The notes under the pieces: model-generated
Databases searched by the model: none
What the model was told of the DNA's origin: nothing
Seen by the model: only the letters and a program-made list of their open reading frames with translations
IMG/VR virus record: IMGVR_UViG_3300036852_000049
Location: 1-44,141 of that record
Strand: one strand, 5' to 3'
Length of the DNA: 44,141 nt
Source: a virus
Shown: positions 1-44,141 of the stretch, one piece after another
Layout: each line of letters starts with the position of its first letter
Numbering within the stretch: the stretch's first letter is position 1
Made by a program: the position numbers and the translations under genes

Positions 1-127
1 TAGCGGCGGCGATCCTGCTCGCACGCGGTCCATGCCGCGCCGGTGTCCGGGTTGGTGCCGCTCAGCGTATTGGCGCCACGATCGATCGCACCCTGCAGCC
101 TGAAGTCGGTGGCGCTGCAATTGGTCA
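1..127. repeat. Terminal direct repeat, left copy (circular-assembly overlap)
   Basis: Bases 1-127 are identical to 44015-44141. A 127-base end overlap is what a de Bruijn assembler with k=127 leaves on a circular or circularly permuted molecule, so the true genome length is probably 44,014 bp. The repeat lies inside the coding sequence of the large tail protein and the reading frame continues across the join. It is therefore an assembly artefact rather than a biological terminal repeat. Confidence 0.93.
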
Positions 128-1961
128 CCGCCGGAAGGTCAACACCCGCGAAGCCGCTGCCGTCCTGGTTGTAGCCCTGGAACTCGTTGAGTGCGAGCGG
201 CAACGTCGTGACGATCTCGTTGACCTGATTGCCGCCGGTGGGACCATTGCTGCTGAAAATCGAGAACTTCGCGCCAGTGTTCCCCGTCGTCCATGGCGCA
301 TAGACCCATTCGATCGGTGCGCGAACTCGGAACGAGAACCACACCGTCTGCCCCTGGACGAACGTGCGACCCAAGGGCACGACGACTTCGCCATCATCAG
401 CGCCCGAGGTATTGAGGCACGAGAACTTGAGCGACCCGAGGGCGCCAGCCACTTTGACCGACGTGTCGATTGAAACGAGGCCCTGGTTTCCGTTGATGAA
501 CACCCACGCATCGCGCGTCGCTTGTGTTTCCAGCCGGTTCGCCACCACGGCACCGGCCGAGCGGGTTGCCCAGTCGTCCGGGGGCGGAGGGGGCGGAGGA
601 GGAGGCGGGGGCGGAGGCGACGGTGCACCGGCCGGCTTGTAGAGGTAGACGTTGGCGGTGTTGTTCGAATAGGCCGACACAGCCATCATCACGCCGTACG
701 TCGAAATGGCGATAACCATCACTGTGTCGTTGGACCCTTGAGAGGGCTTGCTCACGGCAGCCGGAATCGCTCCTCGATCCGTATATGTGCCGGACGAGTC
801 GTAGTCCCAAATGTGGCGGTCGACGGCGATGCTCAGGAAGGAGGTTCCGGCACCGAACTTCGGGTTGTGGCATAGCGTGCCATCGCGAATGCTCAGATAG
901 TTCGGAGCAATTGAGGGGAGAATCGTTACCGTATGGTCCGATGTCATCCGCATCGGAATCTGACTGGGATTCTCGCCCCCGCCGAACATGCCGACATTTC
1001 CCGTCGGGTTGTAGGCGGCGACATTGTCATAGCCTGGGCTCTGATCCGGGAACGGCTTCGAAATGCTCCACGTACCAGCGGCGATATCTCGAATCCAGAG
1101 ACTCCCGAAGTCTGATTCGTGGATCACGACGGCACCGGCATTGCCAGAGACGCCGGCTATAGCACCGGACCAGAATACCGCCGCTTTGGTGATATTTCCG
1201 ATGTCTGGATAGGCCGCATACGATAGGTTCCAGGTCCCTCCATATGGCTTCTTGGCAAGGCCCCCGTTGTCATAGCGCGCAAAATACAAATCTCCCGTAT
1301 TTGAATCACAGCACAAGGCATTGAGCCCGTGCCCGCCCGTGTCGCCATAGGTGGAGAAATTGGCAATGGGATTCCAAGTGTTCGTGGCCTCGTCGTACTC
1401 GATGTGGCGCATGCCGCCACCACCGTGGTATTGCCCAACGAAGTGAGCTTTCCCGTGCACGGGGTCCCATGCCCCGTTGTTGGAGTCGATGAGGATCGGT
1501 TGGCCGGCTCCCATGAAGACCACGCTATCGTTGGCGAGGTTGTTCGTGACCAGCTCGGCCCAGGTCCCTGGGGCCATGCCGTTTGCCAGATTCGCCAGCG
1601 CCGTTCCCCCTGTCGGTGGCGGGGGCGACACGAACCCTGTGACGGATGGGCTGGCCGTCCCCGCCAAGGTCCTCGTGTGCGATCTGGTGAACGTGCCCGT
1701 CGCGCTGGCCCACTGCTGGCCGATGAGCACCGCACCCGGCCCGCCGATGACGCCGCCCGGCACAGATGCCAATGCGTTGAACACCTGGCCGATCAGCGCG
1801 GCGCTGGCTGTTCCACTGCCGGCCTTACGCGACTTCAGGCCCACGGCACTTGCACCAACAGAAGAGCCCAGGACCGCTCCCGATTCGGAGCCCCCGAGAA
1901 CGGCGCTCGGACCCCCGATGACGGCGCCCTGGCCGCTGTCGATCTGCTGGCCGCCGGCCAT
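1..1961 (-). CDS. Large tail/adhesin protein, N-terminal part (gene continues at 44014-42520)
   Basis: The ATG at 1961 opens a frame that stays open to base 1 and continues in phase from 44014 to the TGA at 42520, giving a 1151-aa protein. The first ~50 residues are Gly/Ser-rich and contain the motif VGLKSRKAGSG, shared with the start of the tail protein at 7768-10335. Residues ~110-440 have repeated W/G blades with N-T-W and G-T-W motifs, resembling a Kelch-type beta-propeller. A run of 13 prolines (residues ~447-459) then links to a concanavalin/LamG-like half. The start lies 1 base from the stop of the preceding gene. Role inferred: receptor-binding or polysaccharide-binding virion protein. 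No catalytic motif is obvious. Confidence 0.85.
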   Translation of the reverse strand, partial: MAGGQQIDSGQGAVIGGPSAVLGGSESGAVLGSSVGASAVGLKSRKAGSGTASAALIGQVFNALASVPGGVIGGPGAVLIGQQWASATGTFTRSHTRTLAGTASPSVTGFVSPPPPTGGTALANLANGMAPGTWAELVTNNLANDSVVFMGAGQPILIDSNNGAWDPVHGKAHFVGQYHGGGGMRHIEYDEATNTWNPIANFSTYGDTGGHGLNALCCDSNTGDLYFARYDNGGLAKKPYGGTWNLSYAAYPDIGNITKAAVFWSGAIAGVSGNAGAVVIHESDFGSLWIRDIAAGTWSISKPFPDQSPGYDNVAAYNPTGNVGMFGGGENPSQIPMRMTSDHTVTILPSIAPNYLSIRDGTLCHNPKFGAGTSFLSIAVDRHIWDYDSSGTYTDRGAIPAAVSKPSQGSNDTVMVIAISTYGVMMAVSAYSNNTANVYLYKPAGAPSPPPPPPPPPPPPPDDWATRSAGAVVANRLETQATRDAWVFINGNQGLVSIDTSVKVAGALGSLKFSCLNTSGADDGEVVVPLGRTFVQGQTVWFSFRVRAPIEWVYAPWTTGNTGAKFSIFSSNGPTGGNQVNEIVTTLPLALNEFQGYNQDGSGFAGVDLPAVTNCSATDFRLQGAIDRGANTLSGTNPDTGAAWTACEQDRRR

Positions 1962-1962
1962 G

Positions 1963-2439
1963 TCACGTCAGCCTCAGCATCGCGCTCGATGCACTGTTGG
2001 TCGGCATGCTGATCGTGATCGTCCCGGCTGTGACGGTCTGCGCGCCAAAGGTGACGACAGCGATGGCCCGGTTTCCCTGCGAGTTGTTGAACAGCAGCAT
2101 GGCGTCGAAGGGCGACGCGATTGTCATCGGGGTGAAGAAGTCGAAGTGAATCGCCGTGGGCGTCCAGAACGCCGTCGTCGCGCTGCTGGTCGGCTCGGTC
2201 GAATTCGTCACCCCCGCCGGGCTGTAGTTGGTGCCGACAACCTCCCCCACATCAGGGCTTCCACCGACCACGCCACCGTAGGCAGTGGTACTCCCGTTGA
2301 CGGTGGCCGTCGCGTAGTACAGCGCCGCAACGATGACGTCTGCACCGGTCGTGGGGCGGACAACGCTCGTGCCAAGAGCGTGGATGCCCTTGAGCAGCTC
2401 AACCTTGAATGATGTGCAGACCGCCGTTGCGTTGGCCAC
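1963..2439 (-). CDS. Small virion-type protein, paralogue of 2634-3089
   Basis: 158 aa. It begins MANATAVCTSFKVELLKGIH and is clearly homologous along its whole length to the 151-aa product at 2634-3089: the same 'CTSFKVEL.KGIHALGTSVVR' start, a middle 'W(T)P' segment, and 'FDAMLLFN' followed by a Gly/Thr-rich end in 'MPTN'. The protein is rich in Gly, Thr, Ala and Ser with a beta-type pattern. No signal peptide or transmembrane segment is seen. It sits between the portal-side genes and the large tail protein, so a structural role (head or tail decoration) is likely but unproven. The pair looks like a tandem duplication separated by a 62-aa gene. Confidence 0.8.
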   Translation of the reverse strand: MANATAVCTSFKVELLKGIHALGTSVVRPTTGADVIVAALYYATATVNGSTTAYGGVVGGSPDVGEVVGTNYSPAGVTNSTEPTSSATTAFWTPTAIHFDFFTPMTIASPFDAMLLFNNSQGNRAIAVVTFGAQTVTAGTITISMPTNSASSAMLRLT

Positions 2440-2448
2440 GATTCACCT

Positions 2449-2637
2449 TCATGGCGTCGGAGCCGTGATGGCCTGCACTGCTCCGGTCAGTGCCTTGATG
2501 TGCGTGTCGATCTCGATCAACGCTGGTGAAGGGTCGGACGACTTGATAGCATCGGCGAGCGAAGCCACCGCCGTATCCAGGTTCGTCAGGCTGATGTTGA
2601 TGCTTGCGAGCAGATCCTTGACGGTGGGATTGCTCAT
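2449..2637 (-). CDS. Small helical protein between the two paralogues
   Basis: 62 aa, MSNPTVKDLLASINISLTNL onward. The sequence is amphipathic and largely helical with heptad-like hydrophobic spacing (leucine/isoleucine/valine), suggesting a short coiled coil. Its start overlaps the stop of the upstream 151-aa gene by four bases (ATGA), indicating translational coupling. No family recognised. By position it probably belongs with the neighbouring virion proteins, perhaps as a trimerisation or linker subunit; that is inference. Confidence 0.7.
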   Translation of the reverse strand: MSNPTVKDLLASINISLTNLDTAVASLADAIKSSDPSPALIEIDTHIKALTGAVQAITAPTP

Positions 2638-3089
2638 GCGAGCCTCAGCAGGCCGGTGGTGCCATCGTTGGTCGGCATGGTCAAAGTGAACGTGCCGGCG
2701 GTAATGGTCTGCGAGCCGAAGGTGTAGACCGCAATCGCCCTGTCGCTCTGCGTGCTGTTGAAGAGCAGCATTGCATCGAAGGCGGTCGTGAGCGTTACCG
2801 TCGGATAGACAATCGATGCGGAGGGCGTCCAGTGTGCTGTCGTGCCCGTGTTCGTGGGCTGCGTTCCGTTGGTGACTGCCACGCCCCTGGCGGTGTAGTT
2901 CGTGCCGGAAACCTCGCCCGTGGCGCTGTAGGCCGTGGTGCCCGCTCCAAGCGAGGCCGACGCGAGATAGAGCGCCGCGAGGATGGCGTCGGCACCGGTG
3001 CCGCCACGGACGACGCTAGTACCGAGGGCGTGGATGCCCTTGAACAGCTCAACCTTGAAACTGGTGCAGATCGCTTGCGAGTTCGCCAT
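2634..3089 (-). CDS. Small virion-type protein, paralogue of 1963-2439
   Basis: 151 aa, MANSQAICTSFKVELFKGIH onward. It is a full-length paralogue of the 158-aa protein two genes downstream; differences concentrate in the middle (residues ~45-90), where loop length and composition change, while the N-terminal 30 residues and the C-terminal beta-rich part are conserved. This is the pattern expected for a conserved virion scaffold with diversifying loops. No catalytic or membrane features. It is preceded by a 127-bp gap after the 71-aa gene, the first real gap in the late operon after the portal. Confidence 0.8.
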   Translation of the reverse strand: MANSQAICTSFKVELFKGIHALGTSVVRGGTGADAILAALYLASASLGAGTTAYSATGEVSGTNYTARGVAVTNGTQPTNTGTTAHWTPSASIVYPTVTLTTAFDAMLLFNSTQSDRAIAVYTFGSQTITAGTFTLTMPTNDGTTGLLRLA

Positions 3090-3215
3090 GAGAATGACTC
3101 CGAGTCATGGCGTCCCACTTCCACGCCGGAGCCCCTTGCACTCAATTGCTCGCTCGCGCCAGACCGCCAAGGGAAGCGGCTTTTCGGGGATCAGCCTAGG
3201 CGCGGCTTGCTCTGT

Positions 3216-3431
3216 CTATGGCATGACCGCCTGTTCGCCGCCGATGGCGGGGATCGATTCCTTGGCGAGCATGTGGCAGTTGTTGCGCATCAACTCGCCC
3301 GTCTCTTTCGAGAACCAGCGTTCATGCAGGATCACTTCCTTGGGGTTGTTCATCCATTCATGCTCGTAGCGCAGGCTCGACTCCGGGACGTTGCCGTCCT
3401 TCGTCCACATCAAGGGTTCTGCGGTGTTCAT
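3216..3431 (-). CDS. Conserved small phage protein downstream of portal
   Basis: 71 aa, MNTAEPLMWTKDGNVPESSL onward. It is coupled to the portal gene by a four-base ATGA overlap (3431/3428). Charged and soluble-looking, with no membrane segment. Small proteins of this kind often follow the portal gene in BPP-1-like podophages; I do not recognise a named function. The product may be a connector accessory protein. Confidence 0.75.
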   Translation of the reverse strand: MNTAEPLMWTKDGNVPESSLRYEHEWMNNPKEVILHERWFSKETGELMRNNCHMLAKESIPAIGGEQAVMP

Positions 3432-5704
3432 TGGATCAAGTACCTTCCGTCTGTGGTCTTTGCAATGGTCTTGGGCCGGCTCATCTGCCCAATGGCATCT
3501 TTCAGTTGCGCCAGGGCAGCAGCGATAACTTCCGACTTGCCCGAATCACTCGTGGCTTTGGCTTGCTTGTCAGCCTGCTCGCTCTGGGCCTTGGCCTGCA
3601 CCTTCGTGCTCTCGACATCCGCTTGGGCCTTCTGCGCAGCCGTATCCATCGCGACTTTGGCTTGCATGTCGGCGATCAGGATCTTGGTATCGTTGTCCAT
3701 TTGCGTCTTCCAGCGGTTGAAGTCCACTTCCATGGATTTCATTGCCGCTTCATGCTGACGCTTCATGTCCTCGATCTGCGCTTGGTGCGCCGCTTCCAGT
3801 TGAGCCCGCTGGGCCTCAATCTGGTTTTGCTGCTCAACCTGTTGGGCTTGAACTTGCTGCTTGTGCAGTTCCAGGCGGGCCTGTAGCTCGGCCTTTTGCT
3901 GCTCCAAGGCATAGCTGGCCTGCATTTCCGCTTGCTTCAGTTGCTGCGCGATCTGAGCTTTACCCTGCTCGAGCTGCATCTGGGCCTGAGCCTTGACCAT
4001 CTCGGGGTCCGGCGGAGGGGGTGCCATGGCCGCTTGCTGGGCCATTTGCTTGGCCTGCTCCACGAACTGATCGATATCACCTTCGATGGTCTTGCCGACT
4101 TTGAACCCGGTCACGCCGAACTTGAGCAACTGAGCCAGGAGAGGCACGAGTTGCGGAGGCGCTTCGATGGCCTGTTTGATGAATCCACCGACAGCGCCCA
4201 GGAACTCGACGCGGTGTTCTTTCTCGGCGTTTTCGTCGAGTTGAACAAGGCTGTCGGCTTCGACCTCGATGCGGAAATCCCGCATGTTGGCGCTCTTGAG
4301 CAACTGCAGCGCCTGATCGAGATAGGGCTTGTCCGCTTCGCTCAGCTGCTCCGCAGCACCAATCTGAAGAATGGTCTGCGGCTGGAACTTGTCGCAGATG
4401 ATCTGCGCCTTGATCTTCAGGATCTCTGTAGCGAACTGCGCGACAGCCATCTGCATGTCGCGAAGACGAAGGGTTGCATACTGGCCCTTCATCTCTTGCG
4501 CGCCGAGAGTCTCCCGGGGATCGGTCGCGCCTCGCACGATGTCCGAGATGCCGCTCACCTCATAGACGGCCTGGATCACCTTGTCCGAGGCTTCGTAGGC
4601 GATCGACAGCGCATTGGCAATAGGCGTGAGATCGATCAGGTCGATCGCGCCCTTGAAGCCCTGTTTCTCGACGAAGGCTGCCCAGTTCTTGACCGCGATC
4701 AGGTCGTTGTTCCCGGCTTCGGTGAAGATCCGAGCCAATTCCGGGATGGAGGCGTCATAGACGCCGCGCACCCTCAGAGCCTTGATAAGCCCGTCAATGG
4801 TGTCGGCTAGCGTGTCCAGTTCTTCGGCTTGGTCTTGGTACAGCGTGTAGTCTGGCGTCGGGATGAGGCTGTCCGTCGTCAGCGTGGCGTACAGCGGCTT
4901 CGGACAGGGCCAGAACTCCTCCAGCCCCAGCGGATCGTCACGCCGGTCCAGAATTTGCCCCATGGACTTGGACAGCCAGATCGCTTGGCCGCTATCCTTG
5001 TCCCATATCTCGTAGATGCAGGCTTGGAACTGGCCGCTGTCATTCGTGGCTACGTTACGTTGCTTGAGTTCTTCCGGACGAGTGTCAAGAGGGATCTTCT
5101 TGCCCAGCGCATCTCCGAATCGCGCAACAAGCGCCGGGCGGGCCATGTAGACCTTGCGCCAGATGGTGGGGACTTCTTCCCATGTGCGAGCCACAGCGTG
5201 CCCAAAATCACGCCAGTGCACGTAATCCACGGGAGCGCACTCGTAGTCGAGGACTTCGGTCGGTTCGTCCTGATCCTCCGTCACCTCTACCCCGTCATCT
5301 GGCGAGCCGAAATGTGGCTCATAGCGGATCCAGGTCGTTCCACGACCGCCCAGGAAGCGATCCTTGACTACCTGCGTGAGACTAGCCTTGTAGTCCCCGT
5401 AGTGCTCAATCTCGAACTCAAGCGCGCGTTCCATCAATAGCGCCGCAACGCGCCCCACAGGATCGTTGTCCTTGAAACGCCGCGAGACATCGGGCTTCGG
5501 GAGCCTGGAAAAGACAGCGGGGACCAACGTCTGAACGTTCGACCACAGGATATTGAACTTCGCCCGCTTCCTGCTCGCGGCGTTCTTGTCCGTGTACCGT
5601 TCGAGGATCTTGGTGACCCGCTTCTCCCAAGAGGCGAACTCCTTGTCATAGGCGGCAATGAGCCCCAGCCATTTCTGGACTTCGGGCTGTACCGTCTCAG
5701 CCAT
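3428..5704 (-). CDS. Portal protein with long C-terminal coiled coil
   Basis: 758 aa, typical of large podophage portals of the BPP-1/Bcep22 kind. The N-terminal ~500 residues form the portal core: the start (QKWLGLIAAYDKEFASWEKR) and the segment around residues 120-160 with RYEPHFG and a following acidic loop are characteristic. Residues ~560-720 are an extended Gln/Ala/Glu/Lys-rich region predicted as coiled coil, probably the long barrel that projects into the capsid. The start overlaps the preceding stop as TGATG, and the 71-aa gene overlaps its end. The dodecameric portal is the packaging channel and head-tail junction. Confidence 0.92.
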   Translation of the reverse strand: MAETVQPEVQKWLGLIAAYDKEFASWEKRVTKILERYTDKNAASRKRAKFNILWSNVQTLVPAVFSRLPKPDVSRRFKDNDPVGRVAALLMERALEFEIEHYGDYKASLTQVVKDRFLGGRGTTWIRYEPHFGSPDDGVEVTEDQDEPTEVLDYECAPVDYVHWRDFGHAVARTWEEVPTIWRKVYMARPALVARFGDALGKKIPLDTRPEELKQRNVATNDSGQFQACIYEIWDKDSGQAIWLSKSMGQILDRRDDPLGLEEFWPCPKPLYATLTTDSLIPTPDYTLYQDQAEELDTLADTIDGLIKALRVRGVYDASIPELARIFTEAGNNDLIAVKNWAAFVEKQGFKGAIDLIDLTPIANALSIAYEASDKVIQAVYEVSGISDIVRGATDPRETLGAQEMKGQYATLRLRDMQMAVAQFATEILKIKAQIICDKFQPQTILQIGAAEQLSEADKPYLDQALQLLKSANMRDFRIEVEADSLVQLDENAEKEHRVEFLGAVGGFIKQAIEAPPQLVPLLAQLLKFGVTGFKVGKTIEGDIDQFVEQAKQMAQQAAMAPPPPDPEMVKAQAQMQLEQGKAQIAQQLKQAEMQASYALEQQKAELQARLELHKQQVQAQQVEQQNQIEAQRAQLEAAHQAQIEDMKRQHEAAMKSMEVDFNRWKTQMDNDTKILIADMQAKVAMDTAAQKAQADVESTKVQAKAQSEQADKQAKATSDSGKSEVIAAALAQLKDAIGQMSRPKTIAKTTDGRYLIQ

Positions 5705-5985
5705 CAGGCAGACCCGCTCGGGGCGTAGATGAACGTCACGTTAATCGTGGCGCCCAGTGTCGCATAGAGCCCGCCAGCGCCGTACGACGACGGCAGACGA
5801 TGCCAACCAATAGCCGGAGTGATCGTGCCGGTGATTGCCGTGCCGCCCGATCCGCCATCGAGCAGGGCGACCGTTCCCGAGGTCGTGCTGTTGACGTAGA
5901 AGCCGAGCAGCGTGCCGGCTGTCGCCGAGACAGCCCCCGAGCTGGTCAGATTCTTGTAGTTCCCGCCTTCAACGACATGTGCCAT
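5704..5985 (-). CDS. Small beta-rich protein between terminase and portal
   Basis: 93 aa from the ATG at 5985, which overlaps the terminase stop as TGATG. A longer upstream reading exists but would run deep into the terminase gene. The sequence is Gly/Ser/Thr-rich with alternating hydrophobics (FYVNSTTSGTVALLDGG) and ends in a beta-type segment NVTFIYAPSG. Small Ig-like or jelly-roll-like proteins of this composition are seen next to phage head genes. A head-decoration role is possible but not shown. No membrane or enzymatic motifs. Confidence 0.72.
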   Translation of the reverse strand: MAHVVEGGNYKNLTSSGAVSATAGTLLGFYVNSTTSGTVALLDGGSGGTAITGTITPAIGWHRLPSSYGAGGLYATLGATINVTFIYAPSGSA

Positions 5986-7397
5986 CAAATCCGCCCGGTT
6001 GGCCTCGGAGCTGTGGCATACAGCTCCTCCAAAGTCACCGATGGCTGGCCTACCGTGATACCCCGCATTGGCTCGGGAGCGGGTTTCGGCGGTTCGGCCA
6101 ATCGCATAATCAGGCACCCGTACGAGAATCCATCCCCGTCATGGCTCGCCCAGTCATGCAGGGGTTCGGATGAGAATGTCCGTAAGTCCTCGTCATATTC
6201 GTAGGACCACGACCTTAATGCATCCAAACCCTTTTCGCATCGGTCAGCGTTGAATTCTATACGCGGTATCAAAACCCGTGCAGCATTTATTCGATCCGCT
6301 TTGCTGGAGTTTGGCGTAATACTCACTCGGTCCGCGCCAAAATTGTCCACGAATATCTCGACGGCTGACCTTTGTGCTGAGAATGTCTTTGCCCTCGCGT
6401 CGTGAGGTAACCATATTCTCCCTAATGCAGACTTTCTCCCTTGGATCGAGTATTCGTCCAATTTCTTGGCGAGCCGGGCACACCATTCCTCGGCGTCGAT
6501 TCCCCAGCCGGAGTCATGGTCGATGATGCGGTAACCCCCAATACAGGCTTGCCAGAACCACCATGTAGCCGTATCTCGTCTTCCAATGTCCGCAGAGATT
6601 TCAATAGGCTGACCAAGCGGATCGAGGTCAACATCAGGTCGTATGCGCCCAGCGCGCTCAGCAAGGCCAATCTGTCTGGCAAGGATTGCTCCAAGGTTTG
6701 CAGCGTCGAAGCTGCACAGGTACTCTTGCTCGAACTTGCTTCGTCCATAGTCCTCTCCGAAGTCGTTGATATATGCCTGTAGCTCGGCCTCCAGCTGGGC
6801 GCCGGTGAGAATGCCGGTGTCCGTGGCGGTCAGGACCTGCCCGAAGGCGTTTGGGTCACGCTGGGCGGTCTGGAGCGTGCGCAGGGCATGGTTTCGGCCC
6901 CGCGGCGTGCCATTGAAGATCTGCCAGCCCCCGTTTTCCAGCAGGATGGGCCGCAGGTAGGCTCGCACATCGGGGTTGGACAGCGGCCACTCGGAATAGA
7001 CGATCCCCGCAGGGGGGGAGCCGACCAGGCTATCCGGGTTATCCGAGCCCACGACCTGAAACGTCGAGCCATTGACGAACTCGATGAACATCTCCTGATC
7101 GCGGGTCGTCCTGCGCAACTCGCGAGGGAAAGCTTCATCGATACGGCGCCGCCCTGTATGGGGGTTGATCGCCATCCAGATCGCCTTGCGGGCTTGGTTG
7201 TACTGAGGCAAGCAGTACCAGTATGTTGCCGGGCGCTGAAAGGCTGCCACCGCCGTCCAGTGCAGCCCCAGCTCGTCCTTGCCCGCTCGCCTGTGCCATA
7301 CGAGTTCGGCATGGCGCCCACCATTCTCGAGATAACTCCACGCCGGTAGCTGGTAGGGTCGCGGCTGCCAGTTATTTGGCAGGGTCACTGTTGCCAT
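5985..7397 (-). CDS. terL: Terminase large subunit (ATPase/nuclease)
   Basis: 470 aa, a normal length for the family. The ATPase half has an Arg-type Walker A, HRRAGKD (residues 35-41), and a Walker B-like GIVYSEW (131-137), followed by a coupling-type FNGTPRGRNH (161-170). The nuclease half carries SADIGRRDTATWW (268-280) with acidic residues D270 and D275, and a late HDGDGFSYG segment providing the last acidic residue. It packages DNA into the procapsid together with the small subunit upstream. The nuclease half (about 6180-6780) is visibly less GC-rich (close to 50% in 6241-6360) than the surrounding genes, hinting at mosaic origin. Confidence 0.95.
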   Translation of the reverse strand: MATVTLPNNWQPRPYQLPAWSYLENGGRHAELVWHRRAGKDELGLHWTAVAAFQRPATYWYCLPQYNQARKAIWMAINPHTGRRRIDEAFPRELRRTTRDQEMFIEFVNGSTFQVVGSDNPDSLVGSPPAGIVYSEWPLSNPDVRAYLRPILLENGGWQIFNGTPRGRNHALRTLQTAQRDPNAFGQVLTATDTGILTGAQLEAELQAYINDFGEDYGRSKFEQEYLCSFDAANLGAILARQIGLAERAGRIRPDVDLDPLGQPIEISADIGRRDTATWWFWQACIGGYRIIDHDSGWGIDAEEWCARLAKKLDEYSIQGRKSALGRIWLPHDARAKTFSAQRSAVEIFVDNFGADRVSITPNSSKADRINAARVLIPRIEFNADRCEKGLDALRSWSYEYDEDLRTFSSEPLHDWASHDGDGFSYGCLIMRLAEPPKPAPEPMRGITVGQPSVTLEELYATAPRPTGRI

Positions 7398-7701
7398 AGC
7401 GCACGATGTTGACCGTCACGCTGCCATCCACATTTGCATTGACCTGCATCGGGAGCACTTTGCCGAGCAGCGGCAGAAACGCAGCGGGCTTCTCTCGCGC
7501 CTGCTTGGTTAGGTACTCAACGCCCCCCGCCTTGGTGAGCGCCTGAAGGATCATGTCCTTCAGTTCCGCCGTGACCTTGTTCGGCTTGCCCTTGCGGCTG
7601 CCGCCCTTGGGTTGCGGTCGCTTGGCAGTTTTTGGCACTTTGTTATCCATGTTAGTTATCACTGACTTCCAAGCCCGGATATCTTCCCAGTCGTTATCCA
7701 T
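7372..7701 (-). CDS. terS: Terminase small subunit-like protein
   Basis: 109 aa from ATG 7701; a second in-frame ATG at 7650 (MDNKVPKTAKRPQPKG) is an equally good start and neither has a clear Shine-Dalgarno. Residues after the second Met carry the family pattern GGSRKGKPNKVTAELKDMIL, followed by a helical segment and KVLPMQVNANVDG, as in the small DNA-binding proteins that precede TerL in this phage group. The C-terminus overlaps the terL start by 26 bases. It probably recognises the packaging site. The assignment rests on position and this short basic motif. Confidence 0.72.
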   Translation of the reverse strand: MDNDWEDIRAWKSVITNMDNKVPKTAKRPQPKGGSRKGKPNKVTAELKDMILQALTKAGGVEYLTKQAREKPAAFLPLLGKVLPMQVNANVDGSVTVNIVRYGNSDPAK

Positions 7702-7771
7702 AGGCAGGCGCCGCGCGCATGAAGCCCTGCCCGAAGAAGCCGGTTCCTCCCGTGACAAGGACGTTCTTCAC
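7694..7771 (-). pseudogene. N-terminal remnant of an NAD-dependent sugar epimerase/dehydratase
   Basis: A 25-codon frame starts at GTG 7771, overlapping the stop of the tail-protein gene as GTGA, and ends at TAA 7694. Its product begins VKNVLVTGGTGFFGQGF, the start of an extended short-chain dehydrogenase: beta-strand 1 followed by the NAD-binding TGGxGFxGxxF loop. Everything after about residue 20 is missing, and the small-terminase frame takes over. Seen: an intact, coupled start and Rossmann motif. Inferred: a nucleotide-sugar epimerase (CapD/PseB type) once lay here and was deleted, leaving only the beginning. Confidence 0.65.
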
Positions 7772-10335
7772 AGCACCCCCACCGAGTAGAGCTCCACCCA
7801 ATCGGCTTGGAACCCGTTGCGCAGGAACGCGATGCCGTTCCACTCCCGAAGCAGCGGGATGGTGATGTCGGCCAAGGCGATGGTTCCTGCGCCGTTCGTG
7901 CCACGCAGCGTGTCGTGCGTGATGCCGGTTCCCTGGTTGACGAAGGACACGGGAATGGCCACCCCGTCGTTGACGAAGATGTTGGCCGTCATCCCGGGCT
8001 GGTTGCACGTGTATCGCACGCGCAGGGTGTAGTTGCCAGCCACCGAGGCGTACACCAAGCCTCGCACCACGGACGGATTCGCCCTGCCGAGGTTCGGATA
8101 CGTGCCGGGGCTGTCATAGACCCCGACCTCGAAGGTGCGTGCATCGAATGTGCCCGGGACAAGGTGTCTGCTGACGTTTGGCGGGCTGGCGCGCGCTGCA
8201 GCGAAGGCGTTGAGCTTCGGCGTGTTGAGGTTGGCAATGCTGTCGGTGACACCCCACACCTGATCGCGGTTCTGGTCGGTGGGCTGCAAGAAGCCGAGGG
8301 TGTACCACTCCAAGACGTCCCCGCCCGCGAGGAACCAGTCGTTGAGCATCGTCTGAATGGGCGCCTGGATGCCAGGATCGAACTGCGCTGCGCACCGAAC
8401 CGCGAGGTCAGCGCCGTTGAGGGTGTTGCTCTTGGTGTCCGGTCCACCTTCGTAGCAGCCGATGCGCAGGTTCGGATCGATAGACAGGGCAAAGGCCTTG
8501 CGTCGTTCGAAGTGATAGTCGCTCTTGGCAAGGACGCAGTTGGCTTGCAGAGCGCCCACGATCTGTGCCTGCGTGGCTCCTGCAGTTTCCTGAAACGGGG
8601 TGGCGAAGAAGTACGGCGCGCCATCCCACATGTACAGGTAGCCGGTCAGTCCGCTCACTGGGCGGGCGGTCCACTTCGTTTTCAAGTAGCGCAGTTGCGA
8701 GTCGGCAAACGCATCGTCAGGGTTGGCGATCATCTGGTCTTCCCAGACGATGCGCCAACGTATGCCCATCTTCGCGTCCCCGATGGTGGGGCGGGCGCGC
8801 ACGAGGTCGCTGATCTCCTTCGTCCTGCGAATCCTGTAGCGTTGAGCGAGTGGATACACGTCCACAATACTGTCTGCAGCGAGTGTCGAGCCGAGACGAA
8901 GCGTGCTGTTCAGTTCGCCGATGACGCGCTGACCGCTGTTCACGGTGAGTGCACCCTGCAATCCGGTGCCCGCATAGGTGAACGTTGCGGTCTTGGGTCC
9001 GGTCACCGTTACCGCCGGCTGCGGGTTGCCCCCGTCGATGCTGGTGAAGTAGACCGTCTGCCCGTTCGTCCACTGGTGGTCATCGCCCAGCGAGGTGAAC
9101 GTCACCGTGGTCCCGCTACGCGAGAGCGCGAAGTCGCGGGTGCCCTCGGTACCAACAAAGCCCTTGAGCTCCCCTGCTGCCTGCCGCACCCTCACATGGA
9201 ACTGGCTGAAAGCGGAGTTCCAATCCTCGTTGGACGAGCCCAGCTTGATCCACAGATTGGAGTTGAGCCGGCCCTCCACGAAATCAGCGAAGGCGCCGAC
9301 GTCCGCATCGCTGAACCCGAGCGGGATCTGCATGTGCAGGTTGACGTTGGACCTGTTCGCGAGGTCGACCATGTCTTCGTAGGTGACCTGGTTGTGATTG
9401 GTCGCCCGACGGCGCGAGGTCGCCCATGTTGGGCTTCCCCAAGTTGGCGCTGCGCCGACGATGCCCGCGTTGTTGAATGCCTGCATGTCCATCGTGCGCA
9501 GGGAATCGAAGCGCCTGAAGTAGGTGACGGCCTCGTCGGTCCACACCTTGGTCGTGATGTCCGCGACCGTGTAGCCAGGGTGGGCTAGCACGATGTTGGT
9601 CACACCAGGCGATGTACCGGGGCCCGTGCGTCCCGCCCCGTTGAACAAGAGGTTGAAGTTGTCCACCCCCGTGCCGGCGATTGCCGCAGCGCGCAGCGTG
9701 AACGTGCTGGTATTCGTGCCACTGACATACGTGGGCACGCCACCATTGAGCACGGTGTATCGCGAGTTGTCATTCACGGGCAGCGTGATCGACGTTGCGA
9801 AGCCGGTGAACTGGCCGAGCATGTCTTGTTGGACATTGGCGCGCTTCAGGTTGTGCGGGCGAACCCGGAACGTGGCGACCGTTGGCCAACCCTCGGGATC
9901 AACCGGGCACGGGTCGATGCCGCCGCCCCCACTGCCTCCTGTTGCCACCGTGAAGACATCGAAGCCCTGCTGGACCATGTTGACCAGCAACGGCTCGGTT
10001 TCGTAGTACTGCGTTCCGGCCACGTTGCCACCGATGCGCACCGTCACGGTCGGCGCATCGACCACGGGCGAGAACAGAGCCGACTGAATCGATTGCCCGT
10101 TCAGCCCCACCGTGCTCGACTTGCCGACGGTTCCGGCATTGCTCGAGCTCGCAATACCCGTGATCGCAAGGGCTGCGGTGAAGACTGCTGATGCAACAGC
10201 GGTCGCAATCTCGATGCTCGGCAATTGGTTCGATGCCGAACCCCCGCCGACCCTGCGCGACTTGAGCCCGACCAGCATCTCGCTCGGCGATGAGCCAGTG
10301 TTGCTGGTCGATTCGGAGCCGACGAGATCGGTCAT
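7768..10335 (-). CDS. Tail protein with glycoside-hydrolase (clan GH-A-like) barrel
   Basis: 855 aa. The N-terminal ~45 residues share the VGLKSRRVGGGSAS motif and a GSES segment with the 1151-aa tail protein, suggesting a common virion-docking peptide. Residues ~245-375 look like a TIM-barrel hydrolase: FDSLRTMDMQAFNNAG, then YEDMVDLANRSN, MQIPLGF, and SSNEDWN with Glu370. A beta-rich insertion (400-470) follows, and CYEGG supplies a second Glu at 629. The pair SNE(D/V)W plus YEGG is the acid/base and nucleophile layout of the bacterial 'cellulose-binding' hydrolase family. The C-terminal ~130 residues resemble a carbohydrate-binding beta-sandwich. Role inferred: depolymerising tail spike. 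Confidence 0.8.
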   Translation of the reverse strand: MTDLVGSESTSNTGSSPSEMLVGLKSRRVGGGSASNQLPSIEIATAVASAVFTAALAITGIASSSNAGTVGKSSTVGLNGQSIQSALFSPVVDAPTVTVRIGGNVAGTQYYETEPLLVNMVQQGFDVFTVATGGSGGGGIDPCPVDPEGWPTVATFRVRPHNLKRANVQQDMLGQFTGFATSITLPVNDNSRYTVLNGGVPTYVSGTNTSTFTLRAAAIAGTGVDNFNLLFNGAGRTGPGTSPGVTNIVLAHPGYTVADITTKVWTDEAVTYFRRFDSLRTMDMQAFNNAGIVGAAPTWGSPTWATSRRRATNHNQVTYEDMVDLANRSNVNLHMQIPLGFSDADVGAFADFVEGRLNSNLWIKLGSSNEDWNSAFSQFHVRVRQAAGELKGFVGTEGTRDFALSRSGTTVTFTSLGDDHQWTNGQTVYFTSIDGGNPQPAVTVTGPKTATFTYAGTGLQGALTVNSGQRVIGELNSTLRLGSTLAADSIVDVYPLAQRYRIRRTKEISDLVRARPTIGDAKMGIRWRIVWEDQMIANPDDAFADSQLRYLKTKWTARPVSGLTGYLYMWDGAPYFFATPFQETAGATQAQIVGALQANCVLAKSDYHFERRKAFALSIDPNLRIGCYEGGPDTKSNTLNGADLAVRCAAQFDPGIQAPIQTMLNDWFLAGGDVLEWYTLGFLQPTDQNRDQVWGVTDSIANLNTPKLNAFAAARASPPNVSRHLVPGTFDARTFEVGVYDSPGTYPNLGRANPSVVRGLVYASVAGNYTLRVRYTCNQPGMTANIFVNDGVAIPVSFVNQGTGITHDTLRGTNGAGTIALADITIPLLREWNGIAFLRNGFQADWVELYSVGVL

Positions 10336-10339
10336 GGTT

Positions 10340-10693
10340 TTAGGATGTGACGGATGTCGACACGATCTCGACCAGCACCGCGTATTCCTTGGGCTTGCCC
10401 TTGGCCTGGGCGTACACCCATTGCACCCGAGGATCGTTGTCCTTCACGTCCAGCCAGTCGGCGATGCCATCCACGCAGCCCTTGAGGCTCGCGGGAAGGC
10501 CATCGTGAGCGTCTAAGGCGCGAGTCGATACCCGCGTGACCGTCACCGTGCATGGAAGCGCATACGGGGCCTTGGCGGCTTTGAGGGCTCGCCACGTGTC
10601 TCCTCGGTGCAAGCGCGCTCGACGCGCCCGGGCCTGCCAGCATTCCCGGCGATTGAGCGGGTTGATCGCGATGAGGGGAATGCTGACGATCAT
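10340..10693 (-). CDS. rusA: RusA-like Holliday junction resolvase
   Basis: 117 aa from ATG 10693, which overlaps the stop of the upstream membrane-protein gene as ATGA. The RusA acidic pattern is visible: LDAHDGL, then CVDGIADWL, then VKDNDPRV, supplying the aspartates that bind metal, followed by a Lys-rich strand (QAKGKPKEYAVLVEI). RusA enzymes cut Holliday junctions produced during phage recombination and replication. It is the last gene before the tail and packaging genes in the leftward block. Confidence 0.82.
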   Translation of the reverse strand: MIVSIPLIAINPLNRRECWQARARRARLHRGDTWRALKAAKAPYALPCTVTVTRVSTRALDAHDGLPASLKGCVDGIADWLDVKDNDPRVQWVYAQAKGKPKEYAVLVEIVSTSVTS

Positions 10694-10872
10694 CCGAACA
10701 CCAGCGCCAAGAAGCACCAGATCGCAAGGCCTGCAACGGTGGCGATCACGATGCCCGAACCGTCGACGCGCCTTGGCCGCGATTCACGGCCCTGGTTGTC
10801 GTTGAGCGGGTCAGGCGTGTTCGCCGCTTCGGGTGCGCTCTTGACGCGAATGGGGTGAATGCTTGCGCTCAT
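10690..10872 (-). CDS. Small single-pass membrane protein
   Basis: 60 aa from ATG 10872, overlapping the stop of the zinc-finger-like gene as ATGA, and itself overlapping the rusA start. A charged, Pro/Asn-rich N-terminal 38 residues is followed by one C-terminal transmembrane helix (IVIATVAGLAIWCFLALVFG). Tail-anchored, probably N-in. No family recognised; several other tiny membrane proteins of similar design occur in the early blocks of this genome (14709, 15749, 17139). Confidence 0.7.
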   Translation of the reverse strand: MSASIHPIRVKSAPEAANTPDPLNDNQGRESRPRRVDGSGIVIATVAGLAIWCFLALVFG

Positions 10873-11258
10873 GCATGCTCCAAGTTCGGGTGACCGCCGG
10901 CGTATTCCTCGGGCGTCTGCTCCCATGTCGAGATGGCGCCCGTGATGGGCAGCCCGAGGGCATCGCGCCACATGGTTTGCTGGACCAGCGACAGGCGCTC
11001 GCCAGCCTCCTCGCGGGCTTTGAGTGCTCGGGCCCAGGCCAGCGGGCCATCAACACGCCTGTCGCCCATGAAATCCGGCCTTGGTTGCACCTCGCCGCAG
11101 TACGCCTCGTAGCAGCGCCAGCACCGCGCGCCGTAGTGCGCCAGGGTGGCGCGCTGCGTGGGTGTCTTGCACCACAGGCATGGCAGCAGGGCGCCCCCCG
11201 TGTCCACCGGTGGCGGCTTGCCGTGAGGGTGCAGGATCGTGACGTCATCGTCATTCAT
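10869..11258 (-). CDS. Small protein with zinc-ribbon-like cysteines
   Basis: 129 aa. Two CxxC-type pairs, LPCLWCKTP (residues ~27-30) and CWRCYEAYC (~46-52), could bind a zinc ion. The remainder is helical and soluble. ATGA overlaps couple it to the DUF1376 replication protein upstream and to the membrane protein downstream. Proteins of this size next to DUF1376 genes are common in phages and are presumed to help replication or its loading step, but I cannot name the family. Confidence 0.75.
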   Translation of the reverse strand: MNDDDVTILHPHGKPPPVDTGGALLPCLWCKTPTQRATLAHYGARCWRCYEAYCGEVQPRPDFMGDRRVDGPLAWARALKAREEAGERLSLVQQTMWRDALGLPITGAISTWEQTPEEYAGGHPNLEHA

Positions 11259-12109
11259 GCGGTTCTCCCGAGGCTGGCCATGGCCCGTTTGCGCGCTTCA
11301 TCGGCTGCGGCTTTTTCCTCGGCCGTGAACGGCTTGAACTGCTCGCGCAGGTAGGCCTGGGTGCGCTCCGCGGCGTCCGATGGGACGGTGACCTGAGCGA
11401 TCGGCATGCCGGTTACGCCGTTTGGCTGAAGGCGCGGAGGCGGATACAACCCCTGGTTTCCGCTCGCGATGGCATGGCGAATGGTTCGCTCCGGGCTGTG
11501 ACCGGCGCAACGGTACTCGTCGAGCGATTTCAGTTGCTGAGCGGCAGCCCGCTCGGTGATGACCTTTCCCCGCTCCCTGCGGTCAGCCACCCATTCGCCC
11601 CAGAGGTCGCGATCCAGCCAATCGGGCAACTCGATTCCTGCGGCGTCGAAACCAGCGCCGCGCTTGCGCGGCTTTTCATCCGAACGTAGTGAGGATTGGT
11701 TCTGGCTCTGGCTAGCTTTCGCGTTAGGTTCGTCTTCGGTTTCCGCTGGGTTATCTGTTTGAAACCCAGTGGGTTTCGTTTGGGTTCTTGGTCTGCCGCC
11801 TCGCTTGCCGTTGGCGCGAGCCGCCTGGATCTTCGGCTGTGCTTCGGCGATCATTTCCTCGGTTCGCTTCTGCCTGTAGGCGCCATCCGCGCCAAGTTCG
11901 AAGAACTGGCGAAGGATGCTTTCCACAGCGCCACGTTCCATCTTGGACATGGCACGTGCAATTCGGCAGCATGCTTCAATGCCACCCTGCAGGGCTGCTT
12001 CGGTCGCGTAGTAGTGATCCAGCAAGCGGTCGTAGACGCCCATTTCAGTGCAGGACAGATGGCCCGTCTTTGCCTGGATGTCGCCGATGAACCGTTTGTA
12101 GAAGTTCAA
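11255..12109 (-). CDS. DUF1376/YdaU-like replication initiation protein
   Basis: 284 aa if it starts at TTG 12109, chosen because the homologous N-terminus is 'NFYKRxIGD' (here LNFYKRFIGDIQAKTGHLSC) and because TTG overlaps the preceding stop as TTGA. A longer upstream frame to 12241 lacks the family pattern. Residues 1-100 are the DUF1376 winged-helix-like domain (TEMGVYDRLLDHYYATEAAL). A Lys/Arg/Ser-rich linker (RANGKRGGRPRTQTK) follows, then a C-terminal helical domain. This arrangement matches phage replication proteins that recruit host helicase to an origin. No phage polymerase or helicase is seen elsewhere, so replication would rely on the host. Confidence 0.82.
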   Translation of the reverse strand: MNFYKRFIGDIQAKTGHLSCTEMGVYDRLLDHYYATEAALQGGIEACCRIARAMSKMERGAVESILRQFFELGADGAYRQKRTEEMIAEAQPKIQAARANGKRGGRPRTQTKPTGFQTDNPAETEDEPNAKASQSQNQSSLRSDEKPRKRGAGFDAAGIELPDWLDRDLWGEWVADRRERGKVITERAAAQQLKSLDEYRCAGHSPERTIRHAIASGNQGLYPPPRLQPNGVTGMPIAQVTVPSDAAERTQAYLREQFKPFTAEEKAAADEARKRAMASLGRTA

Positions 12110-12426
12110 GCGCCCGCCCTCGCCACGTGCTTGCGCGTTGCGGGGTCCACGCGCGCCGGCCGCGGTGCGTCGGGCATCGCGCAGACGCCCTCCCCTTGCC
12201 ACGCATATACCGCTGTCCACGTCGAGCGGTGCTGGCGCCACTGTGCGATGTAGAGCATGCCCTCGCCATGCATCAATGCGATGTAGTGCGCAGCATCGTC
12301 GGCGTGGTAGAGGTCCAGCGCCTGGCCAAGCTCGCGCACCGTGCGAGGCTGCTTCATCAGCAGCGCCACAGCCGCGACGATGCGCGCGATCGTCGGGCGC
12401 GCCTTGTTGCGTGAGGCGCCGCTCAT
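12106..12426 (-). CDS. Winged-helix-like small regulator
   Basis: 106 aa, MSGASRNKARPTIARIVAAV onward. Residues 10-75 fit a winged helix: a helix (IVAAVALLMKQ), a helix-turn-helix (TVRELGQALDLYHADDAAHY) and a wing (GMLYIAQWRQHRSTWTAVYA). The 'YIAxW' wing and overall plan match the plus-strand gene at 18123-18455, so the two are probably distant paralogues. It directly precedes and overlaps the replication gene. It may control replication timing, but that is inference from position. Confidence 0.72.
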   Translation of the reverse strand: MSGASRNKARPTIARIVAAVALLMKQPRTVRELGQALDLYHADDAAHYIALMHGEGMLYIAQWRQHRSTWTAVYAWQGEGVCAMPDAPRPARVDPATRKHVARAGA

Positions 12427-12430
12427 GTGG

Positions 12431-12631
12431 CTAGAGCGCTTGCAGCGCCAGCTCGTCGGCCGCGATCAGTGCATCGACCTGGGCCCGCATGTCCGCCGGC
12501 GCCCGATGGGCACGCAGTAGGTGCAGCAGCGACTGCAGCAGTTCCGGTGTGGGAACGCCGCGTGCTGATATGCCTGCGGAAACTGCGAAAACAGGGGCCG
12601 GGGTGGGCTTGGCTTGATAGATTTGACGCAT
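12431..12631 (-). CDS. Small early protein, unknown
   Basis: 66 aa, MRQIYQAKPTPAPVFAVSAG onward. The C-terminal half is leucine-rich and helical (ELLQSLLHLLRAHRAP, then ALIAADELALQAL), suitable for a protein-protein helix. No transmembrane segment or recognised domain. It sits in the leftward early operon four bases upstream of the winged-helix gene. Function unknown. Confidence 0.6.
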   Translation of the reverse strand: MRQIYQAKPTPAPVFAVSAGISARGVPTPELLQSLLHLLRAHRAPADMRAQVDALIAADELALQAL

Positions 12632-12670
12632 AGCAGCAATTCCTTCTGTAGCTCCTTCAGGAGCAGTGGT

Positions 12671-13105
12671 CTAGGCGGCTCGCAGTGGGGTCGGGGCGCG
12701 CTGCTCCAATTTCTCAAGCCGAGCAAAGCCGGCCTCAAGCCGCTTGCCCATCTCGAGCAGTTGGCGGCGCAAGTCGTCGGCCTCGTCCTTCGGTTCAACC
12801 GGGATCGGCATGCTGTAGCTGAGCGTTGCAGCGGTGTATTGCATTCCCGCGTGACAGCCCTTGTCGCGCGCCATGCGCATGACATACATAACTTCGGCCG
12901 GCGATAGCTTCTCGGCGCGGTCGGCGTTCAGGCACGACAGCAGATAGCGCTGTGCCGCCTCAATGCCTTTGGCTGGCCACAGGGCCACGCCGACGACCTT
13001 GGAGCCGCCGCACGCCTTGACGCAGGCGATCAGCGCGTCCTCGATGGACTCGTGATCGGTGACGGCGGCCACGATGAGTTTCTCTTCCACGATGTACTTC
13101 CCCAA
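12671..13105 (-). CDS. Phage early protein with C-terminal coiled coil
   Basis: 144 aa, MGKYIVEEKLIVAAVTDHES onward. The middle segment EVMYVMRMARDKGCHAGMQY resembles a conserved motif in phage and prophage regulatory proteins of beta-proteobacteria, and residues ~105-140 (DDLRRQLLEMGKRLEAGFAR) form a likely coiled coil. No catalytic motif. It is the first confidently coding gene downstream of the Cro-like gene, after a 400-bp gap, in the leftward early transcript. Confidence 0.72.
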   Translation of the reverse strand: MGKYIVEEKLIVAAVTDHESIEDALIACVKACGGSKVVGVALWPAKGIEAAQRYLLSCLNADRAEKLSPAEVMYVMRMARDKGCHAGMQYTAATLSYSMPIPVEPKDEADDLRRQLLEMGKRLEAGFARLEKLEQRAPTPLRAA

Positions 13106-13509
13106 CTCGGACTCGTTGTTTTGTGGCTTTCCGAATGGCTACGAATGGGCGCATTCGCGCGCCCCATCGGTCCACAGCAGTTCGGACTGGTTCGTTGGCG
13201 CTCTTCTTGGGTAGCGCCGAAGATGGGATGCATGGAATCGAACGACGCACTCCACAGATGGGCCCGCGCAGCGGTGCAGCGATTCCTCGTGCGCCTGCTG
13301 ATTGCGCTGGCCAAACAGCACGAAGAGTCAGCCCGCGAACTCGTCGAGTGCGCGTCAAGGGTGCGGCTGTGAAGAACGAACCCGCCCCAACCTCTTCCGC
13401 CAGCAAAGTCGCTAGGGAGGGAGGGGGATCCGGCGAAGTCATCGGCCGGGGCGGGCTTTGGAAGCGCAGCGGGTGCTACGCGGAGACAACTTGTGTGCGG
13501 GCGCATAGA
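13106..13509. other. Gap in leftward early block, no confident gene
   Basis: About 400 bp between the Cro-like gene and the next minus-strand gene. Overlapping frames are open on both strands but most give Arg/Ser-rich, unprotein-like products. The best candidate is a 46-aa plus-strand frame (entered separately). A GGCGCT...AGCGCC inverted repeat lies near 13197-13218 and could be a stem-loop. No terminator with a U-tract was seen. Confidence 0.5.
13232..13372 (+). CDS. Possible small helical protein antisense to leftward operon
   Basis: 46 aa, MESNDALHRWARAAVQRFLV onward. The sequence is strongly amphipathic-helical (RLLIALAKQHEESARELVEC), unlike the Arg/Ser-rich shadows of the other frames here, which is the only reason to propose it. 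The Shine-Dalgarno is weak and no homologue is recognised. It would be transcribed against the leftward early transcript, in the gap between the Cro-like gene and the next minus-strand gene. Confidence 0.3.
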   Translation: MESNDALHRWARAAVQRFLVRLLIALAKQHEESARELVECASRVRL

Positions 13510-13857
13510 TCAGCCCCTCTCGCCCCTGCTGCTCGGGCCTTCGAGGCGCTCGGTGCGCGTGCGGTGGGAGGCGCTGGCGTGTTCTCCGGGCTCGCGTTCA
13601 GATGCAATGGCTTCCAGCACATCTGGCGCGCCGGCCGCGCCGATCAGCTCCGGCCAGATGCGATGCCAATCATTGGGACGCAAATCCCATCGGCGAACCT
13701 CACCCCCGGTGTGGGCCTCGATCGCGGCGCAATGCACAGGCGGCACAGGCCGTGACCCAGAAACCATCTGACTCATGAATGGCACGGGAACCCCAATGAC
13801 ACTGGCAAGCATTGAAGCCCGCCCCCGCTCTGCATCGCACCAACTCTTGAGGTCCAT
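13510..13857 (-). CDS. YdaS/Cro-like transcriptional regulator
   Basis: 115 aa from ATG 13857. Residues 1-60 match the YdaS/Cro-type helix-turn-helix: MDLKSWCDAERGRASMLASV, IGVPVPFMSQMVSGSRPVP, then HCAAIEAHTGGEVRRWDLRP. The tail beyond ~80 is low-complexity. It is divergent from the repressor at 13928, with only 70 bp between the start codons, the arrangement of a lambdoid immunity switch. The predicted -10 (13870-13865) ends 7 bases before the ATG, so the transcript may be leaderless or nearly so; no Shine-Dalgarno is present. It likely represses the repressor gene and favours lytic growth. Confidence 0.82.
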   Translation of the reverse strand: MDLKSWCDAERGRASMLASVIGVPVPFMSQMVSGSRPVPPVHCAAIEAHTGGEVRRWDLRPNDWHRIWPELIGAAGAPDVLEAIASEREPGEHASASHRTRTERLEGPSSRGERG

Positions 13858-13864
13858 GTCATGG

Positions 13865-13893
13865 AGTTTAGCAATGCAAAACGGGTTCCGCAA
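13865..13893 (-). promoter_or_regulatory. Leftward early promoter (PL/PR-like) of the Cro-like gene
   Basis: Reading left, TTGCGG (13893-13888), a 17-bp spacer and TAAACT (13870-13865) form a sigma70-like promoter. It lies almost wholly inside the 32-bp operator 13870-13901, so repressor binding should block it. The same layout, with TTGCGC and TATACT, occurs at the second operator near 14.9 kb, which supports both calls. Confidence 0.65.
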
Positions 13894-13901
13894 GCATTGC
13901 T
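13870..13901. promoter_or_regulatory. Repressor operator O1 (32-bp imperfect palindrome)
   Basis: AGCAATGC, 16 bases, then GCATTGCT: perfect 8-bp inverted arms. The spacer includes AAAACG next to one arm and CGCAA next to the other. Reversed, it matches the element at 14898-14929 at both arms and at most spacer positions, and each covers a promoter. It lies between the divergent regulator genes. Assignment to the repressor or the Cro-like protein is inferred from location. Confidence 0.75.
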
Positions 13902-13923
13902 GTTCGCCACCTCGCCAAAATTT

Positions 13924-13931
13924 AGCAATGC
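13924..13931 (+). promoter_or_regulatory. Operator half-site overlapping repressor start codon
   Basis: The 8-base arm AGCAATGC of the palindromic operators recurs here, preceded by TTT as in both other copies, and its ATG is the repressor start codon at 13928. A -10-like CAAAAT ends at 13921, which would place the transcript start at or next to this ATG. This suggests autoregulation and a leaderless repressor mRNA, as for lambda cI from its maintenance promoter. Confidence 0.55.
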
Positions 13932-14467
13932 ATATCGGTCAGCGCATCCAAGCCCTGATGAAAGCTGCCGGAATCACGACCGACGTGATGGCGAAGCATT
14001 GCGGCGTGACGAAGGGGGCCGTCTCGAACTGGTTTTCTACGGGCACGATCAGCAAGCCGAATCTGGCGAAGGCGGCCAAGTTGCTGCAGGTTGACCTCAC
14101 AGAACTCATCGAGGGCGAGGTCGGTGAGCGTGGAACAACAGCTCCGCTAGTGCTCACTGCGGAGGAGCGTGCGGCCGTCCGCGCCTTCGTGCTTACCCTG
14201 AGAAAAACGAAAGCGGAAGCAGCTGACCTCAGGCCGACCCAAATCGGCAAACAGGCGCAAGATGACATCTCCACGACAAGTCAAGGAGGCAAGTCATCAT
14301 GGGAAGAAGTACCGCCGGCAGATCAGGCTCCGGGTCAGCGGCATCACCTTGGGAAAGCACGAGACGCACGCCAGGCGAAACCGCCATCGCTACTGCGGAA
14401 GAAGGCCAGCAAGCCAGCGGCGAAGAAAGCCCGCAAACCGAGGGGCAAGCCGGGAGCCAAGTCGTGA
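13928..14467 (+). CDS. Helix-turn-helix phage repressor (CI-like, no peptidase domain)
   Basis: 179 aa from ATG 13928; an in-frame extension to 13775 lies inside the divergent gene and is unlikely. Residues 1-62 are a classic HTH_3 domain: IGQRIQALMKAAGITTDVMA, KHCGVTKGAVSNWFSTGTIS, LAKAAKLLQVDLTELIEGE. There is no S24 peptidase domain, so RecA-stimulated self-cleavage is not expected. The last ~75 residues are low-complexity and end in a Lys/Ala/Pro-rich tail (KKASKPAAKKARKPRGK) like histone-H1 tails; three frames are open there. It divergently faces the Cro-like gene and probably maintains lysogeny through the 32-bp operators. Confidence 0.85.
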   Translation: MHIGQRIQALMKAAGITTDVMAKHCGVTKGAVSNWFSTGTISKPNLAKAAKLLQVDLTELIEGEVGERGTTAPLVLTAEERAAVRAFVLTLRKTKAEAADLRPTQIGKQAQDDISTTSQGGKSSWEEVPPADQAPGQRHHLGKARDARQAKPPSLLRKKASKPAAKKARKPRGKPGAKS

Positions 14468-14712
14468 GGCGCGCACCGTTCAAGCTGGTGCAATCGAACC
14501 AGGTCTCCTCATACGAAACCGTCGAGTGTCTTCGCGAGCTGCTGAAGGAGGCAGAGTCGGGCGAGCTGATCGGCATCGCTTGGGTCTCAATGTACCGGCG
14601 CCGCGTGTGGGATCGGCGGTCTTGCGGCGAGGCTCATAGGAACCCAGCATGGACGCTGGGCATGATTCAGGCCTACTCCGTGAAACTGGCCGACGAGATC
14701 AACGACCAATGA
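14464..14712 (+). CDS. Small conserved phage protein
   Basis: 82 aa from GTG 14464, which overlaps the repressor stop as GTGA and has GGGAG seven bases upstream. An alternative ATG at 14299, with a good GGAGG, would add 55 low-complexity residues inside the repressor frame. The conserved part reads ECLRELLKEAESGELIGIAW, then SMYRRRVW, then GEAHRNPAWTLGMIQAY. This is a small domain seen in many phage and bacterial proteins ('GLAYVAMYRR...GEARRNPTFARGM'); its function is unknown to me. It is co-transcribed with the repressor. Confidence 0.75.
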   Translation: MRRAPFKLVQSNQVSSYETVECLRELLKEAESGELIGIAWVSMYRRRVWDRRSCGEAHRNPAWTLGMIQAYSVKLADEINDQ

Positions 14713-14840
14713 AGGAGCACATTAGCTGGCAGCGCACCCTCGGCATGATGCTCATCAAGTGGATTGCCGTTGCCATCGCGCTCGCCGCACTCCTCTACAT
14801 TGGCATGCTCCTTGATTCGCCCCAAGGCGGCCCGCCCTAG
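14709..14840 (+). CDS. Small single-pass membrane protein
   Basis: 43 aa, MKEHISWQRTLGMMLIKWIA onward, starting at ATG 14709, which overlaps the preceding stop as ATGA. One transmembrane helix (roughly residues 12-34) is followed by a short Pro/Gly tail. It is the last gene of the repressor transcript, just before an intrinsic terminator, so it should be expressed in lysogens. A superinfection-exclusion role would fit that position but is only a guess. Confidence 0.65.
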   Translation: MKEHISWQRTLGMMLIKWIAVAIALAALLYIGMLLDSPQGGPP

Positions 14841-14860
14841 CCCCCCTCCACGGATCTGAA

Positions 14861-14882
14861 ACCCGCCCTGCGCGGGTTTTTT
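14861..14882 (+). terminator. Intrinsic terminator after the repressor operon
   Basis: ACCCGC (14861-14866), a five-base loop, GCGGGT (14872-14877), then a T run to 14882. It is a GC-rich stem with a U-tract directly after the last repressor-operon gene and before the rightward early promoter, so it insulates the two transcripts. Confidence 0.85.
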
Positions 14883-14897
14883 AACGCCAACCGGTTT

Positions 14898-14929
14898 AGC
14901 AATGCTTGCGCTATGCGTTTTGCATTGCT
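14898..14929. promoter_or_regulatory. Repressor operator O2 (32-bp imperfect palindrome)
   Basis: AGCAATGC, 16 bases, GCATTGCT, the same arms and spacing as 13870-13901 but with the spacer in the opposite orientation (TTGCG adjoining the first arm, CGTTTT adjoining the second). It covers the -35 and spacer of the rightward early promoter. Two copies of a 32-bp element with only about four to five mismatched spacer positions are strong evidence for a specific regulator site. Confidence 0.78.
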
Positions 14930-14934
14930 ATACT
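14906..14934 (+). promoter_or_regulatory. Rightward early promoter
   Basis: TTGCGC (14906-14911), 17-bp spacer, TATACT (14929-14934). The start point would be near 14941, giving a ~40-base leader with a strong GAGGAGGG Shine-Dalgarno before the ATG at 14982. The promoter is embedded in operator O2 and drives the long run of overlapping plus-strand genes to the integrase. Confidence 0.72.
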
Positions 14935-14981
14935 TCTATTCATCGACCCGCACACCGCGGGGGATGTGAGGAGGGAAGCAG

Positions 14982-15752
14982 ATGAACGCGAAGACCGAAG
15001 CCGCGACGATCAGACACCAGATCGTCCATCGCTGGACCAGCGCGGTGCTGTTCGAATGCGATGTGCCGGCTGATCTCGCAAGTGGCCTGCGCATGCGACA
15101 TGCGCTTGAGGCGGCAACGAAGGCACGCGCGGACCTCAGTGGCGCGTACCTCAGTGGCGCGTACCTCAGTGGCGCGTACCTCCGTGGCGCGGACCTCAGT
15201 GGCGCGGACCTCCGTGGCGCGGACCTCCGTGGCGCGGACCTCAGTGGCGCGGACCTCAGTGGCGCGGACCTCCGTGGCGCGTACCTCCGTGACGCGTACC
15301 TCCGTGGCGCGGACCTCAGTGACGCGTACCTCAGTGACGCGTACCTCCGTGGCGCGGACCTCAGTGGCGCGGCTACGCCAGAGCAGTCCATCGAAAACCT
15401 CGACAAGGTGCGCGCCATCGTCCTCGACAACCGCGACCGGCTGGAAATGGGCCACTGGCACGTAGATGACAGCTGGAAAGAGCGCACCTGCGCGGAGGAG
15501 ACGCTGTGCGAGACGACGCACTGCCTCGCCGGCTGGCTGCAAATCTGCTCGACGGACCAGAAGGTGCGCCAGATGGACGCGCAGATGGCCGGCATCGTGG
15601 CCGCGCCCATCGCCGCGAAGATGTTCTTCCGCTCCGGCGACGAAGTTCTGTCGTGGCTGGAAGAGCGCAAGTATGTGGCCGAGATTGCCGAGCGTGAGCG
15701 GCGCGCTGCGGAGCGTGCGGCGAAGAAGGCGGCAGAAGGAGCGGCCCCATGA
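14982..15752 (+). CDS. Pentapeptide-repeat protein with C-terminal Cys/His domain
   Basis: 256 aa with a strong Shine-Dalgarno. Residues 50-129 are 16 uninterrupted pentapeptides of the A(D/Y)L(S/R)(G/D) type, predicted to fold as a right-handed quadrilateral beta-helix. Residues ~140-235 form a second domain with [23 protein letters not shown] and [15 protein letters not shown], a domain found in other phage and bacterial proteins without known function. An Ala/Arg/Glu helix ends the protein. It is the first gene of the rightward early operon. Pentapeptide proteins such as MfpA and Qnr mimic DNA and bind gyrase; a host-takeover role is possible but not shown. Confidence 0.85.
15129..15368 (+). 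repeat. 15-bp tandem repeat, 16 units (pentapeptide array)
   Basis: Sixteen in-frame 15-bp units of the form GCG(G/T)ACCTC(A/C)GTG(G/A)C. Only three positions vary, each between two bases, giving Asp/Tyr, Ser/Arg and Gly/Asp. All other bases, including synonymous positions, are identical, so the array was homogenised or expanded recently. The period is a multiple of three, so the opposite strand stays open too. Confidence 0.93.
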
Positions 15753-15847
15753 ACAAGCTCCTCAAGTGGCTGCTCATCGCTGCTGCGTTCGCCGCGCTGC
15801 TCTGGATCGCGGTCCGCATCGCCTCCGGCTATCTGGGAGCGCAGTGA
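15749..15847 (+). CDS. Tiny membrane protein
   Basis: 32 aa, [20 protein letters not shown] onward, from ATG 15749. The start overlaps the upstream stop as ATGA and its own stop overlaps the next ATG as TGATG. A Lys-led N-terminus and one hydrophobic helix make it a single-pass inner-membrane peptide. It resembles in size and style the peptides at 14709 and 17139. Unknown role. Confidence 0.6.
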
Positions 15848-16170
15848 TGAGCACCATCGCCCCCACTTTCGCAAGGCCCGCACCCGTCGAGGTCAGCAGC
15901 ACCCAGCAGTCGCTGGCCCTGCACCGTGCCATCAAGGCGACCTTGAGCACGATCACCATCGAGGACGTGCGCGAGCAGTTGTGCGAGGAAGCGGCCGAAG
16001 CGGCGCTCATCGTGGCAGTCGGCAAGCACGATGCCGAGATGCTGGGGTTGATCTTCCTCAACGTCAGGATGGCATATGCGCTTCGGTGCGTGGCGCAGGA
16101 GTTCGCCATCAAGGCGCCGAGCACGGCCGATGCATGTGCGCTGGCCCTGACCCATGAGGAGGTGCGGTAA
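15847..16170 (+). CDS. Small helical early protein
   Basis: 107 aa from ATG 15847 (TGATG overlap with the preceding stop). It is mainly helical, with [20 protein letters not shown] and a following acidic/hydrophobic helix, and no membrane segment or recognised domain. Its stop (TAA) overlaps the next ATG. By operon position it is an early gene; function unknown. Confidence 0.7.
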
Positions 16171-16280
16171 TGAGCACGAACTACAGCCGCGCCACAGCGT
16201 GTGACACCCGCGACGTTCTGTATGCACCCCAACGCCACTTTCATCATTGGCCCGACCACGCAAACCAAGAGGGAGGCTGA
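16170..16280 (+). CDS. Short chimeric frame created by the duplication
   Basis: 36 codons from ATG 16170. The first ~14 codons ([15 protein letters not shown]) are unique; the rest runs into duplicated DNA (from 16214), but in a different frame from the one used in the source copy at 21111, where the same bases encode the end of the 20573-21187 gene. It is therefore probably the beginning of a gene truncated by the insertion of the duplicate. Whether it is translated is unknown. Confidence 0.35.
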   Translation: MSTNYSRATACDTRDVLYAPQRHFHHWPDHANQEGG

Positions 16281-16478
16281 TCGTGGATGAGTTGCCTGAA
16301 CCGATGATCCACACCGAGGTGTGGGGCTCGCAGTGGCCCTACTACACCCCCGACCAGATGCGAGCCGCCGTGCGCGAAGCACAGGAGAGGATTGCGGCGA
16401 TGCACGTGGCCTATTGTTCATTCGCAAGAGCAATTCCTCGCCGCCGAGGCTCGCGCAGAAGCGCTGTCCAAGGCGCTG
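16214..16478 (+). repeat. Direct duplication, copy A (265 bp)
   Basis: Identical to 21111-21374 apart from one extra T near 16416. The match runs from CGTTCTGTATG to AAGGCGCTG and covers the end of one gene, the ribosome-binding site and the first ~65 codons of another. The flanks are unrelated. Copies are ~4.9 kb apart in the same orientation. Confidence 0.95.
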
Positions 16479-16880
16479 GCTGCAGTCGTCAATCGCGATC
16501 TCAGGTATGCCAACGGCTTTGTGGACGGATGGTTGATCCACGTTCAGGAGGTGACGAAAGCTCGCGCTGTCCTAGGCCATCCTGTTTCTGCCTGCGCTGC
16601 CGCTCCTGACGCGCTGGTCAGCGTAGACGGCCCGGCATCGGACTCGGCCAACAGCGGTTGCCATGCGCTCAACGAGCCGGACCCAATGTTCACGCACTCG
16701 GCGAATGTCGAGCCGCAGGAGTGTGACGACGAGTCCCCGGAGTTCGTGGAGTGGATCGAGTCGCAGACAGAGCCGATCAACTGGGGCAGTGCGTCGCGTG
16801 CGTGGCGCGCAGCCGAAGAGCGGTATCGCGTGCGCCGCTTCGCCGAAGTCTTCGGGCCCACTACCGGATCCAACGTATGA
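16283..16880 (+). pseudogene. Frameshifted relative of the DUF551-gene N-terminus
   Basis: GTG 16283 has the same GGGAGG Shine-Dalgarno as the intact copy at 21180 and encodes the same first ~45 residues (VDELPEPMIHTEVWG onward). One extra T near 16416 shifts the frame. The shifted reading ends at 16609 in an Arg/Ser-rich tail, while the original frame continues (HSQEQFLAAEARAEALSKAL) into a different, plausible C-terminus that ends at 16880 with FVEWIESQTEPINWG. With the base removed it would be a ~198-aa protein whose C-terminus is unrelated to DUF551. It could be a pseudogene, a sequencing error or a frameshift site. Confidence 0.7.
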
Positions 16881-17158
16881 GGTCAACCGTGGATGTTGCA
16901 CGTTTCGAATCGGCTCCGTGCTACCTGTGCGGGTACGGTGGAGAGGGCTACTTCCAGCCAACAACGCATCCGTGCGCCTCGGCCTACCACGCTGCCAAGC
17001 AACGGCGCGCGGATCGGCGCGCAGCATACGGCTTCTATCGCGAACCGCTGACATACCAGCTCGCCACCGACGAGCAGGTCGTGTTACGCCGGGCGCTGTT
17101 CCGCAGGCTTTTGAATGGGCAACCACTGGAGAACGACGATGCATCTGTGGACGATTGA
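16877..17158 (+). CDS. Small protein with CxxC...H/C zinc-like motif
   Basis: 93 aa from ATG 16877 (ATGA overlap with the previous frame's stop). The segment CYLCGYGGEGYFQPTTHPC, followed by SAYH, provides three Cys and two His in a spacing that could hold zinc, a pattern found in small phage proteins with a 'YFQPxxHxC' core. The remainder is Arg/Leu-rich and helical. It partly overlaps the next tiny gene. Function unknown. Confidence 0.75.
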   Translation: MRSTVDVARFESAPCYLCGYGGEGYFQPTTHPCASAYHAAKQRRADRRAAYGFYREPLTYQLATDEQVVLRRALFRRLLNGQPLENDDASVDD

Positions 17159-17225
17159 CGATTTCGTCGCTGCCGTGGCCTTCGTGTGCATCGTGGGCTG
17201 GCTCTTCATTGGAGCGGCGTCATGA
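17139..17225 (+). CDS. Tiny membrane protein
   Basis: 28 aa, MHLWTIDDFVAAVAFVCIVG onward, essentially one transmembrane helix. ATG 17139 lies inside the end of the zinc-motif gene and its stop overlaps the next ATG as ATGA. The tight overlaps on both sides support it despite its size. Unknown role. Confidence 0.5.
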   Translation: MHLWTIDDFVAAVAFVCIVGWLFIGAAS

Positions 17226-17362
17226 ACGACACGCCCACCACCCGGCGCCATCCGCGCACGCTCTGGGAAGCATTCCCGGACGTGCGAGCGGGTTGGATTG
17301 AGGTCGGTTATCGGCCCTGGTATTGGCGGGTCTTCAATTTCATTCGGAGGATTTTTCCGTGA
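17222..17362 (+). CDS. Small basic/aromatic protein
   Basis: 46 aa, MNDTPTTRRHPRTLWEAFPD onward, from ATG 17222 (ATGA overlap upstream); its stop overlaps the GTG start of the annealing-protein gene. Trp/Tyr/Arg-rich C-terminus (WYWRVFNFIRRIFP) may associate with membrane. The '(R)TLxEAFPDxRA' segment resembles other short phage proteins. Unknown role. Confidence 0.55.
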   Translation: MNDTPTTRRHPRTLWEAFPDVRAGWIEVGYRPWYWRVFNFIRRIFP

Positions 17363-18126
17363 ACGCTCCCCCTCCCATGCCGAGCAACATCGGCGATACG
17401 AAGCCCGTTGACTTGCTGAAGATCAACGTCAACGACCATACCGAGAAGAAAGGTCAACTGACCTATCTCTCATGGGCGTGGGCGTGGGCTGAGGTTCTGA
17501 AGGTGGACCCGCAAGCGACGTGGGTCGTTCACACCTACGGGCCGCAAGGTGCTGAACAGCCTTGCATGTGGATCGGCGAGACAGCGATGGTGCATACCTC
17601 GGTGACGATCCTCGGTCTGCGCCGCGAGTGCATGTTGCCGGTCATGGACCACAAGAACAACGCGCTGAAATCGCCCGATGCTCGCAGGATCAGCGACGCC
17701 ATCATGCGTTGCATGACCAAGGCGATCAGCATGCACGGTCTCGGGCTATACATCTATGCCGGCGAAGACTTGCCAGAGGCGGAGCAGAGCGAGAGCCACC
17801 TCGCCAAGCAATTGAAGGCCAGCATCGAAGCCGAGAAGACCAAGAAGGCGCTTCAAGCCGTGGGTGTCATCAAGGCCACGGCAGGCGCTGGCAATGGACT
17901 CACCGAAGAGCGCAAGCAGGTCATCGAGGATGTGGCTTTGCATCTGGTGGACTGCCACACGGCTGGCAAGGACATGGATGCCGCGCGTGTCTGGTATGCC
18001 AACGACACATTCGTGGACAACGACGAGAAAGTTTATTGCTGGTCACTGCTTGCCACCGAGAGCAAGTTGCGCGCGATGCTGAAGGCGAATCGGCCAGTCG
18101 GGCATACGGAATGGGCAAAGGCATGA
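17359..18126 (+). CDS. DUF1071/Sak3-type single-strand annealing protein
   Basis: 255 aa from GTG 17359, coupled to the preceding stop. The DUF1071 core is clear: LLKINVNDHTEKKGQLTYLS, WAWAWAEVLKVDPQATW, MVHTSVTILG, LPVMDHKNNALKSPDA and MRCMTKAISMHGLGLYIYAG, ending in EDLPE. The C-terminal ~90 residues are a helical extension. Such proteins anneal complementary single strands during phage recombination, usually with an SSB or nuclease. Here NinB, RusA and an HNH-like protein make up the recombination set. No exonuclease partner was recognised nearby. Confidence 0.88.
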   Translation: MNAPPPMPSNIGDTKPVDLLKINVNDHTEKKGQLTYLSWAWAWAEVLKVDPQATWVVHTYGPQGAEQPCMWIGETAMVHTSVTILGLRRECMLPVMDHKNNALKSPDARRISDAIMRCMTKAISMHGLGLYIYAGEDLPEAEQSESHLAKQLKASIEAEKTKKALQAVGVIKATAGAGNGLTEERKQVIEDVALHLVDCHTAGKDMDAARVWYANDTFVDNDEKVYCWSLLATESKLRAMLKANRPVGHTEWAKA

Positions 18127-18455
18127 GCCCCCTGCGCCCCGGCGTCCTTGCCGACGCCATGATGATCCGGGCCTTGTTGGATGGCCCCTGCACGGTCAGC
18201 GACTTGGAGGAGGCTTCTGGTCTCGTCCGGCGCACGGTCCAGGAGCGCATCAAGGCGTTGCGCAAGGTGCGGGCAGTCTACATCGCCCACTGGGAGCAGG
18301 ACGCCATCGGGCGCTACAACATCCACGCGTGGCAGATGGGCGACAAACGCGATGCGCCCAAGCCCAAGCCCGAGCGGTTGCGCATCAGGCGGGCGAAGGC
18401 ACAGAGGGCCGCCCAGCTCGCGATGATTCGCATGACGGCGGGGGTGAGTGCATGA
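18123..18455 (+). CDS. Winged-helix small regulator
   Basis: 110 aa from ATG 18123 (ATGA overlap). Residues 5-75 form a winged helix: ADAMMIRALLDGPCTVSDLE, EASGLVRRTVQERIKALRKV, then the wing AVYIAHWEQDAIGRYNIHAW. A basic tail (KPKPERLRIRRAKAQRAA) follows and could contact DNA. The plan and the 'YIAxW' wing match the minus-strand gene at 12106-12426. Likely a transcriptional or replication regulator. Confidence 0.75.
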   Translation: MSPLRPGVLADAMMIRALLDGPCTVSDLEEASGLVRRTVQERIKALRKVRAVYIAHWEQDAIGRYNIHAWQMGDKRDAPKPKPERLRIRRAKAQRAAQLAMIRMTAGVSA

Positions 18456-18901
18456 GCTTTGCCCGCACTGGCTTCAAGCGCCCGCAGATCGAGCGCTCGC
18501 CCCGCTCTCCGCTAAGGAGAATGGAGAACCAGCGAGGCGTCATTCGCCCTATTGGGGATGAGGTGCGGGCGGTGCCTAAGACCATGATCCATCGCAGCGA
18601 GGCCTATCGAAGGTTCGTTGCCTCTCAAGAGTGTTTCGGCTGTCGCATCACCTCCTTCAGCCAGTGCGCGCACCTCAACGAGCGCAAGGGGCTGTCTCTC
18701 AAGACCTGCGACAGCCTCACGTTTCCGCTGTGCGCCCCGCACCATGGGGAAGTTGGTTGCCACCAGCAATATGACTTAGGTCTGGATGGAATGGTCAGGG
18801 CCGAACGTCGCGTATGGGCTCGCGTTCATGTGGATCACATGCGGGCGCGTGCGATGGAAGCGGGGTGGCGGTTCACCGACGAAGGGATTCTGAAGCCATG
18901 A
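18452..18901 (+). CDS. HNH-like zinc-binding protein (DUF968-type)
   Basis: 149 aa from ATG 18452 (ATGA overlap). Cys61/Cys64 (CFGC), AHLNERKGLSLK (residues 73-84), FPLCAPHH (91-98) and CHQQYD (103-108) form a Cys/His array in which the central His and later His/Asn residues match the degenerate HNH fold of phage Rap/NinG/DUF968 proteins. The first 45 residues are basic. Expected role: structure-specific or recombination endonuclease acting with the annealing protein. HNH activity is inferred from motif order. Confidence 0.72.
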   Translation: MSFARTGFKRPQIERSPRSPLRRMENQRGVIRPIGDEVRAVPKTMIHRSEAYRRFVASQECFGCRITSFSQCAHLNERKGLSLKTCDSLTFPLCAPHHGEVGCHQQYDLGLDGMVRAERRVWARVHVDHMRARAMEAGWRFTDEGILKP

Positions 18902-19338
18902 GCAAGCGAGGCTTCGCGGCGATTGGCCTTCACATGCCGAAAACGCCGCGCAACATTGGAAGCGTCTTGCGCGCTGCCCATTGCTACGGCGTTGCCATGG
19001 TTGCGCACACCGGCCACCGTTATCGCCACGCCTCGACGGACACGATGAAGGCCTACCGGCATTTACCCTTGATGCACACGGGGGACCTGCACGTCATGGT
19101 GCCGCATGACTGTGTGCCTGTGGCAGTTGACCTGATTCCCGGGGCGCGCGATCTAATTACCTACGTCCACCCGGAGCGGGCGTTCTACGTCTTCGGCCCC
19201 GAAGACGGGACGTTGGGCAATGCCATCACGTGCTGGTGCCGCGACAAGGTATTCGTGCCCACAGCCTTCTGCATGAATCTCGCGGCAGCCGTCAACGTCG
19301 TGCTTTACGACCGCATGGCGAAGGAGGCTCGCAAGTGA
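18898..19338 (+). CDS. SPOUT-family (TrmH/TrmL-like) RNA 2'-O-methyltransferase
   Basis: 146 aa, the length of a minimal SPOUT domain. All three family motifs are present: NIGSVLRAA (residues 19-27), FGPEDGTLGNA (99-109) and MNLAAAVNVVLYD (126-138), which tie the SAM-binding knot and form the dimer. The first motif's NxGS..R Arg and the end-motif Asn are intact, so it is probably active. Cellular relatives methylate the ribose of tRNA wobble bases or rRNA. It sits, ATGA-coupled, between recombination genes in the early operon. A tRNA-protecting role is an inference helped by the tRNA island downstream. Confidence 0.88.
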   Translation: MSKRGFAAIGLHMPKTPRNIGSVLRAAHCYGVAMVAHTGHRYRHASTDTMKAYRHLPLMHTGDLHVMVPHDCVPVAVDLIPGARDLITYVHPERAFYVFGPEDGTLGNAITCWCRDKVFVPTAFCMNLAAAVNVVLYDRMAKEARK

Positions 19339-19781
19339 GCGAGCGTCGCATCTTCCGCCTCGTCACCCGAGAGGTCCGCGCCCGGTGCATCGACTTCATC
19401 AGCCGCTGCCCCGATGGAGTGATGGTGAAGGTCGAACCCGAGAGGCGCTCGCTTGAGCAGAACTCGAAGCTCTGGCCGGTCCTGGGCGACATCGCCGCTC
19501 AAGTCGAGTGGTACGGACAGAAGTTGGCGGACTCTGAATGGAAAGACGTACTCACTGCCGCACTCAAGCGACAGAAAGTCGTGCCAGGAATCGACGGCGG
19601 CTTTGTCGTGCTGGGCTCGTCCACGTCTCGCATGAGCAAGTCCGAGATGTCCGAGCTGCTGGAACTGGCGATGGCCTTCGGAACCCAGCGCGGCGTCGAA
19701 TGGAGCGACCCGAACGTCGTACCCATGGGTGCGACAGCAGGAACACCATCCGTCCATATCGTGCAGCGGGAGGGGAAGTGA
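19335..19781 (+). CDS. ninB: NinB-like recombination protein
   Basis: 148 aa from GTG 19335 (GTGA overlap). The NinB signature is visible at RRSLEQNSKLWPVLGDIAAQ, followed by ADSEWKDVLTAALKRQK and a conserved STSRMSKSEMSELLELAMAF. NinB (lambda Orf) binds single-stranded DNA and helps recombinases displace SSB. It lies between the SPOUT gene and the PPC-motif gene in the recombination cluster. Confidence 0.87.
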   Translation: MSERRIFRLVTREVRARCIDFISRCPDGVMVKVEPERRSLEQNSKLWPVLGDIAAQVEWYGQKLADSEWKDVLTAALKRQKVVPGIDGGFVVLGSSTSRMSKSEMSELLELAMAFGTQRGVEWSDPNVVPMGATAGTPSVHIVQREGK

Positions 19782-20362
19782 CCCCTGTCGCCGCGCTTTT
19801 CGTTCGCGCTGACTCAGTCTATAAAAGCATGCCGGGCGTGGACTGCTGGGACATCGAGAGGGATGCTCGCACCTGGCCGGGCGGTTCGCCGGTGGTGGCG
19901 CATCCGCCTTGCCGCATGTGGGGCAGGCTGCGCCAGTGGGCGCACGGCACGGAGGAAGAGCGACACCTTGCCATGGATGCCGTGCACCTCGTGCGCCGCT
20001 GGGGTGGCGTGCTTGAGCATCCGGCCGAATCGACGCTTTGGTCACATGCCGGGATGGGTCTCGCATGGCCGGGCCGCGCGCCCGACGCATATGGCGGCTG
20101 GACGGCCGAGATCAGGCAATGCGACTGGGCCCACAAGGCCGAAAAACTAACGTGGCTCTACATCTTCGGCTGTCACCCTGATGACTTGCCGGCGATGCCG
20201 CCGCGCAGCGCGCCTACCGGCGTCATCAAGCCGCAGCGCGGCGTGCCGCGGACGCTGAAGATCGTCACGAAAGCCGAGCGCGAGCACACACCACCGGCCC
20301 TCGCCGCATGGCTTGTCGAGCTCGCCCGCCGCTGCCGAGTCGTCGAAAGGACTGCCGCATGA
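19778..20362 (+). CDS. Conserved phage protein with PPC motif
   Basis: 194 aa from GTG 19778 (GTGA overlap, GGAGGGG upstream). Residues ~25-50 read CWDIERDARTW, then VVAHPPCRMWGRLR. The segments GGVLEHPAEST, YGGWTAEIRQCDWAHKAEKL, and TWLYIFG follow. The Pro-Pro-Cys in a Rossmann-like context resembles the catalytic loop of C5-cytosine methyltransferases, but the SAM-binding FxGxG motif is not obvious and the protein is short. It is common in phages without a demonstrated function, so I leave it as an uncharacterised family. Confidence 0.72.
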   Translation: MTPVAALFVRADSVYKSMPGVDCWDIERDARTWPGGSPVVAHPPCRMWGRLRQWAHGTEEERHLAMDAVHLVRRWGGVLEHPAESTLWSHAGMGLAWPGRAPDAYGGWTAEIRQCDWAHKAEKLTWLYIFGCHPDDLPAMPPRSAPTGVIKPQRGVPRTLKIVTKAEREHTPPALAAWLVELARRCRVVERTAA

Positions 20363-20544
20363 CCGACCCCACCGAGCACATGACCATGGCCGAGGACTGC
20401 GAGGCCCGCGAGTCGCGCCTGAGCGAGTGGGACGCCTCGTTCATCGACTCCATCAAGCGCCAGCTCATCGACGGCCGATCGCTCACGAAGAAGCAGGCCG
20501 AGACGCTGGATGCAATCTGGGAGCGCGCCACGGCGCGCGGCTGA
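20359..20544 (+). CDS. Small acidic early protein
   Basis: 61 aa from ATG 20359 (ATGA overlap). It is charged and helical, with WDASFIDSIKRQLIDGRSLT and KKQAETLDAIWERA, a pattern typical of short phage helical proteins. No domain recognised. Confidence 0.7.
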   Translation: MTDPTEHMTMAEDCEARESRLSEWDASFIDSIKRQLIDGRSLTKKQAETLDAIWERATARG

Positions 20545-20572
20545 CATGGCTAACCACGCGGAGGATACCCGC

Positions 20573-21187
20573 ATGAGCACATCCGAGAGAGACCCCGAGC
20601 GCGGGGTGCCCCAAGCCCAAGCACTAGGGGAGCGCATCAAGCAGCTGGCCTACGAGATGTCCGCGGAGGCCATTTCGGCCACGCTAGCTGACCCTGCGAC
20701 CAAGCGACAGGAATTTCAGTACGCCAAGGAGACCGCGCGGGAATTTGAGGCTGCCGTTGCGAAGCTCGTACAGAGCGCATCACCCGAGCCGCGAGAGCCG
20801 GAGGCGTGGGATGCTTCGCACATCAGGCAGCCCGGATGGGATCACGTCTTCGCCGCGTTCATCGAGGGTGCACGCGAGGCGCGAGCCAATCCGCAGGCGT
20901 GCGATGACGACTTCAAGCGTGCCGCCGATGGCTACACCAAGCGCGTGTTCGAGGAGGTGGACCCGGAGTCTGAGCGTCGGCTGAGAACAGGTGATTTCGG
21001 CCACCCATCAGCACCCGTACAGCCCGACCCCGCCGAGCGTTGGCAGGCTGGCTACCAGCAAGCGACTTGGGATGCACAGCGGGCACCACCCGTACAACCC
21101 GAGCCGGTGGCGTTCTGTATGCACCCCAACGCCACTTTCATCATTGGCCCGACCACGCAAACCAAGAGGGAGGCTGATCGTGGATGA
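20573..21187 (+). CDS. Early protein, unknown; C-terminus lies in the duplicated segment
   Basis: 204 aa from ATG 20573, chosen for its GGAGG at 9 bases; an upstream ATG at 20546 lacks a Shine-Dalgarno. The N-terminal two-thirds is helical and charged (ERIKQLAYEMSAEAISATLA). A Pro-rich linker (HPSAPVQPDPAERWQAGYQQ) follows. The last 26 residues, from FCMHPNATFIIG onward, come from DNA duplicated at 16214. Its end overlaps the GTG start at 21180 by eight bases. No family recognised. Confidence 0.72.
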   Translation: MSTSERDPERGVPQAQALGERIKQLAYEMSAEAISATLADPATKRQEFQYAKETAREFEAAVAKLVQSASPEPREPEAWDASHIRQPGWDHVFAAFIEGAREARANPQACDDDFKRAADGYTKRVFEEVDPESERRLRTGDFGHPSAPVQPDPAERWQAGYQQATWDAQRAPPVQPEPVAFCMHPNATFIIGPTTQTKREADRG

Positions 21188-21374
21188 GTTGCCTGAACCG
21201 ATGATCCACACCGAGGTGTGGGGCTCGCAGTGGCCCTACTACACCCCCGACCAGATGCGAGCCGCCGTGCGCGAAGCACAGGAGAGGATTGCGGCGATGC
21301 ACGTGGCCTATTGTCATTCGCAAGAGCAATTCCTCGCCGCCGAGGCTCGCGCAGAAGCGCTGTCCAAGGCGCTG
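21111..21374 (+). repeat. Direct duplication, copy B (264 bp)
   Basis: Partner of 16214-16478. Here both gene frames (the end of 20573-21187 and the start of 21180-21662) are intact across the repeat boundaries, which marks this copy as the likely source and the other as the derived insertion. Confidence 0.95.
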
Positions 21375-21662
21375 CGGGAGTTGGTGGATGCGGCCGATAG
21401 CGTAGAGACACCACAGGCTCACGGCTGGGTCAGCATGGAGGATCGGATGCCGGAACCGGATACGGACTGCCTCGTGTGGGGGATGCCGTCTTGGTCGCAC
21501 GAGCCACACGTCGGCACGGATCGCTGGGCGATGCAGCGAGAGGCGCCCCTCTCCTTCAGCAGCGCGACCATCGAAACTGGCTATGGATGGGACGAGCGCG
21601 ACTTCGACGAAGTGACGCATTGGATGCCACTTCCTCCCCCGCCTGTGGAGACGAAGCTGTGA
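21180..21662 (+). CDS. DUF551-type phage protein
   Basis: 160 aa from GTG 21180 with GGGAGG upstream. The N-terminal ~65 residues contain a helical coiled-coil-like stretch (RAAVREAQERIAAMHVAYCH). The C-terminal half is a DUF551 domain: GWVSMEDRMPEPDTDCLVWG, then FDEVTHWMPLPPPPVE. DUF551 proteins are abundant small phage and prophage proteins of unknown function, often with variable helical N-termini. The broken copy at 16283 has the same N-terminus but a different C-terminus, so this region is modular. Confidence 0.82.
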   Translation: MDELPEPMIHTEVWGSQWPYYTPDQMRAAVREAQERIAAMHVAYCHSQEQFLAAEARAEALSKALRELVDAADSVETPQAHGWVSMEDRMPEPDTDCLVWGMPSWSHEPHVGTDRWAMQREAPLSFSSATIETGYGWDERDFDEVTHWMPLPPPPVETKL

Positions 21663-22051
21663 GCGACACCACCGAAGGTCACTGCGATGCCGGCGAGCGC
21701 TGCAGCTGCTCACCCGGGAGCGAGTCACGCGCGAAGTGTGCGCTGTGGCGCGCTGAGCGAAAGCCGGAGAAGGTCTTCGGCCTGCTCATGATGCACAAGC
21801 TGCAGAAGCCGCTGATCGAAAAGCACTGCTTCGGCGACTGCGGCAAGGTCTCGATGGCAGGCGTGATCGAGGACGAGTTGCTCGGCGGCTTGTGGGTTTG
21901 CTGCGAGGTGAAGTGCCCATGGCTCGACAAGGAGATGGACGAGCCCTACGGGAGCACGATGTCCTTCGGACGGCCACATGAGGTCTACCTGCGGCTGCTG
22001 ACGGACACGCCGTGGGAGTTCTCGCCGCCCGATGAGCCGGAGGTTCGCTGA
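21659..22051 (+). CDS. Cysteine-rich early protein
   Basis: 130 aa from GTG 21659 (GTGA overlap). Nine cysteines occur in the form CDAGERCSCSPG, KCALW, HCFGDCGK and CCEVKCPW, suggesting one or two structural zinc sites. The rest is charged and soluble. The family is not recognised. Its stop overlaps a ten-codon frame (22051-22083, MPRKKPLTTC) that ends within the start of the DUF4224 gene and may act only as a coupling leader. Confidence 0.72.
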   Translation: MSDTTEGHCDAGERCSCSPGSESRAKCALWRAERKPEKVFGLLMMHKLQKPLIEKHCFGDCGKVSMAGVIEDELLGGLWVCCEVKCPWLDKEMDEPYGSTMSFGRPHEVYLRLLTDTPWEFSPPDEPEVR

Positions 22052-22076
22052 TGCCCCGCAAGAAGCCCCTCACGAC

Positions 22077-22277
22077 ATGCTGATGCTGAGCGCCGTCGAT
22101 TTGCACCGCCTGACCGGCTTCAAGCGCCGGTCAGAGCAGGCGCGCTGGCTCGCCGAGCAAGGGATACCATTCCGCGACATGGATGGCCGCCTGGTCGTGC
22201 TCCAGCCGCATGTCGTGGCATGGATGGAGGGCAGGGCATCACGGTCGCAGGAACCCCGCTTGGACCTTGTGCGATGA
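22077..22277 (+). CDS. DUF4224 protein (excisionase-like partner of integrase)
   Basis: 66 aa from ATG 22077. The DUF4224 pattern is complete: LSAVDLHRLTGFKRRSEQAR, then WLAEQGIPFRDMDGRLVV. These winged-helix-like proteins almost always sit immediately upstream of a tyrosine integrase and are presumed excisionases or directionality factors. Its stop overlaps the integrase start as ATGA, supporting joint synthesis. A longer in-frame start at 22032 would overlap the previous gene. Confidence 0.82.
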   Translation: MLMLSAVDLHRLTGFKRRSEQARWLAEQGIPFRDMDGRLVVLQPHVVAWMEGRASRSQEPRLDLVR

Positions 22278-23290
22278 CGAACGCCTATCCCCGCCTGCGC
22301 AGTCACGTCCGCAAGAGGAAGAACGGCAGCATTGTCGTTTACTACTTCTATGACATGCGCCTATCGGGGAAGCCTGACGTGCCGCTCGGGACGGACTACG
22401 AGGAAGCCATCCGACGCTGGCGCGTGCTCCACGAGCACATCCCCCGCATCAAGGGAACGCTCATGGAGGCTTTCGAGGCGTGGGAGCGAGACGTTCTGCC
22501 GACCTACGAGAATGCCGGCACGAAGCGGACCTATGCGCAGAACCTGCGCACGCTCAAGCCGATCTTTGGGACTTCGACGTGGGATCGGGTGAAGCTGCCA
22601 CATCTGAAAGCGTACCTGAAGCAGCGAAGCGCCAAGACGCAGGCGAACCGGGAAATGGCGCTATTGTCGATCATCTGGAACTGGGCGAGGCTTGAGGGCC
22701 TGCATGAACTGCCGTGGCCCGCGGCGGGCATGGAGAAAGCACGATGGAGAAACAAGGAACAGGCGCGGCAGTTCGAGGTATCCGATGCCCTCTTCTCTGC
22801 GATCTACGAGGCGGCGGACACTGTGTTACGCGACTGTATGGACTTAGCTACTGCTACCGGCATGCGCCTGACCGACTGCCGGACTGTACTGATGCCGACC
22901 GGGGACGAACTCGCATTGCGCGCATCGAAGACTGGGAAGATGGTGTCGTTCGATATAAAGGAATCGGCCGTCCTTACAGCGTTGGTCGAGCGCCGCCGCG
23001 CCATCAAGGCATCGCACCTCATGCTGCTGACAACGCCGACAGGGAAGCCCGTCTCGGCGACGATGCTACGGGATAGGTACGACGCAGCTCGTGCCAAGGC
23101 GGCAGCGAAGTCCGAGAACGCTGAGATCGTCGACCAGATCAAGGCCATGTTCCTGCGGGACATGCGCAAGCGCGCGGCCGATCTGGCGGGCGACCTGAGC
23201 GAAGCAAGCCGTCTGTTGCAGCACTCTAGCGAGGCTGTGACGAGAATCCACTACAGAACCCGGCCTGTGAAGGTCAAACCCGTCCGTTAA
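22274..23290 (+). CDS. int: Tyrosine recombinase (phage integrase)
   Basis: 338 aa from ATG 22274. An N-terminal arm-binding region (KRKNGSIVVYYFYD) and a core-binding SAM-like domain (KRTYAQNLRTLKPIFG) precede the catalytic domain. Catalytic residues visible are Arg198 (TGMRLTD), Lys219/222 in ASKTGK, the FLRDMRKRAA box (292-301), His317 (LLQHSSEAVT) and Tyr327 (IHYRT). The first box residue, normally His, is Arg here, as in the 'RDxR' subgroup of phage integrases. The attP (3' end of a tRNA-Leu) lies 370 bp downstream, so int and attP are adjacent as usual. Confidence 0.93.
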   Translation: MTNAYPRLRSHVRKRKNGSIVVYYFYDMRLSGKPDVPLGTDYEEAIRRWRVLHEHIPRIKGTLMEAFEAWERDVLPTYENAGTKRTYAQNLRTLKPIFGTSTWDRVKLPHLKAYLKQRSAKTQANREMALLSIIWNWARLEGLHELPWPAAGMEKARWRNKEQARQFEVSDALFSAIYEAADTVLRDCMDLATATGMRLTDCRTVLMPTGDELALRASKTGKMVSFDIKESAVLTALVERRRAIKASHLMLLTTPTGKPVSATMLRDRYDAARAKAAAKSENAEIVDQIKAMFLRDMRKRAADLAGDLSEASRLLQHSSEAVTRIHYRTRPVKVKPVR

Positions 23291-23318
23291 ACGGACCCCC
23301 ACCCGAGAGGATACATTC

Positions 23319-23546
23319 ATGATGAAAGCCGTCACCCTTCCCGCCGCGACTTGGGACGCCATTTGCGCTGCGCTCGATGATGCCGCAAGTGTCAAAGATT
23401 TCGCAGCCATGATCCGCGAGCAGACCAGCGGCAAGCTGAAGGTTCGCGCAATCCGAGGGGGCGCCAATGTCACGCTGACTGCGCCCAAGGGCGGCGACCT
23501 GCGCGGCGTGATCGAGGCGATGACCGGGCATAAATTCCCGGTCTGA
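23319..23546 (+). CDS. Small protein between int and attP
   Basis: 75 aa, MMKAVTLPAATWDAICAALD onward, with GAGAGG upstream. An alpha-beta pattern (VRAIRGGANVTLTAPKGGDL) and no membrane segment. No family recognised. Being next to attP it would be at the prophage edge after integration, a common site for lysogenic cargo. Confidence 0.65.
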   Translation: MMKAVTLPAATWDAICAALDDAASVKDFAAMIREQTSGKLKVRAIRGGANVTLTAPKGGDLRGVIEAMTGHKFPV

Positions 23547-23655
23547 AAGCGTTCCGCATCTGGGGTCGGATCAGAGGTAGGCAAAGAGCAAGTCAACGCG
23601 GAACGCGGCGAGCCCTAAGTAATTGATGCGATGGCACAATCTGCCGAAGTTCATA

Positions 23656-23711
23656 CAGACTCAAAATCTGCCGGTGGCAACACCGTGCCGGTTCGATTCC
23701 GGCCTCCGGCA
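23656..23711 (+). other. attP: 3' part of tRNA-Leu (CAA anticodon)
   Basis: This stretch is the anticodon arm through discriminator base of a bacterial tRNA-Leu: loop CTCAAAA (anticodon CAA), a long variable arm CGGTGGCAACACCG, T arm GCCGGTTCGATTCCGGC and acceptor strand CTCCGGCA. Upstream, the D arm and 5' acceptor are absent or diverged, and the 3' end reads TCA rather than CCA, so it cannot be a working tRNA by itself. A tRNA 3' fragment beside an integrase is the standard attP design: integration would rebuild the host tRNA gene. Exact crossover limits cannot be set without the host. Confidence 0.83.
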
Positions 23712-23820
23712 TCAACATCCATGCGGCTTGCAGCGCGGCCGGCACTGGATGCAAAAACACAACGTTCCGCAGGCGTTCCGCATTTCCAGAGTCGTGCGTT
23801 CCGCATTCGAGTGCGATGAC

Positions 23821-23958
23821 GGCCCTTGTAGCTCAGAAGTCAACACCGCAGACCGACGTGCGTGCGCACAATCGTCGGGGCATGCGTGAGGCGCGCAGAA
23901 AGAGCGTCCGATTTATAACCGGAAGGTCCCGGGGGCTGGCAAGCCTCGGCAAGGGCCG
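23821..23958 (+). pseudogene. tRNA-Ile(UAU)-like gene interrupted in the D loop
   Basis: Acceptor strands GGCCCTT (23821-23827) and AAGGGCC (23951-23957) pair perfectly. GCTC (23831) and GAGC (23902) form the D stem, and TCCGA/CCGGA flank the loop TTTATAA, giving anticodon UAU. Between the D-stem halves there are ~67 bases instead of 8-10, and the T loop is 11 bases without TTCGA. The inserted DNA contains its own hairpin CCGACG...CGTCGG. Most likely a decayed tRNA; a processed, intron-like form cannot be excluded. Confidence 0.5.
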
Positions 23959-23985
23959 TGATCGCATTTCGCAGAGAGGGATAGC

Positions 23986-24294
23986 ATGAAGCACCGAACC
24001 GCAGACCTACAGGGGGCACTACTGGATGCAGCAGTGGCGAAGGCGGAAAGCAAGCTGTTCCGCATCGATGATTGGAGGTGGGGTGACTTTGCGCCGTCTA
24101 CCAAATGGGAGCACGGTGGCCCGCTCATCGAGCGCGAGAAGATCGGCACTTGGTGGGAGCACGACCAATGGTGCGCAAGCTATGAAATCGACACCGCCGG
24201 CGGCACCGAAGATGCTTGGGGCCCCACCCCGCTTATCGCCGCCATGCGCTGCTACGTCGCGAGCAAGCTGGGCGAAGAAGTCGAGCTGCCGTGA
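23986..24294 (+). CDS. NinX-like (DUF2591) phage protein
   Basis: 102 aa, MKHRTADLQGALLDAAVAKA onward. The DUF2591 hallmark segments are present: 'KxRTADLxGxxLDxAVAxAE', FAPSTKWEHGGPLIEREKIG, and GPTPLIAAMRCYVASKLGEE near the end. These proteins occur in lambdoid nin regions and many prophages; function is unknown. GAGAGG lies upstream of the ATG. It lies between the interrupted tRNA-Ile-like gene and the tRNA-Pro, so on the far side of attP from int. Confidence 0.8.
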   Translation: MKHRTADLQGALLDAAVAKAESKLFRIDDWRWGDFAPSTKWEHGGPLIEREKIGTWWEHDQWCASYEIDTAGGTEDAWGPTPLIAAMRCYVASKLGEEVELP

Positions 24295-24459
24295 TCCACA
24301 ACGCCAGGAATGACGAATCCGTGAGCCGCTAGCGCCGAGCCGCTCGTAGTCCGGGCTATGACGGGCTATGACGGGCCAGAGTAAAGACTCTTTACCATCC
24401 CTACGGCTTCGTGCACAATCGCCGCCATCATGGATCGACCGCGACCCGCAACCTCTCAC
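24295..24459 (+). other. Spacer upstream of the tRNA island
   Basis: No gene. It contains a ten-base direct repeat (GGGCTATGAC twice, then GGGC, about 24353-24376) and the promoter entered at 24391-24419. The octamer CACAATCG/CACAATCT recurs at 23636, 23857 and 24414, before attP, inside the interrupted tRNA, and before tRNA-Pro. Confidence 0.5.
24391..24419 (+). promoter_or_regulatory. Promoter upstream of tRNA-Pro
   Basis: TTTACC (24391-24396), 17 bp, CACAAT (24414-24419). The predicted start lies ~35 bases before the tRNA-Pro, consistent with a dedicated promoter for the tRNA cluster. The -10 deviates at two positions. Confidence 0.5.
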
Positions 24460-24535
24460 CTGGGTGTATTGTCAGCCCGGTTAGACGGCCGCGCTTGGAA
24501 CGCGGAGGCCGCTGGTTCGAATCCAGCCACCCAGA
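24460..24535 (+). tRNA. tRNA-Pro (anticodon UGG)
   Basis: A full cloverleaf fits: acceptor CTGGGTG/CACCCAG; D stem TTGT/ACGG with two G-U pairs; anticodon stem CCGCG/CGCGG around CTTGGAA (anticodon TGG); T arm GCTGG TTCGAAT CCAGC; discriminator A followed by an encoded CCA (24536-24538). It is 76 nt, a normal length. It reads CCA and, with wobble modification, other proline codons. This is the best-formed tRNA in the island. Confidence 0.88.
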
Positions 24536-24573
24536 CCACCCGACTCGCACGAACGCGAGCCTGAGCCCTCTCA

Positions 24574-24642
24574 GGGCTGCGCGCCGGAGCGCAGGGATTC
24601 CTTGCAAGCACCCTTCGATCGGTTCGACACCGATGCGGTCCA
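24574..24642 (+). pseudogene. tRNA-like remnant with intact T arm and CCA
   Basis: The 3' half is tRNA-like: T arm ATCGG TTCGACA CCGAT, acceptor strand GCGGTCC, discriminator A and CCA at 24643-24645. GGGCTGC at 24574 can pair with the acceptor strand (one G-U and one U-G). The middle does not give a seven-base anticodon loop: the D arm is too short and CTTGCAA lacks a flanking stem. I read it as a degenerate tRNA, possibly once tRNA-Ala(UGC). A strong AGCCCT-CTC-AGGGCT hairpin overlaps its 5' side. Confidence 0.4.
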
Positions 24643-24775
24643 CCAGAACATGGGCTGAAATAACGCCCCGGGCGGTGAGCTGCCGTCGTTGATCGGTCAA
24701 CAGGTGGTCTGTTGATCCACAGCTGCAGTCGAGAGATCAACCGGCGGACGGGCCGTTGCAGTACGTCGACAACAT

Positions 24776-24849
24776 GCCCTGCTGGCGGAATTGGCATACG
24801 CGCCGGTCTTAGAAACCGGATTCTCCGAGTTCGAGTCTCGGGTGGGGCA
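24776..24849 (+). tRNA. tRNA-Leu-type (anticodon UAG) with short variable loop
   Basis: Acceptor GCCCTGC/GTGGGGC; a leucine-type D arm (GGCGGAATTGGCATACGC); anticodon stem CCGGT/ACCGG around CTTAGAA (anticodon TAG); T arm CCGAG TTCGAGT CTCGG; discriminator A and an encoded CCA (24850-24852). Unlike bacterial tRNA-Leu it has only five variable-loop bases instead of a long arm. Short-armed leucine-like tRNAs are seen in phages. It ends two bases before the stop of the convergent lysis-end gene. Confidence 0.82.
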
Positions 24850-24853
24850 CCAT

Positions 24854-25081
24854 CTAGCGCTTGGTATGGGCATGCGGAGCGCTCGCCGGTGTCCAAGTAT
24901 CAACTGAGACCCGATCGCCTGCTGTAGGCCCTGGATTCGCGATGGCGGACGGTTTCGAACAGGATGCCTCGCCCACCGACTGGCCCATCAGCGCCGCGCC
25001 GACCGCGAGCAGGCCGGCGACGGTCCAGAAGGCGAAGTACAGCACGACGCACCCGGGGTTGCTTCTGAGCCATCGGATCAT
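24854..25081 (-). CDS. Single-pass membrane protein at end of lysis cassette
   Basis: 75 aa from ATG 25081 (ATGA overlap with the HNH gene). An N-terminal positive stretch (MIRWLRSNPG) leads into one transmembrane helix (residues ~11-33), then a ~40-residue Ser/Pro/Ala-rich tail, presumably periplasmic. Its position suggests a lysis accessory, but it lacks the coiled coil of an i-spanin. The stop lies directly next to the convergent tRNA-Leu. Confidence 0.65.
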   Translation of the reverse strand: MIRWLRSNPGCVVLYFAFWTVAGLLAVGAALMGQSVGEASCSKPSAIANPGPTAGDRVSVDTWTPASAPHAHTKR

Positions 25082-25356
25082 GTGTGGCACCGCCTGAGCC
25101 GCGCGCACAGTCGGCGCTCCTCAGCGTCCTTGACGAGCGACGCACGATATTCCTGCCAAGCCATGTTCTGCGGCGCGTCGCGCCCACCTGCACACAGAGG
25201 CAGTTGATGGTCGACCACCCATCCCGGGCAGGCTCCGGTCGTCTTCCCGGTTGCCGGGCACGGATGCGTATGCCGGAAGGCCCTCACCTGGGCCGGGTCG
25301 CGCGCTTGAGCGCTGATGGCCACAGCGAGCAGCAGGAGCGCAGCGGTCAGTTTCAT
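25078..25356 (-). CDS. Secreted HNH-motif protein in the lysis cassette
   Basis: 92 aa from ATG 25356 (ATGA overlap). Residues 1-18 are a signal peptide (MKLTAALLLLAVAISAQA) with a likely cleavage after AQA. The mature part has CPATGKTTGACPGWVVDHQL, then PLCAGGRDAPQNMAWQ: the 'VDHxxPLxxGGxDxxxN' core of an HNH nuclease flanked by cysteines that could form disulfides or bind zinc. It is translationally coupled to the lipoprotein before it and the membrane protein after it. Expected location: periplasm. Activity is inferred from the motif; relatives are widespread in Burkholderiales phages. Confidence 0.82.
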   Translation of the reverse strand: MKLTAALLLLAVAISAQARDPAQVRAFRHTHPCPATGKTTGACPGWVVDHQLPLCAGGRDAPQNMAWQEYRASLVKDAEERRLCARLRRCHT

Positions 25357-25496
25357 GGTGCGGAGGCAGCCGACGCAGGCGCCTTCAGGTCGAATGTACA
25401 AGCCGAGGTACACACCACGAGGCCGAACGGGCGAAAGCTGAAGGAACTGCAGCCGGCGAGCAGCGACAGGGCGACAAGCGCGAGGAGGCGTTTCAT
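25353..25496 (-). CDS. Small lysis-cassette lipoprotein (o-spanin candidate)
   Basis: 47 aa from ATG 25496 (ATGA overlap). The signal peptide MKRLLALVALSLLAGC ends in a lipobox (LAGC), giving a mature ~32-residue lipoprotein. Unlike Rz1 it is not proline-rich; it contains FRPFGLVVCTSACTFDLKAP with two more cysteines. Small outer-membrane lipoproteins are part of the spanin complex, and its place after lysozyme fits, but no clear i-spanin partner is present, so the role is open. Confidence 0.75.
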   Translation of the reverse strand: MKRLLALVALSLLAGCSSFSFRPFGLVVCTSACTFDLKAPASAASAP

Positions 25497-25732
25497 GGCG
25501 GGTCCTTCATTGGCTGGGTGTCGGGGAACTCGGACGGGTGGAGCTGCTTGATGACGCGCACGACGATGCCCGCGACCGAGAGGCCGGCGGTGATCCAGTG
25601 CACGAGATTGGGCGGCAACTGTGCGACGAGTTCGGGGGGCAACTCGGCCCAAACGCCCTGCACGATGGCGATGGTGGCCAGCACCTGCACCACATAGAAC
25701 CGCGGCGCCTGGCGCCAGTTGTCGATGATCAT
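25493..25732 (-). CDS. Small membrane protein of the lysis cassette (holin-like)
   Basis: 79 aa from ATG 25732, overlapping the lysozyme stop as ATGA (an ATG at 25738 is an alternative). Two hydrophobic segments, FYVVQVLATIAIVQGVWAEL and the region LVHWITAGLSVAGIVVRVI, are separated by a short PPELVAQLPP loop. This is the plan of the small holin-like proteins that follow lysozyme in podophages of beta-proteobacteria. Either this or the 61-aa protein at 26163 is the true holin; the other may be an antiholin. Confidence 0.75.
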   Translation of the reverse strand: MIIDNWRQAPRFYVVQVLATIAIVQGVWAELPPELVAQLPPNLVHWITAGLSVAGIVVRVIKQLHPSEFPDTQPMKDPP

Positions 25733-26166
25733 TGCCATTCGCCGGTCTCCAGCTGCCGTGACATCTTGCGGGCACGAGTCGGTGTCTGCTGCGCCCACGT
25801 CGACAACAGCATCAAATGGGCCGCGTGGGCGTAGTGCTCATCCCGGATGGCCGCGAGCGTTTGCTGAAAGCCGAGCAAGCCGCCAACGCCCATCTGGAAG
25901 GCCATGTTGAGCAGCGCGCCCTGTCGCGCCTCGTTCATGGAAGGGACCCACGGCAGCGCCTTGGAGACATCGTGTAGCTTGGCATCGATGTCGTTGCCGA
26001 GCAGGTAGACCGCCTCCTGCTCGTTGATGCCGCCGTTCCTGCGGTCATCGATCAGTCGTCCGTATCCGATGGTCCAGAAACCGAGACTGTCTTGATAGGC
26101 GTGGAGCACCAAGCCTTCGTCCGCCTTCAACTGGCGGGCCAAATTTGGTTTCAAGCCTTCCATCAT
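25729..26166 (-). CDS. Endolysin, T4-type lysozyme (GH24)
   Basis: 145 aa from ATG 26166, which overlaps the holin stop; a longer frame to 26286 only reads through the holin gene. The GH24 catalytic triad is intact: Glu17 (ADEGLVLHAY), Asp26 (QDSLG) and Thr32 (FWTIGYG), with the classic E-x8-D-x5-T spacing. No signal peptide or SAR domain, so release requires a holin. It cleaves the MurNAc-GlcNAc bond of peptidoglycan. Confidence 0.93.
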   Translation of the reverse strand: MMEGLKPNLARQLKADEGLVLHAYQDSLGFWTIGYGRLIDDRRNGGINEQEAVYLLGNDIDAKLHDVSKALPWVPSMNEARQGALLNMAFQMGVGGLLGFQQTLAAIRDEHYAHAAHLMLLSTWAQQTPTRARKMSRQLETGEWQ

Positions 26167-26348
26167 CGCCTGACCTTGTCGCGAATCAGGAAATAGGTAT
26201 TGACGACGGTGTAGATCAACACCGCTGCCGTAGAGCAGATCCCAAGTACCTGCTGAAACTGGGTCAGGGTTAGAGACCCAATCCAAGCCGTGAAAAGTAT
26301 CCAGTGCTCCCTGAGCCAGGTCGAGATTGCTTCGCCGACGCGGTCCAT
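26163..26348 (-). CDS. Probable holin
   Basis: 61 aa, MDRVGEAISTWLREHWILFT onward. Two hydrophobic stretches (WILFTAWIGSLTLTQFQQVL and CSTAAVLIYTVVNTYFLIRD) end in a basic C-terminus (KVRR), as in small class II holins. It is first in the lysis cassette and overlaps the lysozyme start by four bases. It would form the membrane lesion that lets the lysozyme reach the wall. Confidence 0.78.
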   Translation of the reverse strand: MDRVGEAISTWLREHWILFTAWIGSLTLTQFQQVLGICSTAAVLIYTVVNTYFLIRDKVRR

Positions 26349-26442
26349 TTCTAGAGCCTGTGTTTAATCACATCCCCCATCATAGTGTTGGGCAAGATTG
26401 AAAGGTTGGACTATCTTTGCCGATACCTTATGGGAGACGAAT

Positions 26443-26586
26443 ATGAGATACCTGATCGCTGTTGTTTTCCTGATCCTTGCCGGCTGCGGCGGAGGCGGGG
26501 ATGCGCCCGACCAAGAGGAAGCCAAAGTAGTGCCGATTCCTCCTACGGGATGTGACGCTGATCCGCGCCCGCCAGCCTGCCTTTAA
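26443..26586 (+). CDS. Small lipoprotein on the opposite strand (lysogenic cargo candidate)
   Basis: 47 aa from ATG 26443 with GGGAG at eight bases. Signal peptide MRYLIAVVFLILAGC ends in a lipobox (LAGC). The mature part is Gly, acidic, then VPIPPTGCDADPRPPACL with a Cys pair. It is one of two genes that run against the late block and it has its own upstream region with TTGGGC and CTATCT 17 bp apart. Its stop overlaps that of the convergent tail-fibre gene. A surface lipoprotein blocking superinfection is plausible; not shown. Confidence 0.72.
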   Translation: MRYLIAVVFLILAGCGGGGDAPDQEEAKVVPIPPTGCDADPRPPACL

Positions 26587-27521
26587 AGAATGACGTAGGT
26601 AAACGTCACGGTCCAAGTGTTGTTTGAGGCAGATCCGGCCAGGAAGTCCAGTTGAGCCCGATTGTTTGTAACATCGCCCGTCATTCCCCCGTATTGCGCG
26701 GTACTGGAGCCGTTGAGCCCATAGGCTGTACCGCCAAGCTCGTGGATATTTGCGAAGTCGGATGCAATGGGAATGGAGATTCCGACCTGCGTAACGGTGC
26801 TACTCGCTGCAGTGGGATCGACATCCAAGTGTCCAGCAACCGTGACGACATTACCAACCCGAATCCAGTGCATGGACCGCGCCGTCGTGGCTGCGACATT
26901 CGATACAGCTGTGAGCGTCGGGGTATACGTCCCACTGGCAACATACTGATTCGTAGTGCCGGTTACTGCGCCTGCATTGTTGTGCAGCGCAGTTCCATAC
27001 AGCCGGCCATCCACAGTGACGTTGAACCAGATCGTATTGTTGGCTCCGATGCCAAGCGGTATGTTGGCAACGCTGGCCAGATTCGCCTGAGTCGAAGTGC
27101 TGTTGAATGTGGCGAAACGAACCCCGGAGATTTGCAAGTCAGCCACGGCTTGCGTCACGGCATTCAGGGAGATGCCGCGCACGTTCGTCCCGCTGGGGGG
27201 CGTCCCGTTGACGCTCAGGCCGTTGACATTGGCCCGGAAGCATTCCGCTCCGGCCACGCTCCATGCCACGGCGCCGGCCGCCGGACTCCACATGCCGGTA
27301 TCGACCCGTCCCGCAAAGGAGAAGCCTGGGGCGCCGGCAGATCCCACGGCCCCCTTGAGCGGCCCCGTGATCGTGGTTTGCCCATCCGCTGCCACCGACC
27401 CCGTCAAGGCGGTGGCAACATCACTCATGGTGCTGTTGTGCGTCGTGGAACTGATGGACGTACCCGTGACAACGGGGTTTCCCGCTGGTAGGCTATAGGT
27501 TCCTGCGCCGTCTCGTGCCAT
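26583..27521 (-). CDS. Tail fibre/spike protein
   Basis: 312 aa. The start MARDGAGTYSLPAGNPVVTG, followed by TSISSTTHNSTMSDVATALT, is the common N-terminal domain of phage tail fibres that attaches to the virion. The middle part has short Gly/Ala/Asn repeats with beta-helix character; the C-terminal ~110 residues (VASGTYTPTLTAVSNVAA, then VTVAGHLDVDPTAAS) resemble a receptor-binding beta-sandwich tip. It is the last virion gene before the lysis cassette. Confidence 0.85.
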   Translation of the reverse strand: MARDGAGTYSLPAGNPVVTGTSISSTTHNSTMSDVATALTGSVAADGQTTITGPLKGAVGSAGAPGFSFAGRVDTGMWSPAAGAVAWSVAGAECFRANVNGLSVNGTPPSGTNVRGISLNAVTQAVADLQISGVRFATFNSTSTQANLASVANIPLGIGANNTIWFNVTVDGRLYGTALHNNAGAVTGTTNQYVASGTYTPTLTAVSNVAATTARSMHWIRVGNVVTVAGHLDVDPTAASSTVTQVGISIPIASDFANIHELGGTAYGLNGSSTAQYGGMTGDVTNNRAQLDFLAGSASNNTWTVTFTYVIL

Positions 27522-27532
27522 CTCATTGCTCC

Positions 27533-27763
27533 ATGGGTAACTTCATCGGGCATGCGATCGTCGGAGCCATTGCCCCGCTGTTCTGGCTTGTCGCGCTGGC
27601 CGTTCCCTTATGGTTAATCCGCAGGTTCGCGCCGAAACTGGAATGGTGGTTGTATTCGCCCATGGATCCGGTCATTCGGCGCCTAGGAAGGCTTTTGCTT
27701 GTTGGTTGCCGAGCACTCCTGCGGCTTTGCCGAGAACGAGTTTTCCGTCGGGGCCGATCTTGA
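27533..27763 (+). CDS. Small membrane protein on the opposite strand
   Basis: 76 aa from ATG 27533. A hydrophobic helix (IVGAIAPLFWLVALAVPLWL) is followed by IRRFAPKLEWWLYSPMDPVI and a basic tail. The 'RRFAPKxEWWLYSP' motif looks conserved rather than random. The 3' half is antisense to the end of the 529-aa gene (27672) and the Shine-Dalgarno is poor, so the start and even the gene are not certain. Like the lipoprotein at 26443 it opposes the late operon, as expected of a moron. Confidence 0.5.
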   Translation: MGNFIGHAIVGAIAPLFWLVALAVPLWLIRRFAPKLEWWLYSPMDPVIRRLGRLLLVGCRALLRLCRERVFRRGRS

Positions 27764-29261
27764 CGAGCCCTTCGGCCAAGTACTTCTGCATCGGCTTAGA
27801 GGTGTACGTCTTGGCTGTCAGCCAGTTCATGGCAGTCAAGGGGATGCCCGTTATGGGGTTGCCGTAGGCCATCTGCTGGGCGAGCTGGCCGCTGGTCGGG
27901 TTCGCAACGCCCTTCAGGGCTTCGCCCAGTCGAGCGACATCCGATAGCGGTCCTTGCATGGCCCCGGTGCGCAGTGCATCGCCCTGCTGCCGGAGCATTG
28001 ACGCAAGACGCGCAGCGCTCACATTGCCGCCTTCGCTGACGTTACCCTTGGACAGTGCCTTGTATGCCGCCCACTGGGCCCGGGCCATCTTCCATGCCTC
28101 TTGGTCGGCGGGGCTCAGACTCTGCTCTGCCGCCCGATCCAGCGCATCACGTACGGTCGTCAGGGCTTGGCCCAGTATCGAATTCTCGCTACGAAACGCG
28201 CTTTTCGCATCGCTGGAGATGGTCGAGCGGATTTCCTTGTAGGCTGTCCCCGTCAGGTTCCCCTGCGCGGCCAGATCGAGCCCCTTGTTCACAAGGCTAT
28301 CGATTGGCTCGCTCTTGAACGAGATGCGCGCCGCATTGGCCGAGTCGATCTGAGTCAGTGCGTCGAAGAAGTCGTTGCCGAGCTGGGGGGACGTGGCCTG
28401 CTCCAGCCGGTCGAACTTGCTGCGAATAGCTTTCTTGGCCGCTGCAAAAGTGCGCTCGCCCAAGTCATCGGCGCTCTGTCCCATGGCGGAGGCTGCTGCG
28501 CGGTTGAGCGCCGTCTGGTTCGCCAAGCCGCGGGCCTGCATGGTTCCGGACGATCCGGGGGAACGGGCGAGGTAGTTCTCGAAGCCCTGTATCGCCGCGT
28601 TCTGGGTCGTCTGCCCCGGGGTCAGTTTGTAGCCCAGCCGGTCTGCTGCTGCCTGCGCCTCTGGAGAAAGCGCCGTCCCCGTGGCGCCTGCGGGACGAAG
28701 AAATCGCGCCGCTCCCAAGCCAATGGCACCGCCCGCCGCGCCGCCTGTGGCACCGACTGCGCCACGCTTGAGCCGGTCCTCGGCCGAACCGTAGGACAGC
28801 AGTTCAGGCAATGCATTGGCGGCGGCTGACCGGGCAATGAAGCCTAGGCCACTTGCGGCCCCGACGGGCACCGCCATAGCCGGCGCTGCCTCCCCAATCC
28901 CTGTCGCGATGGGGTGCGCCTGTTTCAGCGGGGCGTAAAGGCGATCCTCTTCGTCGACCTCCTGCTTGAGGTCGGCCAGCTTGCGCTGGGATGGCGTGCT
29001 GCCGAGCACGGCATCGTTGAGGGTCGGCGTTTCAAACTTCGATTTGGCGCCGTAGTAAAGCTGCTGCACTCCCTGGCCGATCCGCGCAGTGGACTTGCCT
29101 GCCGCGATCAGCGCTGCCTCAAAGGGCCCTGTTTCGTCCGCCGCAGTCGGCTGTTTCGGGGCGCTCAGTGTGCGCTTGATGGCCGTTGCCATGTCGGCAT
29201 CGGACATGCCATCGGGGAACTCGACCAAGCCGAGCCCCGGCACGTCCACTCGCTGGCTCAT
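27672..29261 (-). CDS. Internal virion/ejection protein (large)
   Basis: 529 aa, coupled to the previous gene by ATGA. It begins VDVPGLGLVEFPDGMSDADM, followed by ATAIKRTL, a short domain that starts many phage internal virion proteins. The rest is long, Ala-rich and helical with Gly-rich hydrophobic patches (VGATGGAAGGAIGLGAARFL) that could insert into membrane. No lysozyme or transglycosylase motif was found. Podophages of this kind inject several such proteins to bridge the cell envelope; the assignment is by composition and position. Confidence 0.72.
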   Translation of the reverse strand: MSQRVDVPGLGLVEFPDGMSDADMATAIKRTLSAPKQPTAADETGPFEAALIAAGKSTARIGQGVQQLYYGAKSKFETPTLNDAVLGSTPSQRKLADLKQEVDEEDRLYAPLKQAHPIATGIGEAAPAMAVPVGAASGLGFIARSAAANALPELLSYGSAEDRLKRGAVGATGGAAGGAIGLGAARFLRPAGATGTALSPEAQAAADRLGYKLTPGQTTQNAAIQGFENYLARSPGSSGTMQARGLANQTALNRAAASAMGQSADDLGERTFAAAKKAIRSKFDRLEQATSPQLGNDFFDALTQIDSANAARISFKSEPIDSLVNKGLDLAAQGNLTGTAYKEIRSTISSDAKSAFRSENSILGQALTTVRDALDRAAEQSLSPADQEAWKMARAQWAAYKALSKGNVSEGGNVSAARLASMLRQQGDALRTGAMQGPLSDVARLGEALKGVANPTSGQLAQQMAYGNPITGIPLTAMNWLTAKTYTSKPMQKYLAEGLVKIGPDGKLVLGKAAGVLGNQQAKAFLGAE

Positions 29262-30568
29262 TCGATCATCCCCGTGGTCGGGTTGAAGCGCCTGACCGCG
29301 TTCGTCTCAGGCATCGGGACCTGATACATCGGAGCGTACTTCTTGAAGTCCTCCGGAACTTGCTGGAGGTTCTGCGAGTGCTGCTGGATCCGCTGGGTGT
29401 TGACCTTGGTAAGCACGCCGATGAGCGCCTTGATCTCGGGGGTGGTCATCTTGTCCACCCCACCACCGGAAGCGCGCTCCACAAGATCGCGCTCGTAGTT
29501 AGAGACCTGGCCTTGCCCCTTCATGGTCGAGGCACCTTCGAGGCTGACCTGTGCCGCCCCTTGGATCAACTTGCGGGTGTTCGCCAGCGTTTCATCGGCA
29601 CTCTTGCCCGTCACGCCAAGGGTCTGGCCGATCTGCAAGCCCAGCGTGCGCCAGTTCGAGCCCGGTCCCACGAGTGCCCCATTCTTAAGGGCTTGATCCA
29701 TTCGGGACAGCGTCTGGAGCGTCGTGGATGCTGCCTTGGCCGAATCGCGCGAGGTCGCCAAAGCTTCGGCAGCATTCTTGGCAAACGCCTCCCCGAAGCC
29801 CTTGTCAACGCTGACGCTGACCGAGGTCTTGCCGGCGTTGGCAATCTCCTTCTTGGCCTGGATGACCGGCGCATTGGGCAGGACCTGCCCTTCGGGACCG
29901 GGAACGACCAAATCCTGATAGGGATTCGATTCCTTCGGGATGACCGTTCCGGGCTTGGTCTGGAAGGGATTGACCGCCGTGCCGTTGACGAACTCACTTT
30001 TCACGCCAGACTTCCCTCCCTCTTGGAAGGTGCTGATCGGATTGGGCGAATTCACATCCACGAAACCCGTCCGCGCGGTGCCGTCCGGGTTGGGCAGATC
30101 GACCTTCTCCCACTTCGGCGCCTTGGTCTGCTGGGCGATGACCCCTCCCAGGAGGCTCCCGCCCGCCTGGGAAAGCGTCGGATTCTGACTTCCAAGGGCA
30201 ATGCGCATGGCCTCGCCCAGATCCGGGGACTTGCCCGGCTGATACCCGCTCGGGTTGTTCCCTTCGCTGGCCGGCGCTCCCTTGATGGCATCGACGAACC
30301 GGCCGACATCCGAAACTCCGGCTTGCTGCATCTGGCGCTGCATCTGCCCGGCCCGATCCATGCCCTTTCTGGCCATGTAGGCTTGGGCAAGCCTAGAGAT
30401 GCCTTCCAGCGGGCTTTGCCGGATTGCCACGCCCCCGATGGTCTGCGTGCCCGGCTGCTGCATGCTTTGCTGCATGAGCATCTGAGCCAGTGCTTGCTGG
30501 CGTTGAATGTCCGCCGCATCGGGCGTCTGGTTCGCCGGAGCCGAGGTGATGAACGGGTTTGCCATCAC
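29258..30568 (-). CDS. Internal virion/ejection protein
   Basis: 436 aa, starting at one of two adjacent ATGs (30568 or 30565) that overlap the upstream stop. The N-terminus is Gln/Met-rich and helical (QRQQALAQMLMQQSMQQPG, MDRAGQMQRQMQQAG). The C-terminal half contains ASTMKGQGQVSNYERDLVER, followed by an Ala/Gly turn, the pattern of the helical domain seen in phage DNA-ejection proteins. No enzymatic motif. It forms an operon with the genes on both sides. Confidence 0.75.
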   Translation of the reverse strand: MMANPFITSAPANQTPDAADIQRQQALAQMLMQQSMQQPGTQTIGGVAIRQSPLEGISRLAQAYMARKGMDRAGQMQRQMQQAGVSDVGRFVDAIKGAPASEGNNPSGYQPGKSPDLGEAMRIALGSQNPTLSQAGGSLLGGVIAQQTKAPKWEKVDLPNPDGTARTGFVDVNSPNPISTFQEGGKSGVKSEFVNGTAVNPFQTKPGTVIPKESNPYQDLVVPGPEGQVLPNAPVIQAKKEIANAGKTSVSVSVDKGFGEAFAKNAAEALATSRDSAKAASTTLQTLSRMDQALKNGALVGPGSNWRTLGLQIGQTLGVTGKSADETLANTRKLIQGAAQVSLEGASTMKGQGQVSNYERDLVERASGGGVDKMTTPEIKALIGVLTKVNTQRIQQHSQNLQQVPEDFKKYAPMYQVPMPETNAVRRFNPTTGMIE

Positions 30569-31533
30569 AGCGCTCCGTAGTCCACCATCAGGTAGCCGTC
30601 AGGATGGCGAGAGACGGCATGCGGCAGCACCCTCTCGACTTCATGTGCCATGACGCCGATGTAGATGCCCGGACCCCACGTCTTTCGGTACTCGGGCTTG
30701 TAGCGGAACTCATAAATTCCGAGACCCCGCTCGTGCGTTCCAATGCGCCGAATGTCCTGCTTGATCCCGATGTCCGAGCCCATGAGTGGGATGGCCGCCG
30801 CTCCGAGCCCGAAAAGCCCGTTCATGAACGAGTTCTGCCCCCCGACCTGGCTGTTGTAGGCATTGAGGTTGCCTTGGCCGGTCATCTGTGCGGCACCAAG
30901 GTAGTTCGCCCCCTGCGGGGTAGGCCCGAAGGTCGGGTTTTGGACCTGAGAACCTGTCCGAATGGCGTTCAGGAGGTTGATGGGCGCATTGGAATAGTAG
31001 TTCTGCTCCTGGATGCCCTGCTGCCTGGCCTGCTGGCCGACATCAATGCCCCTCAAGGCCGCCTGCATCCGGGCATCGTTTTCCTGCTGCCCCTGATCGC
31101 TCATCGCATTCTTGTAGGCTTCGGAACCGAGCCCAATGCCCTGATTCGCTAGCCTGGAGTCCAATGCCGCCCGGGAGCGGTCGAGCTGTGGCTGAAGCCG
31201 CGCCATGATGGCGTCCTGCGCCGTCTGCCCCGGGTTGATCTGTTGTGCAGGAAGCCCCTGCGGGCCCGGGATGTTGCCAAACACCCCCTTGACCGCATTC
31301 AGCCCCTCACCCTGAAGCCCCGCTAGCCCGAGGGATGTCTGGTTCTGCGCATTAAGCAGCTGCTGCCCGATTGGCGACAGGCTAACGGTCTGGGTATAGG
31401 GGACATCCTGGTTTCCCGTACCCGAGTAGGTCAGGTTCCCGTATGGGGTGATCTGATTGGTTCGGTTGCCTGCGGCTGTCGCCTCGGCCGCCCCCTTGTA
31501 GTCCGGGGCAGCGGGGGGATCAGGCTTTGACAT
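30565..31533 (-). CDS. Ejection/tail protein with S74-like C-terminal chaperone domain
   Basis: 322 aa from ATG 31533; an upstream start would overlap the GNAT gene further. The N-terminal 230 residues are Gln/Asn/Gly/Ala-rich and helical. The last ~75 residues (SDIGIKQDIRRIGTHERGLG, IYEFRYKPEY, IGVMAHEVERVLP, HPDGYLMVDY) match the layout of the peptidase S74 intramolecular chaperone domain ('SDxRlKtdI...Y.F.Y....IGvmAqeV...P.AV...dgy..VdY'). That domain is normally at the end of trimeric tail fibres. The Ser of the self-cleavage site is in the SD start. Confidence 0.8.
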   Translation of the reverse strand: MSKPDPPAAPDYKGAAEATAAGNRTNQITPYGNLTYSGTGNQDVPYTQTVSLSPIGQQLLNAQNQTSLGLAGLQGEGLNAVKGVFGNIPGPQGLPAQQINPGQTAQDAIMARLQPQLDRSRAALDSRLANQGIGLGSEAYKNAMSDQGQQENDARMQAALRGIDVGQQARQQGIQEQNYYSNAPINLLNAIRTGSQVQNPTFGPTPQGANYLGAAQMTGQGNLNAYNSQVGGQNSFMNGLFGLGAAAIPLMGSDIGIKQDIRRIGTHERGLGIYEFRYKPEYRKTWGPGIYIGVMAHEVERVLPHAVSRHPDGYLMVDYGAL

Positions 31534-31945
31534 GGCGCATCTCCAAGAAACGGCAGTCTTCGCGGAACATCGCGTAGACCAGGACATCCCCGTCCGGGTG
31601 AGCGTTCTTCAGGCGGGTTTCTAGCTTGAACCCCAGGCGTTCATCGAACTTGCGGGCTTCCATATTCGATTCCGGGACCAGCCCGGTTATCCGTCGCACT
31701 TTCAACTCGTTGAACGGATAGTGGAAGCAATACCACAAGTATTCGCGGCTCATCCACCGTTTGCCTATCCCTGCAACATGCATGCAGATAGACGCGCCAT
31801 TCCAGTAATCATAAACGACGCCGGCTATCAACCGGTTATTTTCCTCCAGCCCAATACCCCGCGCTGCCGACCAGCCAGCTATACCAATCTGCTCCGAGAC
31901 AAAACGACATACCCGCTCGTCTTGCCCGCAGACGATGGTCTTCAA
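31520..31945 (-). CDS. GNAT-family acetyltransferase
   Basis: 141 aa, start ATG 31945 overlapping the upstream stop as ATGA. The GNAT fold is recognisable from NRLIAGVVYDYWNGASICMH, KRWMSREYLWYCFHYPFNEL, and VRRITGLVPESNMEARKFDE, ending with RLGFKLETRLKNAHPDGDVL. The usual Arg/Gln-x-x-Gly-x-Gly loop is reduced, as often in phage GNATs. It is embedded between tail genes and is therefore expressed late. Target unknown; a virion protein or sugar substrate would fit its place. Confidence 0.82.
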   Translation of the reverse strand: MKTIVCGQDERVCRFVSEQIGIAGWSAARGIGLEENNRLIAGVVYDYWNGASICMHVAGIGKRWMSREYLWYCFHYPFNELKVRRITGLVPESNMEARKFDERLGFKLETRLKNAHPDGDVLVYAMFREDCRFLEMRHVKA

Positions 31946-33480
31946 AGTATCGAGCCTTGCCTCATGACAAGGTCGGTGGCAATCCAGTGCACGTCAATGC
32001 CTTGGCTGGCAACCTGCAATCGTGGCGCAGCGCAGTAACCCACCCCGGCAATACCCTGCCACTGTTTCTGAATGGTGTTCCCGCCACTCCACATGGCTGC
32101 GTCCCAGATGCTCGTGTCCCAGACCCCGGAGGTCGATGGGGCGTAGGATAGGGTGCTGATAACACCGGTATCGTCGAAATCGATGTTAATCCCCGAGCCG
32201 ATGGCTGGCGACCCATTGGTCGCGATGATCGGGCGCATCATCGTCCATTGCTTCAACTGCCCGGGCGTGCCAAAGTAGTTGAATGCCTGCTTCCCATCTG
32301 CGGCGATGTTCGATGTCCCGTCCGCATACCCGTTCCAGGCCCGGCAGACCACGCCATTCCCCCCAAAATAGGGGTTATCCTGGAACAGTTCCCAGCAGTT
32401 CGCCGGCCAGCCGGTGAAGTTGCACCATGACTTCGTAATGGTGTTCATCACATACTGTTCCTGAGTGCCCACCGCGACGGGGACGTTCAGGAACAGCATG
32501 TTTTGCTTCGGGAATGGAAGAACCTGCCAGCCAAAGGTCGATCCGTAGTTCGCGACCGCATCACTGACGGCATGCTGAATCTTGTCCGACAGCGCCGCGG
32601 TGAGGTTCAGCCGGGCCGACTGGAGCCCCTTGGACAGAGGAAGCAGCCCGTCCTGACAGACCAGCAAAAGGTCACCGCCGAACTTCTGGAGGCAGCGCCG
32701 GCCAATGGGGCTGCCAAGCTGCCACACCCCCAAAAGGGCGAAGGTGGAAGCCGAAGCGGGGTCAGTGCCCTGGTAGACTATCACTTCGCCTTTGCTCGTA
32801 ACGAAGACGAGCATGTCGTCCACACCCTGACCTCCATCGATTGTCCAAGTGCCGATAGCCATGATGTAGCCGCCCAGTTTGGCGACGTTCTGCAACGGGA
32901 AGGATGTCGCCGCGCCTTGGATAGCGTCCGTTCCCAGATACCACGCCTTGAGTGTCCCCGTTTCGACGAGCCAGATCCGGTGCTTGAACAGCGTAATTCC
33001 GATGGCCGTGGCAGTGTCGAGGCCGGTAACGCTGAAGGCGCCGCCGTCCGCGCCCCATGTGCTGCCGTCGAAGTAGCGCATCTTGTCCGCGCCATTGACC
33101 GCGAGGAGGTAGTTCCCGCCAGAGGTCGCGACATTGGTGTATTGCCAACGTCCATTGGTCATGCTGGAGACCGCCGCCGCACCGACGGCCCCGGCCGAGG
33201 TCACGTCATAGATCTTGGTGCCGACCCCGGCGAACATCTTCTCCGTAGCTCCTCCGGAGTAGGCCATGATGGTCTCGACTTGCCCCGTCATCCCCGTAGC
33301 ATGATTCGTATATCCCAGTCGCAGGGATATGTCCGATGTGGAGGGAAACCAGTTCTTCAGGTAGACCGCATCGAGCGGCTTCATGGCTCCCAGGGCATCG
33401 CGGGCGTTCCAGCCGCCCACGGGAGCCGCAAGCGAGGCCGGAATGCTTAGGTTAGGAGCCGTAGCCCGTGTCCGGGACAT
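31942..33480 (-). CDS. P22 gp10-like tail nozzle/DNA-stabilisation protein
   Basis: 512 aa from ATG 33480, chosen over a TTG at 33492 because of GGAAT upstream. The sequence is a beta-rich repeated W/G structure. The N-terminus APVGGWNARDALGAMKPLDA, followed by YLKNWFPSTSDISLRLGYTN, is diagnostic of the 'packaged DNA stabilisation/tail hub' family in BPP-1-like phages. Later segments such as GSPIGRRCLQKFGGDLLLVC and KSWCNFTGWPANCW fit a six-bladed propeller. It closes the tail tube below the adaptor. Confidence 0.87.
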   Translation of the reverse strand: MSRTRATAPNLSIPASLAAPVGGWNARDALGAMKPLDAVYLKNWFPSTSDISLRLGYTNHATGMTGQVETIMAYSGGATEKMFAGVGTKIYDVTSAGAVGAAAVSSMTNGRWQYTNVATSGGNYLLAVNGADKMRYFDGSTWGADGGAFSVTGLDTATAIGITLFKHRIWLVETGTLKAWYLGTDAIQGAATSFPLQNVAKLGGYIMAIGTWTIDGGQGVDDMLVFVTSKGEVIVYQGTDPASASTFALLGVWQLGSPIGRRCLQKFGGDLLLVCQDGLLPLSKGLQSARLNLTAALSDKIQHAVSDAVANYGSTFGWQVLPFPKQNMLFLNVPVAVGTQEQYVMNTITKSWCNFTGWPANCWELFQDNPYFGGNGVVCRAWNGYADGTSNIAADGKQAFNYFGTPGQLKQWTMMRPIIATNGSPAIGSGINIDFDDTGVISTLSYAPSTSGVWDTSIWDAAMWSGGNTIQKQWQGIAGVGYCAAPRLQVASQGIDVHWIATDLVMRQGSIL

Positions 33481-34351
33481 TGGCGATTCCAATCAGCACC
33501 TGGCTCGGACGTGGCGCAAAGGACAGCATGGGCGCCCCGCTGTCGTTCGCCTTGGCCAAGGAAAGTTCGCGCTCCCAATCGTTCTGATAGACCGGGCCGA
33601 ACCCTTTGACCGTGAAATATTTGTGCTTTAGCCCGGCGACCATGAGGCGGTCGGGAAAGATGCAGGTATCAGTATCCACCGTCAGGGAAGTCTTCCCCGC
33701 CGCAGCGGTGTCCGCCGCCCACTGGGTGGAGACATACTCCATGCCCAACTCTTCGTTGGAGGCAAGCGGCGGCCAGATCTGGAACGTGCCGCCGAGCCGG
33801 CGAAACCGCACCCTCGGGCCGGTGGCGATGAAGCCCGATTTGAGCCATTGCCATTGCTGGGGCGTCTCGGGTCCCAGCATCTCCCAATGCTTGGTCTTGT
33901 CCCACTGGGTTCTATCGATGGGACGATCGAAGTCACTCGGGTTGCTGTACTTCGTCTTGCAGAAGTTCAGGCTCACCCCCGTACCAGAGGACGAGGCCGT
34001 TGAGGAAATCGTCACCTGCGTTGCCGAGTCCACTGAGTTCACATAGACATCGCTCTTGATGCCCGTTCCGACGACCATGTAGGTGGTGTCGATTCCCGTC
34101 GTTGATGGGATGGCGGTCACTGTCGCCGACCCGCTGGTGACATTCCCCGTGGTCGTCGTGTAGTTCGTGGTGAAGCGGTATTCCCTGCACAATGCGTTCC
34201 ACTCATATTCCCGCTGAAGCTCGTAGCCCACCGCATTCAGCAGGGCCAGCTGCTGGATTGTGTCCTGCGCCGTGTTTCCCGCGACATAGGTCGGCACAAC
34301 GAGCCCCATCTCGCCCGTGGCCTGCTGGATCAGGGCGAGCATCGTGGTCAT
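33452..34351 (-). CDS. Head-tail adaptor protein (gp4-like)
   Basis: 299 aa. The N-terminal ~60 residues (MLALIQQATGEMGLVVPTYV, then QLALLNAVGYELQREYEWNA) form the helical core of podophage adaptor proteins that attach below the portal. A central Gly/Ser/Thr-rich beta insertion (residues 70-110) is followed by a conserved WDKTKHWEMLGPETPQQWQW segment. It overlaps the 217-aa gene upstream by four bases and the nozzle gene by 29. Confidence 0.85.
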   Translation of the reverse strand: MTTMLALIQQATGEMGLVVPTYVAGNTAQDTIQQLALLNAVGYELQREYEWNALCREYRFTTNYTTTTGNVTSGSATVTAIPSTTGIDTTYMVVGTGIKSDVYVNSVDSATQVTISSTASSSGTGVSLNFCKTKYSNPSDFDRPIDRTQWDKTKHWEMLGPETPQQWQWLKSGFIATGPRVRFRRLGGTFQIWPPLASNEELGMEYVSTQWAADTAAAGKTSLTVDTDTCIFPDRLMVAGLKHKYFTVKGFGPVYQNDWERELSLAKANDSGAPMLSFAPRPSQVLIGIANVPDTGYGS

Positions 34352-35001
34352 TGCGTTTCAACCTCTTTGCGCGGACGCCCCGGACCGCGCTTTTGGCTCA
34401 TCTCCTCCATGGCCTTTTTCATCTGTTCCATTTGCTCCTGCATTCGACGCATGCTTTCCTGATGCTCGCGTTGCTGGTCAGCCAGCTCCTTTTTCTTGGC
34501 CTCTAGCTCCTGAACCGCCAAGCTCACCGTCGAAACATCCTTGGCGACCGTCAGGTAACGGTGGGCCTTCTCCCGAAGAGCGAAGGGGCTCATGCCACCG
34601 GACATGCCCATGCGGTTCAGTTGCTCATCGCTCGCGTGGGCGATGTTCTCTACCGTATGGAACTTCTGCGCCCGCAGTTCTTCGGCCTGAGAGGGAGTCA
34701 AGAGCGGCCACTGGGACAGTGGCGTTCCGACCTGGCCCCCCTCGTTCTGGCTGTTCTTGAAGAACGCCCAGTGACGCGGGAACCGGGCTTTGTGGTCATC
34801 GCGCACTGGAACCTCGATCACTGACAGGGCATCGCCTGGCGCTTGGATACGCACCCAGACCGTATCCTCGAAGATCGGGCGTCCTTCGGCCTCGCTGCGA
34901 GCGGGAATATGCATGGGCCGGGAGAAGAATTTGACGATCATTCCGGCGTCAGGATCGCTGGCCCCGTGAAAATCGGGGTTGTTCATATCAGATGCGAGCA
35001 T
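34348..35001 (-). CDS. Virion-associated protein with coiled coil and AT-hook-like tail
   Basis: 217 aa from ATG 35001 (AAGG at eight bases; ATG 34986 is an alternative). Residues 1-90 form a beta-rich domain. A helical hairpin-like segment (LLTPSQAEELRAQKFHTVEN) resembles a helix-hairpin-helix, then residues 150-205 form a Gln/Glu/Met-rich coiled coil (QQREHQESMRRMQEQMEQMK). The C-terminus KRGPGRPRKE is a textbook AT-hook core (RGxGRPRK). Conserved next to the adaptor gene in related phages. It may contact packaged DNA. Confidence 0.77.
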   Translation of the reverse strand: MLASDMNNPDFHGASDPDAGMIVKFFSRPMHIPARSEAEGRPIFEDTVWVRIQAPGDALSVIEVPVRDDHKARFPRHWAFFKNSQNEGGQVGTPLSQWPLLTPSQAEELRAQKFHTVENIAHASDEQLNRMGMSGGMSPFALREKAHRYLTVAKDVSTVSLAVQELEAKKKELADQQREHQESMRRMQEQMEQMKKAMEEMSQKRGPGRPRKEVETQ

Positions 35002-35010
35002 TAAGGGCCT

Positions 35011-35694
35011 TCAAGGAGTTGAAGTCTGGACCGCGTTGACCATCGCGTGATGGCGGTGCCAGAGGTCCGCTTTCTGGCAATCCTTGTATTCCGGGAAGCA
35101 TGGGGCTCCGATGGTGTAATGATAAATCTTGGCCTGGGTATCTGGATACTCCATGACCAGATGATTCCATTCCTTCGGTAACTCCCCCACCTGATAATCC
35201 ATCAGCCACTCGAAGCGGTGCAGGTGGGAACCGGCCGAACGCATCACATACTCGGGCGTCAATACCCGGTTCGTGAGGTGCCCGCAGTTCCAGAGGATCA
35301 GGCTGGACCAGTTTTTGCATGGATAATCGTCGTTGCGCGCCCCGAGATACTTGACGGGATACTTGGTCTTGTAGTTGTGCTTGACGACCTGGACGGCGCT
35401 GCGGTAGTTGCGCAGGCTCCACAGTTCGGCGATGTCCGCATCGCAGACCATGTCGCCATCGGCGAAGATCGCCCAGCCGCCGAAGCCCATCAGGTGGGGG
35501 ACGAGAAAGCGCGAGTAGATGAACTCGTTTGACCCATCGCCGTGGTGCTCTTCGTAGCCGGCGAGGGTGTTCAGGGCGAGCGGATAGAAGCCCACCGGCT
35601 GGCTCGCTTTGGACAGCACCGACTGACAGAAGGTGTGATACGCCACACTCTCTCGCGCGTCATACCCGACGAAGATCGGGATCACTTCACGCAT
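35011..35694 (-). CDS. GT-A glycosyltransferase (GT8-like)
   Basis: 227 aa, MREVIPIFVGYDARESVAYH onward. The fold is GT-A: an N-terminal nucleotide-binding strand (IPIFVGYDARE) and the metal-binding FADGDMV (DGD at 79-81). Later come LILWNCGH (a conserved Trp-Asn-Cys turn) and WHRHHAM near the C-terminus supplying His residues. Length is short for GT8 but fits phage versions. It overlaps the methyltransferase end by 13 bases. It is the last of a four-gene sugar-modification cassette placed between capsid and tail genes. Confidence 0.85.
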   Translation of the reverse strand: MREVIPIFVGYDARESVAYHTFCQSVLSKASQPVGFYPLALNTLAGYEEHHGDGSNEFIYSRFLVPHLMGFGGWAIFADGDMVCDADIAELWSLRNYRSAVQVVKHNYKTKYPVKYLGARNDDYPCKNWSSLILWNCGHLTNRVLTPEYVMRSAGSHLHRFEWLMDYQVGELPKEWNHLVMEYPDTQAKIYHYTIGAPCFPEYKDCQKADLWHRHHAMVNAVQTSTP

Positions 35695-36188
35695 TCAAGC
35701 CTCATGTCGCGCATCTCGAAGTGATAGCGCGGCGTTGTTGCCTGGATGTCACGGAACCCTGCGGCGCGCAGCACTTCCTTCATCATGTCCGTGGTGTACC
35801 CCCACTTGTGGACCATGAGCGGATCCCTGTACCTCGGGTCGCCCCAGAAGACGTGCCAGCCCATCGACTTGGATATGGGCATCTTGTGCTTCACGCAGGC
35901 ATAGATGTAGGTGAGCACCTTTTCCATGCAGGGCAACTCAAGAATCAACTTGCCCCCGGGCTTGAGCACACGGCGCCACTCGGCCAGCAGATCGGCCACC
36001 TGCCATTGGTAGAAGTGCTCGATCACGTGGATCGCGATCGCCACGTCCGCGTGGTTGTCCTCGAACGGCAGCCGCCTCAGATCTACGCGGACATCGCCGT
36101 GTTCGAGATCGACGTTGATCCAGCCGGGCCAGAGGCATTTGCCCGAGCCGAGATTGAGTCCAATCCCAGGACTTTCCTCCACGCACAC
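35682..36188 (-). CDS. SAM-dependent methyltransferase (class I)
   Basis: 168 aa if it starts at GTG 36188; the frame is open to 36278 but no start has a good Shine-Dalgarno. The SAM-binding motif is at the very beginning (IGLNLGSGKCLWPGWINVDL), followed by LRRLPFEDNHADVAIAIHVI, EHFYQWQ and LLAEWRRVLKPGGKLILELP: the Methyltransf_11 pattern. Its 5' end overlaps the glycosyltransferase frame by ~100 bases, so either the C-terminus of that protein is reading into this gene or a frameshift joins them. Sugar O-methylation is the likely reaction, inferred from neighbours. Confidence 0.82.
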   Translation of the reverse strand: MCVEESPGIGLNLGSGKCLWPGWINVDLEHGDVRVDLRRLPFEDNHADVAIAIHVIEHFYQWQVADLLAEWRRVLKPGGKLILELPCMEKVLTYIYACVKHKMPISKSMGWHVFWGDPRYRDPLMVHKWGYTTDMMKEVLRAAGFRDIQATTPRYHFEMRDMRLECVK

Positions 36189-36919
36189 GCCTGTGTTTCG
36201 GGCGAGTACTTTCTTCTCACGTAGTCCTGGGCTTGCCTCGTCCGTTCGTTGGCTGCCGTCAGGTTGTGCTTGGCCCATCTCACGCCTTCTGCAATGTCAC
36301 CGATCCAGATTCCGGGGATGTCCAGTGACGGATGAGGCTCCGCCACGACAAAACAGCCCTGCCTCACCGCCTCGATCGCTCGGTTCGGGCTCTTGTAGTC
36401 CTTCGTCGCCGGCAGGATCACCATGTCGGCGTATGCAAACTCATGCCGCATCGTCTCCAGGCTCCACTGAATGGTCCCTGAGACGTTCGAGACCACCCGC
36501 AGCGGATAGCGGGTCAGCGTCGGCGCCACCCGCAACAGTGTCCTGAAGTTGGTCGCATGGCCGAACCACAGCAGCTTGACCCCCGAGCAATGGGGCATGG
36601 CCTCTTCAAACTCGTAGGCATCGGGGACTACCAGAGCCCCGGGAATGCGCTGTGCAAGGACCGGCGTCGGGCAGGTGACAACCTGAGCGCACGCCAACAA
36701 GGCTTGGTAAAGCGGGGTTTGCAGGTGGTCGTCGCAGACATCGACGATGACGCGCTGGGCTCGCTCGGCGAGCTCGGCGTCTCCGGGCAGGGGCTTGGCA
36801 AAGATGAGGGTGTCTGCGGTGGTGTCATTGATCGATACTCCGAGGCTCTTGGCGGGCATCTCCGCCCGATACCGGTAACTCGCCATCGTGGGTCCGCCGC
36901 GATGGATGAAGGAGATCAC
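36083..36919 (-). CDS. GT-B-type glycosyltransferase
   Basis: 278 aa from ATG 36919 (ATGA overlap). The GT-B C-terminal domain is recognisable: VKLLWFGHATNFRTLLRVAP, then ADMVILPATKDYKSPNRAIE, followed by AVRQGCFVVAEPHPSL, the family's 'KspnKxxEAxxxGxxVVa' donor site (176-193). YVRRKYSPETQACAWRKVL is the expected final helix. The last ~20 residues after that are read from methyltransferase DNA in another frame. The N-terminal half is short (about 110 residues), so the acceptor domain is minimal. Confidence 0.83.
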   Translation of the reverse strand: MISFIHRGGPTMASYRYRAEMPAKSLGVSINDTTADTLIFAKPLPGDAELAERAQRVIVDVCDDHLQTPLYQALLACAQVVTCPTPVLAQRIPGALVVPDAYEFEEAMPHCSGVKLLWFGHATNFRTLLRVAPTLTRYPLRVVSNVSGTIQWSLETMRHEFAYADMVILPATKDYKSPNRAIEAVRQGCFVVAEPHPSLDIPGIWIGDIAEGVRWAKHNLTAANERTRQAQDYVRRKYSPETQACAWRKVLGLDSISARANASGPAGSTSISNTAMSA

Positions 36920-37671
36920 TTCCGCTGCCTCAGGATCTCAGCAATGAGTCCGTCGCCCTTGGCCTCGATTTGAATGTCCAGCAGTGTCGTAAAAAGCTCC
37001 TGGAACTCGTTGGCCTGCTGCGCCATAGAGCCGTTGCACCAGAAGCGGCGCCCGTTATCGCCGACCTGGACCTCGAAGACACTGCCTGCCTGCTCGCCGG
37101 TGAAGCGCTTGGTCTTCCTGTCCGCCGCCAAGCACGAGTCCATGCCGTAGAGCACGAACTTGCGAAAGCCCATCACATAGCCGACCGTGATCGCTCGCAT
37201 GCCCGAGGTGCTTCCCCCCCCGATGGCAGGGTGTCCCCGGTAGGCTTGGGCTTCCTCGATCGAGCCGAAGGAATGCCAGAGCATGACCTTGCGGTCCTTC
37301 AGGGTATCGAGCATCACCGGATCACACCGGGATGCCACCAGATAGATGGTGCTGTTGTTCGCCTGCTTGATGTTGTCCCTGCGGTCCCGTGGATCCACGC
37401 AAATGAATAGATCGGGCTCGATCCCCTCCTCGCAGAGAAAGTCGTGCGCTCCTTTGACCGCACAGATCGGCCGCCCCTGTCTGCGTTCGGCGCGAATCTC
37501 TTCGGCAAACGCAGGCAGGGAAGGCCCGGAGCCGACCACGATGAAGGTCCCATCGTGGCGACACAGGCCCGGCGTGACTTCGGGAAGCCCGCGAGCCAGT
37601 GCAGAACGAATGTTCGCCGAGTTGGACTCGGGCGTACCGTAGTTCTGGCACCGGATCGCGAGCGGTTCCAA
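36916..37671 (-). CDS. DUF115/MAF-flag10 (Maf-like, MptE-like) protein
   Basis: 251 aa. The DUF115 core is well preserved: TFIVVGSGPSLPAFAEEI (42-59), ICAVKGAHDFLCEEGIEPDL, then FICVDPRD (89-96), and GGGSTSGMRAITVGYVMGFR followed by KFVLYGMD (151-178). The family includes Maf proteins, which transfer nonulosonic acids onto flagellin Ser/Thr, and the archaeal pterin pyrophosphokinase MptE. It is adjacent to the decoration protein gene (one base) and ATGA-coupled to the GT-B gene. I infer a protein-glycosylation role; a nucleotide-transfer role is the alternative. Confidence 0.85.
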   Translation of the reverse strand: MEPLAIRCQNYGTPESNSANIRSALARGLPEVTPGLCRHDGTFIVVGSGPSLPAFAEEIRAERRQGRPICAVKGAHDFLCEEGIEPDLFICVDPRDRRDNIKQANNSTIYLVASRCDPVMLDTLKDRKVMLWHSFGSIEEAQAYRGHPAIGGGSTSGMRAITVGYVMGFRKFVLYGMDSCLAADRKTKRFTGEQAGSVFEVQVGDNGRRFWCNGSMAQQANEFQELFTTLLDIQIEAKGDGLIAEILRQRK

Positions 37672-38154
37672 TCAGACCCCGCCTTGGAACGTAATGTGCG
37701 GGTAACCGCACACGATCGTCATCGCCGTGGCGTTCGAGATCGTGTTTTGCGCCGTCGCACCCGCCACCATCGCCGCCGACACCGTCGCATCATCGAGCAC
37801 GCCCACCGTGGAGGTGAGGTACAGCGGGACGCTGGGTGCGCAGTTGGCCGCGCAGTTGACGATGGGCGCCCCGCCGATCTGCACCCAGCCGTAGAAGGCC
37901 GAGGCAATCGACACCTGCGCAAAGCCCACGCGCTTGAGGGTAACGCCAAGGGCCGTCGTGGACATCCGCGCCACTGCCGATGCGTCAATGAGGACGCAGG
38001 CATAGGTCGAGATTTCCGACAGCGCCTTGACGTACATCGCCTGCCCGCCATCGCTCAGATTGACCACCGTCCCAGGCGTGAAGCCCGCGATGGAAGACGG
38101 ATCCGAGGTCAGGCTGATGCCGGCATGACCCGAGAGAGAAAATGCAGTCGTCAT
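37672..38154 (-). CDS. Probable capsid decoration/head protein
   Basis: 160 aa, MTTAFSLSGHAGISLTSDPS onward. It is Ala/Ser/Thr/Val-rich, all-beta in pattern and has no membrane segment. It follows the major capsid gene after ten bases, where podophages of this group encode the head-decoration or cement protein. SSIAGFTPGTVVNLSDGGQA and ALGVTLKRVGFAQVSIASAF resemble beta-tulip decoration proteins. Ser/Thr make up a large share, and the glycosylation cassette starts one base later, so it is a candidate substrate. Confidence 0.72.
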   Translation of the reverse strand: MTTAFSLSGHAGISLTSDPSSIAGFTPGTVVNLSDGGQAMYVKALSEISTYACVLIDASAVARMSTTALGVTLKRVGFAQVSIASAFYGWVQIGGAPIVNCAANCAPSVPLYLTSTVGVLDDATVSAAMVAGATAQNTISNATAMTIVCGYPHITFQGGV

Positions 38155-38164
38155 GTCGTTCTCC

Positions 38165-39166
38165 TTAGGCGATCAGCACGCCCTGGAACTGACTGCCCGA
38201 GCAGGTCAGGTTCCCCGCCCAGCCAATCAGTTTCACGATGGCATCCTGGTTGACCGCTTGGCGTTCGCCGCCAATCGGCACGAAGTTGCGATCCCGGTGA
38301 GGCCGGAAGAACATGTACTTCGTGTTCAGGAACCACATGTGCGCGGATGTGGCCGCCGCGCCGATACCGCCGTCGAGTACCACGTCAACGGATTGGCCGC
38401 CGCCGTAGAACTTCAGGCTTGCGAAGCCCGCGCCCGCCGCGCCCTCGCCATCGCTCACCACCCGCTGGATCGCCTGCAACGAGTTCACGTACAGGGCGAA
38501 GTAGGTGTTGTCCGCGACGATCAGGTCGGTCTTGTCGGTCCCGCGAACCAGCTGAATCGCCAGGCTCGTCATGTACTTCTGGATGTTGGTCGACGAAACC
38601 GCTGCCGAGCCGTCGGTCGTGCCCGAGTACTTCAGCGGGCGCCAGAAGGTGTAGGACGCACGATCGATGCCGCCATAGACGCCGGTCGTAGGCGCATCCG
38701 GGGCCAGCGCAGCAAGGCCGGTAATGTTCTTGCCGCCGTTGCCGGTGCCGTCGAGGTAGATGTCCGACGCGAGTCGGTTCATCAGTTGGGCCTCGGCAAT
38801 CGACATCCGCCCTTCGAGCAGGTCGATCATCTGTTCCTTGCCCGAGTTCTGGAGCATTTCCAAACCGGACATGGTGACCGCGGCGGCATACTGCGTGAAC
38901 GAGTACTGCGCCGCGCTGATCGGGCTGTTGGGCGAAATGTTCAACAGCTCATAGCCCGAGTAGCTGTTGGTGTTGTTGGTCGTCGAGTCGTTGTACATGA
39001 TCTCTTCCAAGATCACGTTACCGCCCGAGACCGGACGCACGTTGCCGCGCTGCTTCAGGCGCCGCAAGAGCGCACAGTTGTTGGTGACGTTGTCGGCCAG
39101 CTCACCCGATCGACTCTGGATCGTAGTGGCAATGATGTCCGACACCGCCGAATTGGCGAATGCCAT
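38165..39166 (-). CDS. Major capsid protein (HK97-fold)
   Basis: 333 aa. The start SAVSDIIATTIQSRSGELAD, followed by NVTNNCALLRRLKQRGNVRP, and the central SGYELLNISPNSPISAAQYS and LQNSGKEQMIDLLEGRMSIA are characteristic of a widespread phage major capsid family with HK97 fold. It has no N-terminal delta domain, consistent with the separate scaffold gene upstream. FRPHRDRNFVPIGGERQAVN near the C-terminus is the P-domain/A-domain region. About 400+ copies per head are expected. Confidence 0.93.
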   Translation of the reverse strand: MAFANSAVSDIIATTIQSRSGELADNVTNNCALLRRLKQRGNVRPVSGGNVILEEIMYNDSTTNNTNSYSGYELLNISPNSPISAAQYSFTQYAAAVTMSGLEMLQNSGKEQMIDLLEGRMSIAEAQLMNRLASDIYLDGTGNGGKNITGLAALAPDAPTTGVYGGIDRASYTFWRPLKYSGTTDGSAAVSSTNIQKYMTSLAIQLVRGTDKTDLIVADNTYFALYVNSLQAIQRVVSDGEGAAGAGFASLKFYGGGQSVDVVLDGGIGAAATSAHMWFLNTKYMFFRPHRDRNFVPIGGERQAVNQDAIVKLIGWAGNLTCSGSQFQGVLIA

Positions 39167-39183
39167 GATTGACTCCTAGTCGG

Positions 39184-40224
39184 TTAAACCCTGCCGCCTC
39201 CCGAAGCCGCATCGATACTGGCTTCGAGGAGTGCGCGCAAACCTTTGGGCTTGGCTTCACCCGTGGCGCTTGGAGAAGCGCTTTTGGGCGATACCGCTGC
39301 CGCTTTCGCCTTGGCGACTGCCTGCACGTCCTGTTGAATCTTCTGTGTGGCCTGCTGTGCTTGCAGGCGGGGCCAGATGTCATCGCTCAGGCGCACCGCT
39401 TTGTCGTAGGCGCTTTGAAGGTCTTGGGCCATTCCCGACTGGAGGAGTCCAGCCATCTGGTCCTTGACTGCCTCGAAATGCTCATGCCCTGCGGCACTTG
39501 CAAATCGCGTGATTTCCTCCTGCATGGCTCGCGCGGATTGCTCTTCCTGCTTCGATTGGAAGGTGTTCCAAGCGCTTTCGAGGGTAGAGAGCTTCTGCGT
39601 AAGCCACTGCGATTGCGGATCTTGGACGGGCTGTTCTGCCCCTTCCCCAAGACCCGCCAGAGGAACCTGATACTCCTGCGCCAACTGCTTGAAGATCGAC
39701 AGCTTTTCCTGTGGCGATCCATAGTGCAGGCGTTGATGCGCAGTGCCCAGCCGGGCGATCCATTCGCCGGGCTTGATGTTGTAGCGCTGGAGATCTGGCA
39801 TGAACGGCGCGAGCGCGTTCTGGATCTCCTTGGCCGCTTCGGCCTCGGCCTTGTAAGTCGAGACCCCCGTCTTGAACTCGGTTTCCCGCTGGTTCGTGTA
39901 GTCGGCGAGCTTCTTGGCTTCATCCGCCGTCAATGCCTGACCCAGGTACAGCTTGTCGTACAGGGGCCAGTAGTCCTTCTTCCAGGAGGACGGACGATTG
40001 ATGACGGGGGTGACTTCAGCGGCCGGCCCCGCCTCGGTCGTCGGCGGCGCGGGAGGAGATGCCGGGGCGCCATCCTCTTTGGCGAATCGGCCGAGGGTGT
40101 CGCGCGCCCGCTGTTCCGCAGTCGGCTCCGGGGGAGCCTCCTGCGGTACTTCAGCAGCGGGCGCGGACTCCTGAGCCTCGTAGGTTTCGAGGCTCGCGGC
40201 AAGGGATTCGCGCAAATCGGCCAT
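39184..40224 (-). CDS. Scaffolding protein
   Basis: 346 aa. It is acidic and Ala/Gln/Glu-rich with long helices (AKKLADYTNQRETEFKTGVS, TYKAEAEAAKEIQNALA), a disordered Pro/Ala-rich N-terminus and a C-terminal basic segment (GEAKPKGLRALLEASIDAAS), which in scaffolds binds the coat protein. It lies 17 bases upstream of the capsid gene. It would guide procapsid assembly and leave before or during packaging. Confidence 0.85.
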   Translation of the reverse strand: MADLRESLAASLETYEAQESAPAAEVPQEAPPEPTAEQRARDTLGRFAKEDGAPASPPAPPTTEAGPAAEVTPVINRPSSWKKDYWPLYDKLYLGQALTADEAKKLADYTNQRETEFKTGVSTYKAEAEAAKEIQNALAPFMPDLQRYNIKPGEWIARLGTAHQRLHYGSPQEKLSIFKQLAQEYQVPLAGLGEGAEQPVQDPQSQWLTQKLSTLESAWNTFQSKQEEQSARAMQEEITRFASAAGHEHFEAVKDQMAGLLQSGMAQDLQSAYDKAVRLSDDIWPRLQAQQATQKIQQDVQAVAKAKAAAVSPKSASPSATGEAKPKGLRALLEASIDAASGGGRV

Positions 40225-40225
40225 G

Positions 40226-40504
40226 TCAGGTCTTGGAGTTGAAAACTTCGATCAGCCGTCGTTTCAGCCCGGCAGGTGCACTCGGCGCTTTGGGCTGGAG
40301 ATACCTGGTCTCGTTGCCCACCTCGATACATCCATGGGCTCTGAGCAGTTCCCGGTGTCGGCTGCGGGAGGTCACGACGCTGCCATCCAACTGAGAGCGG
40401 TACGGCTGAATGTCGGGCATGATCATCGGTCCGCTGGGGGCCTGCACATAATCGGCCGGGACCTCGATCAGTTCACCGTTTTTCTGAATCCAGCGGCGAC
40501 GCAT
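40226..40504 (-). CDS. Conserved small phage protein upstream of scaffold
   Basis: 92 aa, MRRRWIQKNGELIEVPADYV onward. The stretch IMPDIQPYRSQLDGSVVTSR, followed by SRHRELLRAHGCIEVGNE, looks conserved among podophages and has the feel of a small zinc-less nucleic-acid or head protein. Its start overlaps the C-terminal end of the repeat fibre by 32 bases, and its stop is one base from the scaffold start. No function known to me. Confidence 0.75.
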   Translation of the reverse strand: MRRRWIQKNGELIEVPADYVQAPSGPMIMPDIQPYRSQLDGSVVTSRSRHRELLRAHGCIEVGNETRYLQPKAPSAPAGLKRRLIEVFNSKT

Positions 40505-41798
40505 TCAAAACCTCGATGAGTTGTGATACTGCCTTGAGCACATTATCACTCTCTTGTTCCGCAAACTCTAGATACGCTTTGACGATTTCATCGTCCGAGG
40601 TATCCTTTGCAGTATCTGCCGGGGGATTTTCGGAGGGCTTGATACCCGGTTTCGGAATATCCGCCTGTGGTTTCGCCATCCCGCCGGCGATCTGATCGCG
40701 CAGGCGGACCCGGGCCTGAGCGGCGTTCTCGGCTTCGACATCGGCCGGGTCTTTCTGGATTTTCTTCTTCTTGTTCGCCAGTTTTTGCGGCCCAACCCAC
40801 CCATCGAGGGCCAGGTCTTCGACGATGAAGCCGAACGAGCCCTGTCCAACGGATGCCGCCAGCCCTGACAGGGATTTGATCTGGTCGCCGATGATGCCCG
40901 TGCCGCCGGCGAGTTGCTGTCCAAAGACGAACGCGAGCGAACTCGCGAACGTAATGCCATGGGCGGTCGTGATCGACTGGCCGCTGAGTGCGAAGGAACG
41001 GTCGCCGGTGGTGAACAGTTGCCCGGCGGTGACGGATGCCTGGACGCCAGTCAACGCCGCCTGCCCTGGTGCACCGAGAGTGCCCACCGCCGATGTGCTT
41101 TGAACACCGCTGATCGGGAACTGCTTGTCGCAGAAGAGTGTTCCAGCCGCGGAGGTCGTCGCCTGTCCCGACACCGCGATGAACTCGTCGCCGCTGGTGA
41201 CTACCGTGCCTTGGCCGCTGGTCGACGCGATGCCCGCGAGCGCGACGGTACTGGTGAGGGAGGCCACCGAGCCGATGCCGGAGAAGATGGCGGTGTCGAT
41301 GCCGGCGCTTTGGTCCGGTGCCAGTGTGCCGGCCGCAAAGGCCGCAGCGAGGCCGCTAATCGGTATGGTGACAGTGGGCGCCGCAGTGCCTGCTGCTGTC
41401 GTCGATGCGCTGCCTGCCGTGCCGGCGCCCTGGATCACCGTGCCGGGCGAGAACGCCGCCTCTTGGCCGGTGATGTTCGCGGTGACGTTGGAACTCGATG
41501 CAGATGTGAAGCCAGCGGCGCTGGTGATCGCCTGCCCCACCGGGTCGGTTGGACGAAGACCGATCGTGAGTGTTCCCGACGCGGAGGTCGATTCGCTGCC
41601 CGTTGGCGCTCGGCTGTAGTCGGGGGCTGCAACGCCTGCCGAGGTAGTAGAGGCTTGGCCGGTCAGCGGGACGATGCCATCGGCATTCGGCGTAACAGCA
41701 CCCTGGGCGCCGGAAATCAGCGCACCGACGAGCGCGAGCGTGATGGCAAAGCCGCCGACGTTGCCGACCGTGGTGCTGACCGATACGCCGCCGCTCAT
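40473..41798 (-). CDS. Repeat-containing virion fibre
   Basis: 441 aa. After a hydrophobic Gly/Ala start (GGFAITLALVGALISGAQGA) there are about 12-13 degenerate units of ~21-23 residues of the form '(L/I)SGQxxTxxxGTL', covering residues ~40-315. Such GTV/GTL repeats form long beta-structured fibres in phage virion proteins. Then a different, charged C-terminal domain begins (DLALDGWVGPQKLANKKKKI) with an Ala/Glu helix and an acidic tail. Ser and Thr are very abundant. It overlaps genes on both sides. Confidence 0.75.
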   Translation of the reverse strand: MSGGVSVSTTVGNVGGFAITLALVGALISGAQGAVTPNADGIVPLTGQASTTSAGVAAPDYSRAPTGSESTSASGTLTIGLRPTDPVGQAITSAAGFTSASSSNVTANITGQEAAFSPGTVIQGAGTAGSASTTAAGTAAPTVTIPISGLAAAFAAGTLAPDQSAGIDTAIFSGIGSVASLTSTVALAGIASTSGQGTVVTSGDEFIAVSGQATTSAAGTLFCDKQFPISGVQSTSAVGTLGAPGQAALTGVQASVTAGQLFTTGDRSFALSGQSITTAHGITFASSLAFVFGQQLAGGTGIIGDQIKSLSGLAASVGQGSFGFIVEDLALDGWVGPQKLANKKKKIQKDPADVEAENAAQARVRLRDQIAGGMAKPQADIPKPGIKPSENPPADTAKDTSDDEIVKAYLEFAEQESDNVLKAVSQLIEVLNASPLDSEKR

Positions 41799-42523
41799 AG
41801 TGGCACCGAGATGTTGGGCACCTGAGTGCCCGTGCCGGGCGTGAGGGCCGAACCACCAAGTGTGATCGTGGCATTCTCCGGGATCACAATTCCGAACGTG
41901 ATGTAGTTATCCGCGCCATTCGATCCCGTGAAGGTTGCCGGGACTGCCGTGGTCGCGGTCAGGCGCTTGTCCTCGACGCGGCTTCTCGTGCCAAAGGCCG
42001 AGTCCATGTTCGAGAGCGTTCCGCGGTCGGTGAAGCCAGTGCCAGCGGTAACCGCGTTCGCGCTGTCGTCGTAGCCAAAGCCGATGAGTGCCGCCGGTTG
42101 CGAGGCTGGCGTGACATTGCCCGACGACAGCGCATCGGTGCCGGTGCCTGGAGCCTGTTGAGCGGCGCGAGATCCAACACCGGAAGCGGTCGTGTCGAGC
42201 CCGGCATAGCGGGCAATAGCCATTGCCCTGAACGATGGATTGTCCGGGCTCCATGAGGCCGTGACGGTGACCGTTCCCGCCGCACAATTCTTGCACTCGT
42301 ACAGCGCGTAGGAACTGCTGGTATGCGCCGTGTCATCGAGGGTCGTGCTTACCTGTGTGTAGGTATTCGTGCCATCGGTGACGCTGCGCAACTCGGCCGC
42401 CGCGCCAGCCCAGCGAATCCACACGAGGGCACGATCTCCAGCAGAGTAGGTGCGCGACTGTGAGATCGAAGTGCCGTTGGCAGTGTCGGCAACGTCGATG
42501 AGGCTGGTGAAGGAATAGGTCAT
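41795..42523 (-). CDS. Beta-rich virion protein
   Basis: 242 aa from ATG 42523, which overlaps the stop of the large tail gene as ATGA; a longer frame to 42664 only shadows that gene. The sequence is a beta-sandwich type rich in Thr/Ser/Ala (VADTANGTSISQSRTYSAGD, RALVWIRWAGAAAELRSVTD), with two cysteines in CKNCAAG. Resembles phage proteins with a Big/concanavalin-like fold that sit beside tail genes. Probably a subunit of the tail adhesin assembly. Confidence 0.72.
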   Translation of the reverse strand: MTYSFTSLIDVADTANGTSISQSRTYSAGDRALVWIRWAGAAAELRSVTDGTNTYTQVSTTLDDTAHTSSSYALYECKNCAAGTVTVTASWSPDNPSFRAMAIARYAGLDTTASGVGSRAAQQAPGTGTDALSSGNVTPASQPAALIGFGYDDSANAVTAGTGFTDRGTLSNMDSAFGTRSRVEDKRLTATTAVPATFTGSNGADNYITFGIVIPENATITLGGSALTPGTGTQVPNISVPL

Positions 42524-44141
42524 AGTGGCCTCACCACGCAGCGCGTTGCTCGAATCATGTCGGCCGTCCCCCCATCTGGCTGGCGGAAGAAGAAGCCGAA
42601 CCCTGGATCGCCGGTCGCGTAGCTCGTATCGTTCCCGGTGAGTATCTGCACGTCGTTGGCCCACACGGTGATGGTCGGACCGACAATGCGACCGCGCAGC
42701 TTGTCGCCGGTCTGCAGTGGCCTACCGAAAGAGCCGCTGCCTGTAAATCCGGTCATCGGCGTAAAGTCGCCGATTGCCCCGTTCCACTTCATCGGGAGAA
42801 CCTGACCGCTGCGCAGGCAGTCGAGTTCGTAAAGCCGCACCGTGGTGCCCGTGTCCGTGCCACGCAACAGGATTTCGATTTCGTGCGTGCCGCCGGTGAT
42901 GGCCGGATCAACCCATATCGTGAGTTCGACCTCGTAGTCGTTCCCGAACCCAGCGGCCAGCGCGTAGGAGTCGTCGTAGGTGTTGCCGGTCTGCGTGCCG
43001 AAGGCATAGCCCCCGTTCGTGCGCACGCGCGTCCACGCTGTGCCGAGACTGCGCCACTTGCCGCCCTCGGAGATCGGGTTCTCGTTCTGGCTGAAGAGCG
43101 TGGTGTATGTGTCGTCTGGCACGAACCCGCCCGCGGCATTGATGGGACTGTTGTCTTTGACGATCAGGTCGTTGTAGTAGATCGCCGTGTCCTTGCGACC
43201 ATCGGCGATGGTGACTGCCATGGTCGTCACACCGGACGAGGGAAGAGCCGCCACGTTGTCGACGCGCAGGACGATGAAGCTCGCCACCTTCACGGCTGAG
43301 CCGCTGTCGTGCGTGCCGATGCCACCGCTGCAGCCGGTCAGCGTGTTGCCGCTCTTGCCGGTGTACTGGACGCGCTGCTCGCCGAAACCGTGCGATGTCC
43401 CTGCCTGCGAGGTGTCGGTCGTGCCGACGACGACCGTGCCAAAGGCCGGCAAGGAGCCCGCGTCGGCGACTGTGATGGACGCCTGTGGCAGGGTGACACT
43501 GGCCGTGGTGCTGGTCTGCGCGCCATCGGCCGACGAGGACAAGGTGATGACGGTGATGCCATTGGCCACGCTGAAGCCGCGCGTCGTGCCGTAGTTGTCG
43601 TTCACGGCCTTGAAGCGGAAGCGCTGGGTCGAGGTCGTGTACTCGAGCGTCCCATCGCCCAGCGCCGTGCCGACGCCACAGGTCGGAACGGTGATGCCGC
43701 CGATGGAGCCACCAACGGCAGAGACTTGACGCCCGCCGGCGGAACGGCCGGTGACGTAGGGCAGCAGCCAGAGGGCATTGTGGGCCGGGCCGTTGCCGAG
43801 CCGGACATCGGTCTTGTCGAAGGTCTTGATATAGGCCTGGCCATCGGGAGCAACCCATTCGGTCCAGCGGGTATTGGCGACGCCCGGTGTCCCCTCGACG
43901 ACGCGGCACGTGATCGTGTAGAAGATGTCGGGGCGCATCTTCACGCCTCCGCTCAGGGGGTCTCCAACGCCGGGACGCACGGTCGCGTTGCTGCGCGCTG
44001 AATAGAGCGTCGAATAGCGGCGGCGATCCTGCTCGCACGCGGTCCATGCCGCGCCGGTGTCCGGGTTGGTGCCGCTCAGCGTATTGGCGCCACGATCGAT
44101 CGCACCCTGCAGCCTGAAGTCGGTGGCGCTGCAATTGGTCA
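42520..44141 (-). CDS. Large tail/adhesin protein, C-terminal part (gene starts at 1961)
   Basis: Continuation of the frame that opens at 1961; 44015-44141 repeat bases 1-127, so unique coding sequence here is 42520-44014. This half contains two lectin/LamG-like sandwiches: RPDIFYTITCRVVEGTPGVA, followed by TRWTEWVAPDGQAYIK, and near the end YEVELTIWVDPAITGGTHEI, LRGRIVGPTITVWANDVQIL and PGFGFFFRQ, a pattern found in carbohydrate-binding domains of phage tails. It stops at TGA 42520, overlapping the 242-aa gene start. Read alone the fragment would wrongly appear to begin at GTG 43980. Confidence 0.85.
   Translation of the reverse strand, partial: TNCSATDFRLQGAIDRGANTLSGTNPDTGAAWTACEQDRRRYSTLYSARSNATVRPGVGDPLSGGVKMRPDIFYTITCRVVEGTPGVANTRWTEWVAPDGQAYIKTFDKTDVRLGNGPAHNALWLLPYVTGRSAGGRQVSAVGGSIGGITVPTCGVGTALGDGTLEYTTSTQRFRFKAVNDNYGTTRGFSVANGITVITLSSSADGAQTSTTASVTLPQASITVADAGSLPAFGTVVVGTTDTSQAGTSHGFGEQRVQYTGKSGNTLTGCSGGIGTHDSGSAVKVASFIVLRVDNVAALPSSGVTTMAVTIADGRKDTAIYYNDLIVKDNSPINAAGGFVPDDTYTTLFSQNENPISEGGKWRSLGTAWTRVRTNGGYAFGTQTGNTYDDSYALAAGFGNDYEVELTIWVDPAITGGTHEIEILLRGTDTGTTVRLYELDCLRSGQVLPMKWNGAIGDFTPMTGFTGSGSFGRPLQTGDKLRGRIVGPTITVWANDVQILTGNDTSYATGDPGFGFFFRQPDGGTADMIRATRCVVRPL
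44015..44141. repeat. Terminal direct repeat, right copy
   Basis: Identical to 1-127; see the left copy. It should be removed when the sequence is circularised. Confidence 0.93.

Follow-up and report, generated by a model that had tools for sequence, protein, structure and literature searches.

The HNH superfamily (PF01844), which includes Cas8f-HNH, McrA, the Gme HNH nickase and the colicin E7 and E9 DNases, is characterised by a beta-beta-alpha-metal fold, and members with a variant third ligand exist. Gram-negative bacteria also possess EndA/Vvn-type endonucleases, periplasmic, disulfide-containing enzymes of beta-beta-alpha-metal type. In phages, the lambda-type lysis cassette consists of holin, endolysin and Rz/Rz1, and the morons of late operons include lambda bor. 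Finally, the SNIPE system is an effective defence that cuts phage DNA where it enters the cell; SNIPE is a membrane-anchored GIY-YIG nuclease with a DUF4041 domain whose nuclease lies in the cytoplasm (PMC13190303).

It is instructive to compare these systems with a small protein encoded in the lysis operon of the phage studied here. Firstly, the protein shares with the HNH superfamily the predicted beta-beta-alpha-metal fold and the D-H ... N ... K spacing, and some of its relatives match PF01844. Unlike those proteins, it is predicted to be exported, it is a stand-alone mature domain of 74 aa with extra paired cysteines, and it has S73 in place of the third ligand H73, with D77 one helical turn on. 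Secondly, like the EndA/Vvn type it is predicted to be periplasmic, disulfide-containing and of beta-beta-alpha-metal type, whereas the EndA/Vvn enzymes are much larger, belong to another sequence family with another motif and are not genes of phage operons. Thirdly, its gene lies downstream of holin and endolysin and no promoter of its own was found, as with the lambda-type cassette and lambda bor, but the operon adds a putative exported nuclease and has no recognisable Rz/Rz1 pair. The likeness to SNIPE, i.e. the use of the DNA injection site to separate self from non-self, would apply if the protein serves superinfection exclusion, and is an analogy only because SNIPE is a GIY-YIG protein with a cytoplasmic nuclease, as opposed to an exported HNH protein. 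In the T4 exclusion literature, a review consulted for a similar periplasmic nuclease does not contain the word 'nuclease' (PMC6832632), and the literature searched yielded no account of an HNH protein secreted by a phage, an absence that is no proof.

The window, i.e. the whole stretch of 44,141 nucleotides that was analysed, spans the entire virus record. The gene is the fifth of six in a minus-strand chain, which is listed here in order of transcription:

26163..26348, minus strand: single-TM protein, 61 aa, holin-like, with a weak PF16080 match
25729..26166, minus strand: T4-type lysozyme endolysin, 145 aa (PF00959, E 4e-13)
25493..25732, minus strand: DUF7940 / phrog_1356 holin, 79 aa (profile match, E 1e-18)
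25353..25496, minus strand: lipoprotein, 47 aa, lipobox LLAGC, ATGA overlap with the HNH gene
25078..25356, minus strand: putative exported HNH-fold protein, 92 codons and 92 aa, ATG (25356) to TGA (25078); signal peptide 1-18, mature domain 19-92; active-site candidates D49, H50, N64, K76 and D77; cysteines C33/C43 and C55/C84
24854..25081, minus strand: single-TM protein, 75 aa, overlapping the 3' end of the HNH gene

All five junctions are consecutive 4-base ATGA overlaps, including the two with the lipobox lipoprotein (25353-25356) and the single-TM protein (25078-25081) that had been pointed out in the original prediction. Hundreds of independent contigs share the reading frame of the HNH gene with about 50-70% identity, which argues against a chance ORF. 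A promoter and terminator scan of the lysis operon was empty. No Rz/Rz1 spanin pair is recognisable between 24854 and 25496; the 47-aa lipoprotein might conceivably be an outer-membrane spanin-like protein. In two relatives from the endolysin and terminase comparison below (L273 and L277) a textbook lysozyme is followed by Rz with a nested Rz1, and in this slot the studied phage carries the lipoprotein, the HNH protein and the TM protein. For the last of these, the 75-aa TM protein, no relatives were found in viral contigs, and the sole DNA match of its region is 75 bases at 77% in MT838041. It could be a partner or an inhibitor of the HNH protein.

The N-terminus, MKLTAALLLLAVAISAQA followed by RD, is a textbook signal peptide, as had been proposed, with cleavage after AQA-18. 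Its layout is the three-part n-h-c arrangement of a Sec signal with an A-x-A site (MK, then LTAALLLLAVAI, then SAQA before RD). Scored by one simple hydrophobicity rule, a heuristic rather than SignalP, 146 of 156 distinct relatives begin with a signal-like hydrophobic stretch, compared with 143 of 1036 long control ORFs (13.8%). The leader sequences differ among the relatives although the signal-like character is kept, and about 8 relatives appear to bear a lipobox instead. This heuristic thus supports the prediction that the product is Sec-exported.

The flanking cysteines of the original prediction are there, in that C33, C43, C55 and C84 flank or interrupt the HNH core. Of the 156 relatives, 122 have both C55 (or 56) and C84, 30 have neither and only 4 have one without the other, counts that, like the residue counts below, ignore kinship among the sequences. 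Because the two cysteines are gained or lost jointly they behave like a disulfide, and C55 and C84 probably form one. A second disulfide may link C33 with C43, both of which are nearly invariant. In a group of genome loci (L115, L120, L126, L129, L146 and similar) the signal peptide is separated from the HNH domain by a long linker of low complexity; these proteins are without the C55/C84 pair and end directly after the KD..E motif.

The HNH core itself, which had been described as intact, is so in part only. The first His preceded by an acidic residue (D49-H50) and the middle Asn at +14 (N64) are in place, but the third canonical position at +23, where a strict HNH motif has a His or Asn ligand, is Ser73. 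The remaining residues are strongly conserved among the 156 relatives (D49 in 153, H50 in 155, N64 in 154, K76 in 152). H73 is found in 16 relatives and D77 in 136, never together, and position 73 of the D77 sequences is nearly always Ala, Ser or Gly. Residue 68 splits likewise, as Gln accompanies D77 in 131 sequences and never accompanies H73. In the long helix, residue 77 follows residue 73 by one turn; from this spacing and the mutual exclusivity we infer that D77 replaces H73 as metal ligand, so that the core would read H-N-D rather than H-N-H. Loss of H73 could also mean altered or lost catalysis. The 16 H73 relatives (L044, L056, L060, L067, L072, L076, L078, L089, L092, L104, L107, L113, L122, L132, L137 and L142), most of which have K76-T77 instead of D77, are a natural comparison set for the question of the metal site.

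Taken alone, the window protein had no match in Pfam, PHROG, NCBIfam, PADLOC or PDB-sequence searches, therefore relatives and a family profile were needed. Pfam HNH (PF01844) was matched by 20 of 76 relatives, though not by the window protein itself, and PHROG HNH family 333 by 54 of 76, while the family profile finds the HNH domain of Cas8f with E 5e-4. A structure was modelled with AlphaFold (AF2) from an alignment of the window protein and the loci (75 sequences; the row from an annotated phage record was left out). The model has a pLDDT of 95.2 and the order strand, strand, long helix, i.e. beta-beta-alpha. In Foldseek and VIA-align 2 comparisons the best match was again Cas8f-HNH (Z 6.7; 61-62 residues superposed with an rmsd of 1.4-1.7 A), followed by McrA, Gme HNH and colicin-type DNases. 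A Z of 6.7 is middling, as expected for 74 residues, and the sequence evidence agrees with it. Relatives and modelled fold together support the assignment of the mature domain to the HNH (beta-beta-alpha metal) fold. Judged by its sequence the protein is an HNH-fold variant and not a strict HNH-motif protein; it is a variant within a known kind and not a new kind of system. Since the models of Pfam, PHROG, NCBIfam and PADLOC do not at present recognise it, automatic annotation misses it.

At least 109 viral contigs and 264 genome contigs carry relatives, in varied contexts; chromosomal and prophage copies are counted together in the latter. The genome records include Burkholderiales, Gallionellaceae, Methylococcales, Acidobacteria and Nitrospirae, and a relative named 'hnhc' lies near head genes in one annotated phage record. 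In a tree of 153 sequences the viral and genomic members mix, with 25 label changes as opposed to 51 with shuffled labels; with only 67 columns the tree is no more than indicative, and what it indicates is far from one transfer. The family is large, unstudied and common to phages and bacteria.

How closely is the gene tied to lysis? A set of 50 viral records carrying a family gene was searched for four endolysin families, a choice that misses some endolysins, and 22 records had a match. In 7 of these 22 the endolysin lies within 2 kb of the HNH gene, where random placement would give 4.0 (P=0.07). The relatives L021 and L013 are directly adjacent to an endolysin, and L016 and L017 are also beside one. 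No family member was present in 80 loci around relatives of the window endolysin (up to 77% identity), in 20 loci around relatives of the window terminase, or in 14 related-terminase records searched whole, many of which are fragments. A role as core component of the lysis cassette and a family-wide link to lysis are not supported, as the gene is not kept with endolysin and holin in these related phages and does not cluster significantly. Because it is absent from related cassettes and records, we regard the gene as an accessory one, placed in and tightly coupled to the lysis operon. What stands of the periplasmic nuclease first proposed is an HNH-fold product with a predicted export signal, as argued for by the signal, the fold, the intermediate HNH homologs and the overlaps. 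A lysis-specific role is not supported, given the closest phages and related cassettes without the gene, the lack of significant clustering with endolysins and the many relatives on bacterial contigs, nor is the suggested action on cell-wall debris.

We consider it probable that the product is a small Sec-exported, metal-dependent HNH-type endonuclease, encoded by an accessory gene ('moron') of the late lysis operon. Once the protein is exported, its signal peptide would be removed, disulfides (probably C55-C84 and C33-C43) would form in the periplasm, and the enzyme would become active there. D49 and D77 would hold the metal ion instead of the usual Asp/His pair, H50 would act as general base and N64 would orient H50. 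Export and disulfide-dependent folding would spare the host DNA and the replicating phage DNA without an immunity protein. As late-expressed cargo of the operon, the nuclease would cut unprotected DNA, either in the periplasm ahead of lysis (the incoming genome of another phage) or afterwards in the lysate (the host chromosome), while packaged progeny genomes would stay protected. The two targets appear about equally likely, the late expression slightly favouring clean-up and the wide carriage outside lysis operons favouring a more general use. An active protein would mean that the phage products exported to the periplasm around lysis include a nuclease, and compartment would be a simple way of telling self from foreign DNA. 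The H73-versus-D77 layout and the jointly varying cysteine pair offer clean mutational tests.

The likelihoods given to the two functions are shares of this preferred explanation rather than additions to it. Superinfection exclusion, in which the nuclease would cut the genomes of other phages as they cross the periplasm of the phage-producing cell, is possible but tentative. Export and a nuclease fold agree with it, SNIPE shows that a membrane-localised nuclease can be effective against phage DNA at injection (PMC13190303), and the gene is carried by many unrelated phages, in some of them beside HTH-regulator genes, so that a lysogen might express it. The late operon, however, leaves little time before lysis, the protein has no phage-targeting domain, many relatives are in bacterial genome contigs, and PADLOC gave only 7 matches among the relatives, all to generic type IV restriction HNH models; apart from these restriction enzymes it matched no defence system. 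Lysate clean-up, i.e. digestion of released host DNA with less viscosity or virion trapping while packaged genomes are protected, is likewise a tentative proposal. The tightly overlapping position in a late lysis operon offers a suitable timing and location, and the four relatives beside endolysins point the same way, but the enrichment near endolysins is not significant and related cassettes without the gene show that lysis works without this nuclease.

It is improbable that the protein is catalytically dead, or a non-nuclease periplasmic protein that retains only the HNH scaffold. The Ser in place of the third canonical ligand would suit this explanation, as would the position of the window protein below all profile thresholds; a dead scaffold, however, would not retain D49, H50, N64, K76 and D77 nearly invariant in more than 130 relatives at about 50% identity. 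Highly improbable, finally, is an HK97 gp74-type packaging cofactor or homing HNH endonuclease whose N-terminus is hydrophobic by chance. Many HNH proteins of phages do have such roles and a few relatives adjoin terminase genes (L021), but both roles were rejected on the family-wide export signal and on the distance of about 18 kb between gene and terminase in the window; no intron or split gene is seen and the cysteine pairing suits the periplasm.

Returning to the preferred explanation of an exported endonuclease, we may speculate that the family forms a class, widespread and unnamed, of HNH nucleases that are exported, stabilised by disulfides and built with a shifted, Asp-for-His metal site. 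As periplasmic 'border guards' of phages they would cut incoming rival genomes, and compartment and redox state alone would spare the producer. We hold this wider reading to be doubtful.

Some features of the phage genome deserve mention. DNA searches of phage records found no near relative of the window. Its ends carry a 127-bp direct repeat, which is consistent with a complete genome, and gene order suggests that the lysis cassette sits at the end of the late region. The lysis operon is followed by two tRNA genes and a gene of integrase-like type, so that the phage is probably temperate. The tRNA genes, tRNA-Pro(tgg) at 24460-24538 and tRNA-Leu(tag) at 24776-24852, are on the plus strand just past the operon. 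A tRNA-like 3' half (GGTTCGATTCCGGCCTCCGGCA) that received no tRNA call lies at 23620-23720, adjoining the integrase-like gene, and is possibly the core of an attachment site. Elsewhere in the window, positions 14982-15752 encode a pentapeptide-repeat-like protein made up of A-x-L-x-G units, and the repeat structure of the DNA matches that of the protein.

Follow-up and report, generated by a model that had tools for sequence, protein, structure and literature searches.

The four consecutive genes that lie directly behind the capsid genes of an Mx8-like podovirus probably form a late-expressed, cytoplasmic virion-glycosylation pathway acting on the capsid decoration protein, a reading to which we assign a probability of about 0.6. 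The decoration protein is proposed as the acceptor because its type and the Maf-like enzyme that leads the cassette are exchanged together across the relatives of this phage. Virion glycosylation itself is already known, with documented cases in few phages. The literature that we searched, most subscription journals being outside it, gave no case of a Maf-type enzyme that is both matched to a capsid decoration protein and exchanged with it.

The window, i.e., the whole stretch of 44,141 nucleotides that was analysed, is one entire IMG/VR virus record (IMGVR_UViG_3300036852_000049), and the record is probably circularly permuted. It carries the Mx8-like backbone genes for the portal (3428-5704, minus strand) and the terminase (5985-7397, minus strand), as well as an integrase gene on the plus strand (22220-23290; phrog_1, 2.8e-16), and the phage is therefore probably temperate. 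On the minus strand, the order is capsid gene, decoration gene, Maf-like, GT-B, methyltransferase, GT-A, p50-like and adaptor. The four cassette genes are thus flanked on one side by the genes for the major capsid protein (MCP; 38165-39166; phrog_9953, 5.7e-104) and for the 160-aa decoration or virion structural protein (37672-38154; phrog_29386, E 2.8e-11), whose Mx8 homologue is annotated as a major virion structural protein; on the other side are the Mx8 p50-like virion gene (34348-35001; phrog_20268, 2.8e-20) and the SU10-type head-tail adaptor or tail tube gene (33452-34351; PF24175, 7e-5; phrog_6013, 1.2e-38). The MCP and the p50-like protein served below as backbone controls. This placement, as well as the tight junctions described by the first-pass annotation, was borne out by the reading frames: the decoration and Maf-like genes abut with zero gap, the Maf-like and GT-B genes overlap by 4 nt, and the methyltransferase and GT-A genes by 13 nt. 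The longest methyltransferase reading frame spans 35682-36278; its start is most likely the GTG at 36182, as judged from alignment and sequence, and with this start about 100 nt of the gene would be shared with the GT-B gene. No promoter or terminator belonging to the cassette itself was found above chance, and the late-operon placement, also part of the initial annotation, is kept in more than 100 relatives. Two hints that had been advanced in support of a sugar-modifying function did not survive: the GNAT gene at 31520 was confirmed (phrog_4470, 1.2e-45), yet cassette-free relatives carry it as well, and the supposed epimerase remnant at 7694 has no PHROGs match over 7694-8008.

The leading gene (36916-37671) encodes a Maf/MptE-like transferase of 251 aa. 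The DUF115/Maf-like signature read from its letters was confirmed by Pfam, the protein matching PF01973 (MptE-like) at 2e-21 and 76.9 bits, for a cut-off of 34.6 bits. When a profile of 26 phage Maf relatives was compared with the PDB, the best match was the Magnetospirillum Maf (5mu5, 6.5e-12), and the archaeal MptE/HPPK (0.0018) and the sialyltransferase Cst-II (0.24, weak) came far behind. The AlphaFold model (pLDDT 90.5) gave the same order, its top fold being the MAF glycosyltransferase 5mu5 (1.1e-8), followed by HPPK (8sd5, 5.8e-8) and then by an ST8Sia sialyltransferase. Only residues 275-430 of 5mu5 are covered: the three-domain architecture of the solved Maf is missing, and the phage protein corresponds to the central domain only. 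It has been described that this central domain resembles Cst-II and that Maf enzymes act on flagellin Ser/Thr in the cytoplasm (PMC11339370, PMC4065374).

The second gene (36083-36919) encodes a protein of 278 aa for which sequence comparison gave no convincing family match. The GT-B assignment was recovered from the AlphaFold model (pLDDT 90), which displays two Rossmann domains of GT-B/GT4-like type and matches many GT4 enzymes; it comes closest to SenB (4.1e-9) and to SdgB (1e-8), a protein glycosyltransferase, and its final 22 or so residues are predicted to be disordered. The structure-based search that had been called for, run on the Maf-like and GT-B products, returned sugar-transfer folds for both models. 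The third protein (35682-36182, 166 aa) is a class I SAM-dependent methyltransferase, as had been read (Methyltransf_11, 5.4e-12). The fourth (35011-35694, 227 aa) is GT-A-like as judged from its motif and its WbbM profile: the DGD metal-site motif noticed at first is present, the protein matches phrog_28018 at 3.5e-39, and its family profile matches WbbM (6u4b) at 3.7e-5, while its GT8 match is weak (PF01501, 4e-4, 20.4 bits, under the gathering score of 24.3 bits).

These genes have a particular distribution. In 50,697 records of named phages, tblastn found no relative of the Maf-like or GT-B proteins (0/50,697), and 300 of the matched stretches in IMG/VR encode a Maf-like relative. The relative loci are metagenomic and not independent, and all counts are among the matches listed for each query. 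Among the loci fetched with the capsid protein alone, 61 offered a complete capsid-to-p50 span and, in 44 of these 61 matches listed, the Maf-like gene stands directly behind the decoration gene. The Maf-like gene is thus near-core in the uncultivated relatives. The named phages Mx8, Mx9, BUCT555 and ppBjS10J-1 have the backbone in common, with the same order of capsid, p50, adaptor and tail genes, but lack the cassette behind the capsid genes. Bacterial contigs searched with the Maf-like protein gave no relative; searched with the capsid alignment, they gave 31 loci, of which few carry a Maf enzyme, all in metagenome bins.

Among the matches listed, the gene sets are nested: Maf alone; Maf with GT-B and methyltransferase; and these three with GT-A. 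The GT-B gene accompanies the methyltransferase gene in 32/32 such loci, the two never being apart, and GT-A occurs solely alongside both of them (9/9 loci listed). In the other branch, fusions of the Maf-like protein with a methyltransferase at its C-terminus are frequent, and a C-terminal SAM motif is present in all 44 Maf-like proteins longer than 400 aa. One locus (L070) encodes a single protein of 659 aa with Maf and methyltransferase domains recognized by Pfam, and in the N-terminal stretch ahead of its Maf domain VLYLDLDTV could be read by eye as a metal motif of the GT-A type. In another (L171), all four genes are found together in a different order, adjoining ribonucleotide reductase and ThyX genes and not capsid genes. 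These nested sets, the fusions and the preservation of all four genes in L171 support a single pathway, made up of a constant Maf leader and optional later steps.

The decoration proteins of the group could be told apart with separate profiles into the window type (type A), an Mx8-like family (type B) and two short types. Fetching loci with the decoration protein as query is blind to the Maf enzyme. Among the matches listed, the Maf-like gene was present in 66/66 loci for the type A query, in 62/62 for a type B query bearing a loop, and in 1/77 for a loopless type B query; for the two short types, it was present in 0/14 matches listed in the capsid-fetched set. The loop can be measured as the segment preceding DPxYG, which is 44-50 aa long in 65 of the 67 Maf-positive type B sequences and 33-35 aa long in 58 of the 62 Maf-negative ones, again among the matches listed. 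Its extra residues are rich in Ser, Thr and Pro (e.g., VTTAGGTTIPTPPAVLG). The independent collection of bacterial contigs gave the same picture, with a Maf gene in 4/4 complete loop-bearing loci and in none of about 20 others. Exceptions exist: one locus has a Maf gene with a short-loop decoration protein (L227), two have partial inserts and no Maf gene (L176, L178), and remote type A relatives in Rhodobacteraceae contigs are without Maf. The type A decoration proteins, including that of the window, have no loop insert. An excess of Ser/Thr over the whole protein was also considered as a marker and rejected, the fraction being 0.21-0.22 in the Maf-positive types and 0.16 in short-loop type B, but 0.24-0.26 in the short Maf-negative types.

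Co-occurrence is accompanied by co-exchange. In a distance-correlation test on 89 enzyme-bearing loci, the capsid, p50 and adaptor proteins, whose genes flank the block on both sides, nevertheless have distances that are mutually correlated at 0.85-0.88. Within this linked backbone, decoration and Maf-like distances correlate at 0.77 (partial correlation 0.74; 0/2000 permutations as high), for control partials of 0.14-0.17 between MCP and decoration protein and of -0.10 between Maf and p50. When c0, a Ser/Thr-rich head-fibre-like protein that follows the enzyme in many relatives, is included, the values are 0.72 for decoration-Maf, 0.20 for Maf-c0 and -0.03 for decoration-c0. The coupling is present between types and within type B; within type A, the partial correlation is 0.03. 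Pairs of phages whose MCPs are 92-98% identical have decoration proteins only 19-33% identical and Maf-like proteins that are 30-32% identical or absent; in one such pair (L266 and L061), the MCP is 98% and the adaptor 94% identical, the decoration proteins share 19%, and one of the two phages has no Maf. On the MCP tree, the presence of Maf requires at least nine changes, and the independent contrasts on well-supported branches are five, of which four agree and none opposes (p 0.125). Break points lie near both sides of the decoration-Maf pair and none was seen between the two genes, hence the pairing exceeds what mere neighbourhood would give. The decoration and Maf-like genes thus move as a unit within an otherwise linked backbone. 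The earlier proposal that a virion protein is the substrate is therefore supported for the decoration protein, whose type is exchanged with Maf, and is not supported for its other candidate, the 441-aa Ser/Thr repeat protein encoded upstream of the capsid gene (40473-41798), of which no homologue was found in about 170 related loci.

We propose the following mechanism. The Maf/MptE-like enzyme would place the first sugar on Ser/Thr residues of the neighbouring decoration protein, presumably through an O-linkage and probably before or during assembly, using nucleotide sugars drawn from the host pool. The donor may be a CMP-sugar, such as CMP-Kdo or a nonulosonic acid; if the host is Gram-negative, CMP-Kdo would be a plausible choice, as a donor accepted by one Maf (PMC11339370). 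The GT-B and GT-A enzymes would then lengthen the glycan and the methyltransferase would cap or modify it, in an order that we suppose. The decoration protein and its enzyme would constitute a matched pair, traded among the phages of the group as one coat module, and the coat could serve in shielding, adhesion or altered adsorption, shielding being a role described for mycobacteriophage virion glycans, as cited in PMC12619734. Some observations speak against this mechanism: type A decoration proteins have no loop insert and show no coupling with Maf beyond that of the backbone, a few loci are exceptions to the pairing, well-supported contrasts on the MCP tree are few, the L171 block lies away from capsid genes, the phage leader lacks two domains of 5mu5, and its Pfam family includes a pyrophosphokinase. 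More tentatively, comparison of the sequences raises the possibility that, in a large group of uncultivated Mx8-like phages, interchangeable decoration-Maf modules, with optional extending and methylating enzymes, swap whole glycan coats among virions that are otherwise alike, in the manner of capsid serotypes, one family having gained a Ser/Thr/Pro acceptor loop.

The virion could also be glycosylated chiefly on another of its proteins (the MCP, a head fibre or a tail protein), the decoration protein co-travelling only as a neighbour. The abutting of the enzyme and decoration genes is compatible with this, as is the presence of c0 behind the enzyme in many relatives, and the phage virion glycans mentioned in PMC12619734, which cites Freeman 2023 for them, are on capsid and tail tube subunits. 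We consider it unlikely: breaks occur between the MCP and decoration genes and between the enzyme and c0, yet the decoration and Maf types never changed separately; the window has no c0; and the MCP stays 92-98% identical while the enzyme changes type or is lost. The enzymes could instead act on the LPS of the host, or on another glycan of its surface, and so block superinfection after lysogenization. Phage glycosyltransferases commonly change the O-antigen, WbbM, an O-antigen enzyme, is a distant relative of the GT-A protein, and the phage has an integrase. The first-pass annotation had set such a conversion aside; its argument holds as regards the late position and is weakened by the integrase, which makes the phage probably temperate. 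Serotype conversion of the gtr type involves a membrane flippase and membrane-anchored transferases, neither of which is found among the four proteins; the cassette also has no acyltransferase, and no 19-residue stretch of these proteins exceeds 1.35 on the Kyte-Doolittle scale. With no separate promoter found and a late-operon position conserved so widely, and with the coupling to the type of a capsid protein left unexplained, we judge lysogenic conversion improbable.

The two remaining explanations concern other chemistries. Glycosyltransferases that hypermodify viral DNA are known (Pyle 2024, as cited in PMC12619734), and the L171 block stands beside nucleotide metabolism genes, which would suit a modification of DNA or nucleotides; however, no scanned protein of the window matches a base-modification enzyme, and in the Mx8-like group the set is tied to the decoration protein, not to replication genes, and we consider this reading very unlikely. 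It is also very unlikely that the leader is, instead of a glycosyltransferase, an enzyme of the 6-hydroxymethylpterin pyrophosphokinase kind. The PF01973 family, named MptE-like, does include a pyrophosphokinase, and the model matches HPPK, as given above; but the Maf profile match is better by nearly nine orders of magnitude, the enzyme has glycosyltransferases and a methyltransferase as partners, a GT-A-like stretch precedes it in one fused homologue, and no pterin genes occur in the cassette.

Glycosylation of the decoration protein by a Maf-type leader can be compared with several known systems. The Maf flagellin glycosyltransferases (Maf_flag10/PF01973; Magnetospirillum 5mu5, Aeromonas Maf1 and Clostridium botulinum Maf) resemble the phage leader in their central transferase domain, as judged from both profile and fold; they act in the cytoplasm and are likewise paired with a single surface protein that is abundant and self-assembling. 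They differ in size (666 aa, against 251 aa for the phage protein) and in partner: no flagellin or nonulosonic acid synthesis genes were found among the window proteins scanned, and the phage enzyme is encoded beside a capsid decoration protein instead. In the mycobacteriophage system (Freeman et al. 2023, Cell Host Microbe), compared here by its description in citing papers, phage glycosyltransferases modify capsid and tail tube proteins, and those papers mention neither a Maf-type enzyme nor a decoration protein. SdgA and SdgB, which modify Ser-Asp repeat proteins, likewise belong to the GT-B enzymes and have Ser-rich surface proteins as substrates, and SdgB is among the best fold matches of the GT-B model; the likeness is one of fold at 10-12% identity only, and that system has neither Maf nor methyltransferase. 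Archaeal MptE has the Pfam family and fold core in common with the phage protein, but is the weaker profile match and belongs to a pterin pathway context that the cassette lacks.

In conclusion, the uncultivated phages of a common group appear to possess a dedicated enzyme matched to their decoration protein. The absence of the Maf-like leader from named phages may be the reason why it was overlooked. These phage leaders offer small stand-alone Maf-type enzymes and, as a candidate acceptor loop is present or absent along with the enzyme, the acceptor, the specificity and the purpose of coat glycans become directly testable.

Between the Maf-like gene and p50, the Mx8 p50-like virion gene, most relatives encode a family of Ser/Thr-rich proteins of 118-291 aa (e.g., L111:6728-7603 and L016:5143-5499, in the numbering of each related locus), whose long forms have a C-terminus that is C1q/TNF-like in appearance. 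This family probably represents a head fibre, and it is missing from the window. Upstream of its capsid gene, the window encodes a Ser/Thr/Ala repeat protein of 441 aa (40473-41798), of which no homologue was found among about 170 related loci and which is a candidate orphan virion or fibre protein.

In several relatives, the major capsid gene is split by group I introns (Rfam RF00028; L092:4486-4707, 61 bits, and L153:4229-4451, 56 bits), and in others (L010, L017, and L048), HNH-like endonuclease genes are sited between the capsid and decoration genes. A decoration-like domain begins very long ORFs (L431:11394-16787, 1797 aa, and L432:3635-6508) from Silicimonas bins containing an Mx8-like capsid gene. 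The four enzyme types of the window's cassette (GT-A, GT-B, methyltransferase, and Maf-like) also occur as one block in another phage contig (L171:5213-8239), where they adjoin ribonucleotide reductase and ThyX genes and lie apart from capsid genes.

Downstream of the portal gene, the minus strand of the window carries an int-alpA RNA match (3139-3206) whose Rfam score, 37.6 bits, is barely above the cut-off of 35.8 bits. Since an integrase gene (22220-23290; phrog_1, 2.8e-16) is accompanied by two tRNA genes (24460 and 24776) at a distance of 1.2-1.6 kb, the phage is probably temperate.
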